Positions 1-64,000 of a stretch of DNA of 64,000 bases are shown here, one piece after another. Each line of letters starts with the position of its first letter. Positions within the stretch are counted from its first letter, which is position 1. The notes below the pieces were generated by a model. It saw nothing but the letters and a program-made list of their open reading frames with translations. It was not told the DNA's origin and made no database searches. Made by a program: the position numbers and the translations under genes. The DNA is from Agelas oroides (taxonomy: Eukaryota > Porifera > Demospongiae > Agelasida > Agelasidae), in contig OX422196.1 in the NCBI GenBank assembly GCA_949130485.1, positions 3,206,889-3,270,888 of the forward strand. Reading direction: 5' to 3'.

Positions 1-3000
1 GAAGTAGAGACAGGTCTAGCAATGTAGTAGAGTCAAGTAGAGCCAAGTAGAGCCATCGTAGAGTATAGTAGAGTCAAGTAAAGCCAAGTAGAGCCACGGT
101 AGAGTGTGGTAGAGTCATGTAGTGTCAAGTAGAGACATGGTACTATGGAGTAGAGCCATGGTAGAGTGTACGAGAGTCAGGTAGAGCCACGTAGACCCAG
201 GGTAGAATGTAGTAGAGTCATGTAGAGCCAAGTAGAGCCATGGTAGAATGTAGTAGAGCCAGGTAGAGCCATGGTAGAATGCAGTAGAGTCAAGTAGAGT
301 CACGTGGAGACATGGTAGAATGTAGTAGAGTCATCGTAGAGTGTAGTACAGTCAAGTAGAGTCAAGTAGAGCCATGGTAGAATGTAGTAGAGGTATACAG
401 AGTCAAGTAGAGCTATCGTAGAATGTAGTAGAGTCAAGTAGACTCATGTGGACCCATGGTAGAATGTAGTAGATACATGGTAGAGTGTAGTATAGTCAAG
501 TAGAGACAAGTAGAGACATGTTAGAGTGTAGTAAAGTCAAGTAGAGCCAAGTAGAGCTATGGTAGAGTGTAGTAGAGCCAAGTAGAGCAATGGTAGAGTG
601 TAGGAGAGTCAAGTAGAGTCAAGAAGAGCCATGGTAGCATCTAGTAGAATCATGTAGCGCCAAGTAGAGCCACGGTAGAATGGAGTAGAGCAAGGTAGAG
701 CCTTGGTAGTGATTAGTAGAGTCAAGTAGAGTCACGTGGAGCAATGGTAGAATGAAGTAGAGCCAAGGTAGAGTGTAGTACAGTCAAGTAGAGTCAAGTA
801 GAGCCATGGCAGAATGTAGTAGAGTCAAGTAGAGTCAAGTAGAACCATGGTAGAATGTAGTAGAGGGATACAGAATCAAGTAGAGCTATGGCAGAATGCA
901 TTAGAGTCACGTAGAGTCACTTGGAGCCATGGTAGAATGTAGTAGAGCCATGGTAGAGTGTAGTAGAGCCAAATTGAGCCATGGTAGAGTGTAGTAGAGT
1001 GAAGTAGAGTCATGGTAGAATGTAGTAGAGTCATGTAGTGTGAAGTAGAGCCATGATATACAATGGAGTAGAGCCATGGTAGAGTGTAGTAAAGTGAAGT
1101 AGAGCCAAGTAGAGCCAAGGTAGAATGTAGTGGACTCAAGTAGAGCCAAGTAGAGCCAGGGTAGAGTGTAGTAGAGTCAAGTAGAGTCAAGTAGAGCCAT
1201 GGTAGAATGTAGTAGAGTCATGTAGAGTGAAGTACAGCCGTGGTAGAATGTAGTAGAGCAAGGTAGAGCCATGGTAGACTGTAGGAGAGTCAAGTAGAGT
1301 CGCGTGGATCCATGGTAGGATGTAGTAGAGCAAAGGTAGAGTGTAGTAGAGACAAGTAGAGCCAGGTCTAGCAATGATATAGTGTAGTAGAGTCAAGTAG
1401 AGCCAAGTAGAGCCATCGTAGAGTGTAGTAGAGCCAAGTAGAGCCATGGAAGAATGTAGTAGAGGCAGGTAGTGTCAAGTAGAGCCATGGTACAATGGAG
1501 TAGAGCTATGGTAGAGTGTAGTAGAGTCAAGTAGAGCAAAGTAGAGCCATGGTAGAATGTAGTAGAGTCATGTAGGGTCAAGTAGAGATATGGTACTATG
1601 GAGTAGAGCCATGGTAGTGTGTAGTAGAGTCAGGTAGAGCCAAGTAGAGCCACGGTAGTATGTAGTAGAGTCAAGTAGAGCTAATTTGAGCCATGGTAGA
1701 GTGTAGTAAAGTCAAGTAGAGCCAAGTAGAGCTATGGTAGAGTGTAGTAGAGCCAAGTAGAGCAACGGTAGAGTGTAGGAGAGTCAAGTAGAGCCAAGAA
1801 GAGCCATGGTAGCATATAGTAGAATCATGTAGTGTCAAGTGGAGCCATGGTAGAATGTAGTAGAGCAAGGAAGAGCCATGGTAGTGTGTAGTAGAGTCAA
1901 GTAGAGTCACGTGGAGCAACGTTAGAATGTAGTAGAGCCAAGGTAGAGTGTAGTACAGTCAAGTAGAGTCAAGTAGAGCAATGGCAGAATGTAGTAGAGT
2001 CAAGTAGAGTCAAGTAGAACCATGGTAGAATGTAGTAGAGGCATACAGAGTCAAGTAGAGCTATGTTAGAATGCAGTAGAGTCACGTAGAGTCACGTGGA
2101 GCCATGGTAGAATGTAATAGAGCCATGGTAGAGTGTAGTAGAGTCAAGTAGAGCCAATTTGAGCCATGGTAGAGTGTAGTAGAGAAAGTAGAGCCAGGGT
2201 AGAGTGTAGGAGAGTCAAGTAGAGTCACGTGGATCCATGGTAGGATGTAGTAGAGCAAAGGTAGAGTGTAGTAGAGACAAGTAGAGCCAGGTCTAGCAAT
2301 GATATAGTGTAGTAGAGCCAAGTAGAGCCAAGTAGAGCCATCGTAGAGTGTAGTAGAGCCAAGTAGAGCCATGGTAGAATGTAGTAGAGTCATGTAGTGT
2401 CAAGTAGTGCCATGGTACAATGGAGTAGAGCCATGGTAGAGTGTAGTAGAGTCAAGTAGAGCAAAGTAGAGCCAAGGTAGAGTGTAGTGGACTCAAGTAG
2501 AGCCAAGTAGAGCCATGGTAGAGTGTAGTAGAGTCAAGCAGAGACAAGTAGAGCCATGGTAGAATGTAGTAGAGTCATGTAGAGTCAAGTAGAGCATTGG
2601 TAGAATGTAGTAGAGTGTAGTAGAGTCAAGTAGAGCAAAGTAGAGCCAAGGTAGAGTGTAGTGGACTCAAGTAGAGCCAAGTAGAGCCATGGTAGAGTGC
2701 AGTAGAGTCAAGTAGAGACAAGTAGAGCCATGGTTGAATGTAGTAGAGTCATGTAGAGTCAAGTAGAGCATTAGTAGAATGTAGTAGAGCAAGGTAGAGC
2801 CATGGTAGAGTGTAGGAGAGTCAAGTAGAGTCACGTGGATCCATGGTAGGATGTAGTAGAGCCAAGGTAGAGTGTAGTAGAGACAAGTAGAGCCAGGTCT
2901 AGCAATGATATAGTGTAGTAGAGTCAAGTAGAGCCAAGTAGAGCGATGGTAGAATGTAGTAGAGTCATGTAGTGTCAAGTAGAGACATGGTAGTATGGAG

Positions 3001-3399
3001 TAGAGCCATGGTAGAGTGTAGTAGAGTCAGGTAGAGCCACGTAGAACCACGGTAGCATGTAGTAGAGTCATGTAGAGCCAAGTAGAGCCATGGTAGAATG
3101 TAGTATAGCCAGGTAGAGCCATGGTAGAATGCATTAGAGTCAAGTAGAGTCACGTGGAGACATGGTAGAATGTAGTAGAGCCAACGTAGAGTGTAGTACA
3201 GTCAAGTAGAGTCAAGTAGAGCCATGGTAGAATGTAGTAGAGTCATGTAGTGTGAAGTAGAGCCATGATATACAATGGAGTATAGCCATGGTAGAGTGTA
3301 GTAAAGTGAAGTAGAGCCAAGTAGAGCCAAGGTAGAATGTAGTGGACTCAAGTAGAGCCAAGTAGAGCCAGGGTAGAGTGCAGTAGAGAAAAGTAGAGT

Positions 3400-6300
3400 C
3401 AAGTAGAGCCATGGTAGAATGTAGTACAGTCATGTAGAGTCAAGTAGAGCCATGGTAGAATGTAGTAGAGCAAGGTAGAGCCATGGTAGAGTGTAGGAGA
3501 GTCAAGTAGAGTCGCGTGGATCCATCGTAGGATGTAGTAGAGCAAAGGTAGAGTGTAGTAGAGACAAGTAGAGCCAGGTCTAGCAATGAAATAGTGTAGT
3601 AGAGTCAAGTAGAGTCAAGTAGAGCCATCGTAGAGTGTAGTAGAGCCAAGTAGAGCCATGGTAGAATGTAGTAGAGTCATGTAGTGTCAAGTAGAGCCAT
3701 GGTACAATGGAGTAGAGCCATGGTAGAGTATAGTAGAGTCAAGTAGAGCAAAGTAGAGCCACGGTAGAGTGTGGTAGAGTCACGTAGAGCCAAGTAGAGT
3801 CATGGTAGAGTGTAGTAGAGTCAAGTAGAGCCAAGTAGAGCCAGGATAGAATGTAGTAGAGTCGTGTAGTGTCAAGTAGAGACATGGTACTATGGAGTAG
3901 AGCCATGGTAGAGTGTAGTAGAGTCAGGTAGAGCCACGTAGACCCACGGTAGCATGTAGTAGAGTCATATAGAGCCAAGTAGAGCCATGGTAGAATGTAG
4001 TAGAGCCAGGTAGAGCCATGGTAGAATGCAGTAGAGTCAAGTAGAGTCACGTGGAGACATGGTAGAATGAAGTAGAGCTAACGTAGAGTGTAGTACAGTC
4101 AAGTAGAGGCAAGTAGAGCCATGGTAGAATGTAGTAGAGGTATACAGAGTCAAGTAGAGCTATCGTAGAATGTAGTAGAGTCAAGTAGAGTCACGTGGAG
4201 CCATGGTAGAATGTAGTAGAGAGATGGTAGGGTCTAGTACAGTCAAGTAGAGACAAGTAGAGACATGGTAGAGTGTAGTAAAGTCAAGTAGAGCCAAGTA
4301 GAGCTATGGTAGAGTGTAGTAGAGCCAAGTAGAGCAACGGTAGTGTGTAGGAGAGTCAAATAGAGTTAAGAAGAGCCATGGTAGCATCTACTAGAATCAT
4401 GTAGTGTCAAGTAGAGCCATGGTAGAATGTAGTAGAGCAAGGTAGAGCCATGGTAGTGTGTAGTAGAGTCAAGTAGAGTCACGTGGAGCCACGTTAGAAT
4501 GTAGTAGAGCCAAGGTAGAGTGTAGTACAGTCAAGTAGAGTCAAGTAGAGCCATGGCAGAATGTAGTAGAGTCAAGTAGAGTCAAGTAGAACCATGGTAG
4601 AATGTAGTAGAGGCATACAGAGTCAAGTAGAGCTATGGTAGAATGCAGTAGAGTCACGTAGAGTCACGTGGAGCCATGGTAGAATGTAGTAGAGCCATGG
4701 TAGAGTGTAGTAGAGTCGAGTAGAGCCAATTTGAGCCATGGTAGAGTGTAGTAGAGTGAAGTAGAGCCATGGTAGAATGTAGTAGTGTCATGTAGTGTGA
4801 AGTACAGCCATGATATACAATGGAGTAGAGCCATCGTAGAGTGTAGTAAAGTGAAGTAGAGCAATGTAGAGCCAAGGAAGAATGTAGTGGACTGAAGTAG
4901 AGCCAAGTAGAGCCAGGGTAGAGTGTAGTAGAGTCAAGTAGAGTCAAGTAGAGCCATGGTAGAATGTAGTAGAGTCATGTAGTGTGAAGTAGAGTCATGA
5001 TATACAATGGAGTAGAGCCATGGTAGAGTGTAGTAAAGTGAAGTAGAGCCAAGTAGAGCCAAGGTAGAATGTAGTGGACTCAAGTAGAGCCAAGTAGAGC
5101 CAGGGTAGAGTGTAGTAGAGAAAAGTAGAGTCAAGTAGAGCCATGGTAGAATGTAGTAGAGTCATGTAGAGTCAAGTAGAGCCATGGTAGAATGTAGTAG
5201 AGCAAGGTAGAGCCATGGTAGAGTGTAGGAGATTCAAGTAGAATCGCGTGGATCCATCGTAGGATGTAGTAGAGCAAAGGTAGAGTGTAGTAGAGACAAG
5301 TAGAGCCAGGTCTAGCAATGACATAGTGTAGTAGAGTCAAGTAGAGCCAAGTAGAGCCATCGTAGAGTGTAGTAGAGCCAAGTAGAGCCATGGTAGAATG
5401 TAGTAGAGTCATGTAGTGTCAAGTAGAGCCATGGTACAATGGAGTAGAGCCATGGTAGAGTATAGTAGAGTCAAGTAGAGCAAAGTAGAGCCACGGTAGA
5501 GTGTGGTAGAGTCACGTAGAGCCAAGTAGAGTCATGGTAGAGTGTAGTAGAGTCAAGTAGAGCCAAGTACAGCAAGGATAGAATGTAGTAGAGTCGTGGA
5601 GTGTCAAGTAGAGACATGGTACTATGGAGTAGAGCCATGGTAGAGTGTAGTAGAGTCAGGTAGAGCCACGTAGACCCACGGTAGCATGTAGTAGAGTCAT
5701 ATAGAGCCAAGTAGAGCCATGGTAGAATGCAGTAGAGTCAAGTAGAGTCACGTGGAGACATGGTAGAATGAAGTAGAGCCAACGTAGAGTGTAGTACAGT
5801 CAAGTAGAGCCATGGTAGAATGTAGTAGAGGTATACAGAGTCAAGTAGAGCTATCGTAGAATGTAGTAGAGTCAAGTAGAGTCACGTGGAGCCATGGTAG
5901 AATGTAGTAGAGACATGGTAGAGTCTAGTACAGTCAAGTAGAGACAAGTAGAGACATGGTAGAGTGTAGTAAAGTCAAGTAGAGCCAAGTAGAGCTATGG
6001 TAGAGTGTAGTAGAGCCAAGTAGAGCAACGGTAGAGTGTAGGAGAGTCAAGTAGAGTCAAGAAGAGCCATGGTAGCATCTACTAGAATCATGTAGTGTCA
6101 AGTAGAGCCATGGTAGAATGTAGTAGAGCAAGGTAGAGCCATGGTAGTGTGTAGTAGAGTCAAGTAGAGTCACGTGGAACCACGTTAGAATGTAGTAGAG
6201 CCAAGGTAGAGTGTAGTACAGTCAAGTAGAGTCAAGTAGAGCCATGGCAGAATGTAGTAGAGTCAAGTAGAGTCAAGTAGAACCATGGTAGAATGTAGTA

Positions 6301-8900
6301 GAGGCATACAGAGTGAAGTAGAGCTATGGTAGAATGCAGTAGAGTCACGTAGAGTCACGTGGAGCCATGGTAGAATGTAGTAGAGCCATGGTAGAGTGTA
6401 GTAGAGTTGAGTAGAGCCAATTTGAGCCATGGTAGAGTGTAGTAGAGTGAAGTAGAGCCATGGTAGAATGTAGTAGAGTCATGTAGTGTGAAGTAGAGCC
6501 ATGATATACAATGGAGTAGAGCCATGGTAGAGTGTAGTAAAGTGAAGTAGAGCCAAGTAGAGCCAAGGAAGAATGTAGTGGACTGAAGTAGAGCCAAGTA
6601 GAGCCAGGGTAGAGTGTAGTAGAGTCAAGTAGAGTCAAGTAGAGCCATGGTAGAATGTAGTAGAGTCATGTAGAGTCAAGTAGAGCCATGGAAGAATGTA
6701 GTAGAGCAAGTTAGAGCCATGGTAGAGTGTAGGAGAGTCAAGTAGAGTCGCGTGGATCCATGGTAGGATGTAGTAGAGCAAAGGTAGAGTGTAGTAGAGA
6801 CAAGTAGAGTCAGGTCTAGCAATGATAGCCAGGGTAGAGTGTAGTAGAGAAAAGTAGAGTCAAGTAGAGCCATGGTAGAATATAGTAGAGTCATGTAGAG
6901 TCAAGTAGAGCCATGGTAGAATGTAGTAGAGCAAGGTAGAGCCATGGTAGAGTGTAGGAGAGTCAAGTAGAGTCGCGTGGATCCATCGTAGGATGTAGTA
7001 GAGCAAAGGTAGAGTGTAGTAGAGACAAGCAGAGCCAGGTCTAGCAATGACATAGTGTAGTAGAGTCAAGTAGAGCCAAGTAGAGCCATCGTAGAGTGTA
7101 GTAGAGCCAAGTAGAGCCATGGTAGAATGTAGTAGAGTCATGTAGTGTCAAGTAGAGCCATGGTACAATGGAGTAGAGCCATGGTAGAGTATAGTAGAGT
7201 CAAGTAGAGCAAAGTAGAGCCACGGTAGAGTGTGGTAGAGTCACGTAGAGCCAAGTAGAGTCATGGTAGAGTGTAGTAGAGTCAAGTAGAGCCAAGTACA
7301 GCAAGGATAGAATGTAGTAGAGTCGTGGAGTGTCAAGTAGAGACATGGTACTATGGAGTAGAGCCATGGTAGAGTGTAGTAGAGTTAGGTAGAGCCACGT
7401 AGACCCACGGTAGCATGTAGTAGAGTCATATAGAGCCAAGTAGAGCCATGGTAGAATGTAGTAGAGCCAGGTAGAGCCATGGTAGAATGCAGTAGAGTCA
7501 AGTAGAGTCACGTGGAGACATGGTAGAATGAAGTAGAGCCAACGTAGAGTGTAGTACAGTCAAGTAGAGGCAAGTAGAGCCATGGTAGAATGTAGTAGAG
7601 GTATACAGAGTCAAGTAGAGCTATCGTAGAATGTAGTAGAGTCAAGTAGAGTCACGTGGAGCCATGGTAGAATGTAGTAGAGACATGGTAGAGTCTAGTA
7701 CAGTCAAGTAGAGACAAGTAGAGACATGGTAGAGTGTAGTAAAGTCAAGTAGAGCCAAGTAGAGCTATGGTAGAGTGTAGTAGAGCCAAGTAGAGCAACG
7801 GTAGAGTGTAGGAGAGTCAAGTAGAGTCAAGAAGAACCATGGTAGCATCTACTAGAATCATGTAGTGTCAAGTAGAGCCATGGTAGAATGTAGTAGAGCA
7901 AGGTAGAGCCATGGTAGTGTGTAGTAGAGTCAAGTAGAGTCACGTGGAACCACGTTAGAATGTAGTAGAGCCAAGGTAGAGTGTAGTACAGTCAAGTAGA
8001 GTCAAGTAGAGCCATGGCAGAATGTAGTAGAGTCAAGTAGAGTCAAGTAGAACCATGGTAGAATGTAGTAGAGGCATACAGAGTGAAGTAGAGCTATGGT
8101 AGAATGCAGTAGAGTCACGTAGAGTCACGTGGAGCCATGGTAGAATGTAGTAGAGCCATGGTAGAGTGTAGTAGAGTTGAGTAGAGCCAATTTGAGCCAT
8201 GGTAGAGTGTAGTAGAGTGAAGTAGAGCCATGGTAGAATGTAGTAGAGTCATGTAGTGTGAAGTAGAGCCATGATATACAATGGAGTAGAGCCATGGTAG
8301 AGTGTAGTAAAGTGAAGTAGAGCCAAGTAGAGCCAAGGAAGAATGTAGTGGACTGAAGTAGAGCCAAGTAGAGCCAGGGTAGAGTGTAGTAGAGTCAAGT
8401 AGAGTCAAGTAGAGCCATGGTAGAATGTAGTAGAGTCATGTAGAGTCAAGTAGAGCCATGGAAGAATGTAGTAGAGCAAGTGAGAACCATGGTAGAGTGT
8501 AGGAGAGTCAAGTAGAGTCGCGTGGATCCATGGTAGGATGTAGTAGAGCAAAGGTAGAGTGTAGTAGAGACAAGTAGAGTCAGGTCTAGCAATGATATAG
8601 TGTAGTAGAGCCAAGTAGAGCCAAGTAGAGCCATCGTAGAGTGTAGTAGAGCCAAGTAGAGCCATGGTAGAATGTAGTAGAGTCATGTAGTGTCAAGTAG
8701 AGCCATGGTACAATGGAGTAGAGCCGTGGTAGAGGTTAGTAGTGTCAAGTAGAGCCAAGTAGAGTGACGGTAGAGTGTGGTAGAGTCACGTAGAGCCAAG
8801 TAGAGTCATGGTAGAGTGTAGTAGAGTCAAGTAGAGCCAAGTAGAGCCATGGTAGAATGTAGTAGAGTCATGTAGTGTCAAGTAGAGACATGGTACTATG
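3400..8900. repeat. Higher-order repeat of about 1.7 kb in the satellite
   Basis: The same ordered series of variant decamers recurs. Landmark blocks end at 4050, 5710 and 7511 (spacing 1,660 and 1,801), and another landmark starts at 4654, 6345 and 8115 (spacing 1,691 and 1,770). Copies look nearly identical, including private variants such as GAGCCAATTTGAGCC and GATATACAATGG, and differ mainly by small insertions and deletions. This indicates recent amplification of a long unit on top of the old decamer. Confidence 0.75.
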
Positions 8901-11900
8901 GAGTAGAGCCATGGTAGAGTGTAGTAGAGTCAGGTAGAGCCACGTAGAGCCACGGTAGTATGTAGTAGAGTCATGTAGAGCCAAGTAGTGCCATGATAGA
9001 ATGTAGTAGAGCCAGGTAGAGCCATGGTAGAATGCAGTACAGTTAAGTAGAGTCACGTGGAGCCATGGTAGAATGTAGTAGAGCCAAGGTAGAGTGTAGT
9101 ACAGTCAAGTAGAGTCAAGTATAGCCATGGTAGAATGTAGTAGAGGGATACAGAGTCAAGTAGAGCTATCGTAGAATGTAGTAGAGTCAAGTAGAGTCAC
9201 GTGGAGCCATGGCAGAATGTAGTAGAGACATGGTAGAGTGGTGTACAGTCAAGTAGAGACAAGTAGAGCCATGGTAGAGTGTAGTAGAGTCAAGTAGAGC
9301 CTAGTAGAGCCATGGTAGAGTGTAGTAGAGCCAAGTAGACCAATGGTAGAGTGTAGGAGAGTCAAGTAGAGTCAAGAAGAGCATTGCTAGCTTTTAGTAG
9401 AATAATGTAGTGCCAAGTAGAGCCATGGTAGAATGTAGTAGAGCAAGGTAGAGCCATGGTAGTGTGTAGTAGAGTCAAGTAGAGTCACGTGGAGCGATGT
9501 TAGAATGTAGTAGAGCAAAGGTAGAGTGTAGTACAGTCATGTAGAGTCAAGTAGAGCCATGGCAAAAGGAGTAGAGTCAAGTAGAATCAAGTAGAGCCAT
9601 GGTAGAATGTAGTAGAGGCATACAGAATCAAGTAGAGCTATGGTAGAATGCAGTAGAGTCACGTAGAGTCATGTGGAGCCATGGTAGAATGTAGTAGAGC
9701 CATGGTAGAATGTAGTAGAGTCATGTAGTGTGAAGTAGAGCCATGATATACAATGGAGTAGAGCCATGGTAGAGTGTAGTAAAGTCAAGTAGAGCCAAGT
9801 AGAGCTAAGGTAGAATGTAGTGGACTCAAGTAGAGCCAAGTAGAGCCAGGGTAGAGTGTACTAGAGTCAAGTAGAGTCAAGTAGTGCCATGGTAGAATGT
9901 AGTAGACTCATGTAGAGTCAAGTAGAGCCATGGTAGAATGTAGTAGAGCAGGGTAGAGCCATGGTAGAGTGTAGGAGAGTCAAGTAGAGTCACGTGGATC
10001 CATGGTAGGATGTAGTAGGGCAAAGGTAGAGTGTAGTAGAGACAAGTAGAGTCAGGTGTAGCAATGATATAGTGTAGTAGAGATAAGTAGAGCCAAGTAG
10101 AGCCATCGTCGAGTGTAGTAGAGCCAAGTAGAGCCATGGTAGAATGTAGTAGAGTCATGTAGTGTCAAGTAGAGCCATGGTACAATGGAGTAGAGCCATG
10201 GTAGAGTGTAGTAGAGTCAAGTAGAGCCAAGTAGAGTCAAGGTAGAGTGTAGTGGAGTCAAGTAGAGCCAAGGAGAGTCATGGTAGTGTGTAGTAGAGTG
10301 AAGTAGAGAAAAGTAGAACCATGGTAGAATGTTGTAGAGTCATGTAGAGTCAAGTAGAGCCATGGTAGAATGTAGTAGAGCAAGGTAGAGCAATGGTAGA
10401 GTGTAGGAGAGTCAAGTAGAGTCACATGGATCCATGGTAGGATGTAGTAGAGCCAAGGTTGAGTGTAGTAGAGACAAGTAGAGCCAGGTCTAGAAATGAT
10501 ATAGTGTAGTAGAGTCAAGTAGAGCCAAGTAGAGCCATCGTAGAGTATAGTAGGAAATCAAGTAGACCCAAGTAGAGCCACGGTAGAGTGTGGTAGAGTC
10601 ACGTTGAGCCAAGTAGAGTCATGGTAGAGTGTAGTAGAGTTAAGTAGAGTCAAGTAGAGCCATGGTAGAATGTAGTAAAGTCATGTAGTGTGAAGTAGAG
10701 ACATGGTACTATGGAGTAGAGCCATGGTAGAGTGTAGTAGAGTCAGGTAGAGCCACGTAGACCCACGGTAGCATGTAGTAGAGTCATGTAGAGCCAAGTA
10801 GAGCCATGGTAGAATGTAGTAGAGCCAGGTAGAGCCATGGTAGAATGCAGTAGAGTCAAGTAGAGTCACGTGGAGACATGGTAGAATGTAGTAGAGCCAA
10901 CGTAGAGTGTAGTACAGTCAAGCAGAGTCAAGTAGAGCCATGGTAGAATGTAGTAGAGGTATACAGAGTCAAGTAGAGTCACGTGGAGCCATGGTAGAAT
11001 GTAGTAGAGACATGGTAGAGTGTAGTACAGTCAAGTAGAGACATGGTAGAGTGTAGTAAAGTCAAGTAGAGCCAAGTAGATCTATGGTAGAGTGTAGTAG
11101 AGCCAAGTAGAGCAACGGTAGAGTGTAGGAGAGTCAAGTAGAGTCAAGAAGAGCCATGGTAGCATCTACTACAATCATGTAGTGTCAAGTAGAGCTATGG
11201 TAGAATGTAGTAGAGCCAGGTAGAGCCATGGTAGAATGCAGTAGAGTAAAGTAGAGTCACGTGGAGCCATGGTAGAATGTAGTAGAGCCAAGGTAGAGTG
11301 TAGTACAGTCAAGTAGAGTCAAGTAGAGTCAAGTAGAGCCATGGAAGAATGTAGTAGAGTCAAGTAGAGTCAAGTAGAACCATGGTAGAATGTAGTAGAG
11401 ACATACAGAGTCAAGTAGAGCTAAGGTCGAATGCAGTAGAGTCACGTAGAGTCACGTGGAGCCATGGTAGAATGTAGTAGAGCCATGGTAGAGTGTAGTA
11501 GAGTGAAGTAGAGCCATGGTAGAATGTAGTAGAGTCATGTAGTGTGAAGTAGAGCCATGATATACAATGGAGTAGAGCCATGGTAGAGTGTAGCAAAGTG
11601 AAGAAGAGCCAAGTAGAGCCAAGGTAGAATGTAGTGGACTCAAGTAGAGCCAAGTAGAGCCAGGGTAGAGTGCAGTAGAGTCAAGTAGAGTCAAGTAGAG
11701 CCATGGTAGAATGTAGTAGAGTCATGTAGAGTCAAGTAGAGCCATGGTAGAATGTAGTAGAGCAAGGTAGAGCCATGGTAGAGTGTAGGAGAGTCAAGTA
11801 GAGTCGCGTGGATCCATGGTAGGATGTAGTAGAGCAAAGGTAGAGTGTAGTAGGGACAAGGAGAGCGAGGTCTAGCAATGATATAGTGTAGTAGAGTCTA

Positions 11901-14746
11901 GTAGAGCCAAGTAGAGCCATGGTAGAATGTAGTAGAGTCATGTAGTGTCAAGTAGAGACATGGTACTATGGAGTAGAGCCATGGTAGAGTGTAGTAGTGT
12001 CAGGTAGAGCCACGTAGAGCCAAGGTAGTATGTAGTAGAGTCATGTAGAGCCAAGTAGAGCCATGATAGAATGTAGTAGAACCAGGTAAAGCCATGGTAG
12101 AATGCAGTAGAGTCAAGTAGAGTCACGTGGAGCCATGGTAGAATGTAGTAGAGCAAAGGTAGAGTATAGTACAGTCAAGTAGAGTCAAGTAGAGCCATGG
12201 CAGAAAGTAGTAGAGTCAAGTAGAATCAAGTAGAGCCATGGTAGAATGTAGTAGAGGCATACAGAGTCAAGTAGAGCTATGGTAGAATGCAGTAGAGTCA
12301 CGTAGAGTCATGTGGAGCCATGGTAGAATGTAGTAGAGACATGGTAGAGTGCAGTAGAATCAAGTAGAGCCAAGTAGAGCCATGGTAGTGTGTAGTAGAG
12401 TCGAGTAGATTCACGTGGAGCCATGTTAGAATGTAGTAGAGCAAAGGTAGAGTGTAGTACAGTCAAGTAGAGTCAAGTAGAGGCATGGCAGAATGTTGTA
12501 GAGTCAAGTAGAGTGAAGTAGAACCATGGTAGAATGTAGTAGAGGCATACAGAGTCAAGTAGAGCTATGGTAGAATGCAGTAGAGTCACGTGGAGCCATG
12601 GTAGAATGTAGTAGAGCCATGGTAGAGTGTAGTAGAGTCAAGTAGAGCCATGGTAGAATGTAGTAGAGTCATGTAGTGTGAAGTAGAGCCATGATATACA
12701 ATGGAGTAGAGCCATGGTAGAGTGTAGTAAAGTCAAGTAGAGCCAAGGTAGAATGTAGTGGACTCAAGTAGAGCCAAGTAGAGCCAGGGTAGAGTGTAGT
12801 AGAGTCAAGTAGAGTCAAGTAGAGCCATTGTAGAATGTAGTAGAGTAATGTAGAGTCAAGTAGAGCCATGGTAGAATGTAGTAGAGCAAGGTAGAGCCAT
12901 GGTAGAGTGTAGGAGAGTGAAGTAGAGTGACGTGGATCCATGGTAGGATGTAGTAGGGCAAAGGTAGAGTGTAGTAGAGACAAGTAGAGTCAGGTCTAGC
13001 AATGATATAGTGTAGTAGAGATAAGTAGAGCCAAGTAGAGCCATCGTCGAGTGTAGTAGAGCCAAGTAGAGCCATGGTAGAATGTAGTAGAGTCATGTAG
13101 TGTCAAGTAGAGCCATGGTACAATGGAGTAGAGCCATGGTAGAGTGTAGTAGAGTCAAGTACAGCCAAGTAGAGTCAAGGTAGAGTGTAGTGGACTCAAG
13201 TAGAGCCAAGTAGAGCCATGGTAGAGTGTAGTAGAGTCAAGTAGAGACAAGTAGAGCCATGGTAGAATGTAGTAGAGTCATGTAGAATCAAGTAGAGCCA
13301 TGGTAGAATGTAGTAGAGCCAGGTAGAGCAATGGTAGAGTGTAGGAGAGTCAAGTAGAGTCACATGGATCCATGGTAGGATGTAGTAGAGCCAAGGTTGA
13401 GTGTAGTAGAGACAAGTAGAGCCAGGTCTAGCAATGATATAGTGTAGTAGAGTCAAGTAGAGACAAGTAGAGCCATCGTAGAGTATAGTAGAGTCAAGTA
13501 GAGCCAAGTAGAGCCACGGTAAAGTGTGGTAGAGTCACGTAGAGCCAAGTAGAGTCATGGTAGAGTGTAGTAGAGTCAAGTAGAGTCAAGTAGAGCCATG
13601 GTAGAATGTAGTAGAGTCATATAGTGTGAAGTAGACACATGGTACTATGGAGTAGAGCCATGGTAGAGTGTAGTAGAGTCAGGTAGAGCCACGTAGACCC
13701 ACGGTAGCATGTAGTAGAGTCATGTAGAGCCAAGTAGAGCCATGGTAGAATGTAGTAGAGCCAGGTAGAGCCATGGTAGAATGCAGTAGAGTCAAGTAGA
13801 GTCACGTGGAGACATGGTAGAATGTAGTAGAGCCAACGTAGAGTGTAGTACAGTCAAGTAGAGTCAAGTAGAGCCATGGTAGAATGTAGTAAAGGTATAC
13901 AGAGTCAAGTAGAGCTATCGTAGAATGTAGTAGAGTCAAGTAGAGTCACGTGGAGCCATGGTAGAATGTAGTAGAGACATGGTAGAGTGTAGTACAGTCA
14001 AGTAGAGACAAGTAGAGACATGGTAGAGTGTAGTAAAGTCAAGTAGAGCCAAGTAGAGCTATGGTAGAGTGTAGTAGAGCTAAGTAGAGCAACGGTAGAG
14101 TGTAGGAGAGTCAAGTAGAGTCAAGAAGAGCCATGGTAGCATCTAGTAGAATCATGTAGTGTCAAGTAGAGCCATGGTAGAATGTAGTAGAGCAAGGTAG
14201 AGCCATGGTAGAGTGTAGTAGAGTCAAGTAGAACCAATTTGAGCCATGGTAGAGTGTAGTAGAGTCAAGTAGAGCCAAGTAGAGTCAAAGTAGAGTGTAG
14301 TGGACTCAAGTAGAGCCAAGTAGAGCCATGGTAGAGTGTAGTAGAGTCAAGTAGAGACAAGTAGAGCCATGGTAGAATGTAGTAGAGTCATGTAGAGTCA
14401 AGTAGAGCCATGGTAGAATGTAGTAGAGCAAGGTAGAGCAATGGTAGAGTGTAGGAGAGTCAAGTAGAGTCACGTGGATCCATGGTAGGATGTAGTAGAG
14501 CCAAGGTAGAGTGTAGTAGAGACAAGTAGAGCCAGGTTTAGCAATGATATAGTGTAGTAGAGTCAAGTAGAGCCAAGTAGAGCCATCGTAGAGTATAGTA
14601 GAGTCAAGTAGAGCCAAGTAGAGCCACGGAAGAGTGTGGTAGAGTCACGTAGAGCCAAGTAGAGTCATGGTAGAGTGTAGTAGAGTCAAGTACAGCCATG
14701 GTAGAATGTAGTAGAGTCATGTAGTGTGAAGTAGAGACATGGTACT
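8900..14746. repeat. Higher-order repeat of about 2.94 kb in the satellite
   Basis: Landmark blocks at 9877 and 12815 (2,938 apart) and at 10681 and 13617 (2,936 apart) show a longer unit than in the middle of the array. A sub-block also recurs at 13196 and 14306 (1,110 apart). The two spacings agree within 2 bp, so this is a real higher-order unit and not chance similarity of decamers. Confidence 0.7.
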
Positions 14747-15191
14747 GTGTCATAATTGTACATGGCAACTGTTGTGAACTGTGGCTATAGAACCCAACTG
14801 GAGCAGATCAACTCCTCCCCATGTACCTCTGTAAGTGGACAACATGGGAATGCCTAGGAACGAGGCTAACAATCACATGGAAACTTTTGATTATATATAT
14901 ATATCATCTGTATATATAACAGTTTCAAACAAAAATAAGCACCATGAAAACTTAACTCAAAAGGAAGAAAATGTACTACCAAATATTCTGGGTCAATGTA
15001 ACAGCACAAGCCACTATATAACAAAAAACTACTAAGTATAGTATGTGTAGTTACATATCATGAGTAAAAAAGTATGGATGCAGTCTCAAAACATGTACCA
15101 TAATTGTGCAAAATCAAACAATTAGTTTGCTAACTACAAGAGCACTCACTTGTATTAACAACTAGTGGAGAAAAGTAATTACTGAAAAGTT
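14747..15191. other. Spacer between satellite and CHAT gene 3' end
   Basis: Unique AT-rich sequence. It should contain the 3' UTR of the minus-strand CHAT gene. I see no canonical AATAAA on the minus strand and no convincing coding sequence. A (TA)n run lies near 14893. Confidence 0.5.
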
Positions 15192-16415
15192 TCAAAAGTG
15201 GGAGACATGAGGCTGTGTTATATCAGATTTTGCTGTAGCTAATTCCTCGGACTTTTCTTCCCTTCGAGTGTGAAAGCGAAGGTAGAGCTTGTAGACCTCC
15301 TTATAGCCTTGCTTGCCCATCAGCTCATAGTTAAATTCGTACATGTCCATGAGGAGAGAGCTGAGCCCTTTGAGGAATCCCATCTCAGTACTACCCTGGT
15401 TATCTGCCAAAGTACACAACGCCTTGTACATGGTGCTAAGTGCTACAACTTTGTCTACGGGTGACATCGTGTCTTTCCAAATGGCTTGAGCAATGTGCTG
15501 TGGGACATAGACTATCTCTGGCTCAGTAGATGGCTGCTGAACACCCAGTGAGGGGTGCAGAATGACTGGAACTGGGTATCTCTTCACTAGCTGCATCTGG
15601 AAGAGTTTTGAATGTAAGTTTGTTGAAATGCATGGTTTCTGAGAAGCTTGCAAGATCATTGATGAGACCTCTGTGACCACACCCATGGGGATGGGGGTGC
15701 AGCTACACATGGATACTGCAAACAGCAGCAGCTTCTCTTCTGCATTGAGACTGCACTGGTCTATGAGAGTGGTCACGGCTTGCCATGAGTCATAGGGGGA
15801 ATTGGTACGCCAAGAGTCCTGGTCAGGAGGTCTGACAGAGTCAATGTTGTTATGGACATTCTTGGACATTTCTCTTTCACTTGCTGCCCTCTTTGGAGGT
15901 TCATGCCCAACAACAGTGACTGGCTTTGTGTAAGGTCCCACCTCATCCAGTAACAGTAGGTAATTGAAATTTACGAGTGTGTCATGAGTGTCTTGAGATG
16001 CATTCTGAGAGTCATGCTCCATCTGTGAGAGGAATAATGCTGCTATCACATCAATGAGGGCAGGGGATCCAGATGTGAATTGTGCAAGTTTCTCAAGGAT
16101 TTTCTGATCTTCATCGTTGGGAACAAAGTGGTGAGCACTTAATATGGTGTGAATAATTCGCTGAGTGGTATGCATCATTGACAGAGGCTTCACATCAATT
16201 ACTTTGCAGCCTCTTAAGAGCTTGTGGTCAATCTCCCTCAGCAGAGCATTAGGAGGTGCATAGGTCTTAGAGATAGCCACGATGTGTGTGCATGGGCATC
16301 TCAAGAGGTCCATGAGCGATGTCGAGAAGTCAGAAAACCATGGCATTTGATCAATATGGTCGAGAACAACAAGGACAGGAAGACTTTGTAATGTAGTAGG
16401 TACAGTCTCAGTTGC
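15192..16415 (-). CDS. CHAT gene exon 5 (Walker B, winged-helix-like, C-terminus)
   Basis: The acceptor TTTCTGCAG leads into 407 codons ending at a TGA (15194-15192). It contains a hydrophobic strand ending in acidic residues (LPVLVVLDHID, Walker B), a GSPALIDVIAALF segment that matches the GxP motif of NB-ARC proteins, and then a region resembling the STAND winged helix (NAEEKLLLFAVSM). The last 100 residues are helical and match no family I recognise. Confidence 0.87.
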   Translation of the reverse strand, partial: ATETVPTTLQSLPVLVVLDHIDQMPWFSDFSTSLMDLLRCPCTHIVAISKTYAPPNALLREIDHKLLRGCKVIDVKPLSMMHTTQRIIHTILSAHHFVPNDEDQKILEKLAQFTSGSPALIDVIAALFLSQMEHDSQNASQDTHDTLVNFNYLLLLDEVGPYTKPVTVVGHEPPKRAASEREMSKNVHNNIDSVRPPDQDSWRTNSPYDSWQAVTTLIDQCSLNAEEKLLLFAVSMCSCTPIPMGVVTEVSSMILQASQKPCISTNLHSKLFQMQLVKRYPVPVILHPSLGVQQPSTEPEIVYVPQHIAQAIWKDTMSPVDKVVALSTMYKALCTLADNQGSTEMGFLKGLSSLLMDMYEFNYELMGKQGYKEVYKLYLRFHTRREEKSEELATAKSDITQPHVSHF

Positions 16416-19400
16416 CTGCAGAAATGATTGTATTATGTATGACAAGTGCATGGTGTATGAGGTTACCTAGCTTGTTGAACATACCTGTCTGATGTAAACT
16501 ACACTGGAGTCAATCAGCTCTTGCTGCCTGCCATTGACCCAGAAGATCCCTCCTTTGAATACATCATGGAAGGAGTAAATGAAGTCAACCAGAGGCTCTG
16601 AAGGTTTCACTCCAGGGGAACCCGTCAAGATCTGTAGGTAATACAAACTCATGATTTTCTCAGTACTATATTAGGGGTTAGAATAATAATTTCCACAAGG
16701 GAAAGATGTTGTAAATTTGTCTCATACAGCATACACGATACCTGCACATCAGAGGGAGTATGGGGATCTTTGAGGAAGGCTGACTCCAGCTGTTGGACCA
16801 CCTTTAGTCGAGGGAACACACTGCTCTTGCCAAGTTTTGCTTCAAGGGTTGCTGCAGTGCTGGGCTCTGTAATGTCAAATTGGATCTCCTTCCCTGAGAG
16901 AGAGAAAGGGAATAGGGGGAAGAATGATGAACTACTTGCACAGTATGTTTGTATTTACAGATTGTGAACTTACCAGTGAGTTCATACCCACCCCAGTGGA
17001 TGTATTGGGAGTACTTGCTGAAACATCTCAGACTGAGGGTGGCCTTATGGAGGGCTAGTGATGCCTTCAATCCATCCATTAGGTACTGGTAAAAGAACAG
17101 CATGAAGACAGAGGCAGATTCATCTGGCACACTCCAAAGGGTGGTGAGAACTGCCTGGGCACCAGCAAAGATGAAGGCCCGAGCCAGGTCAAGAATTCCA
17201 TTGGCTTTCACTGTCCCCCTTCCACTATCACAACTGTGGAGAACCACAAGGGCTGGGGAAATGCTCAGTTTCTCGATGTCCTCGGGGTGAAGTAGAATGT
17301 TGTTTGCTTCAAGAGCTTCTCCATTTCTAGAAGAACATTCACCTGAAAATGCTAGGAAGCCAGCCGATGCACTGCCATGGGTAGCTATGTGAACCACCTT
17401 AGCATTCGTGATTCTCATTAGGACAACATCTTTGGTTGCCTGCTTATGAAGAATTGGAGCAGTTTTGAGGATGTTTGCCACACACTCAGCCTGTTGTGTG
17501 GCAAATGGAAGCTTTCCAAGACTCCACTCATCACCATTGTATGTAAATGATGGGATTGTTGGGTTTCCTACCACACATATGTTCTGACTGTCTGCAGGCA
17601 TTTGGACAACAATAGAAGAAAGTTGGTTAACAATACCCATCGTCAGAAGTGATGGCATGATCCTGAAACTGTGGTTATCTCCCAGAAATTTGTCTTCTTC
17701 ATCAAGAAGGCAGGAAAATGGTAGGTTTGTGTAACTGTCTGGAATGATGACTATCTCATGTACACCAGAGGTTGAGTGAGGGTTCTTTAGTCCATTCAAA
17801 ACCTCAATCAGTGGCTTGCCAATCAGTTTGTACAGCTTTCTAACTGGTTTATTCCCGTTTGACTTGTAGTCAACTGCACTGGACAGTTCAAAGTTTCTCT
17901 CCACCAGTTCCTCTGTCAGGCCATACCTAAGATTGTAGTCAAATGACTTCCCTTCACATTGGTCATCTTCTAGAGGTACCTCAAACATGTCCACTGAGGG
18001 TTTGTCATCAGATGTCGGGGCTAGGACCCATCCCAGCAGTCTGGCTCCAGTGTGTGAGAGATACACTATCACTGAGTGTTGGGATTGCACAATATATGTG
18101 ATATCCTGAAGATTGAGGGGAGCAGCTACTGGGTGGTTGATTGTTGATCCCTTCTTCTTCACCAGCAACTCACCAAGTGCTCTGGTTCTATTCTGCTCTG
18201 CAACAACAAGAGCCTTCTCCCACTCCCCCAGGTTGACAAGGCAGTCCTGAAGGCAATGGAAGATCCTTGAGTTGGTCTCAAAGGGAGATACTGACAGTGT
18301 CAGGCCTTTGGAAGATCCCTTGATGTTTTCAAATGCTTCTTCACAGTACTTTACAACTAGCTCCAAGTCTTGTCTCCCAAGTTGATAATACTTCAGGATG
18401 CCGTTGGGAAGGGATTTGAATGATGGCTGATGTTCAACTTCACAGTTCTCAAAATCAGAACCATCAAGAGAAGATCTAATTATGTGAGGTAGAGTTGTCT
18501 TCTTGCTTTCAGCCCACTCGTAATAGGAACAACCTCTGCTGCACAAGGCAGTGAAGAAAGTGAACCTGTCTCTTGAGAGATGCAGGACTTCAGTGTACTG
18601 TGGTATGGCTCTCTCATAGTCCTTTCTCAGCATCAGAACATTTCCAATGTTGCCATACGCTCTGGCTTGCCCAGGAAGATCATTGCCATAAATGGCTTGG
18701 CTGAGAGCTAAGTCATAGTATTCCTCTGCTTGGTCTAGCTCATTCAGGGCCTGATAAGCTGCTCCCAGATTGTTGTAGGCTTTGCCGATGGCTAGTGGGG
18801 TTGGCTCATGCACTAGTGTCAGGTCTAGTGCCTTCTCTAAGTGATAGAAAACTTTGTCTCGCCTGTAGAGTCCTAGGTAGGCAATTCCCATATTTCCATT
18901 TGCCAAACTGAGGGAAACATAATCTTTCAACTCTTCTGACAACTCAATTGAAAGTTCATACTCTACCAAGGCATTTGCATCATCTCCCATACTCTTTAGT
19001 AGGTTCCCTAAGCTCATGTGAGCTGAGAGCTTGTCCTTTTTAGAGTTAGTTGTGGCTATGGCTTGTCTGTAGGCATGCATTGCATCTTTTACCTTTGAAG
19101 CATTCCTGAAGGCTGAACCTAGCTTGACTGATATGGCTGAGAAAGTAGGAACAATAAGCCGGTACTCTTTGCCAACATTAGAAATATCATCCCTGTGCAG
19201 TTTTAAGGCATGAGAGTAATGTTCAATAGCTTCTGTGTATCTAGACTCTGTAAATTCAATGTCACCCAAGTAAACACTGGCAATAGACTCATTTCCACTG
19301 CTCTGTGTTGATGCAGCAATTGCTTTCAGACTCTCAAAATGTTTGGTTGCTTCACTATACTTGCCAAGTTTGTAGTAAGCAAGTGCACATCCAAACTGAG

Positions 19401-22400
19401 TTGCCATGACAACATTAGCAGGGAATGAGAAAGGCATCTTTCCAAACTTTAATAATTCTAACATCTGAGAGTAATAGCCAGCATCAAGGCAGTTTGCAGC
19501 ATTCTCAATGTAAGCATGCCACATACTCAATGGCTCTTGTTCAGGAACACATTCATCAGTAACTAGTTCAGCTGTAGAGGATTCAATTAAAGAAGAGTTT
19601 GGCATGATTTGGGGGGAAGTAGATGGGCCTGCAGTTTCATAAAATGGTTGCTGTGAACATTTTTGATACAGTGAGTCTGTGAGTGTGGGAGCAGTACTGG
19701 TAGTAACTGTTGGTTGGTTTAACTCCCACTTGTTTTGAGTCAGTGAGAGATCTACTACCAGAGAATTCCCATTTGGTCTATGAGCAACAGACACCATTTC
19801 AGACCAAGATGGGATGCCCTGTTCTTCTTTTACTGATAACTCATTGGTGACTTTCTTCCTACTTCCTCCACGACACATCAACAGTTGCTTACTGTTGGGC
19901 CAGAGTGGTAGTAACATGGTAGGAACAGTTGTAGATGTTGCATACACAACCCTTGGGATCTCCCAGTGCTGGCAACCCACCATGGCCCAATGGAGAGTAG
20001 AGCTGTCAATGTCTACTTCTAATTTTGAGAGCACTTTAATAATGGAGGCTAGGAGAGTTATTAGCTGGCAACTAGAACACTGTTGCAGAGTTACAGGAGA
20101 TACTTGTGAACATATCAAACCTTCCAGTAATATTTTAAAATCTTTGCTTTGTGATGCAATCTCAAGTGGAGTGTGTCTGTCTTCATCCATCATATAAATT
20201 TGATCCTCACCTCCATCACATGTAAGGATATTCCTGACCGATTGGAAGCACTGATGCTTGACAGCATGATGCAGTTCTGCAGAGACTCTTGAGTCTGAAG
20301 TGCTACTGTTAAATGAACAATCAATGAAATTGGAAATTTGTAAAGCGGTGCCTTGCAGTATGAGCTTTGTATCACAAGGAAATGAAAACGTAAGCTCTTT
20401 GTCCATGTCACACACATGTATAATATCCTCTGTATTCCGTATTTGAACAGAGAAGTCCTCAGTTTCTGTTTCACTTTCTGAATCACTGTCCTCATGGTAC
20501 ACCTCTCTTCTTTTAGTTCTAGCTGCTCTCTGTGCAATGGTGAACGTTGAGAATTTTTTGCGGCTACGCTCATTTGTATGATCACTCTCGTCACTAGAGT
20601 AGCCTGGACATTGATACAGAACAGCCACTGAACTCTTCTTTCGTTTGGCAGCAACATGTTTTACGACTGGAATTGCTGCCTTAAGCTTTAGCACTGTACT
20701 ATGTGATTGTCTAGTAGGATGCTTAGTTATAGATAAAGTTCCTCCAGAACCATCTGACTCATCAGCTTCCAGTGAAGTCATGTCACCACCTGAAAATGAT
20801 CCAGAAGATGTATCCACAGTCGAGAGAGGTGTTGATGATCCATCACATCGAGACAGTATATTAGTGGGATTTGATCTTGATTCACTCAAGTTCAGGTCAA
20901 GATCTGGACTGTAATGCCCTTGAAGGCAAAGGTGAGGAACGAAACTATTTCCTCTAATTTTCATCATAGTTTGAAAAATGACCTCTTGTAGGATCTTAGC
21001 AGCACAACTTGTTATCGGATGTTCAAGAGTACATATAATTGACCAGAGCTTGTGTTCAAATAACAGCACTATGGAAGGTAAGTTTTCAGGGTTCAGAACC
21101 AATTTATGTGTGGCAAATCTCATGACCACACCTGTAGTGGCATTTTTTGCTCCAATAGCATGGTGCAATGGTGTGTGTCCTGAGAAGTCCTGGACACAAC
21201 AAATATTGCGGAATGGGGTCTTCTCCAAGTAATGTACAAAGATATAGGTTATACCATTGGATAAAAGTCCCACAATGTCTAAGACAACAAAGGCATCACT
21301 GAGTGTTTTAGTTTGTTCCACATTCTTTTGGACCAGCAAATTAACATGTAAGGGACAGGTGAAGGTCTCCAGAGCAGAAGAATCAAGCAGAGCTTTCTGT
21401 TCTGTGGAGCTTACGAGTTGTTCACCTGTGTGAAGTGAGGGAGGTGAAAGGTTTACAGATAATGTGGTTGGTTTATTATATTGTGCAGCCAGTTTTCTAG
21501 ATGTAAAGTCACGGGCAATGGGCTCATTTCCACAAGTTTGCGCAGCAATAATTTTAAGACTTACAAGATGTTTGGCCACCTGGCTATACTTATCAAGTTT
21601 GTTGCAAGCAAGTGCAGTTTCGAACTGAGTTGCCATGACAACTTCAGCTGGAAGTGAGAAATTCACCTTTCCAAACTTTAATGCTTTCAACATCTGAGAG
21701 TAATAGAAGCAGTTTACAGCTTTTTCCATGCAAGCCAGCTTTGCAGTTATTTCCTTTTCAGAGTCTGCATCCAGCAACCTGAGGGATACACTAGAGACTT
21801 GTTTGTGGGTAATCAGTTTAGCTGTTGAGGATTCGAGCTGGGGGCATAAAGAAGGGTCTGCAGATACACAGAGTAGTGTCTCAGTTGCAGGTGAAGAAAT
21901 AATATCAGTTATCTCATCTGAAGTTGAGTTACTTGATGTTTCGGCGAAGGGTATGCCTTTTGTTTGATAAAAACCCAAAACTTTACTGTTATGTTGTGTG
22001 TGGCCTGTTACAAGAGAGTTCCTGTACACATGGGTGAAGTCAACCATACAAGCAATAGACACCATTTCAGACGGAAATGAGAATCCTTGTTCTTGTACTG
22101 CCACCTGTGCACTTCTTGCTTCTTTCTTTTTCCTCCTATTAATCATTTCCTCTTCACGGTATTCAGTTCTCTGTGACCTAGTACACTTTGAGGATTCTAT
22201 ATTGCTACACTCATTTTCACAATCACTGTCACCGTCACGAGAGTAGCCCAAATATTGACACAGGTCTTCCTTGGAACTATCTTTGGCACGTTTAAATGCT
22301 GTTACCCAAAACTGACTGAACCAACTTTCATAGCCTGGAAGGTTTTCTTCTTCATTTCCTGCGACAAGATTGGGGATTTGTTCAACTCTATCAGCTGGAA

Positions 22401-25400
22401 CTCCTTCCTCAATCTGTGTATACTCATGGAGCATCTTATCCCACTCTGCCTGCTTTTGTGCAAATTCGGTTGGGTTATCCTTAAGTTTGTTTGCAAATGT
22501 GAGTACAAAAACTGTATGCTCCCACATGGACTGTCCAAACATTTGAGTCAAATTTTGCATCATTTCATAATCTTTCCTCTCTAGTTTTCTATCCATTCTC
22601 ACACAGAATAATATCAAATCAATGGGTTCTTCACTAATTTTATGCCCAATCTCAGAGTTGGTGTTTTGGTCTGATACTTTGAGGTCACTAAACCCAGGCA
22701 TATCAACCAGTGTTACTTGAACACCATTAATGTTTTCTGTGAAGCTCTCAATATTATGTGTCGTAGGGTGTGGCCCAGCAACTTCATCACCTTCCTTTGC
22801 CATCTTTTTACCAATCAGGCTATTCACTAGTTTTGACTTTCCCTGATGAATCTGACCAGTGACCAGTATCCTGATGGATCTGCCCTTGCTAGCAAGTTCC
22901 TGGAAGTACAGTTGAGCTTCCTCACATTCTTCTTGTATGGTATGTGTTCTTGAAGGTGAGCTATCAATCCATGTCTCACTAGTTTCTGAAACAGGTGCAA
23001 AAGAATGTAATTTCTGTACTGGAACAAGAGCGTCTGGGGTTTGTGTGAAGTGGTGAGGTGTAGCACCAGTATCCATGGTTGGTGTTAGGTGGTGAGGCAT
23101 AGCACCAGTATCCAAGGTTGGTGTTAGGTGGTGAGGTATAGCACCAGTATCCAAGGTTGGTGTTAGGTGGTGAGGTATAGCACCAGTATCCAAGGTTGGT
23201 GTTAGGTGGTGAGGCATAGCACCAGTATCCAAGGTTGGTGTTAGGTGGCGAGGTATAGCATCAGTACTTTGAATGTCTTTGGTTTTGTCATTTCTTTCAA
23301 TTTTCAAGTAGGCTGTAGTACCTGTCTCATCTGACACATCAGTGGAAATAGTGAGACATGCTGTGAGGTGTGGAGGATCATCTGGGCTGTCTGGAGTTGT
23401 ATAAACTTGTAGCACTCTATCATAGCTACCTTTCATCAAGGATTCAAATTCAAATTTTAATTGTGAGCCATCCAACACACACGAAGAAACAGTTAAGTTC
23501 AAGTTTCTCAGCTTGTGTAACAATTGTAGGGTGCCTTCTCTAAGGCATTTCTGAGCAATGTTTTTCAGAAAGTTAGAAAGCTCATCTTGCAATGACTCAT
23601 TCTGAAGAACATTTGAAAACACTAGAGTAGCTATGTCACTTTGTGAGCTTTGAATACTTTCCCTGAACAACTCATCAAAAGTTACGTTGGCAGCTTCGTT
23701 GTTTAGAATGCAAAGGGCATAAGCCCAGGACCAGTGTTTGATTTTCACTACCTTTTGGAGGAGGACGTTGATCCACAGTGTTGCAAGGGAGATTAGAGTG
23801 GGAGATTTGCTATGCAGCATGTCATCAAGTGGCACTTGTAGCACCTGTACAGACACAACTTAATCATTTCTCTGCATACAGCAGGGCTTTAAACTCTACG
23901 GTAATTTGTAAGTATACTGATTACATCTTTGTTTGGAGTCTATTTAAGAAGGCATACATGGAGCATCTAACACATGTTGTGGCAAGTGCCCTAGCAAGTA
24001 GAGACGGTACCCCACCGGTGCAGGTGCGCCTGAAAATTATTGGCGCCAAATGTACCGTTGTCAATCAAGAATCAGACGCTACAAATGGATAAAGGTGTTG
24101 AAATCGAGCTGCGCAGTATAGCTATCTGTATCCTCAGAATAACAAGGTCTCGTATGCTCCCCTGATCTCAATGTATGTGAGTTTGCCGTAAGTAATAAAG
24201 TGACTTTACACTGCGGATAGGTTTGTACCAAAGACATGGTCAAAGTGTTCTTGATTCGAGGTGATGGTATGGCCTAAAATAGCCTCAGAATCGACCTGGG
24301 AAGCCCAAAATTTTTTGGGGGAGCATGCTCCCAGACCCCTCAAGCTGCTTCTGCATTTTGCACAGAAGTTCTCACAAACGTAGTGTGCCCATGCTGTACG
24401 TGCCCTGGCATTGGCTGTGTTCTGGCTACGCCTCTGGTAGTGGTCAATTCTAGCTGGTATCTTAGTTAGTAAAGTATTCAAATAATATTAGAAAAGGAAC
24501 TAAATGAGTTGTAAAAATGTAATAAATTCACTCAAAATCACCTTGTCTCACGTGAGAGATCTCAAATTTGTGTGCATGTGTAATTGCTAATAAACTTGTA
24601 CAATACTGTATAAACACAATTAGTGCACATCAGAATTATCATTATTTTGGAGGTGCTCGTGTTGATCTTACTAACCTATACAAACACTACATGCTAAAAT
24701 ATCCTTCTAGCTTGCTACCAGGTGTTGTATTTACAAGACAGTTGTTGTCCGAGTACTATTCCGTCACTTCAAGAGCTAATACACCTTTGATGTACCATTG
24801 TATTCTACTCCTATCCAAACCAAAACCACAAGGGGTGGACAAATGGGACAGCAACATTGAGAATTACTTGAAAAGAACCATCTGTAATATACGCTTAACA
24901 GATGGTAAGGCTTTTGCATGCACATGCAAATATTGTAGTACCATTTACTTGTTTTTATCATCACTATGAGCTTTCATTTTTTACACCCCACAATACATTG
25001 CTGTGTATGTATAGCCTTGCACCCAGGCTCCTCCTCAGAATAGGGAGGAACCTGGATACAAGGCTAGTATGTACAGGAATATGTATTATGCATGAATGTA
25101 TGTGTGTACATATGTGTATGTACATGTATCTGGATTACTAAATTCATAGCAAAATTTGCTACTGCACACCTCAAATATATCTGGGTATCCATGCACACAC
25201 AAAACCACACCACTTGGTATTGAACAAAAACAAAGCATGCTTTGCTCAAGAAGCTTTCTGAGATGATGCACAAGACACCTTGGTTGCTTCACACACCTGT
25301 GGAAACTACTGTGACAATGAAGCGCTTTGATGCTGAAGATCACTAAGGAGCACAGTTCACATGCACTACACTGTCATCCTCAGTGAGCAAGTGAGTTTAA

Positions 25401-25968
25401 AATGGGGGGGAAATTTGATACTACTTGTGGCAAATAACGTAAAATGTTAACTTACTGTGTGCAAAAGTAGTTAAAACAGACAATAGAATATGAAAATGTG
25501 TTTGCATGTATAGTGTATGGGCCCAAGGGTTTCAGGCCAGCTAGCTGTTTCTATCTGTAAATGAGATTCTTCATTGTTATACACTTTTGAAACTGCACAA
25601 TAATCCTGACTTATAAATGCTACACTCGAAACTATATCTACAGTTATACAAGCGGTATTAAGTATAGCTTCATTCCCTGATGGTTTCTCACTGGAAACAA
25701 GGCTATAAAATAAAGATTGGCTAATGCAGCGCAAGGCAAAGTTATGGTACACTAAGCACACATAGTGTACATAAACAAAAGCTAACTGTATGACAACTTG
25801 TTGCCATACAGTTAGCTTTTTAATACAGTCAGTATTCGTAGCCATATATGGTGACTGTATTGAAAACATTGCACATACCATTTCTCTCCCATCTTCATCT
25901 AGTTCACTGGTGGAAGGTAGCGAACTAGAGAGTGCAATTTGTTTTGCACAAGTGGTAGCTTTAGCCAT
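15192..25968 (-). CDS. Giant GTPase-ankyrin-TPR-CHAT-STAND protein (predicted 2,827 aa)
   Basis: Five exons on the minus strand: 25968-25879, 23844-16974, 16893-16742, 16631-16485 and 16415-15192. All junctions have GT/AG and the frame is continuous through them. Order of domains in the assembled protein: helical N-terminus; 13-residue repeats at about 227-302; AIG1/TOC34-like GTPase at about 350-506 (GQIHQGKS P-loop at 360, DMPGFSD); single ankyrin-like motifs near 913 and 1250; TPR repeats about 1496-1796; CHAT domain about 2031-2320 with HIATHG (His2186) and HSCDSGRG (Cys2235); NB-ARC-like module about 2350-2560 with Walker B LPVLVVLDHID; and a C-terminal helical region. CHAT domains are caspase/separase-related cysteine proteases, often coupled to TPRs in bacteria and in animal TTC28. 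I infer a cytosolic sensor-protease. The introns rule out bacterial contamination. No signal peptide or membrane segment is seen. The exon structure is a sequence-only prediction. Confidence 0.88.
16485..16631 (-). CDS. CHAT gene exon 4 (degenerate Walker A)
   Basis: 147 bp, phase 0 at both ends (CTACAG acceptor, GTATGT donor). It encodes ILTGSPGVKPSEPL followed by FKGGIFWVNG. The layout matches an NB-ARC P-loop and the following WV strand. The expected GxPGxGK[ST] reads GSPGVKPS, so the canonical glycine-lysine-serine of the phosphate-binding loop is not intact. Confidence 0.87.
16742..16893 (-). CDS. CHAT gene exon 3 (CHAT to STAND linker)
   Basis: 152 bp between a CTCTCAG acceptor and a GTATCG donor. 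It completes the split glycine codon and ends on a codon boundary. The peptide includes SSVFPRLKVVQQLESAF, which resembles the FxGRxxxxxxL lead-in that precedes NB-ARC/STAND domains, so the NTPase module begins almost directly after the protease. Confidence 0.85.
16974..23844 (-). CDS. CHAT gene exon 2 (giant 6.9 kb exon)
   Basis: About 2,290 codons without a stop. It starts at a CAG acceptor and ends CTCACTG at a GTAAGT donor, leaving one base of a split codon that is completed by exon 3. It carries the GTPase, the ankyrin-like motifs, the acidic and basic low-complexity middle, all TPRs and the whole CHAT domain. Such a large exon next to three small ones suggests either intron loss or a retro-inserted core later joined to 3' STAND exons; this is inference. 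Confidence 0.93.
16987..17844 (-). other. CHAT protease domain coding segment
   Basis: Order of CHAT landmarks: IVIIPDSYTNLPFSCLLD, then ICVVGNP, an APILHKQATK stretch, VVHIATHG (catalytic His, codon 17379-17377), VVLHSCDSGRG (catalytic Cys, codon 17232-17230), then FIFAGAQAVLTTLWSVPDE. The AGA-x-AVxxxLWxV block after the cysteine is characteristic of CHAT. Both catalytic positions are present, so activity is plausible. Confidence 0.92.
18547..19449 (-). other. TPR array coding segment
   Basis: Successive 34-44 residue helix pairs carry the TPR pattern, for example YYKLGKYSEATKHF, FTESRYTEAIEHYSHAL, YNNLGAAYQALNELDQAEEY and YGNIGNVLMLRKDYERAIPQY. About seven repeats can be seen. Glycine and alanine at positions 8 and 20 are well kept. 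TPRs normally bind peptides and, in TPR-CHAT proteins, hold the protease inactive. Confidence 0.9.
21112..21204 (-). other. Isolated ankyrin-like motif in CHAT protein
   Basis: The peptide DFSGHTPLHHAIGAKN has the G-x-TPLHxA signature of an ankyrin repeat. Another motif, DEDRHTPLEIASQSKD, lies near 20122-20199. They are not in a continuous solenoid, so they may be eroded remains. Confidence 0.6.
22417..22881 (-). other. AIG1/TOC34-like GTPase domain coding segment
   Basis: G1 motif GQIHQGKS (codons starting at 22857), G3 VDMPGFSD, then a helix-strand pattern PIDLILFCVRMDRKLERKDY and FGQSMWEHTVFVLTFAN. This is the pattern of AIG1/GIMAP and TOC34-type GTPases. The base-recognition G4 motif reads TFANKL instead of TKxD, as in divergent TOC-like members, so guanine specificity is uncertain. 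Confidence 0.8.
23029..23256 (-). repeat. In-frame 39 bp coding minisatellite
   Basis: About six copies of a 39 bp unit encode a 13-residue repeat, HLTPTLDTGAMPH with M/I and other small changes. The unit is a multiple of three, so copy-number change keeps the frame. It lies just before the GTPase and probably forms a flexible linker. Confidence 0.9.
23985..24440. repeat. Interspersed repeat, copy 1 (CHAT intron 1)
   Basis: Closely similar to 30565-31083. Shared blocks include TAGCTATCTGTATCCTCAGA, TATGGCCT-AAATAGCCTCAGAA, ACCTGGGAAGC, GGGGGAGCAT-CTCCCAGA and GGCTGTGT-CTGGCTA. No flanking target duplication was resolved, so the class is unknown. Confidence 0.75.
25012..25066. mobile_element. 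55 bp fold-back element, TAGCC ends
   Basis: Begins TAGCCTTGCACCCAGGCTC and ends as an imperfect inverted copy, CCTGGATACAAGGCTA. It is flanked on both sides by GTATGTA (25005-25011 and 25067-25073). It belongs to the same end-sequence family as 32733-33336. It lies in CHAT intron 1. Confidence 0.75.
25777..25820. repeat. Perfect hairpin in CHAT intron 1
   Basis: Arms AAAAGCTAACTGTATG (25777-25792) and its exact reverse complement (25805-25820) surround a 12-base loop. Origin unknown; possibly a minimal fold-back element. Confidence 0.8.
25879..25968 (-). CDS. CHAT gene exon 1 (predicted start)
   Basis: An ATG at 25968 with A at -3 and G at +4 opens a 30-codon segment ending GREM at a GTATGT donor. 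It ends on a codon boundary. The next acceptor (TGTACAG, exon starting 23844) also begins on a codon boundary in the frame of the giant exon, so the two join in frame. The alternative is a start at the first ATG inside exon 2 (codon at 23820-23818), which would lose this short peptide. Additional exons in the 2 kb intron cannot be excluded. Confidence 0.6.
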
Positions 25969-26298
25969 GTTGACGCTCTAGAACTATTCCTATATTGGGT
26001 AGGAAGTCTGTGAAGGGCGGGAGTCCTGTGGAGTAAGGGAAACAGGGCAAGTAAGCCTTGTGCCGTCCCGTTTTAGAAGTAAATGTGTACAAGTGAGGAT
26101 CAGTTCTTACAACAACAGCTAGCGCACTGATTCATAAATGTCAGAAAAGAAGAAATGGCTTATACCCAGTAAAATTAGTGATGCAATCCTTGTTAAGAGC
26201 TGTCACGGAACAAAATTATGGAGACTGTGCTAAAAAAACTGCTTAAAAACCAGTCGAGACGCTGCACAAGCTCCGCATGATTATCGTTACTTTATCAA

Positions 26299-26338
26299 AT
26301 CAAGGATACTTTATTACTAGTAATAAAATATCCTTGAT
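26299..26338. repeat. 40 bp palindrome
   Basis: ATCAAGGATA, one mismatch, TTTATTACTAGTAATAAA, one mismatch, TATCCTTGAT. The centre is ACTAGT. There is no loop, so it can form a cruciform. Confidence 0.8.
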
Positions 26339-27113
26339 CAAACACAGCCAGTGCATCATCTGAGTGCATCTTCTAAAGTTCATGGAGCATTAATGTAACG
26401 TAAATCTGCCAAAATCATTCACCTTACACGTTTGTGTTACACTATCTCCGTCTAGAGAGAGCTCTTCAACGTATTCTATACAGAATAACAAAGACGACAC
26501 TACAAATCGTGTTATTAGCTGACTGGTGCTTCTTTGAAACATTGATAAATTGTGCTGCAAGCCACACACTTTGTGAGATTGGGCATATCCATGTCCATAA
26601 AGGCTTTTACGAAGAAAACATCAGCTATAAAATAAATTGAACCCTACCCTTTGTGATTCTGTATCAAACACTTCGCAGATTCGTTTCTACCTAATAATCT
26701 AACACAAACAATTCGACTTGCTTGACTATGATGCGCAACGTAGGCTCCGTATATGACTTACTCCCTTATCAAGGATCGAATCTCCGTTACATATAGATTA
26801 CGGAAGCGTTTTCCAATCCATGCAAGTAGTGTATTATCCGTGGTTTTGACACACAAGTTAAATACTAGTATGTAGCTTGCATACACCATATAGCTATATT
26901 TAACTCCACTAATAGGTATATATATGTGTTTAACCCTACGTATGTCTTGTATTTAACCCTCACACACTCCAGGTAAGCGTGGTCTAATTTAAGCTTTACA
27001 TTGCACTCTATAGCTACAGTCACCTCATTACCTATTTGAATGAGGTTTGCCTATATACAATGGGGGCTACTCTTTCTGTGTGTGTGTGTATAGGTGAGGG
27101 TCAGGTGGGCCAC

Positions 27114-27147
27114 TAGTCTCGTACCCAGACCCCTGGGTACGAGACTA
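27114..27147. mobile_element. 34 bp minimal fold-back element with 9 bp target duplication
   Basis: TAGTCTCGTACCCAG, a few bases, then CTGGGTACGAGACTA. Flanked by perfect copies of GTGGGCCAC (27105-27113 and 27148-27156). It consists of almost nothing but its terminal inverted repeats. Confidence 0.85.
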
Positions 27148-28137
27148 GTGGGCCACTTGCAATGTCCCTACCAGAGCTGTACCAGTCCCCTCTCTGACAC
27201 TTTGTTCCAGGACATCCTACCAAAGGAGCTATTTGAAAGTTCAGAACTGCTTTTTTTTAAACTTACTCTTACAACTATTTTGAACTCTTCTCACAATTTT
27301 CGTAGCTAGGTTCGTAGCTTGATTCGTATTCACTGTATTGATTTGTATTCACTGTGTTGATTCACAAATTAGCTACAGCCCCCACCCAGCTTTTTTCGCT
27401 CGCCTAGGGGAGACGAGGCAACCCACGCGCTGCAAATACAAGTGATACCCTACTATACAACGTGCATGGGAGCTGAGGAAAAGGTGGCTTTCATACATGC
27501 TATGAACAACCGAGTGGGAGGAAGTAAAGGTGAATTTAGTGACTGTAAGTTAGCCAGGTTTCTTCTCCTTTGGCCACTATTTGTTGTATATTAGTTTCTC
27601 ATCAGGGACTTTCTCTAAAGTTCATGTGGGCAGGCGGCCATTACATTATACCATTATTTGTCAACTACAAGAAAAGTTTGGCTCCTGGACTTGAGAGGCC
27701 ACACCCCCTGTGATCTGTGGGGTGAGTGCTCCAATGTTTTTGGGGAGGAGACATATTTTAGCTGGCTTACAGTGCGCTGAGTAGTTCCACATTGACATGC
27801 AACTCAGCATTACCGATATATACAGAGCGTAAGATCAAAAAGTACACAATAATGGCGATAATGAGCTAGCAAAGTGGGTCCCAAAAAAGTGTGCGGATGG
27901 GGGATGAGAAACTAATATGCAACAAATAGTGGCTTATCTTCCTCCACATGTGATCAATGTTCCGTGCATTCTACCTGGCTTTGTGCTCCAATAAAGTGAA
28001 AAAAGTGTTCTAAAATACATTTGTGTGTGATTTTGTGCCACAGATGCAGTCCCATTCATGCCTCCTGCAACCAGATGGCTTCATCATAGCTTCAATGATT
28101 GGACCGTACTGCTCGAACTTTTAGCATTTTAACTTTT

Positions 28138-28170
28138 TCACATGGATGGCAAATTTTGCCATCCATGTGA
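28138..28170. repeat. 33 bp palindrome
   Basis: TCACATGGATGGCAAA, one central base, then the exact reverse complement. Flanking AACTT and AAGTT extend the symmetry weakly. Confidence 0.8.
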
Positions 28171-28439
28171 ATAAGTTAAATGATACCTGTACAATTTTAA
28201 TCTATGTGTGTAGACTATACTTGGGCCTGAGTGGACATCTAGACCCAAGTTCAAACTCCAGTTGAGGGCTTTTCGCCGAGCGGGAAATGCGGTCTGGGAA
28301 CTAGACTATTTGAGGGGTTGGGTGGGGGATCAGTTACTCCAGAGTAAGTGTCCCTGGGAGAACAGCTACTCTGGAGCATATTGCCTGGGGCCAAATTGCT
28401 TTGGAGTCAACGGACCAGGGACCGCAACTATTTGGTGAC

Positions 28440-28474
28440 TAGTCTCATGCCCAGACTACATGGGAACGAGACTA
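28440..28474. mobile_element. 35 bp minimal fold-back element
   Basis: TAGTCTCATGCCCAG ... TGGGAACGAGACTA, with flanks TTTGGTGAC and CTTGGTGCC (7 of 9 matches). Same end family as 27114-27147. Confidence 0.7.
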
Positions 28475-28505
28475 CTTGGTGCCAGGTCCTAAGTCATGGA
28501 AGTTA

Positions 28506-28761
28506 TAGTCTCGCGGAGCCAGACTCTGCTAATAGGCCACGGAATTTCTGTGGGCGATAATTGACCATAAGTAGGTTAGAGCGGCAAAGTTTGTGAAGGT
28601 CTGGCTTCAATGTCACTTCCATGACTTCCCTGTCAATCGCACACTTGTTCGCACCTACTTAATTATCTACTGACTTGCTGACAGTGCAACACCAACTCAC
28701 TATGCGAGTGTCACCAGACTCTCTCCCGCTTTTCGTGTGAGAGTCTGGCTCCGCGAGACTA
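28506..28761. mobile_element. 256 bp MITE with 9 bp target duplication
   Basis: Terminal inverted repeats TAGTCTCGCGGAGCCAGACT and its reverse complement, flanked by perfect TGGAAGTTA (28497-28505 and 28762-28770). The interior is non-coding. The 9 bp duplication fits a Mutator-like (MULE) transposase source. Confidence 0.88.
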
Positions 28762-29092
28762 TGGAAGTTAGTTAGCCAACAGGGTCACTTGGTTCAAGGT
28801 GCTTGATTTTTAATTTTATTTTTCACTGGTCCTGTGTAATACGTAAGCACATATGAACTTACTATGGCTTTCTTTATCGCTTGTTTAGCGCGCGCACTCA
28901 GCCAAACGCCGACATTACAATCACCTGAGCGTAGGGAAATCCCTTGGGAAGTCCCTTAGAATATAATACGTAACGGAAGATCGCGCGTCACCTTCGGTCA
29001 TGTGATAGTCAAGTGACACGAAAGTTACACAGACACACTGGCTAGCGGTACACAGACTCACACTAGTCACAGTCCTGTCGACGCTGAGGGAG

Positions 29093-31280
29093 ATGTCTTT
29101 CGCTGCTGCACCAGAGCCGAGCGATTCTCCTTCTTTATCAGAACGGACTGGTCTGTTGCGCCGGGATCCCGGGGAGGAGGACGGCGGCACTGCCTACGCC
29201 TCCGACGGAGAGACACCGGTATTTATTTCCTGTTGGCACAAACTGCCCTCAGCCGGGAAAGAGAGGCCCAGGGAGACGGGGATTCACTTTATCTAGAGAT
29301 CCAAAACTGTAGTCAGAGTGTTGACTGCCCTTAATTTTTCATGATTTTGTTCATGCTTCTTTATCCCTTCTCCCATGCCAACACTCACACAGAGGGTAGA
29401 AATGGATGATAAGGAAGAGGTAGAGGAGGAGAATGGAGTACAGGTGGAACGTGCTGGTTCAAGTCCTGGGGAGAGAGAGGGTGGAGGTAGGAGAAGGAGG
29501 AGGGGGCAACCCACAGAGGAGGAGGAAGAGGAGGAGCAAGAACCAGCTGGCGAGAGGAGTGCTAATGAGGGAGAGAGGGGAGAGATAACGTGTGTCACCT
29601 AAAAACTTGCCATATGATCATTGATTCATTTGATGTTTCATTTATCCTGTGTAGGTGTGGGCTCAAGTATTGCTGTCAAAAGTTACTTAATCTTCTGCCT
29701 GCTATAGGGGAAGATGAGGAGGAAGGATCAGAGGCATTTGAGGTGTGCACATTCATACATTATACATGATACTTGGTGTAGTGACATTCATAGCTACTTT
29801 TCTGTCTTGTCTGTTCCAGTCTGCCCTGCGGCATGGTGCAAAGCAGATAATCCAGCTGATTGTGCCAGTGACTATCTGTATGGCTGTTGTGGTGGTGTTT
29901 GAACTCAGTGTTGCTCTTAACCAGCTTCAGAACAATGTGTACTTGTGAGTAGAGGGGGGGGGGGGGGGAGGAGGTGGGAGGGTGGAGGGAAGTGGAGGGT
30001 GTGTACAGTAATCAAACAAAGTGGGTTCCTGTCCAAGTACAGTTGTTTCCATGAAAAGTATTCAACCAAGGACAAAGCTTTAAACAATACGGTAGCTGGT
30101 GGCTTTTTTCTGGTACCTACAACCTACTTTTAGAAACTAATGTGTATAAGGTGTGTACAGCTATATGTCTGGGATGAAATGCTTTATGTGTGGTATCCAA
30201 GAAAATACTAACGCACTATATATATGTTATGCACATACACATTCTCATTTTTTCCTCTCTACTAGCATCTACGTTCCATTCAGAGAGGATGAGGCTACCA
30301 GTGGGGGTCAGACCTTTCTGTTTGCCCTGGTCAATGCACTTGTTGTGGTAGCCATTGTGGTGGTGATGACCATCGTACTGGTGCTGCTGTTCAAGTATCG
30401 ATGCTATAGGGTGAGGTAGCCTCATTCCCAGGCCTTCCCACTGTCCAGTTTTTTTCATACTGGTGGTGATCAAAAACTGGATGATGGGAAGGCCTGCTAA
30501 TAAGGCTAAGGTGAGGGAGGGAGAGCAGGCCAAACAGAAGCAGAGAAATGGAGTAGTTTATCAAGTTAGACTGTCTCTTGCACTCGTACCCCAGCAACCG
30601 GAGGCTGTGTCCCACCAACTGCAGGCGCGCTTGCAAATTATCGATGCCGAAAGTGCCGTTGTCGACCGCGATATCAATCGGGTGCTAAAAACACACAAGG
30701 TCTTGAATATAGCAGCGCAGTTAGCTATCTGTATCCTCAGAAATCGCGTGCAGTGAGATCGGGGAGCGTACAAGACTTAGTTATTATAGCAAAGTCTCAT
30801 ACGTTCCCCTAATCTCACTGCACGCGAGTATACCGTGAGTAATGTGGTGACTTTACACCACGCACAAATCTGGCATAGTGGGAGTGCTCCTGATTCAAGA
30901 CGACGGTATGGCCTGAAATAGCCTCAGAACCGACCTGGGAAGCTCAAAAATTCCAAAATGTTCTGGGGGAGCATCCTCCCAGATCCCCCAAGTTTGTTTC
31001 TTCATTTTGTGCTGAAATTCCCACAAGCGTAGTGTGCTCATGCTGTGCCCTAGCATCGGCTGTGTCCTGGCTATGCCACTGCATGCTGTACTATGTATGG
31101 GTGTGTGCAGTCATAGTGTATTTGCTTCACTGTAGTGTCTCTGATCCACAGGCAATTCAGGTGTGGCTGTTTCTCGCATCAGGCAGTTTACTCTTCATCT
31201 TCTCGTCCCTCTACTTCATGTAAGGAATACATCCTGTCCTATCATACTGTACACACTCACCCACTATGCATGCAAACTCA

Positions 31281-31315
<35 letters not shown>

Positions 31316-34300
31316 CAGTGAGATCCTGATGGTACACAATCTAGCTGCGGACTGGTTCTCCTTCTCCTTCTGGATGTGGAACTTTGGCGTGATGGGGCTC
31401 ATTGTGATCCACTGGAAGGGCCCACTGCGCCTCCAGCAAGCATACCTCATCCTCGTCAGCGCACTTGTGGTGAGAGCACGCAGTGCACCATGTATTATAA
31501 ACACTCCTAACAAACCACACCCCTTCCAATGGCCATCTCTAAGAGGCTGTAAAGGTGTTGCTCATGATCATACAATTTGACTGTGGACTATATTTGCATG
31601 ATTGCGCAAGAAGTATGCACCTAGCTATGCTTATGAACCAGGTATGCAGAAATAGTATCCATTCATTGAAGCTTGCTGTTCTCTTGTTAGCACCCCCATT
31701 CTCCTAGTGTGCCTGTTTTCTCGTCGTTTTCGCCCATGCCAATTATTAGTGTCTGGGCTCTATAAAAGCCCAATACCTGCATTGTGTCACAGGAGCAGCA
31801 CTGAACTGTCAGAGTGTAGCTGTGTACAGTGATACTCAGGCAGGTTCAGTTTGTCATGCGAGTAACGACTTACGTTGTGACAGATTTTCATTTGTGAAAG
31901 GAAAGCTTTTGAGCCATTGAAGGCAGCTACAGGGGGAGGACACAAACCTCCCTCCTCGTAGCCTTCCTCAAATCCATGCTCAGCACATCCCTTGTCCCTG
32001 CAGGCTACTAGATTCCTGAAATATCTACCTGACTGGACCACCTGGCTTCTCTTAGCTGCCATCTCCATATATGGTATGGAATGCCTCCCTGCTGTTTTCT
32101 TCTCCTTGCTGCTCTCCTGCCTATGATCCCCTGCTCACAAATATATTATACTGCTACAATTGCCCCCCTTCCCCTCCTTCTTCCCCTCCTTCTTCCCCTC
32201 CTTCCTTCCCCCCTCCTCCCTTCCCCCCTCCTCCCTTCCCCCCTCCTTCTTTCCCCTCCTTCCTTCCTCCCTCCTCCCTTCCCCCCTCTTCCTCCTTCCC
32301 TTTCAACCTGAAACTATCCAGACCTATTTGCAGTGCTCTGTCCCAAGGGTCCTCTCCGAGTGTTAGTGGAGACTGCTCGAGAGAGAAATGAGCAGATCTT
32401 CCCAGCCCTCATCTACTCATGTAGGTTGTACTGTGTAATGTTATGTCACTGTCCATGCCTTTGCATAATCAAACTTTGTAGGAGGCATGTGCCATTAGGG
32501 TGTAAGTAAATTTAGCAGAGAAGAATGGTGTTATGAAGTAGAGTGTTCAGCCACTTGGATTGTCACAGTTAGGTCACCTGACGAGTCTTCTCCAACTCCG
32601 CTGCTCTTCACTTTGTCATCTTCTTCGTCACTGTGCATGACTTACACAACTTCCTGTTATATAGCACAAACTGATTCTCTTTCTCACAATGCAGCAAGGT
32701 CTTGGATTCATCTTGACGTGCATGGGCTATAGTAGCCTCGTCCCCAGGCTCTCTCCTCAAAAACGGGGGGGAGGAGAGAGCCTGGTAACATCCGCGGGAA
32801 AAGTTGTCGACTTCCGCCGCCTTGCTCTGGCGGTACCAATCAGATTGCAGAATGAAACCACATGTACACGTGACATTTTGTCCACTCAGCAAAAAATTGT
32901 CAACTCGAAAATGAACTTGTAAGCGTAGACTACACCTCAAAGGTTGGTGAAAAACAGTTTTCGGATATGCGGAAGAGGCGCAAGCCCAGAGAGTCCAAGA
33001 TCGAAGTTCGCTGTAGTTGGTTTGCGGGACCGACTCGCTCACCGTACTTCGCTGCTCCGAGTTTACATGTGCAAAGTGCGTCACGGAACTCAACAGAGCT
33101 GCAAATGCCTCGAAGACAAGGAGCGAAATTGCAAATAGCTTGCGCTGCTACCGGGTATAGTACCTATATTGCATGACAGCTTATTAAATCACATGACAAT
33201 TATTACTAAAGTGAGAGCGTCCTACGTAGATCACATGAATGATGATGCGCCGGAAGTCGACAGCTTTTCCCGCGGATGTTACCAGGCTCTCTCCTCCCCC
33301 CCCCGGTTTTGAGGAGAGAGCCTGGGGACAAGGCTAGGGCTATAGTGGCACTCTAGTACTGCGTTTGTTAACCTTGCTTTTTGTTTGACAATGATGTTAC
33401 TATGCAGGTCTATGAACTGATTGCTTATATGAATAATTATTGTATAGCTGCTAGTTCCTTAACCTCACTTACATCGAGCAAAGTAACCGCACCCCAAGAT
33501 GCTCACGGAAGTTAGTGCTGCAGGTTTACCTTGGCTCGAACACTTTAGAGTTCAGTGCTATACGTAGGTGAAATCTTTGTTAGTAGGCTTTAGGGAAGAT
33601 TCTATTGAGCTACAAGACCTGGATTTTGTGCTGCAAATCTACTTGAAGTAGGAAGCCTTAGAGTTCAGAGTTTGTGGCTTCTTAAAAAGCTTTACCCTTA
33701 AGGGAGGAGTCAGTCAATCGTGAATAGCTGAGCACGCCTTCACACTCGCGCGTTACGAGCATACCCAAAGCGCGGTAGCGCGCTCAATACACGCAATGAT
33801 TTTATACGTAGGTATATTGAACGTGTGACGTCACGTAAGCGGAACAATCGCTTCGGGAGTCGCTGTGAGGGGTGACAGTGGTGTAGCTGGTGAAGGGAGA
33901 GTTTTTGGTATACCAAAGTTTCATTCCTGGGGTAAGTGCACCATGCCATTAACGAATATCAACTCAGATTGGATGTCCAACGCTTCCTCTGGCCTGTGTA
34001 TTATATTGTTATTTATATTATATTACGAGGGTCCTTTTAAGTTGCATCTTGGGGTGTAATAATTACACTCTATGCACACACATACGCATGCATGCATGAA
34101 CAATCAACGAACCACATCTCCCTTATAAAACAGGCCTAGATGTTATGCAAAGTCACCCACTGCGCAGGACGCGTTTCGGCCAATACCAGGCCTCATCAGC
34201 TGCGCTGGGGTGACCGGGAGATGGGGACTGCTATCTCATGCACAGAATGCAGTCAGGTGGCTGGCCTTATTCAAAAGTCGGTAGAGACTCCTCGAAAGCA

Positions 34301-37187
34301 CCGTCTCTTCGTGCAGCTGTTCTTCGTGCAGCTGTCTTTCGTTCGAAGATCTTACGTAGCGATTGATCGTCACATGTTATCGACGCGTGCGTGCGCGCGC
34401 GCGCATACAGAGGCACTGGAGGTACCGGAAGTATTGTTAATAAGGCACAAGGCAAACAGTGTAAGGCAAACAGTGCGTGTTTAAAGGCTGTGTGTGCATA
34501 AATGTGCCAAGCCAAGTAAACTGCATGTTCAGGCTGCGTTAAACAGTAGCTATGGCAATGCATTCAGTAATAATGTTTTTCAGGCACCTCCCGTACTTCT
34601 GTAAAGTCCTGGGGTAGCGATGCACAAAGGTCTTGTAGGTGCTACAGAGTTTTTGGTATACGTATCCCTGTCTAAGTAATCTGATTGTGAGTAGTTTAGA
34701 TCTGTAAACAAAATCTTGGTAATTACAACATATCCTCAAATATCGAGAAATTACTACTCCGTATGCTGGTTTTGAGGGTATGTTGCTATCCATGTGTGGA
34801 AAATTGACTATTGAAAAGTTGAAGGCATCCCTCTTATCATACAAGTCTGTGCAAAACTTACCATTCAGGACATTAATGTTAAGATCCAGGTAGGAACAGC
34901 TGTCATGGCTCTCTGTAGTTTTCTTAAGCTCTAATTCTGGGGGGTAAATTTGGATGCATGCACACACACACACACACATGCCACTCCCCCACAGCCACAA
35001 TGGTGTGGATAGTTGGGATGGCTGACAGAGATGACAGTAAGGGTGGCAGCAGAGGCAAGATGCCCAAAGGAAGACCACACAAGAAGAGTTCAGCCACAGG
35101 TGAGGAAGGTTGAAGTGTTACTTACCAATCAGACTTTCCCCCTTGTGGCTGCTTATTCGTTTATGACTACATGCTGTGCTGTGGTTGTTATCACATGAAT
35201 TGGTTAGCCAATGATTCAGTGGGAAGTAACAACCCAATAAGCTCTTCCTTTACCAACCTATCTAGTCTGTCTTTCATACCAACAAACATAGGCAAGCACA
35301 AGTTGCTTCTGAATAAGTCTTTAGTAAGGCTGTCAGCCTTTACATGCTGTTTTCTTGATATAGCTGTAACTTTATGACCTGCGAATCTCTTCCCCCTCTC
35401 TCCCCTCCCCCTGCATGTACCTACTTCTACCCAGCTAATGGGAGCTCCTCCAGTGATACAGACACAGAGACAGACCGGCAGGTAGCTGCTCGAGAGATGG
35501 TTCGTTCTCAGGAGAACCCTGACCAGAGGCACCAGTCCCCAACAAGGACGGAAGGAGGAAGAAGGGCAGAGGAACTAGGTGGGAGGAGGCAGCCCCCGCA
35601 GAACGAGGAGGAGGAGGAGGATGAAGAGCGTAAGGGCACATCAGGATTTATTTCAGCCAAGAGTCATGTCTACCATGTATACTAAGTAGCAACATTACAA
35701 GGATGTAGGTATGGGCAGTGTAGTCTTGTTGATGAGGGCATAGATAATATATATCTACGGAACGGGATTAGAAACAACTCACGTGATTGCATACTACCGT
35801 ATTGTAATAGTTGTGTGTGCGGCTCCGTGTTGTGCGTGTGGCGAAGACAGGATAGGCAGTGTTCATCAGGGGGGTTTTTCTACGTGTATGTTAGATTTGC
35901 TTCCTGCTGTCTCTTTATATAATTTTATTGGCAGTTACCCATTGTAACTCTAGGTGATGTATTGTGGGTGGGACTTAGACAGCATAATAAAAACGCTGAA
36001 TATACAGAACATACACCATAAAGTTCAAGAAAGAGATGTGCGTATAGAATGATAGCTCCTTGGTCAAATAGTTAGGTTGTGACCTTAAAGATAATTTTTT
36101 CCTTCACATATGCCTTGCATTACTATTGTTTGTGAGACTACTTAGCCTATTTTACCGGAAGTTTCCAAGGTTTGGTAAGTGCTGTTGGGTTAAAGATATT
36201 TGGTGCTTCTACTTAGCTGCTGGGAACGAGACTAGGCCGTCTATTTTGGAGGAAGGGCATGATTCACAAGACTAGCACTGTCTCGAAGGCCAACTACAGT
36301 ACTAGTAAGTATTGAACGCTTGTGTTTATACAAAATTGGTACTTACCAATCAATTTTTTGATGCTACAAGCTGCTTTTCAATGCTGTACCACATTAGAAA
36401 TAGTGGTTTATAACAGTCACAGCCATTCCCACTACACTTTGTGTGAAACGCGGATGTGCATCAAAATCGCAATCCGATTCCAAGGTATATATTATCCATG
36501 ATGAGGGTGGGTATCTATGTGTGGCGTGTAGAAGTCCATGGTGGATTATACAGTTGACCACTACTGGTATGTCTCAAAAACATGTGACTTGGTGGAAGAC
36601 CCACAGATTGAAGCATTTTGTCAAGTTTCTATGGCAAAAGCTTTTGTGGATATGCCTATGCATTTATACCTAGTATAGATAGACACCCATAGTATTACCC
36701 CTACCAGTTTCTCATATTTCATAGTTTACATTTCATAACCCTCAGGACATGCACTGCATACCAACCGTGGCATGTGCTCTAATTGGAATCCACTAGTAGC
36801 CTCTGCCCAAACAACGGATAAGCTTTCATTACGGATGAAGACGGCTTTGTTTACAAGTTATGGTACTTTCTTCCGCTGGTAGAGGGATCGGTAAGCGTGC
36901 TACCAGCGTTTAAAGCTAGAAACCGGCCAGTAGCCTGTAGCTCACTAAAGATGCATGTGGTATCGACCTTTGTACCGCGCATGCGTAGTAACTGTCAATC
37001 TTCTAGGTACTACAAAAGTAAGGTAGTATTAGAGAAGACAATACGATATTGGACTCTTGTGCTGTATTTTCACTTGCCTGCGGCTCAAGAAAATATGGCT
37101 GCACACTTGTGCAATATCTAGCCATATTGTCTTGTATATCGAGCAATTTACTCACACTTATACTCGTACCCTCCCCCTTCCCTCTAA

Positions 37188-37267
<80 letters not shown>

Positions 37268-37613
37268 CCCGAGGGTTCAAGCTAGGTCTTGGAGACTTTA
37301 TATTCTATAGTATCTTGGTGGGCAGAGCTGCACATGACAGCAACGGAGACTGGGTCATCATTTCATCATGCTTTGTTGCCATTCTCATTGTGAGTGACAA
37401 CTAACTCTGATTTATAGAACCTAGTTCATCCATGTGTCTTCCTTTGTTCTGATGTAGGGTCTGTGTCTGACCAGCCTGATCCTGGGCATTGTGCGTCGTG
37501 CACTGCCTGCCCTCCCCATCTCTATCTTCTTTGGTCTGATGTTCTACTTCTCCTCGAGGTACCTCATCACAGACTTTGTGGGTGTCCTCGCAACAACTCA
37601 AGTCTTCATCTAG
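29093..37613 (+). CDS. psen: Presenilin, gamma-secretase catalytic subunit (13 exons, about 531 aa)
   Basis: Exons: 29093-29218, 29393-about 29591, 29708-29742, 29820-29944, 30266-30410, 31152-31219, 31319-31469, 32004-32073, 32322-32420, 34995-35099, 35435-35629, 37268-37389, 37458-37613. Frames join throughout; only the exon 2 donor is ambiguous (29590 or 29592, the second keeps frame). The protein is an intramembrane aspartyl protease that cleaves type I membrane stubs such as Notch within gamma-secretase. Visible family marks: [17 protein letters not shown] (TM1), [35 protein letters not shown] with catalytic Asp307, [10 protein letters not shown] with Asp449, and ALPALP with PALP at 497-500. 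The N-terminus is unusually acidic and arginine-rich (exon 2), and the hydrophilic loop after TM6 is also acidic. Length is slightly above the vertebrate 450-470. Intron 9 carries a MITE and intron 5 an inserted element at its donor. Confidence 0.96.
29393..29591 (+). CDS. psen: Presenilin exon 2 (acidic/arginine-rich N-terminal segment)
   Basis: The acceptor CACACAG is followed by an in-frame segment rich in Glu, Arg and Gly ([24 protein letters not shown]). Low-complexity hydrophilic N-termini are usual in presenilins. The donor is uncertain because three overlapping GTs occur at 29590-29595; the one at 29592 gives the frame needed by exon 3. Confidence 0.65.
29954..29968 (+). repeat. Poly-G run just inside presenilin intron 4
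   Basis: About 15 consecutive G, followed by further GGGAGGG clusters, starts 10 bases after the exon 4 donor. It could form a G-quadruplex in the pre-mRNA. Confidence 0.9.
30417..30508. mobile_element. 92 bp fold-back element at presenilin exon 5 donor
   Basis: Starts TAGCCTCATTCCCAGGCCTT and ends AAGGCCTGCTAATAAGGCTA. The left flank is AGGGTGAGG, which spans the exon 5 splice donor; the right flank is AGGTGAGG, the same 9 bp with one G missing. Same end family as 28506 and 32733. Confidence 0.8.
30565..31083. repeat. Interspersed repeat, copy 2 (presenilin intron 5)
   Basis: Similar over about 450 bp to 23985-24440. On the plus strand it holds an open frame up to 30756 that reads [19 protein letters not shown] and [15 protein letters not shown], like a coiled-coil protein fragment. 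Copy 1 has lost this frame through small indels. It may be a repeat that once carried coding sequence; class unknown. Confidence 0.75.
31283..31313. repeat. (CA)n before presenilin exon 7 acceptor
   Basis: About 15 CA units ending six bases before the exon 7 start (TTCAG acceptor). Confidence 0.95.
32004..32420 (+). CDS. psen: Presenilin exons 8 and 9 with TM6 catalytic aspartate
   Basis: Exon 8 (32004-32073) ends TATG at a GTATGG donor; exon 9 (32322-32420) starts AC. The split codon GAC is the first catalytic aspartate (YD motif), so that residue exists only after correct splicing. The 248 bp intron between them is mostly a long pyrimidine tract. Confidence 0.93.
32160..32300 (+). repeat. 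Long polypyrimidine tract in presenilin intron 8
   Basis: About 140 bases almost purely C and T, as repeats of CCCCTCCTTCTT type. It is a strong potential H-DNA former. Proline/serine-rich open frames across it are composition artefacts. Confidence 0.9.
32733..33336. mobile_element. 604 bp MITE in presenilin intron 9
   Basis: Inverted repeats of about 90 bp start TAGCCTCGTCCCCAGGCTCT and end GGGGACAAGGCTA, flanked by perfect GGGCTATAG (32724-32732 and 33337-33345). The interior shares the block CAGAATGAAACCAC with 52494-53107. It is non-autonomous, with no transposase frame. Confidence 0.9.
34383..34405. repeat. Alternating purine-pyrimidine (GC/GT) run
   Basis: CGTGCGTGCGCGCGCGCGCAT in presenilin intron 9; a potential Z-DNA segment. 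Confidence 0.8.
34961..34978. repeat. (CA)9 before presenilin exon 10 acceptor
   Basis: Ends 16 bases before the exon 10 start at 34995. Confidence 0.9.
37189..37266. repeat. (CA)39 forming the presenilin exon 12 acceptor
   Basis: The repeat runs directly into CACACAG, whose AG is the acceptor of exon 12. There is no polypyrimidine tract between repeat and exon; the nearest (CCCTCCCCCTTCCCTCT) lies upstream of the repeat. Confidence 0.93.
37268..37613 (+). CDS. psen: Presenilin exons 12 and 13 with GxGD and PALP motifs
   Basis: Exon 12 (37268-37389) encodes [12 protein letters not shown], holding the second catalytic aspartate. Exon 13 (37458-37613) encodes [14 protein letters not shown] and ends TTQVFI before the TAG, matching the conserved hydrophobic C-terminus needed for complex assembly. 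Confidence 0.95.
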
Positions 37614-37892
37614 CACTCAACTGTTGTAGCCTGAGTTTAGTACTTTTATATCTGTGAGCATATATTACTGTGTGTCGAACATCATGATCACTGTTCATGC
37701 GTGCATGTATGTAAAACTGTATGCTCTCAAGAGATGCATATCTGGTATTAGCCAAAACGTGTGTGCGGATCTGAGTTATTTCCTTCGACCAGCAAATTGC
37801 AAACCGGAAATTCGTCGCGTCATTGGTCACATGATATGTGCTAATATTAAACGGCTGCTCGTGTCTTGGTACGATTGTCGGATTGAGAAGAA
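37614..37892 (+). promoter_or_regulatory. Short spacer between presenilin stop and LRR gene start
   Basis: 279 bp must hold the presenilin 3' UTR and much of the promoter/5' UTR of the next gene, unless they share a transcript. Visible weak sites are an ETS-like CCGGAAAT (about 37803) and an inverted CCAAT box ATTGG (about 37823) close to a CGTCGCG. No AATAAA is seen. Confidence 0.4.
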
Positions 37893-39866
37893 ATGCCGTA
37901 CAACCCACCTTTCTTAGAGGACCAGTGCTTCCTTTTCCTCCTGTGCCGCCTGGAGGAGTACCCAGTTCAAGTCCTCTCTTTACTACCTGTTAGGATGCGC
38001 CACAAGCTTCTATGTAACTTGCCTGTCGTGGACGTCTGTGAGTTGGAAAAATCCCCCGAGTTTGTCGAAGGGGTGGAAATGGACGATGTCTGGAAGATCA
38101 TTTTCAACAAGCGACAACCTCCTGGGGTGGGAAGTGATATTAAGGAATCGGAAGACAAGGAATTTGAAGAGACAGAGTCCTCACACAATGAAGTACCATG
38201 GAAAGAGCACTACTTTCGAATTGTCACCGGCCTTGCACTCAATTACATCAACGTTGTTGTCCCACATGCCCACCTGAAGTTTCTGATGGATCTCCTGTTC
38301 TTTGTAGAGGACTGTCTGGGCATCACTGACTGGATCCAGGACTTCTCCCTAATGTACTTCAACTGCGATGCGGGAAGATTGAGTGGTGGGGTGCTTAACA
38401 GTGGCAGATTTGCCCCTTTTCGCTATTCAGTGTATATGCATGACCAAGTCAAAACCACTGATTTGATCAAGCTGATTGTCGAAAGGTGTTGCATTTACCC
38501 AACAGTGCTACACATCATCTGTGATTACTTTATTGCATCTGACCTTTGGGGTTCCAGAGAGGAACACAAAGCTTTAATGAAGAAGATGGTTAGTCAAGTG
38601 CAAGTGGTGAAATTGTTCTACGAGGATGGAGTTCCACACGAGTCTGTAAATGTTCCTTTCTTCATCTTGGATACCATTCTTTCTTGTGAAGAGCCTCAGC
38701 TTAGGAGTCTTGTGATCAATGACTGCAACTCTCGTGCCATGGAGGATATTATTCTTTCAGTTGCAGACATGTTTGCTGAAACAGAGGCCACACATTCTGC
38801 AGAACGTAGCAGCTGTAGTGCAGCTCCTTACAATAGGTTGCATCATCTCATGCTTTCTATCAAGTCAAGACCTCATGAGCGACGGATCAGTACTGGGGTA
38901 GCGGAGAAACTGTCTCAGATAATACAACACCAGGAATCGCTGACCTCTCTGAGCCTGTGTTGCTGGAACCCCTACCATAAGAGGAAGCCTCCCAAGGGAT
39001 TCTTGCAGCTATATTCCTCTCTCTCTGGTCTTTTAGCTCAACCTCATTTTGATACTTTGGGCCTTGGAGGATTCACCATGCCTTTCCATGCTGTTCAAGA
39101 GCTTTTCCGTGGTTTTCTTACCAACATGCCCACTCGTACACAAGGAATGGTGATAGGTGCATTGGAGCTTAGTGGCTCAGAGAGCCCAGGTGAACACAGT
39201 GCGCAGATTGTAATGCCCGAAGAAAGTATCCACTACAAGTGTCTTTGCCTTCTTGAAATGAATACTCCCAAGCCCCTGAGTGAGTGGCTCTTCAGCTGTA
39301 AGAAGCTGAGGTTTAAGGTGTTTGAAACTAATGCTGTTGATACGCTGGAACCCCAAACTGACATTTTCCATCTGATAGCACAGCATCCTGATTTTGAAGC
39401 AGAAAGCTTGCACTTCTGCAACACTTACATAAATGACAATTCGACCACTGAGAGGGCTTTTGAAACAATCCTACAGAAGTCTCAGCTAAAAAGATTATCA
39501 CTAAAGAACTGTGACCTTGGAATAACAGGAAACCTACCACGTTTGGCCCGTGGACTCCAGAAGCAAGCTGCAGTTGGGACACTAGAATATCTGGATGTGT
39601 CTGAAAGTAGCATTGGTGAACAACCAATTATTTCAATCTCAGAGGTAGAGATGCTTTTTGATGCCATCTTTTCTCTTCCACAACTGGAGAATTTTGCTCT
39701 AGTCATTGCTGACAATTTTCTAGATCCGGAACACTTTACGATGCTGCATACAGCATGGAGACAAAAGGCTGGGGGAAAGAAACTCAAGCATCTAGACTGT
39801 TCAAGTAATATCACTCCGGAAGATACTTCTGAGCTCCATGAGATGACCGACTGTCTTGTGTTGTAG
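37893..39866 (+). CDS. F-box-like, leucine-rich-repeat protein (657 aa, single exon)
   Basis: One uninterrupted frame from ATG (G at -3) to TAG. Residues about 22-50 (YPVQVLSLLPVRMRHKLL, then CNLPVVDVCELE) resemble an F-box helix bundle. A middle helical region follows. From about 315 to 640 irregular leucine-rich repeats can be read: LTSLSLCCWNP, LKRLSLKNCDLG, LEYLDVSESSIG, LENFALVIADNF and LKHLDCSSN. The LRRs fit the ribonuclease-inhibitor style (long, with CxL/NxxL). No signal peptide or membrane segment. F-box/LRR proteins usually choose substrates for SCF ubiquitin ligases, but the F-box match is weak and SKP1 binding is not shown. I recall similar LRR proteins in sponge genomes, unverified here. 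It follows presenilin head-to-tail; no functional link is implied. Confidence 0.88.
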   Translation: MPYNPPFLEDQCFLFLLCRLEEYPVQVLSLLPVRMRHKLLCNLPVVDVCELEKSPEFVEGVEMDDVWKIIFNKRQPPGVGSDIKESEDKEFEETESSHNEVPWKEHYFRIVTGLALNYINVVVPHAHLKFLMDLLFFVEDCLGITDWIQDFSLMYFNCDAGRLSGGVLNSGRFAPFRYSVYMHDQVKTTDLIKLIVERCCIYPTVLHIICDYFIASDLWGSREEHKALMKKMVSQVQVVKLFYEDGVPHESVNVPFFILDTILSCEEPQLRSLVINDCNSRAMEDIILSVADMFAETEATHSAERSSCSAAPYNRLHHLMLSIKSRPHERRISTGVAEKLSQIIQHQESLTSLSLCCWNPYHKRKPPKGFLQLYSSLSGLLAQPHFDTLGLGGFTMPFHAVQELFRGFLTNMPTRTQGMVIGALELSGSESPGEHSAQIVMPEESIHYKCLCLLEMNTPKPLSEWLFSCKKLRFKVFETNAVDTLEPQTDIFHLIAQHPDFEAESLHFCNTYINDNSTTERAFETILQKSQLKRLSLKNCDLGITGNLPRLARGLQKQAAVGTLEYLDVSESSIGEQPIISISEVEMLFDAIFSLPQLENFALVIADNFLDPEHFTMLHTAWRQKAGGKKLKHLDCSSNITPEDTSELHEMTDCLVL

Positions 39867-42306
39867 TTATTTTCACCATTACTCTTTAATGTATTTAATC
39901 CTGTTTTTCTTGCAGATGTGTCCTTTTGACTGGCTTGACAACAGTGTACTGTTTTGAAAACTTGGCATGTTGCACTAACAAGGCCCTGTACACCCTGCAT
40001 GCTGCAAGCAGGGATCATGCAGCTGTCATTATAGCCCCTTATGTTTAATTAATTATACTATATTGCTCAAACCCTAGCCTGTCCACCTTACTGTGTTATA
40101 CTATAATGTTACAGGTATAAAGATGTTCTGGTTTGGACTATTGTCCTTGAGTGTCATAATTATCCACAAACGTGAAGATCAGAGCTGCATGAGCATAATA
40201 TTATGCAAAATTTGTCGTGAGCAATCATAATAAATGGAATACAGCTACAGAGAAAGGTGAATTTACAAGCAAAAAGGGCTGGTCCCTACAGCCAACTATA
40301 CAACAGCTAGGAGCTGGAGCAGTTTTACAATACAACATAGATTTTAAAGATTGCATGCACTGGTCATAAGAGTGATTATGGGGCAATCACTCTTGCATGC
40401 CTATATATATGCCTATAGTTAGTGAAGAGGATTTCTCAATTGAGCTAAAAATCCCACCTGGTAAGCACATGCACAATCACAGATGACAAAATAATCAGCA
40501 TTGCATGAGCCATCACAACACAGGAACATTAACACATGGTATGATTGCTTTCAATAAAAGAAAGGCTGTATTGCTGCATGGAGGTCATTGCACATAGAAA
40601 CCTAGCAGTGGGATGTAGCCTATTATGCTGTGAGTCTACAGTATATGCCATATGTTGAGAGCTGGGTGTCTTGTGGATATTACTATACTTTATGAGTAAA
40701 CCATAATATATTATACTTTATAAGTGAACCATAAATATATTTCCCTGGCAGACTTATAGGTAGTATTTAGCCTGCTTTGCATACAGGACACACTAAAGCC
40801 ATGCAGGCCTCGTCACACACGTCGTAATGTGCTGGGATGAACAGTAGGCAACTAAATGTATCTTATGTCTGTGGCATCTTGACATGGTGGCACGCAGGTC
40901 TACACATATAAACACCACATCACTTCATCTAATGGATAGTGACTTAATACAATTTGCATTACATCACACGTGCACAAAACATATTACACAAACACTACAA
41001 TGTCATTTAAACAATAATTGGCAGGTGACTGCCCTTAATTATCCATTATAGTTATCCATTAGCAGTGTCTGCTATAATTATATTGATCATCTACAGTTAG
41101 CTAACACCACAGCCTTTGGTTCGTTTTCTGCTCCTGTCATTGAAAATGATTATAGGATGAGGGGTATACTCATTAAGGTATAACCAGGTGCTTACTATAG
41201 AACTTTGAGATGCATGCATGGATGCCTGTGCACCAGTTCAATGAAATACCACTTTAAACCCTAGCTAACTGTAGTGACTAATGGCATTAGGATCGAAAGC
41301 AGACATGGAAATCTAACAATCTGATGAAGCAGGACTGGTGCCTTTGCTTGATGATCAGACAGAAAAGTTACAGAATGTCTGGTAACACCACTTCCTGGCT
41401 TGGAAGTGGACTAAGCATTCCATTTTTTGTCAAAATTCACATGCTGGTCCTCGATAAAAGTGAGCTGCTGTCTGGGCACAGCATTTTACCTAGGGTTGTA
41501 GCACATAGGTGGGCATGCGCAACTTGGATTCTGTAATGTATCATGTAGACAAGGTGAGGGAAAATGCAGTGTTTTCTAGTGTGGGTTGCTATAGTGTATC
41601 AACTAGCTACAGCCTTGCTGTCACAGTGAAAGCAAAACATTGAAATGTGTGTCCACTGCCTTCCTCATGCAACTGCTTGAAAGATGATTAGCAGAAAATC
41701 CTTGTAGCTATATTCACACCAGGTCCTGTGTATGCCCACAACTCATTGCAATGATACTGGTATACAAATATGATATAGTCATAATTACAAATCAATGTAC
41801 TAGAAGACCATTTCATCATTCACAATTACCACCATCTTATGTTCATTTTCTGGCAAGACATGTCTGTATAAACAATATGAACTCTATACTAGCTGCTGTT
41901 GATGTTTATGATAGCTGCAGAAGGTTGGCAATTTTGTGTACTATAACCCATATGATTCATTACTGCAAAAAAATTCCAGCAAGAGTGTTCTACATCAACA
42001 CAAATGTACACACAAGCAGTTTGAATGCTGATGTTCATGTACAAGCAGATAAAGTAAGCCAGGACAAAGTACAGTGCTTCAGAAGAGAGAGGTACAGTGT
42101 CCCAATATGGCATGCTAAAAGATGATGGACTACCTACACAAATGCTTACTGAAGTCAAATACATGCATGCAATATCACTCACATCCTATAATCATAGGTT
42201 TAGCATAATAATTATTCATGTAACTTTTCAACCTGAATGTGTGTGGACCAATGGGGGCTAGGACTTCTAGCTCTTATATACAATGTTAATGTTAATATAA
42301 AAATTA
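39867..42306. other. Intergenic region between convergent LRR and ankyrin genes
   Basis: AT-rich and non-coding as far as I can see. An AATAAA at 40229-40234 is the best polyadenylation signal for the LRR gene. Two diverged copies of a roughly 30 bp unit (ACTTTATGAGTAAACCATAA-like) lie at about 40684-40740. A 124-codon plus-strand frame at 41751-42125 has no family features. Confidence 0.55.
40229..40234 (+). terminator. Candidate polyadenylation signal of the LRR gene
   Basis: AATAAA, 363 bp after the stop codon; no other canonical signal was noticed between. Confidence 0.4.
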
Positions 42307-42537
42307 CTAATCACTCTCTTCAAACCAATGTTCAGTCACATCTTGAACCCCTTTACTTCTTCTAGTCTCTTGTGGTTGAAGTTCAGTGTGAAGTGCCTTC
42401 ATGAGCTCACTGTCCCTGTCCAATTTCAGCACTAGTGCTCTGAGCAGCATCCCAAGAAGGTCACCTTCACCTTCCTCCTCAGCCCGTGGCAGCTGCTGGT
42501 CTGCCTGGACTGTCTCAGCTTCTCCTCCACTCTCAGA
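42307..42537 (-). CDS. Ankyrin gene terminal exon
   Basis: 76 codons plus TAG after a GCATGCAG acceptor. The sequence is Glu/Gln-rich with a leucine-rich amphipathic stretch; it shows no ankyrin pattern and no family was recognised. Confidence 0.78.
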   Translation of the reverse strand, partial: SESGGEAETVQADQQLPRAEEEGEGDLLGMLLRALVLKLDRDSELMKALHTELQPQETRRSKGVQDVTEHWFEESD

Positions 42538-45500
42538 CTGCATGCAAGACAAGACCACAGTAACAATAACACTGACATAGCCATGCAAGCTTCAAGTTAT
42601 ATCCTGCTACTTATAGGTGGCGTCAATGTACGAAAGAGAAGTGAAAATTATAAACATCAACACCATTCTGGTGTGTTAATTGCTTACGCAAAAATACACA
42701 CACACACACACACACAAAACCACACACATCACATGCATGCATGCATACACATACCCATAAATGTACATAACCCTCCACCAGTTGAAAACTCGCATTGTAA
42801 AGATCTAAATTAAAACTCTGAATGCAAAACTCCCACTGGCATATTCTGAGTATTTTCTGCACAACTACAATTATCAGTGTACAGTTGTGTACTAGTACCT
42901 GCATAATTGTGGAAAAGATGAAGCTTGCCTCCACAAGCTCCTGGTATACATCTGGCTGCTCACTGATGGAAGCCATGTCTGCAGCTGTCATACCACGCTA
43001 GGAGATAGAGCGCAATCTGAACTTTGTGTGTTTAATTGGGCTGACATTGCTACATTCATACAATGTATGGAAACTTTGGTGACATCTACGTATCACACTA
43101 AGTTATATGACATGCAAAGATCCCAGTAAGTGAGATAAAGCTATTGTTACTGCATTGACTATAAAGAAAGTCCCAAGAATACTATACACATTATGTTGCA
43201 TTCACGTGAAGTCAATCTGTACCCAAATGTATGTAGCAGCAAGTTGATGGGAGTTTATAACTACCAAGGGATGCTTCCCAAATCTCAATACATACAAGTC
43301 TAGTATGGGGAGCTGTGAGCTAACAGTAGCAATACAAGTAACAGTTAGCTGACAAGCTACACACAGCAGTGTCACATGTTGAGCATGCAGCTGTGTGCAG
43401 TGTATGCCTGTAGTGCTCAGAGAGTTCACCTTGTTTATAATATCAAGCCTAGCTCCACTGGTGATCAGCTTCTTAACAATGTTCAAGTGACCTGCTTTAG
43501 CCGCTAACATCAGAGCAGTATGTCCAGTTTGCTGTAGAGATAGATATCATGCAGTTGGACATATCCTTTGTATATTGCTCACAGATGAAAGTGGTCACAA
43601 GTCCACTTATAAACATACTAATCTTATACCATTATCAAGTGCTTGTGTCTTAGAGATGATGCAAATTATACCTTACAAAGTTATATCTCCTGCATTTCTT
43701 TTCTAGCTTGAGCATGTTATGCTGCTTGTCCGAGCACTTAGCATCCACACCTAATTTGTAGTGTGCTCCATATAACAACTCACTGTGCAATATTGGAAAT
43801 GCATTCTTGGCAGTGTGTGCTGACTTGTTCCCAGGCTCTCTCCGCTAATAAGAGGGTTATCCCAGGCTCTCTCCTTAGCAGAAAAAGTCTGGAAACGAGG
43901 CTATCCTTTGCAGTGTATGATGACTCATGTATGTATTGTGCAAGACTCAACAAATGAGAACAACAGTTAAGTGTGCCCCTTGCTTTAAAAAGGCCCTCAG
44001 TGGGAATGTATACCACTGTAAGCCTACCCTTCTGTATGGCAAGTGCAAGTGGTCATGTACATAGTCTCTCTGCCGAAGACTACAGAACTCTTCCAGTATT
44101 GGGTGTCAATGGTAATTCTTAAATGTAAAAATCTTTGTCAAATTTGGAGATTTATAAGAAGTGTTGAAGTATGTTTGTACCATGGAACTGCATAGTGTTT
44201 TCATACAATACAACTACCATGATGCATCTCCACTTTACCTCTACATACACTAAAATCAAACATGTTACTGACCGGTTGCTGTAGGTTGGGGTCAGCACTG
44301 TACTGGAGGAGGAGGTCCACCATCTCAATGTTGCCCTCATCACATGCCAGCATCAGAGGGGTTACTCCATCCTAGCAGTAGTACACACTTCTGTTAGTCA
44401 TGTCAACAGCACAGACACATATACTGTAGCAGTGAAACGCTTTGAGTTGCCCAAACGTTTATTAACATGTATCTCTAGCAGCACGGCTAAGTCACCACAG
44501 CACTTCATAATGGAGATTTTGTATTAATAGTCTGCTGGCATACTTGGCCACTTACTAAAGCTGCAAAGTGAGCTACTTCAAAGGTTTTTGCTGTACACAT
44601 TGAATACTCTCCCTGCTTTGTGTTCAGTAGGTTTTGTTGCACTTGGTGAAAAGAAATAATTAAGATGTTGATATCAAAAAACATGCCCACTGCGACTATT
44701 CTGCCACGTTCAACTGGTTCCATATCAGTATACAAATCAGTTTAGGGCCGCTATGTAAAATATACTTTTTTATGTTAATAGATAGATGAAAACAGTTTAA
44801 GTGCTCTGTGTAAATTGGCCTGTAGTGGTAAGCTATTCTCTGTATGCGTGGCAATTTCTCTTAACTATCTAGCTAACGTAAGGACTTGCGCTGACAGAGT
44901 GATAATCTCAGACATGGTCCGTACGCTGTGATCTGGTAATGCATGTGGTGAAGCAGCAGAAGCCTTATAGCTCACTCAGGCTCACCTCCACACTGTCCTA
45001 CATTTTCACTATATTACTTCAGGATGCCAAATTGAACAACATAAACTGCACCTGTAGCATAAAATTGGAGTTGGCATTAGCCTCCAGCAGTGCAGCTATG
45101 ATCATTCTGGAACCTTTCCGTGTTGCTATCAGCAAGGGAGTCTGTCCGTCCTGCAAAGGGAAGAATGAGTAGTTAAATCCCATGCAGTAGTTTCTGTGCT
45201 AAATACCTATTTCTGACAGTCTCGCTGTACTTTATAAGTTGTTATGTAACTAGGGGGTTAACAGTTATCTTATGGCAGATACTTGTGGAGTATTGCTGTG
45301 TGATTTCGAGTGGAGAGGCAACACTAAACACAAGCGAGGTGCGAAAGATCCGCCACTGCTCACACTGCCCAAGTCAAAGGTCATTGATCTAGTGGTATGT
45401 TTCCACCTACTTGCTAATCTAGTTTACCATTCAGATACTGCTATCGATGCACAATTGATGTGAAAGCGTCAGGTAACTGATTACTTTTTGCTCCTGGTAC

Positions 45501-48500
45501 AGCAAAAACATGATTCAATTATTGATTAAAGTTAAAAATTAAGAAAGTTAGGAAATGGAAGGAGATACTGTTTTCCCGTAGTACTCACCATGGTTATGTG
45601 GTTGGGGTCAGCACTGGCTTTTAGCAGCAGCTCCACACTCCTCAGGTCATCCTTCTTGCAGGCAAATGTCAGAGCTGTTTCTCCATTCTGTTGTTGGTAA
45701 AGGCACCACAAGTACTTCTTCTGATAGCAAAGATTCAGGCTTCCTAAATATCTGTGGTTGTGCATGCACTCCTTGAAAATTGCAACCAGCTGTATTTGAT
45801 AATCGTTATTAATACAGGTATAGTGTAGCTGTGCTTCATGCAAAGGTCCACAGCTAGATGGTATCTGCATGCACATGCTCTTATCAGTATACACAGTTTC
45901 ACACCCAGTTGTATGAAGTGATGGGAATCTCATTCCTGCATTACATCGCATTATCTTGCATAGTCCACACAGCATTGCATGAGAGCACAAGAAAGTAAGT
46001 CAGGCTAGCAGTACAGTCCAGTAGTACAGTCTACACAGCCCAGGTTGGTGGGTTAACACCCATATACAAAGCATGTATACAAACATAAGATGCATGGTAC
46101 TGATGACTGTGAGGTATTGTAAACTAGTACAGTACCAAGTGAAATGGAAGTTAACTAAAAGCAAAACAGCTGCAGTGTGTTGTGAACAATGAATAGTTTG
46201 CATGTGATCATTTCAAGTTTTGAAGATTCTGTGTTGTTATGCAGGGATTTGTGTCCTCAAATAGGATAAACTAGAGAAAGTGATTACCCTGTGTGTGCAT
46301 GCACAAGAGGTGTTAATCAACCAGTCTGTTTGTGTGTCAGCATGTCCTAATATTTTGGCTAGTTTGGTCTGAAAAGCATGATTTAACGATGTCTAAACAT
46401 AATGAAATTGGTATTTTATATACTTGTGTGAAAGTGGCCCAATTCTTTGATTTGACTGCATTTTGTTTGACTTCAGTATCATAGCCTGTGATATATGATT
46501 GAATACACAGGCTTGAATACACATTCTCACAACTTAGTCCGAAAATTAAAGGTTAATCATTTCTCATTAAAGAGAGAACGAAAGAAGAGGGAAATTAAAA
46601 GCCATAGCTCAATCAAAGAAACATCAGTTGGAGTCTCTCAAAAAAAGGAGAGGAAGGTGAAAAGTAGCTGTGGCAGGCACAGCCAATTAAACTCCAGGCA
46701 GAGTCTTGATTCAGAAGCAGAAGCCAAAGTGAAGACTTGGCACAGGCCCTGTAGAGTCTTTGAAAGAGAAGGCAAGGAGAAGCCATATACAAGTATCCAT
46801 GGCAAATGTCTTATAAAGTATTTGGAAAGCAAAAAGAAACCCTGGACATGCAGCCAAATGCCAGGATTACTTTTTGGAAGAGAAGCAGGAGAGAAGACCT
46901 AGCTACAGTCCAGGCAACTAAACAAAACAACCAACTTTGGATGTAATAGGCTGGACCAGAATGGGCCTAGTTGGAAGTACCAACTGGCTTGACAATTTAC
47001 CTTTCATTTTCAACATTCACCCATATAAAATAAGCACCCATGAAGATAAGCATTACAGCAACCACATTGTTTTTATACGCACCCATACAGACATAGGCAT
47101 CCGCATATGAATTGCTGCTTCAGCTTTTCTAAGTAAGGGCTTAGCTTTTCGACACGCTATTCAGCAGTCTTCATCAGTTGTATACAAAGATCACTTAAAT
47201 ACAGACATAAACTGGAATTGTGTGACAATTGGAAACATAAACTACAGTGACAAATTTACATAGACAGAGAACATGGAAATTCAAGAGAGTCTGTTAATTG
47301 GTCTGTTGTAAACAGACTAACCTCTCTGTTCATCGGCAGAGGTTGAGACTGAATGTGTCAGGCCTCAATGGCACAGTGCTAATGGCGGCAAGGGTTGGAG
47401 GCTAGGGGGACCAGATCCCAGATCTTAGTGCATCCAAAAGATCCGGTCCCCCTGACCAACAAAAGGGCGTTGTATACACCAGGTAACTGCCCAGCTAACA
47501 CATGCACTACATACACTACAGTATGTCACCACACCCACCTTGTTCTGAAGGTTGATATCGGGTTCGATTCTGATGAGGACCTCAACTATGTAGGAATGAC
47601 CACGATGGACAGCTATCATCAAAGCAGTAATATCATCCTGGAGGAGGAGAGATATATGGATACCTTTTCGCTGACTATCTTTAAATGAACCCTTGCCAGT
47701 GTGACATTTACACAAAGTAACCATGTCTGATGGCTGAGGAAGTTACCAGTGCTCACATTAAATTAATGCAACATGGAGGTATGGCAGGGATTCAACCCCA
47801 AGTGGTACATTCTTGTAGTGATGGGACATATGGTGTGTAAATAGTTTAGGATACAGAGCTTTCATTGAGTTTCTGTTTTTCCCAATAATGAACAACATAT
47901 CCACTTTTACGTGTAATTCATACTTTTAGTTGATTACAAGAGCTCTACTCCACTTTGTTGTCACTAAGGGAAGGATACACTCACATTTTAACGGCAGCGG
48001 AAGACATTCCCCCTCCCCCCCCCCCCCCCCCTCCCTCTCTCCTTACAGAATGGTGTGTGGCCACGTGAGACTACTGCTTGCCTGCACATACGTGTGCGTG
48101 TGCATTAGCACGCACCTGCTATGGGGGGTCTGGAGGTATGCTCCCCAAGAATGTTTGTGAATGCTGTAGGATCACTTCTGAGGTCATTTTTGGCCCAAAG
48201 TGGAACTATGATCTTTAGTCATACATGCAGTTCTTTGCATGTGTGATTCTGCATATTCTAGTTCGTTATAGACATTCACATGGAGACTGTCATGTTACCA
48301 AAGATTGCCTTTGCTGCAAACAGCAGTTTCATTTCAACTTTCTGAATGGTAAAGTCTGTGGAATTATCCTGTTGTAGCTATATTCTTGGGCCAGGATCAC
48401 TGATCTAGTTGCACGAGGATGGCCGTGCTACTGCCGTAACTGTGGACAATTGTGGGGGCTATGCCCCCAAGCCTTGAATTTTGTGGGGGCAGGTGCCCCC

Positions 48501-51500
48501 ACAGTTCCACCACCTATGCATTTCAAAACTAGCTGTAGCTGATTTTCAATTGAAAGCACATGAAGAGTGAAAGGGGCTTACACAGTGATACTGCTATACA
48601 ATAGTAACAGCAGTTAGTCCAATCATGGCTGTTCATTACTACAGTACAACAATACCACTAGGAAATGTAGAACATTGTGGGGGCGAGCCTGAGCAAGCTG
48701 ATACAGAATATTATGTCACTGATGAGTGATGTAATACATCAAGTCAATTATCCTCCTACATGCACATCCATTACCATTCACAGGGGGCTTTAAAAGTGTT
48801 TTTGCTTTGCTTCAAATGTCAACTGTTAACTTGTCATGGCACACAGCAGGATTTGTAACTGTCTACTGTTACATGAGCATAATAAGCCAAACCTGATGAC
48901 GCATATGTACATATGCCAACAAGTTGCAGCCATTTCTTCAGCCTGGGCTACACATGCATGGACTAAGCTTTACACTGAAATCATGAGCTGAATTTCATGG
49001 CGTTTATGAGTGCCATTTTAATATGCATGGCCCTGACCTGAAACCGACCCACTCAACCACCATCGTGACCGTCCATATTAAATTTGTACTGCCTGTGAGC
49101 AACCTGATGTTGATGATCCGTAGCAGCACAAACCAGAAGTAAGTTGCCATGCATGCTTCAACTTCAATCATCTCCACTGCGAGTCACGGACGCTGCACTT
49201 TGGCAATAGCCCTTTACACACAAGTTCGATCTTCATTTAAAATTTACGGTATATGGCCGCAAGCTTAAGCACGTACGTACGTATACACACACTCATGCGC
49301 AATGCAGTCTCGCTTGTGTGGGGCTCGCTCAGGCTCGCCCCAATAACAGAGTGTATTGGCACCTTAGTTTCAACATGATGAGAACCAATATGTAGAATTA
49401 TGTTTCCACAATTTGCACTAGGTACAAGGCATTTGCATATGACTGCTGCATTTAACTTTGGTCGGTTCACCACTGTGACCTGTTTAATTAACAAAACATA
49501 ACCATGTATGGTTGGTGAGAATAGGTAACTATTGTATTGTGATCATAACAGAGTTGTTTCTATGGCAACATGGAGATATGACAGAGCTTCCACCTCAAGT
49601 GGTACATTCTTACAAGTGCTTCAATGGTAAACTAAACTCACATTTGAAACCTAGATTTTCAAAACCGAATTACCTTTGTCTACTTGTACTGTTCCACTGA
49701 TGTTTCCCTAGCAGGCAGTCTCTGTCTAAACAGCTGCTCTCCCTGATGCTCAGTGTCTTAGACCACCCATTTTACAACAAATTACCAGCAGTAACGCTAG
49801 TTTGTGAGTAAACAGCATTTCAAGGAGAGAAGCTATAAAATATATTAGGCTGTCAAAAGTGCGAATTTAGGCAGTATGGACATTACAGTATAAAACCTCT
49901 AACAACGAACCCTCCGAAAAGCGGACAACCTCTGTACAGCGGACGGCTCACTTGACCCCGATTGATTTTACCATAGAACTAATACATTTCGAACCTCCGA
50001 GAAGCGGATACCTCTCAACTCCGAACAACGGACACTGATCCGTCCCCGACATACCTTAGCCAATATAAAATTACCTCCGAAAACGGACAGTGAAGTTACA
50101 CCCACATAATGCGGACACTTGTCGACCGCTTTCGTAATGCTACCGTCGCTGGATTCAAAGACCGAGCACTATATTAGCACTATTGCTCATCGTGCTAGCC
50201 TTTCTCGTCAGCGTAAAGCAACGGAGAGGTCCGAAAATGCGCGGCGTTCAACAGCCTAGCCGATCACAGATTACCACGCCTACTGGAAGTATACCGAATG
50301 GCCTATTCGGATACCTCCGTACTCCGAACCCGCAGCGGTGGTCCTTCATATAAGCATCATTCTCATGATAGTAGAGTTCCTCTTGCCATCTTGCTATTGA
50401 AAAAAAAACATCAAAATGAAGCAGAATATATTATAATAATACAGTTAAGTGTTATTTTTCATCTTTAAGAAATTTCCAATATGTTTACACGAAAACCTCC
50501 GAGAAGAGGACAACCTCTCTACAAGGGACAACTGGCCTGTCCCCAATGTGTCCTTTGTTCGGAGGTTTTACTGTAAAGGGTTAATTAAACATATCCTTGC
50601 ATATACAGTGAGGTCAGGCTATGAATATTCCCTCATGTATTTATGTATCTATGAAATCTCTTTCTTACTAAGCATGCTGATCATCTCCATACACTTGAAG
50701 TGGGGGAGCAGGCACACAAATTTTGAGTAAGGGAAAGGGCAAGGGTATTAACATTACCAGATGTTAAATCTAACTATCAATGCCGCCTGACTATAGCACT
50801 TAGTCCTATTCTCATGGGGTTACAAAGCTAGCAGTCAGAGATTTGGCATTATGATGTAATCACTGATATACTTCCGTACCTTGTTCTAGTTTCACCTTGT
50901 GGACATTAGAGCCAGTGTGCGTTGCTATTAACTCACTAGCACTAGCTCTCAGTCTCAAGATCCTGAACAGAGTACTCAAACACAGAGGCAAAACTAGTAT
51001 GCTAAATCAATGTCACAGCATCAAATCTCTGAAGATCAGTTTATCTTCCTTCTATTACCAATCAACAACTGGTAAGTGCTACGCACACATATACGCTAGT
51101 CTGTATTTGAATCCCCATGGCTATACAAAAACTACATATCTCAGTGGTATTTGTAAGCTAGCCCAGTACACACAGTGTGAAGTCTAGCTCAATAGGGCAG
51201 AAGGAAGGCGTGATCTAGCCTTGAACCCAGGAATTCATTCCAGATTTTGTCACACAGTTTTGAAGAAAAGCCAGAACAAAATCCAGAGTGGAAAGCTGTT
51301 TGAGGCTTGTTATTAAAACTGCACATGAAGCTTATACTAGCAGGACACTCTCACGCACAGTAGTACATATACACAAACACACGCTTATCAATCCTGAAGC
51401 AGGGACACAATCCAGTACAATGGTTAGGACCTCACAGCATTCGTTGATGGCAAATCTTTGGTCCCGCGTAGTCACCGTACGTTAGCTCTCAGCCTTAGCG

Positions 51501-54500
51501 CTTGCACTGTAGGTACTTCAATGATTACTGCTTCCAGCTGTACTATCAAACTTGAGTAAGTCCCGTCAGGTTTGTGGTGAAACGCTAAAATAGTAGGTAG
51601 GTACAAGCACTCTTATGGCTTTTTCTCAAGGATCTTTTTTTCTTTCTACTTGGGGTGTAATTAAGTGTTGGATTTCTTCAAAGTTTTGCCCAGCCACATG
51701 AAAGTGCCGCCAGACCACTACAAAGAGCCGCATGCCACATCAAAGGGACACACCTCCCCTTGTTGATACCGGTTGCCGCCATGGGAAAATGTAAACAAGC
51801 CAATGAATTTCAATAGTGCCCTTATGGTCACCTGATCTAATTAATTATTCATGATTGGAATTGGCACGATTCAAGGTTGTCCTACCTTAACCTGCTTTCT
51901 ATATGAAACTTATGAATATTGAATGTATCACCAGCCTTCAATTCAGGAATCTGAATGAACTGACAGCACACTACAAATGATACTCTTGATGATCTACGTA
52001 AACCAAACTTCCCATTGAATAGGTCACCGAATGTAATGCTGCTCATGACTGCTACACAGGGCTATCACAAATGGCTTATCACATATTCATGAAGAGACAG
52101 ATACACTGAATTCCAGCTATGTTTACAATCCTTTAATGAGATTCATTGACCCAAATTGGGACACTAACAACACTCATGAGCCCCAAGATAGGGTTAGTGA
52201 GATCCATGATCCCGGGTTCTTACGGTTAGGATGGATTAAATGCTTGGGACACACTTATGAATAATCCATGTAACACATCCCACCTTTTCAACCTAACACC
52301 AAAAAGGCCACTAAGGACATTCATGATGATCAACATGAGTCAACATTCCCATTGGACAGCTGATTGAACCCAGTGACGTTCATGGTCACTGGAGAGGGCT
52401 ACATAACTCCTAATTAATTTCATATCATGACAAAAACTTGGTCGTTAACCTATGTGTGCTGAGCTTTAATTAGATTCATGGGCTCAAATGGGGTAGCCTC
52501 GTCCCCAGGCAGGAAAGGGGCCTGGTAGCGTTTCCGTGTATTTTCTGTCGACCATTACCTCTCAAAATTTTGAGGAGCCAATCAGAATGCAGAATGAAAC
52601 CACGCGGAACGTGATCCCGTCACATGCGCACGAGGCCAAAAGTGCCGACTATGCAAATATATGGTAGAGTAGCTCGTGATGGCGTCGTCTGTGTCTCCTA
52701 CATACATGCGGTAGTGGTGTCGCGTTTACGCGAGATTGGTGGATGATCGAAATCAGAGAGTGCTGTTTATCCATACGGGTTATCGAGACAAACTCCCCGA
52801 TCGTCTGTTGGGACTGGCTTGGGTCCCGATCAACTGAGACGATCTGTCGGAATTTGTGTATAGACAGCGTGCATCCAAACTGGATAGATAAACACGGAAG
52901 ATAGCATACTACAGCATCGCTTGTTCAACTCACTCTTGCTTCATCTTGCATGTATTTGCATGATAGTCAGCTGACATCAACGGTTGCATTAAGGCGTGTC
53001 CTACCGTAGCACACGTTTGATGATGTTTACATTAGCGACAGAAAACACACAAAAGTGCTTCCAGGCCCCTTTTCCGATTTTTCGGATGGGGCCTGGGAAC
53101 GAGGCTACAAATGGGGTTAGTTAGATTCAGGTTAATGAAAATAGGGTTAGGATTAGGGCAAGGGTTACGAAGTTTAGGGCATCTTCAGGGTTAGCATGCT
53201 TAGGGTTAGGCTTAGGCTTACGGCTAAAATTGGTTTTAAGGTAGGACAACCTTGAATCACAAATCTCCGAGTCGTGTGGACAGATGAATGGGTAAAGTCA
53301 AAGTGTACACAATATTTGCAAAAGGTTTGCACCACTCTGCTTTCTCTTTTAGTCCCTCAGCTAAAATGCACCCTCTCCAAGGCTCCACCCCCAGTCTGAC
53401 CACATCATCTACACACACACAAAACAAGTGAACACTTTACGTATGGATTTGTCCTGGGACCACTTCAATTCCAGTCTACAAGCCAAAACACACATTTGAC
53501 CTCAAAAACAGCAATTTTGGCTATGCTGGCTTTCAAGAAAAATTTGACACACCTCCACTCAAACCAACCAAAACTGAGCCCAGTTTCAGAAAGCTCAACT
53601 CACCCCCTACAAAACTAGGTATGCTTTTTCCCGCTCACCTCCAGGCCATGGAGTTACGTCCACAAATCTACTTCCTGTCATTGCCCCTAGAATGGAGCTA
53701 AGTTATACACATTCCCACTAGCATAAAAACAGGCGGGGCCTACAAGCCCGAAAAGTCAGCTTTCTACAGTACCTTTGCCAGACAACTGTGTGATGACACC
53801 CATCTTCCAGGATGGCTCTCTGCCTTTCCAACATACTCACAAACATTCAAGCCCACTCCAGCAAGCTTTACGGTCACATGACAAACCCCGCTCATCAACC
53901 GCAAAGTGTGCCTGCAGACTGTGCTCGCTTGGTTTGAACAGTCTGTCAGTTGATATTTCTAGCTAATAGACGTAGTTCGCTACCAGAAACTTGAAGCTAA
54001 TAGATGTAGTTTGTTGTCAGTGTACCTACCGTAGGCTGTATACAAGATTCCAGAGCTGCAAGTCGGGATGACGTGCGTGTGATCACTTGAAGTGTCAACA
54101 CTTTGGTCATAACTCAGGTCAGCAGTTGTTTAAAAAAAATGAAATAAAATTACCTTTATGCCATTGAAAAATCCTGTGTCACTGTAGGTCAAATTCATTG
54201 ATAGCAAATGTTTGGCCCCGTGTAGTCGCCATGCATTAGCTCTCAGTCTTAGCGCTTGCAATGTAAGTACTGATTACTGCTTCCAGCTGTACTATCAAGC
54301 TTGAATAAGTCCCATTAGGCAGGTAGAGAAACGCTAAAATAGTAGGTAGGTACAAGCACTCTTGTGGCTTTTTTATCTCGGATCTTTTTTTTTCTTTCTT
54401 TCTACTTGGGGTGTAATTAGGAATGGTAAGAGAGAAGAGATGTGGGAGGGTAGGGCGAGGGGAAGATGCATGCTGTGTAAAGTATAGAACGTTTTTGTTC

Positions 54501-57500
54501 ACAAAGAACTAAGAATCGTCATAAATTCAAATGCTTCCAAGTGAAATTGTAAATCCAAAAATCAAACTTCTTTATCTGTAGGGTTTAAAAGCCCAAGCAA
54601 AGTCTCCTAAAACCCAAATGCAAAGCACATGAGTTTAATGAGGCTTTGCACGCGAGCTTATAAATCCCGCACTCACTTCATGTGGACTACTAGTGGTTCA
54701 CCGAGAAATTCTCCATAGACTGCACCACAGAGTATTGAGTCGTAAGACCCCATTACAGGTACAGTTTGATGGTGAGTAGCTATAGTCTTAAATTGGTTTA
54801 AACCACAGCATCTATGGAGCTGAACAACCACCAGTTTCTGTGGCTGCCTCCTCTAGTGCAGAAGTTTTTGAATGAAGCCATGCACAGTTGACTCAGTGCT
54901 ACTAGCTGCACTAGAGCAGTTCGAATACCAAGCTACCAATAGGCTCCTACTTGCTGCATTGGAGGAATATGAAGACTCAGGCACAGGCACAACACAAAAG
55001 GAGGATGTTAAGAAGACACCAGCCAAAATGCTATGATCAACTCGAAGTAAATATTGTATGCATACTATACGCATTTTTGTTGTAAATGACTATATAACAA
55101 GCAAATTTGAAATGTGAAAGTTAAAAATAAAAATTGAATATCAGTGGCTAGTGTTCTAAGTCATATAACCCACCTAGCTACGAAGTACTTGGTGGTTGAA
55201 ACACTAGCTGGCAACTTAACACTAGCTGGCAAATTTAGAACACTAGCTGGCAAGTACCAGCTAGTGTTTTAACCATCAAGACTAGTATACCTCGTATCTA
55301 GGTTATATGACTAGCAACTGACTAGATTACAAAACTACTTCAGATACGGTCTAAATGGAAGTAGAAACTGCTGCACTTGCAAACTACATGTGCTCAGTGT
55401 GGAGTCCTCACATACACTTTCATTTACAGCAGCTCTAGCAATACATACCTACTTCTCCTGGAAACATATACATCCCCTCTCTATGTTTTGTGCTATACCA
55501 CCTGACTTTGGCTGTTGCCATCCGAAGTTCATCTTTCACGGTAAGCTAGATCTAAACACATGCTCAGTTGAGCTTCCGAGGGGCGTACTTGCTATGAATA
55601 ATTATTCTAGCAAAATGGCGTATAGCACCAAGCATTAACATTGGAGTGCTTGAGAATCACTGAAGAATAGTTCGAGTTCTACGACAACAATAAGTAGTGA
55701 GTGCAATACCTGGTGGTTTTTTCCCATTTGAATCGTTGTTATAGCTTCAGCCGTTATCATGCTAGCCTGATTAGAGTGAGAGAAGAAAGAAAGTCAGAAG
55801 ATAGACGATTTGCTTGTTCTAGTGACTTGCCGGTCTGGTACTTCAGCGATGCTTTGCAGCAAAGTTAACGGTCCTGTTGCTCAAGGAAGCACTCGATGAC
55901 TGATTTGGCTTATAGAGACCATTGACTAATCCAACGTAGACATTTTGAGCATGTCATTTGTGCATTTCTTTAATGTGGCCACCATTTCTTCGGGGTCATC
56001 ACTACATATGGCGTACTACCGTACACCATGATACATGTGAAGAACACATTTCGCACTTAACCACTTGTTGCTAGATAACAGCTAATGTATATACCAGCTC
56101 AGTGGTTGATTTCACCAGTTGGCACAACCTTTGTTGTCAGTAGGACCATATCTTCATTTAACCCTCTGTCTTTCACCCTTGCTTACCACACCCTTCATAC
56201 CCATGACCTTTTCTCTTAGTCAAAGTTTGTGCTCTAATGGCCTGCCACCTATACCCGATACTTTGCACTTGGGATGCAGTTACCACCTGCACCCCAGTCA
56301 CCGTTTTCTTTCCACTTGGGGTGCAGTTATGCTTGAAAAAAAAATAGGTAGGCGCACTTTCGAGAGAGAAAAGCACCCTTAGCAATAGCTTCATTCAAAT
56401 ACAGGTGGGCTTATTGCCTATGATTATCTCTACCCCTCAGCAAATCCTTCCTCTTGGTTCACACACAGTAAATTAATTGTGGTTTTCCACTAGTCAGCTA
56501 TATCAGCAATCTGCTGTATCTTATCCAGCTGTCATTGATGTAGACGTCTGTGTGGGCTTTCCAAAGAACTAAACGCCGCCCTTGAATAGTGGCCACACAA
56601 AAACCAGCAGCAAAATAAATAGTAGCCGCAGTGTCTGATCGAAGAAATACAGTACTACAGCATAAATAGGTGGGCATACTTTCGAGAGAGAAAAGCACCC
56701 TTTGCAATAGCTTCATTCAAATACAGGTGGGCTTATTTCAAGGGTGGGCCTATTTTTGGGATGGTACTGTCTCACCACCAGCAATCTGAGAATATTCTTT
56801 GCTGGCAAAGTGTATTTCTGCAAAAGGCATCCAGCACCATCACAAAACTAGGTGACTTTATGTACAATCATACCAGTCTACACCAAGTGGTTTTGTTGAT
56901 TGTGTCACTTCCCACCTCCACCTTATTAGCAGTACCTTCTTCTGCAGGTCAGGCTGGGCCCCTGCTGCCAGCAGTCTCTCCACAATAGGAAGGTGACCTT
57001 CAAAGGATGCAGACATGAGAGCTGTCTGGCCAGTCTGGGAGGAGAGTGAAGGACAACACTGGACTATGGAAATAACCACTGTTGTCTGTTTAAACAAATA
57101 ACCATGTCTGATGGGTGAGGATTATGTATTGTGCTCATGCTGTTGACCTCAAGTGGTACATTCTTACAAGTGCTTCAATGGTAAACTGAACTCAAGTTTG
57201 AAACCTAGTAAACAACCCAAAAATGAATTACCTTTGTTTGCATATCCACATTGTACTAGGTACAAGGCAGTTTGATATCTCTGACATTGCGTATGTATGT
57301 GGGTATAATGGAGGAGGACCTACTGTCAAGTAATTACTGGTATTACCTCATCTTGAATGTCCACAGTGGCCCCTCCCTTTAGTAGTGCCTCCACCACATG
57401 CTCATGACCCTCCTGACATGCAGCCATCATTGCTGTCCAGCCATCCTGGAGTGGGACAACAACAACAGGAGCTCACTCAGAAGAATGTGAGCTAATACCC

Positions 57501-60500
57501 ACTGGGTCTAAAACAGTGGCTCTTTGCTTCACAGAAATGTGCACCACAGATCGAGACAAAACTTCTCACACAATGGAAAATGGATGCACAGTCTGTGGTT
57601 CTAAACAGAGATGATTGAGCAAATTCTAGGTTGGATGATTGAGCAAATGAGAGAATACAGTAATCAGATACGTGAGTAAACACTGAAGTTACATGCTGCA
57701 CTCAGTGACCTGCATTTTCTTCCTAGTTAGGTAGTCTGAGAACAGCTTAGCTGTGGTGATATACTGATGAAATGCAATGTTAGTTGAACCAGAGTCACAT
57801 CCCATTATTGACAAAACCAGGTGGCTCTTTGCTTACATACTAATCTACACCAAGTAGTTTTGTTGATTGTGTCACTTCCCACCCCCACTGAACTAGCAGT
57901 ACGTACCTTCTTCTGCAGGTCAGGCTGGGCCCCTGCTGCCAGCAGTCTCTCCACAATAGGAAGGTGACCTCCAAAGGATGCAGCTATGAGAGCTGTGCAG
58001 CCAGTCTGGGAGGAGAGTGAAGGACAACACTGGGCCATGGAAATAACCACTGTAGCCTGTTTAACCCTTTAACCACCGGTGACACATTTTGGCATCGTCT
58101 GACTTTGGCCGCATGTTATCAGTTGGCGCAATCTGTTTTGAAGATAGGTTTTGTGCTAGCAAAAAAGGTGGGATAGGGGGAGGTGGGTGGGCATATTCAA
58201 GACATGCTGTGCACATGGCCGCTGCCTTGGCTGGCTGTAGAACAGCCTTGGTCGGCACTGGCTGGACCATTTCTCACCTTGTTAGCACAAGTGAGCGCAG
58301 AAACTACTCCTCTCCCCTTGTAGGGGCACCATTTCCAGATCTGTAGGCAGTTTTTAGTCAGGCAGAGGGTTCTCTGGTTGTAGACCCCTGACCATTGAAA
58401 GCTTGCTAATGAGTGGGTGTGGTTAGGGTCATGAACCCCCAGAGAATGTGAAGAGCCTTTGGCTCAAGTTTCCAGCACTAAGCAGAAGTGAAAATATGGA
58501 CCAAAGAAGGTATCCATAGCCTAAAAAGACCTCCAGTAAATAGCCTATGGTGGTTAAAGAAATAATCATGTCTGATGGGTGAGGATAGGTTACCACTGTA
58601 TTGTGCTCATAATGGTGTTGTTGCTATGGCAACATGAGCTATAGCAGGAATTCCAACCCAAGTAGTACTTAGGTTTGAAAACTAGATTTTCAAAGCAAAA
58701 CAATCCAACAAGACTGGAAAACTACGAGAGGCTATCATGGAGATACTTTCGTATACAGTTCCTTTGTAGTAGTGCTTTAATTTTGTAATTCAGTACTACA
58801 GTGCTGTAACAGAGTGTAGTGGCACTTTGAAGTTCTGATGACAACTTCTGAAGTAGCATCTCTGGGATATTCTATATTCCGGACTAGGTACAAGGCAGTT
58901 TGATAACTCTAACATTACATATGTATGGATGTGGGTATAATGGAGGAGGACCAACTGTCAAGTGATGACTGGTATTACCTCATCTTGAATGTCCACAGTG
59001 GCCCCTCCCTTTAATAGTGCCTCCACCACATGCTCATGACCCTCCTGACATGCATACATCATTGCTGTCCAGCCATTCTGGAGTGGGTCAATAACAACAG
59101 GAGCTCACTCAGATGAAGAGCATGAACTAATACCCACTGGATCTAAAACAGTGGCTCGTTGCTCCATGAAAATCTGTACCACAGAATCACCCTGTTACTT
59201 CCACCAACAGCTGAGAGTAACTGTTAGCAATCACAGTGACTATAATGACTTTAAAAACAAAACTTCTCACACAATGGAGGCTGAGAGTACATATTGGGTA
59301 TGTGGAGGAGGACCTACTGTCAAGTGATGACTGGTACTACCTTTGTTTGAATGTCCACAGTGGCCCCTCCCTTTAGTAGTGCCTCCACCACATGCTCATG
59401 ACCCTCCTGACATGCAAACATCGTTGCTGTCAAGCCATCCTGGAGTGGGACAACAACAGGAGCTCACTTAGTTGAAGAACGTGACCTAATAGTGGCTAAT
59501 ACTCTCTGGATCTAAAACAGTGGCTCATTGCTTCACAGAAACGTGCACCGTAGAATCATCCTGTTATTTCCACAGTTAGCTGAGAGAAACTGTTAGCAAT
59601 TAGTATAATTTTGAAAACAAACTTCTCACACAGTAGATATTAGATGCACAATCTGTGGTTCTAAACAAAGATGATTGAGCAAATGAGATAATACAGTAAC
59701 CAGATACGTGAGTAAACACTGAAGTTACATGCTATATACACTCAGTGACCTGCATTTTCTTCCTAGTTAGGTAGTCTGAGAACAGCTTAGCTGTGGTGAT
59801 AAGCATGTCCTTACTGGTAAAAATGCACTATAAGACACTGGACTATGATAACGTGTTTAACATCTTCAGTGTAGGCCCTGGATTGTCAAGGAGGGGAAAA
59901 TGGTGAATGTTACAGATTGTCAGAGAGGTGGATGTTGGTATGCATTGTACATCAATTGAGGGTGTCTGGGGGGAATACCTAAATTAAATTTTACACCTTC
60001 AGGAATCACTTCTTTAAGTACATTGTACTATCTATGAATGGACCTGGCATTCACTGGAGCTGATATGGTATCTTGTGAGTCATTTCACTTGAAATTTCCT
60101 GTCAGTGTGACCTGTTTACACAAAATAACTGTGTCTGATGATCAGTTACAATTTTGTTCCCTCCCTTTTGTCTCGTAATCTCCTGAAAATACGACCACGG
60201 GTGATGAACTTAAGTGGCGCCTCAAAGAGGCGGGCGTGCGTATTTTAGAGAGTTGATATTTTTATTGCCAGATGCCACCCTTGAATAGTAGACACACAAT
60301 CAGAAGCTTTGAGCAAAATAAATACCACCCTCGAATAGTAGCCGTGGTTAGTGTATGCGGCACATGTACACGTGTGCGAACAGTTACTGATGACGGTCAC
60401 CAAGCTAGCATTGGGTCTGTTCATATTGTATAACTCATTTCCACGCTGACAATAGGACTGAGAGGCTGCGTGTACTACTGACGGCGTCTAACAGTTGTCA

Positions 60501-61221
60501 CTGTATCACCCGGTTGTACAGCAGATTGCAAAAGTCTTGCAACAAGCTGAGCAGTGGAAAACCACTTTTGATTTGCCACATATGAATGTGATTATCTCTA
60601 CCCCTCGTAGACCCTTCCTCTTGATTCATACACAGTAAATTAATTGTGGTTTCCCACTAGTCCGCTATACTTGTTGTAAAACTTCTGCAATCTGCTGTAT
60701 CTTATCCAGCTGTCATTGACGTAGACGTCTATGTGGGCTTTCTAAAAAAAAAATGCCGCCCTTGAATAGTGGCCACACAAAAACCTGCAGTGAAATAAAT
60801 AGTAGCCGCAGTGTCTGATCGAAGAAATACAGTACTACAGCATAAATAGGTGGGCATACTTTCGAGAGAGAAAAGCACCCTTTGCAATAGCTTCATTCAA
60901 ATACAGGTGGGCTTATTTCAAGGGTGGTCCTATATTTGGGAGATTATGGTACTGTCTCACCACCAGCAATCTGAGAACATTCTTTGCTGGCAAAGTGTGC
61001 TTCAAATTATGCAAGAGGCATCCGGTACCATCTCAAAACTAGGTGACTCTAAGTACATACTAGTCTATACCAAGTGATTTTGTTGATTGCACCACTCCCC
61101 ACCTCCACTGACATAGCAGTACCTTCTTCTGCAGGTCGGGTTGGGCCCTTGCTGCCAGCAGTCTCTCCACAATAGGAAGGTGACCTCTAAAGGATGCAGA
61201 CATGAGAGCTGTCTGGCCAGT
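42307..61221 (-). CDS. Ankyrin-repeat gene, 3' portion (12 repeat exons plus terminal exon)
   Basis: Thirteen exons on the minus strand, all joined in phase 0 by GT/AG: 61221-61123, 59439-59341, 59077-58979, 58005-57907, 57445-57347, 57034-56936, 47637-47539, 45687-45589, 45150-45052, 44371-44273, 43531-43430, 42997-42899 and 42537-42307. Eleven repeat exons are exactly 99 bp (33 codons, one ankyrin repeat) and one is 102 bp. Together they give 473 residues in the window. Ankyrin signatures such as GxTALMxA and EGHxxVVExLL are clear. The final 76 residues are acidic with an amphipathic segment (LLGMLLRALVLKL). The first exon and start codon were not recognised and may lie beyond 64000. Ankyrin solenoids bind proteins; no more specific role is visible. 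A 9.3 kb intron (47638-56935) is full of transposons. Confidence 0.88.
42899..42997 (-). CDS. Degenerate ankyrin exon
   Basis: RGMTAADMASISEQPDVYQEL... ending FSTIMQ. The first helix is recognisable, while the second helix has drifted from consensus, as is common for a capping repeat. Confidence 0.78.
43430..43531 (-). CDS. Ankyrin exon (34 codons)
   Basis: QTGHTALMLAAKAGHLNIVKKL... ending LDIINK. It is one codon longer than the others because the CTACAG acceptor precedes an extra CAA; still phase 0. Confidence 0.87.
44273..44371 (-). CDS. Ankyrin exon
   Basis: DGVTPLMLACDEGNIEMVDLL... ending ADPNLQQP; donor GTCAGT. Confidence 0.87.
45052..45150 (-). CDS. Ankyrin exon
   Basis: DGQTPLLIATRKGSRMIIAAL... 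ending NSNFMLQ; acceptor TTTGCAG, donor GTGCAG (weak). Confidence 0.84.
45589..45687 (-). CDS. Ankyrin exon
   Basis: NGETALTFACKKDDLRSVELL... with ADPNHITM at the end; GTGAGT donor. Confidence 0.87.
47539..47637 (-). CDS. Ankyrin exon
   Basis: DDITALMIAVHRGHSYIVEVL... ending DINLQNK, with a GTGGGT donor. It is separated from the A/B exon cluster by a 9.3 kb intron. Confidence 0.85.
49497..49690. repeat. Ankyrin-intron repeat block in the 9.3 kb intron
   Basis: Contains TAACCATGTATGGTTGG-like start, CTATGGCAACATGGAGATATGACAG, and CAAGTGGTACATTCTTACAA. The same block recurs near 47760-47830, 57085-57210, 58555-58690 and 61270-61440, usually just 3' (plus-strand sense) of an ankyrin exon. This copy has no ankyrin exon next to it, so it may mark a lost one. 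Confidence 0.7.
49886..50573. mobile_element. pogo/Tigger-like non-autonomous element
   Basis: Left end CAGTATAAAACCTCTAAC, right end GGAGGTTTTACTG, flanked by TA (49884-49885 and 50574-50575). Sub-terminal repeats of CCTCCGA-AAGCGGACA appear on both sides. This end style and the TA duplication fit Tc1/mariner, pogo branch. No transposase frame was found in the 688 bp. Confidence 0.8.
51437..51664. repeat. Direct repeat, copy 1
   Basis: About 225 bp matching 54192-54420, including TTAGCTCTCAG, TTACTGCTTCCAGCTGTACT, AAACGCTAAAATAGTAGGTA and CTTTCTACTTGGGGTGTAAT. Similar orientation. Confidence 0.85.
52494..53107. mobile_element. 614 bp MITE with 9 bp target duplication (nested)
   Basis: Starts TAGCCTCGTCCCCAGGC and ends GGGAACGAGGCTA, flanked by perfect CAAATGGGG (52485-52493 and 53108-53116). 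The interior shares ATGCAGAATGAAACCAC with the presenilin intron 9 MITE. Confidence 0.9.
53140..53235. repeat. Degenerate TTAGGG-like tract
   Basis: Scattered TAGGGTTAGG, AGGGTTAGC, TTAGGGTTAGGCTTAGGC within 96 bp, inside the right part of the TIR element. They resemble the animal telomere repeat but are interrupted. Confidence 0.55.
54192..54420. repeat. Direct repeat, copy 2
   Basis: Partner of 51437-51664, about 2.5 kb away, with substitutions and small indels. Its CTTTC-CTTGGGGTG tail recurs near 56308. LTRs of one element are not supported, since no TG...CA ends or internal genes are seen. Confidence 0.8.
55159..55312. repeat. 154 bp imperfect inverted repeat
   Basis: AGTCATATAACC at 55159-55170 is inverted at 55301-55312. 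The inner arms (CTAGCTACGA, GGTTGAAACACTAGCTGG) are inverted around a centre of three to four tandem AACACTAGCTGGCAA units. Possibly a small MITE. Confidence 0.7.
56343..56737. repeat. Direct repeats (about 73 bp) 322 bp apart
   Basis: Copies at 56343-56415 and 56663-56737 share CACTTTCGAGAGAGAAAAG or close variants and GCTTCATTCAAATACAGGTG. A third copy lies at 60843-60917 in the duplicated block. Confidence 0.8.
56427..57200. repeat. Segmental duplication with ankyrin exon A, copy 1
   Basis: From ATTATCTCTACCCCTC through the type A exon to the CAAGTGGTACATTC block; it matches 60589-61420 nearly base for base over long stretches. Confidence 0.85.
56936..57034 (-). CDS. Ankyrin exon type A (first copy)
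   Basis: TGQTALMSASFEGHLPIVERL... ending AQPDLQKK. It keeps the consensus EGH and AAGA loop residues. It lies in the block duplicated at 60589-61420. Confidence 0.88.
57347..57445 (-). CDS. Ankyrin exon type B (first copy)
   Basis: DGWTAMMAACQEGHEHVVEAL... ending VDIQDE, with a GTAATA donor. Confidence 0.87.
57907..58005 (-). CDS. Ankyrin exon type A (second copy)
   Basis: TGCTALIAASFGGHLPIVERL... ending AQPDLQKK, with a GTACGT donor. Confidence 0.87.
58620..58633. promoter_or_regulatory. X-box-like motif in repeated intron block
   Basis: GTTGCTATGGCAAC is a near-perfect RFX-type X-box (GTNRCC/T..RGNAAC). The same 14 bases occur at 61336-61349, with a decayed form at about 49556. Binding is speculative. 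Confidence 0.35.
58979..59077 (-). CDS. Ankyrin exon type B (second copy)
   Basis: NGWTAMMYACQEGHEHVVEAL... ending VDIQDE. Nearly identical to 57347-57445, and so are the flanking intron bases. Confidence 0.87.
59341..59439 (-). CDS. Ankyrin exon type B (third copy)
   Basis: DGLTATMFACQEGHEHVVEAL... ending VDIQTK. It differs from the other B exons at the ends only, where the beta-hairpin loop contacts ligands. Confidence 0.85.
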
Positions 61222-61420
61222 CTGGGAGGAGAGTGAAGGACAACAGACACTGAAATAACCACTGTTGCCAGTTTAAACAAATAATGTCTGATGGGTGAGG
61301 ATAGGTTATCATTGTATTGTGCTAAGAATGGTGTTGTTGCTATGGCAACATGGAGATATGACAGGAATTCTACCTCAAGTGGTACATTCTTACAAGTGCT
61401 TCAATGAACTCCCGTTTGAA
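60589..61420. repeat. Segmental duplication with ankyrin exon A, copy 2
   Basis: Partner of 56427-57200. Shared bases run from the transposon-like upstream repeats across exon 61123-61221 into the X-box-like block, so the exon was copied with its introns. Confidence 0.85.
61123..61221 (-). CDS. Ankyrin exon type A (most 5' seen)
   Basis: TGQTALMSASFRGHLPIVERL... ending AQPDLQKK. Compared with the two other type A exons it has Gly-to-Arg changes at two positions, including AAGAQ to AARAQ in the loop. It lies in the duplicated block 60589-61420. Confidence 0.85.
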
Positions 61421-64000
61421 AGTTAGATTTTCAATGCAAAACAAACAAACAAGAGTGGAAAAGTACAAGAGGCTGTCATGATGGTACTGTTATACAGTAG
61501 TGCCTTTTGGCTGACTACAGAAACAGTTCAATGATTAATTCTCACTGTTTCAGTATTACAGTGCTGCAGTGCTGTAACAGAGTGTACTGGCACTTTCAAA
61601 TCCTGATGTGAACTACTTTCAAATCCAGATGTAGCGTCTCCAGGATGCGAGTTTCTATCTGACGCACCCTTTTCGAACTTAGTCTCTGCACCGAAGTTTA
61701 TGCAGCGCATGTGTGAATGGGTGGAGTTGTACCCATGAACCCTATCTTCATACAGGCATCAAGTAAGGTGAGCTATAGCTACTAATAGTAATGTTAAGTT
61801 ACCCACAGTGACTGAACTAGTGTCGTGGTTGATAAAAGCAATTGCTTAGTCAACCACCAGAGGAGGTAGGAAGCTAGTAATTAGCGACGCGCGCGATCAC
61901 GCGAAGGTAGCAATTAGTGCTATGTGAATGACGTAATCATACGAGTAAAAGGTGAAATCGATTTACACTACTGCGCCCTCGCTTGTTTGAAACAAAACTC
62001 GCTCAGTGGATACTGCTAGGTGAGCGCTAGATCAACCGCTATGGCATTTTATGACACGCAAAATCTTTCACGGGGATTCCCAAGGAAACACTCAAATGCT
62101 TTGCGTATAAGGAAGAGCTATAGTGGTCGATCTAGAGCTCACCTGGCAGCATCCACTGAGCGAGTTTTGTTTCAAACAAGCAAGGGCGCCGTAGTGTAAA
62201 TCGATTTCACCTTTTACTATGGGGCTCAATGGCAGCCTGTATGATTACGTCATTCACGTAGCACTAATTGCTACATTCGCGCGCGTCGCTAATTACTAGC
62301 TTCCTACCTCCTCTGGTCAACCACTGTGCTCTAAACATTCTTTATGTGTGAAGGGGTGGTTATTCAGCGTCACTGTAGCTAGTCACAGCAAAGACAAAGG
62401 TCGAAAGGTTTGATCATTTGGGTACTTGAGTGAGTTTGATCTCCCTGCAAATGAGAGCTTGACCGTTTGACAGTACGAAATTAACCTATTGGCCCATTGA
62501 CCTTGAACATAGCCAAATTTCCATATCTTCATTGTCTCAAGTATAGATTCATTGATATGCAAATACAGTGGGATAAAGCCTGAGAGATCTCATTACATGC
62601 AGTAATTTCATGTAAGATTAGACAGACAGAAGGTAGACACACAGAAGGCCCTGCTCAATGAACAACCTTGAGACCCTTCCGGCTTGTAAATTGTATGTCT
62701 GTTCAAAGGCCAAACATTTGCAAGGGAGTGTCAAGGCATGTAATTTGGTGCACTTGGGACTGATCAACACAAAGCATAAGGATGAATTGTAATGATTGAA
62801 TACTGCCCCTTGTGTGATTACATTCTGTCTACCTAATGTTACATGACATCACTGCATGTGACGAGATCTCCCACGCCTTCTTCCTGTGTATATGCATATA
62901 AGTAGGTAGTGGTAAATTTCTGGAGGTGGCAAAGGTCTGGGATGAGGCTACCACTGTGGCTACTTGATAGTTTAAAGTCTGTACACAAGTCCAGGCTGGG
63001 AGATTTTACCACATGAGAGATGTCAGTGTCTACCTAGGCCGACAGGAGGGGTGTGGAGAATCCTTGTGCCTTCCTGATAAAATCTCCCAGGCCACAGTCC
63101 TCTGTAAAGTTACCCAAAGGCGGAAAATTCTGAGAAAAAAGGTAGTGTAATGGCATGCATTCTCAGTTTGTCTTCCAGATGAAATTGTGTCCACTTCACT
63201 GGGAAAACTGCATGTCTTATATGAATCTGTACAAGTTCCTATTGTCACACCAAACTGTAATCCTTTTCTGTTTGACTGTTGGAGACACACATGAACAATT
63301 AGACAAGAAAAGTGTTCTTCCCGTCATCGTTTGATTTCAAAGATGTGAAAACAGTTGACTGAAGTGAAAACGAATGGAGTATCAACTGCATAGCAGTTTT
63401 ATACAAACACTGCTGATACGATTTTCACAACCAAGGACATTTTCTGATCTTCAAAGTCAGACCAGGATGCCATAGTGGGAATACTGCACTCCTTATGAAC
63501 CCACTTTACTAGTTAGCACCACACCCTTCTCAAAATGAGGAAGGCTTTGGTCACACTGCAACCATCAAGCTGTCGCCACAGGAGAATGTTGCCATGACCA
63601 ATCAGAGACATGCTTTTTGTAGATACGTAGCTAGCACCCGTTCACATGGAATGGTGGCAAAACAGGTTTAGCTGTGCAGTACAATAATTGTGTTTCTTGG
63701 CAACAACTCATCAGTTGTAGTATGACCAGACTCTTTCTCTCTTTTTGAAGGGTGAGAATATTTCTAGTCTGTTTGAATAATGTAACTTACTTTAGTCACA
63801 ATAAGCATTGTGAAAAGCATGAAAGGTCAGAGATACAATATAATCTAGATTGTTTATCTATTTTGCTGGCATTTTTGGATGGCTCTAGTACATATGCAGA
63901 AATTTCACAAGCTGGTAGCCTTAGCTGGTAGCATGTACACTGGACTATATGCTATTCCTGCTAGCTTAAGGGTTTAACTCCACCAACCCATGTGTGCGCA
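61222..64000. other. Region upstream of the last recognised ankyrin exon
   Basis: I find no further ankyrin exon, start codon context or other gene. It contains the intron block at 61270-61440 and the fold-back element at 61858-62315. The ankyrin 5' end may lie here unrecognised or beyond the window. Confidence 0.5.
61858..62315. mobile_element. 458 bp fold-back element with 9 bp target duplication
   Basis: Two arms of about 200 bp are inverted copies, starting CAGAGGAGGTAGGAAGCTAG and including ATTAGCGACGCGCGCG, GTAGCAATTAGTGCTA and AAATCGATTTACACTA. Flanked by perfect GTCAACCAC (61849-61857 and 62316-62324). CAG-type ends recall hAT, but hAT duplications are 8 bp, so the superfamily is open. 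Confidence 0.88.

Follow-up and report, generated by a model that had tools for sequence, protein, structure and literature searches.

The finding that a TPR-CHAT protein of the sponge Agelas oroides ends in a STAND-like module devoid of its nucleotide site, and that seven genes of this kind exist in the genome, points to a CHAT cysteine-protease receptor that would be autoinhibited, opened allosterically and capped at its C-terminus by a nucleotide-dead STAND, a reading to which we assign an even chance. The gene lies on the minus strand (25968..15192) of the window, the whole 64,000-nucleotide stretch of DNA analysed, and is a single spliced gene of 2,827 codons in total when the proposed exon 1 is counted. 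From its 5′ to its 3′ end the coding sequence specifies an N-terminal domain and a minisatellite within the reading frame, then an AIG1-type GTPase followed by decayed ankyrin repeats and TPRs, and finally a CHAT domain and the STAND-like module. An open frame of 2,351 codons (16804-23859, minus strand) holds AIG1, TPRs and CHAT, and GT-AG introns delimit exons at 23844-16974, 16893-16742, 16631-16485 and 16415-15192 (minus strand). The frame, the exons and the positions of His2186 and Cys2235 given in a preliminary description were borne out when the sequence was read again. The features are as follows.

25879..25968, minus strand: putative exon 1 (MAKATT...GREM, 30 aa), a frame with an ATG and a GT donor, proposed from reading the sequence alone
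16974..23844, minus strand: exon 2 (N-terminal domain, minisatellite, GTPase, ankyrin remnants, TPR, CHAT), a single open frame
23260..23844, minus strand: N-terminal domain of no recognised family, about 195 aa long, four genome matches including itself
23038..23266, minus strand: coding minisatellite that keeps the frame, 5.9 copies of a 39-bp (13-aa) unit
22456..22872, minus strand: AIG1-type GTPase, Pfam AIG1 E 3.3e-19, aa 330-468
20125..20274, minus strand: decayed ankyrin repeats, Pfam Ank_2 below the curated cut-off
18505..19419, minus strand: TPR array, from Pfam TPR families and helices in the structure model
16974..17850, minus strand: CHAT protease domain, Pfam E 1.8e-43, aa 2004-2296
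17377..17379, minus strand: codon of His2186, in HIATHG
17230..17232, minus strand: codon of Cys2235, in HSCDSG
16742..16893, minus strand: exon 3, leading as a linker to the STAND module, continuous with the CHAT exon in paralogs L018 and L019, which have no intron there
16485..16631, minus strand: exon 4, carrying the decayed Walker A and an FKGGIFW motif, from splice sites and paralog comparison
16599..16622, minus strand: decayed Walker A, GSPGVKPS (GLGGMGKS in bacterial kin), from alignment with paralogs and bacterial kin
15192..16415, minus strand: exon 5, with a Walker B-like strand, the GSP motif, a C-terminus resembling a winged helix and the stop codon, from seven genome matches, with hhalign for the winged helix

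A genome search with the last exon returned seven matches, each located immediately 3′ of a CHAT exon. All seven genes agree in the phases and GT-AG borders of their tail introns, and in L018 and L019 the CHAT domain runs into the module or linker without any intron. Because of this one-to-one pairing, the shared splice sites and phases and the intron-free joins, CHAT and STAND tail are assigned to one gene at the level of the genome sequence, as the preliminary description had held, and two genes are rejected. Of the four introns in that description, those of the tail agree in all seven genes, whereas exon 1 finds no match in the upstream flanks of L011, L013 and L014 (1.3-2.6 kb each). Homology to these three paralogs sets in no more than about 30 bases from the exon 2 acceptor, the region of which is kept in all of them, while the exon 2 donor is kept in five of the seven genes, the other two being without this intron. 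The window gene is thus one of seven such genes, which are distributed over two contigs and belong to a set of 17 long CHAT copies (CHAT matches in the genome number at least 18, a fragment at C3:19.03 Mb being excluded from the 17). TPR, CHAT and dead STAND form the conserved core of the family.

The CHAT domain scores 149.5 bits in Pfam against a curated cut-off of 24, and its catalytic pair, claimed earlier, is intact at His2186 and Cys2235. Both residues are invariant in 39 of 39 aligned rows comprising the window protein and cyanobacterial proteins. Among the 17 long CHAT copies, the His is retained in 15, the Cys in 16 and both in 15; within the family the pair is kept in the window gene and five of six paralogs, the exception being L016, in which His is replaced by Gln. 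This loss and a frame break in L013 imply that some family members may be inactive. As to the predicted proximity of the two residues, the structure model of the TPR-CHAT part (mean pLDDT 77.5) places both after neighbouring strands, one strand ending right before each, whereas the loop directly after the Cys falls below pLDDT 50, and the proximity is borne out only in part. The best PDB folds for this model are DdvA, human separase and Csx29 (TM-scores relative to the query 0.35-0.54; rmsd large), supporting a predicted separase/Csx29-like fold of the caspase/separase type. Of the natural proteins with solved structures, the cell-polarity scaffold LGN/Pins matches the TPR part best; an engineered TPR scores higher.

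The LGN/Pins match favors a different reading, namely a house-keeping, TTC28-like scaffold of the cytoskeleton or cell cycle in which CHAT and STAND would serve as binding surfaces and neither as an active enzyme. In line with it, human TTC28, itself a TPR-CHAT protein, is required for the cell cycle according to the text available from PMC9145168, the TPR-rich copy L020 is without either catalytic residue, and L016 is without the His. However, the pair persists in nearly all copies at the counts given above, the N-terminal parts vary and evolve faster, and in a tree of CHAT domains (17 own and 19 cyanobacterial) the seven genes form a separate clade with 100/100 support, L020 falling outside on a long branch, the deep order being poorly fixed. 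A scaffold of this type is consequently rated as unlikely.

The N-terminal half is the variable portion of the family, differing between copies and changing faster than the core. Its first domain gave no match in Pfam and has three other matches in the genome, 64-65% identical. The AIG1-type GTPase proposed earlier is present with intact G1 (GQIHQGKS) and G3 (DMPG) motifs. The G4 motif of canonical AIG1/GIMAP GTPases is TKxD-like; here it is non-canonical, reading TFAN in the window gene, L013 and L014, the three of seven family genes in which a GTPase was detected and in which the motifs occupy the same places. The ankyrin repeats give Ank_2 E-values of 0.015 (whole frame) and 6e-4 (shorter piece), both under the curated cut-off, and are clearer in L011, L014 and L016. 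Neither these remnants nor the in-frame minisatellite had been noted in the preliminary description. A multicopy cluster with variable N-terminal modules and a minisatellite is compatible with a receptor for allorecognition or symbiont tolerance rather than for antimicrobial defence, the variable N-termini reading self or resident microbes; fungal CHAT proteases are linked to gasdermin-mediated cell death in allorecognition in the accessible portions of PMC12881547 and PMC10197012. Yet there are only seven copies and their core is conserved, and this reading appears rather improbable.

The tail carries the STAND-like motifs VLVVLD (Walker B-like) and GSP. Compared by hhalign with a profile of 13 bacterial NB-ARC-TPR proteins (21 distinct records were matched, 12 of which supplied the proteins), it reaches a probability of 97.6, an E-value of 4e-12 and a score of 81.8; the highest of 200 column shuffles scores 26.0, and the reversed profile 13.4. 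When the three proteins found by using the tail itself are left out (10 of the 13 retained), the score is 66.6, equalled by none of 100 shuffles (top 22.0), the alignment then stopping near Walker B. The winged-helix part alone, with these three kept in, scores 39.3 (probability 62; none of 100 shuffles as high, top 20.9), and controls against CHAT, TPR-CHAT and GTPase profiles score 15.8-17.3; both comparisons used 11 of the 13 proteins. The bulk of the NB-ARC signal resides in the Walker A part, Walker B-GSP alone scoring 21-23. Pfam recovers AIG1, TPR and CHAT from the translation, as expected earlier, but no significant family for the tail (DUF3907, E 0.23, and AAA_14, E 0.24, in one member each); no STAND match was obtained against PDB sequence profiles, and the last exon modelled alone gave no fold (pLDDT 36.8). 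The second Walker B acid is missing, which weighs little because it is also absent from two of the three bacterial proteins aligned. Animal NLRs are defined by NACHT and LRR; neither was found in the long frame (among 25 of 26 Pfam families listed) or in the tail, and by its domains the protein is not an animal NLR. NB-ARC proteins of the same genome (seven loci) were rejected as close kin of the tail, the score of 21.6 being exceeded by 4 of 100 shuffles and by the reversed profile (28.0). A scan of genome contigs with a bacterial NB-ARC query yielded 38 stretches, none of them confirmed. Profile kinship thus supports a predicted complete STAND/NB-ARC-type module at the C-terminus, in agreement with the preliminary description.

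This module does not classify as a working NTPase. Its Walker A lacks GK[S/T] in all seven genes, six of which have KP there and the seventh QP, and it is therefore regarded as a dead member of the STAND class by descent. The same loss, together with the detection of a GTPase in only three of the seven genes, overturns the earlier proposal of two nucleotide switches: although G1 and G3 of the GTPase are intact and STAND ancestry is supported, it is hardly credible that a GTPase and an ATP-binding STAND jointly drive proteolysis, and a working second nucleotide site is rejected.

The TPR, CHAT and STAND exons evolve at dN/dS values well under 1. In simple pairwise comparisons of the window gene with four paralogs, dN/dS is 0.24 for CHAT, 0.13-0.22 for the Walker A exon (49 codons), 0.27-0.31 for the TPRs, 0.48-0.56 for the middle region and 0.13-0.44 for the core exons overall; the GTPase, whose alignment is misaligned and saturated, is left out of these figures. 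When the four close paralogs are compared with one another, constraint is looser on the Walker A exon (0.21-0.47) than on CHAT (0.06-0.12). That CHAT and tail are separate neighboring genes, or the locus a decaying pseudogene, as the frame break in L013 and the relaxed middle region (dN/dS about 0.5) might suggest, is very improbable in view of the 2,351 open codons, the strict pairing, the two paralogs joined without an intron and the constraint on the core exons.

A search for relatives confirmed 493 stretches, the best 80 of which represent 78 cyanobacterial loci, an outcome partly built in because, the window apart, all query rows came from cyanobacteria. Among these best 78 loci, 74 stop within 21 aa past CHAT, three at 130-137 aa, and one runs off its contig; with that one lacking a readable stop, no STAND-sized tail occurs among them, and a tail already appended in bacteria is rejected. 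Alignment A4 took 38 of the 78 loci and the CHAT tree 19 of those 38. On this tree a single change between own and cyanobacterial labels suffices (support 83/76; found in 82% of the 200 bootstrap trees), and hence no recent transfer is seen. Wnt genes are animal-specific, and contigs C8, C10 and C22 of the assembly carry Wnt matches, C2 a weak one; with the gene also being spliced and its seven copies spread over two contigs, bacterial contamination and a recent transfer are rejected.

TPR-CHAT proteins and dead STANDs are already known kinds. Metazoan TPR-CHAT families, strongly expanded in corals, share a TPR array followed by one CHAT and are multicopy like the present family; in the sections of PMC12314368 at hand they are described as TPR plus a single CHAT, whereas here a dead STAND follows and GTPase and ankyrins precede, and the same sections contain no report of protease activity for the animal families. 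Bacterial TPR-CHAT proteins (Csx29/Craspase, cyanobacterial) share the His/Cys pair, the TPR scaffold and the caspase/separase fold, the cyanobacterial ones differing by the missing tail among the best 78 loci. Fungal NLRs with CHAT unite the protease domain with an NLR-type module on one chain, but with the protease N-terminal in the passages available (PMC10197012, PMC12881547), while here CHAT precedes a dead STAND and the repeats are N-terminal. Bacterial iSTAND ternary systems, as far as the extracts of PMC7159879 and PMC8195603 go, feature a STAND with eroded nucleotide motifs as predicted sensor, along with AIG-subfamily GTPases and caspase-like peptidases; these systems consist of several genes with MoxR-vWA and are likened here by description, not by sequence. 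AIG1/GIMAP GTPases share the AIG1 domain with G1 and G3, which here sits inside a very large protein and is optional within the family. The literature searched yielded no animal protein with a dead STAND behind an intact CHAT and no published record of this domain order, in keeping with the earlier suggestion that it is undescribed.

In the autoinhibited receptor favored here, the TPR scaffold would hold the protease shut, by analogy with Craspase, and the protease would pack against the dead STAND, which may act as a fixed clamp, an oligomerisation surface or a ligand reader rather than as an ATP switch. Binding of a ligand or partner to the N-terminal part (GTPase, ankyrins, minisatellite) or to TPR/STAND would open the active site, and the protease could then cleave a partner protein. 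In genes that have a GTPase, no other domain could plausibly serve as a nucleotide switch. The TPR-CHAT proteases of bacteria and fungi suggest, by analogy, that the family would most likely act in immunity or regulated cell death, and the proteolysis on danger sensing proposed earlier is likewise a conjecture; a search for gasdermins found nothing, although no control gave a match either. A bolder version, which we consider doubtful, is a single-polypeptide receptor-protease whose separase-like CHAT is latched by a nucleotide-dead STAND turned reader of a ligand such as nucleic acid, a role proposed for bacterial iSTANDs, with an exchangeable N-terminus of GTPase, ankyrins and minisatellite diversifying between copies; if true, sensing and proteolysis would proceed without a separate adaptor or caspase.

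The significance of the family lies in the fact that a small set of genes keeps the CHAT catalytic pair while the complete STAND behind it, without a nucleotide site, shows dN/dS well below 1. It forms an animal counterpart of the NLR-CHAT receptors of fungi and of the bacterial inactive-STAND systems that include AIG GTPases and caspase-like peptidases. It also makes testable whether the CHAT domains of animals truly act as proteases and whether a STAND that has lost its nucleotide site can serve as latch or ligand reader. The protein could be a self-contained sensor-protease.

A minus-strand open frame of 2,351 codons (16804-23859) holds the window gene from its N-terminal domain through the CHAT domain. 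By frame reading and Pfam, the order of its parts is a family-specific N-terminal domain, a minisatellite, an AIG1 GTPase (E 3.3e-19), decayed ankyrin repeats, TPRs, and CHAT (E 1.8e-43). The features that complete the gene model are the following:

25968-25879, minus strand: putative exon 1 of the preliminary description
Between N-terminal domain and AIG1 GTPase, minus strand: in-frame minisatellite, 39-bp unit, 5.9 copies
16893-16742, minus strand: exon 3, downstream of the CHAT frame
16631-16485, minus strand: exon 4, downstream of the CHAT frame
16415-15192, minus strand: exon 5, downstream of the CHAT frame

The product measures 2,827 aa when exon 1 is counted, and the catalytic candidates His2186 and Cys2235 lie in it where they had first been placed. 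Exon 1 itself is given no support by the paralogs, whose homology starts at most about 30 bases from the exon 2 acceptor or at the acceptor. Within exon 2, upstream of the TPR array, the first TPR unit recurs as an incomplete copy (YYSQMLKALKFGK... versus YYSQMLELLKFGK...), apparently through duplication inside the gene. A 14.7-kb minisatellite (23-14744), strongly asymmetric between its strands (GC skew about 0.48), comes to within about 450 bp of the gene's 3′ end; its periods are nested and range from about 10 to 175 bp. A 659-codon open frame at 37887-39866 on the plus strand has a weak LRR as its sole Pfam match (E 0.085).

In the genome assembly (259 Mb, 141 contigs, Wnt matches present), at least 18 CHAT matches occur, at least 17 of them long. 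Seven places match the last tail exon, namely the window gene, five genes clustered on its own contig (8.11-8.33 Mb), and one gene on contig C3, and in every case a CHAT exon lies immediately 5′ of the match. All seven members share GT-AG ends and phases in their tail introns; L018 and L019, two paralogs, have no intron separating CHAT from exon 3, a single frame continuing through CHAT and the linker. As far as genome sequence can show, this pairing, the phases, and the L018/L019 fusion bear out the proposal that CHAT and STAND exons form one gene and speak against two separate genes. On a CHAT tree, the seven tail-bearing genes constitute one group (support 100/100), the deep order being left open.

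Seven further CHAT genes (L012, L015, L017, and L021-L024) form their own clade on this tree and carry large insertions in CHAT; none of the seven tail-exon matches falls among them. L012 and L023, the two scanned with Pfam, have short N-terminal TPRs. The C3 family member L013 (G000 C3, about 4.51 Mb) shows a frame break between its GTPase/ankyrin and TPR-CHAT frames, which may represent a pseudogene, an assembly error, or unusual splicing.

Of the 17 long CHAT copies, 15 retain both His and Cys, and the pair is invariant in all 39 rows comprising the window gene and cyanobacterial relatives. L016, a family member, has Gln for His, and in the TTC28-like, TPR-rich L020 (G000 C19, about 6.80 Mb) Asn and Ala replace the pair and the CHAT match contains one in-frame stop codon, so that this CHAT is apparently inactive. 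The AlphaFold2 prediction for TPR-CHAT (mean pLDDT 77.5) shows one strand ending just before each of His2186 and Cys2235, in partial agreement with the suggestion that the two residues meet; the loop after Cys has a pLDDT below 50. Among solved structures, it is closest in fold to DdvA, human separase, and Csx29, at TM-scores (relative to the query) of 0.38-0.54 and with large rmsd. Among the matches listed from bacteria and archaea, the best relatives are TPR-CHAT proteins of cyanobacteria (78 loci), found with query rows that were themselves partly cyanobacterial; 74 of these 78 end at most 21 aa past CHAT, three continue for 130-137 aa, and the remaining one is truncated.

The NB-ARC-like nature ascribed to the tail, i.e., exons 3-5, is supported in part. 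Profile alignment with 13 bacterial NB-ARC-TPR proteins gave a score of 81.8 (probability 97.6, E 4e-12) from before the P-loop to GSP, whereas no score above 26.0 came from 200 column shuffles, and the reversed profile gave 13.4. Three of the 13 proteins had been discovered by searching with the tail, and a control therefore omitted them; the score was then 66.6, with none of 100 shuffles as high, and the alignment stopped near Walker B. The post-GSP region alone matched the winged-helix region of the same proteins (39.3; none of 100 shuffles as high), compared with 15.8-17.3 for CHAT, TPR-CHAT, and GTPase control profiles. A tblastn search of plasmids yielded seven weak matches (lowest E 0.07), of which four are annotated as NB-ARC or TPR proteins. 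On the other hand, a Pfam scan of the tail detected no significant family, and its profile search against PDB sequences produced a best E of 0.08. The P-loop part carries most of the signal (Walker B to GSP by itself scores 21-23), and a profile of seven other NB-ARC loci from the same genome scored 21.6, which four of 100 shuffles and the reversed profile (28.0) exceeded.

Judging from its residues, the STAND nucleotide site is dead. Alignment of the Walker A region (window GSPGVKPSEPLVDF versus bacterial GLGGMGKSQLAVEF) reveals that GK is replaced in all seven members, by KP in six and QP in one, and the following Leu by Pro in all. Since the NB-ARC loci elsewhere in the genome retain the pattern (full GxxGxGK[S/T] in six of seven, GKS in the seventh), the loss is not a genome-wide trait. 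The second acid of Walker B is also missing, which weighs little because two of three aligned bacterial proteins lack it as well. The preliminary description had postulated two nucleotide switches; with Walker A lost, the second would therefore be a fossil, and the GTPase, whose G1 and G3 are intact and whose G4 is non-canonical, is the sole candidate switch in this gene. Within the stretches fetched, a GTPase was found in three of the seven family genes, that of L013 in a separate frame upstream of the break. A further copy, L135 (G000 C14:8094400-8099200), lies about 9.4 kb upstream of the frame of the family member L011 and is 65% identical to the window GTPase; behind it comes an expanded coding repeat of 13 aa, similar in period to the window minisatellite, and no CHAT frame was seen within its 4.8 kb.

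Simple pairwise dN/dS estimates between the window gene and four close paralogs were 0.24 for CHAT, 0.13-0.22 for the Walker A exon, 0.13-0.33 for the linker exon, 0.27-0.31 for TPR, 0.32-0.44 for Walker B to GSP, 0.31-0.33 for the C-terminus, and 0.48-0.56 for the middle region. Four pairs among those paralogs gave 0.06-0.12 for CHAT, 0.21-0.47 for the Walker A exon (49 codons only), and 0.45-0.61 for the middle region. The low dN/dS of the Walker A exon thus suggests that this short, dead exon has been kept, presumably for a role other than nucleotide binding.

Animal TPR-CHAT families are known and expanded in corals (PMC12314368), fungal NLRs carrying CHAT have been described (PMC12881547, PMC10197012), and the literature also mentions animal fusions of TRADD-N proteins with AIG GTPases or TTC28-like TPR (PMC8195603). 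Only three of the searched texts, PMC11138114 among them, contain both 'CHAT domain' and 'NB-ARC'. The order GTPase-TPR-CHAT-dead STAND, put forward as a candidate undescribed one, was indeed not found in a partial full-text literature without subscription papers or preprints, which is weak evidence of absence.

In Craspase, a TPR-CHAT protease is autoinhibited and opens allosterically once target RNA moves a linker. Bacterial (PMC9729208) and fungal (PMC12881547, PMC10197012) TPR-CHAT proteases reportedly cleave gasdermin, and inactive STANDs of bacteria have been proposed as sensors; the systems to which these STANDs belong also include AIG GTPases and caspase-like peptidases (PMC7159879, PMC8195603). 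By analogy, the window gene would encode a closed protease sitting between the variable N-terminal part and the dead STAND, which would act as a clamp or reader; sensing would presumably lead from there to cleavage.
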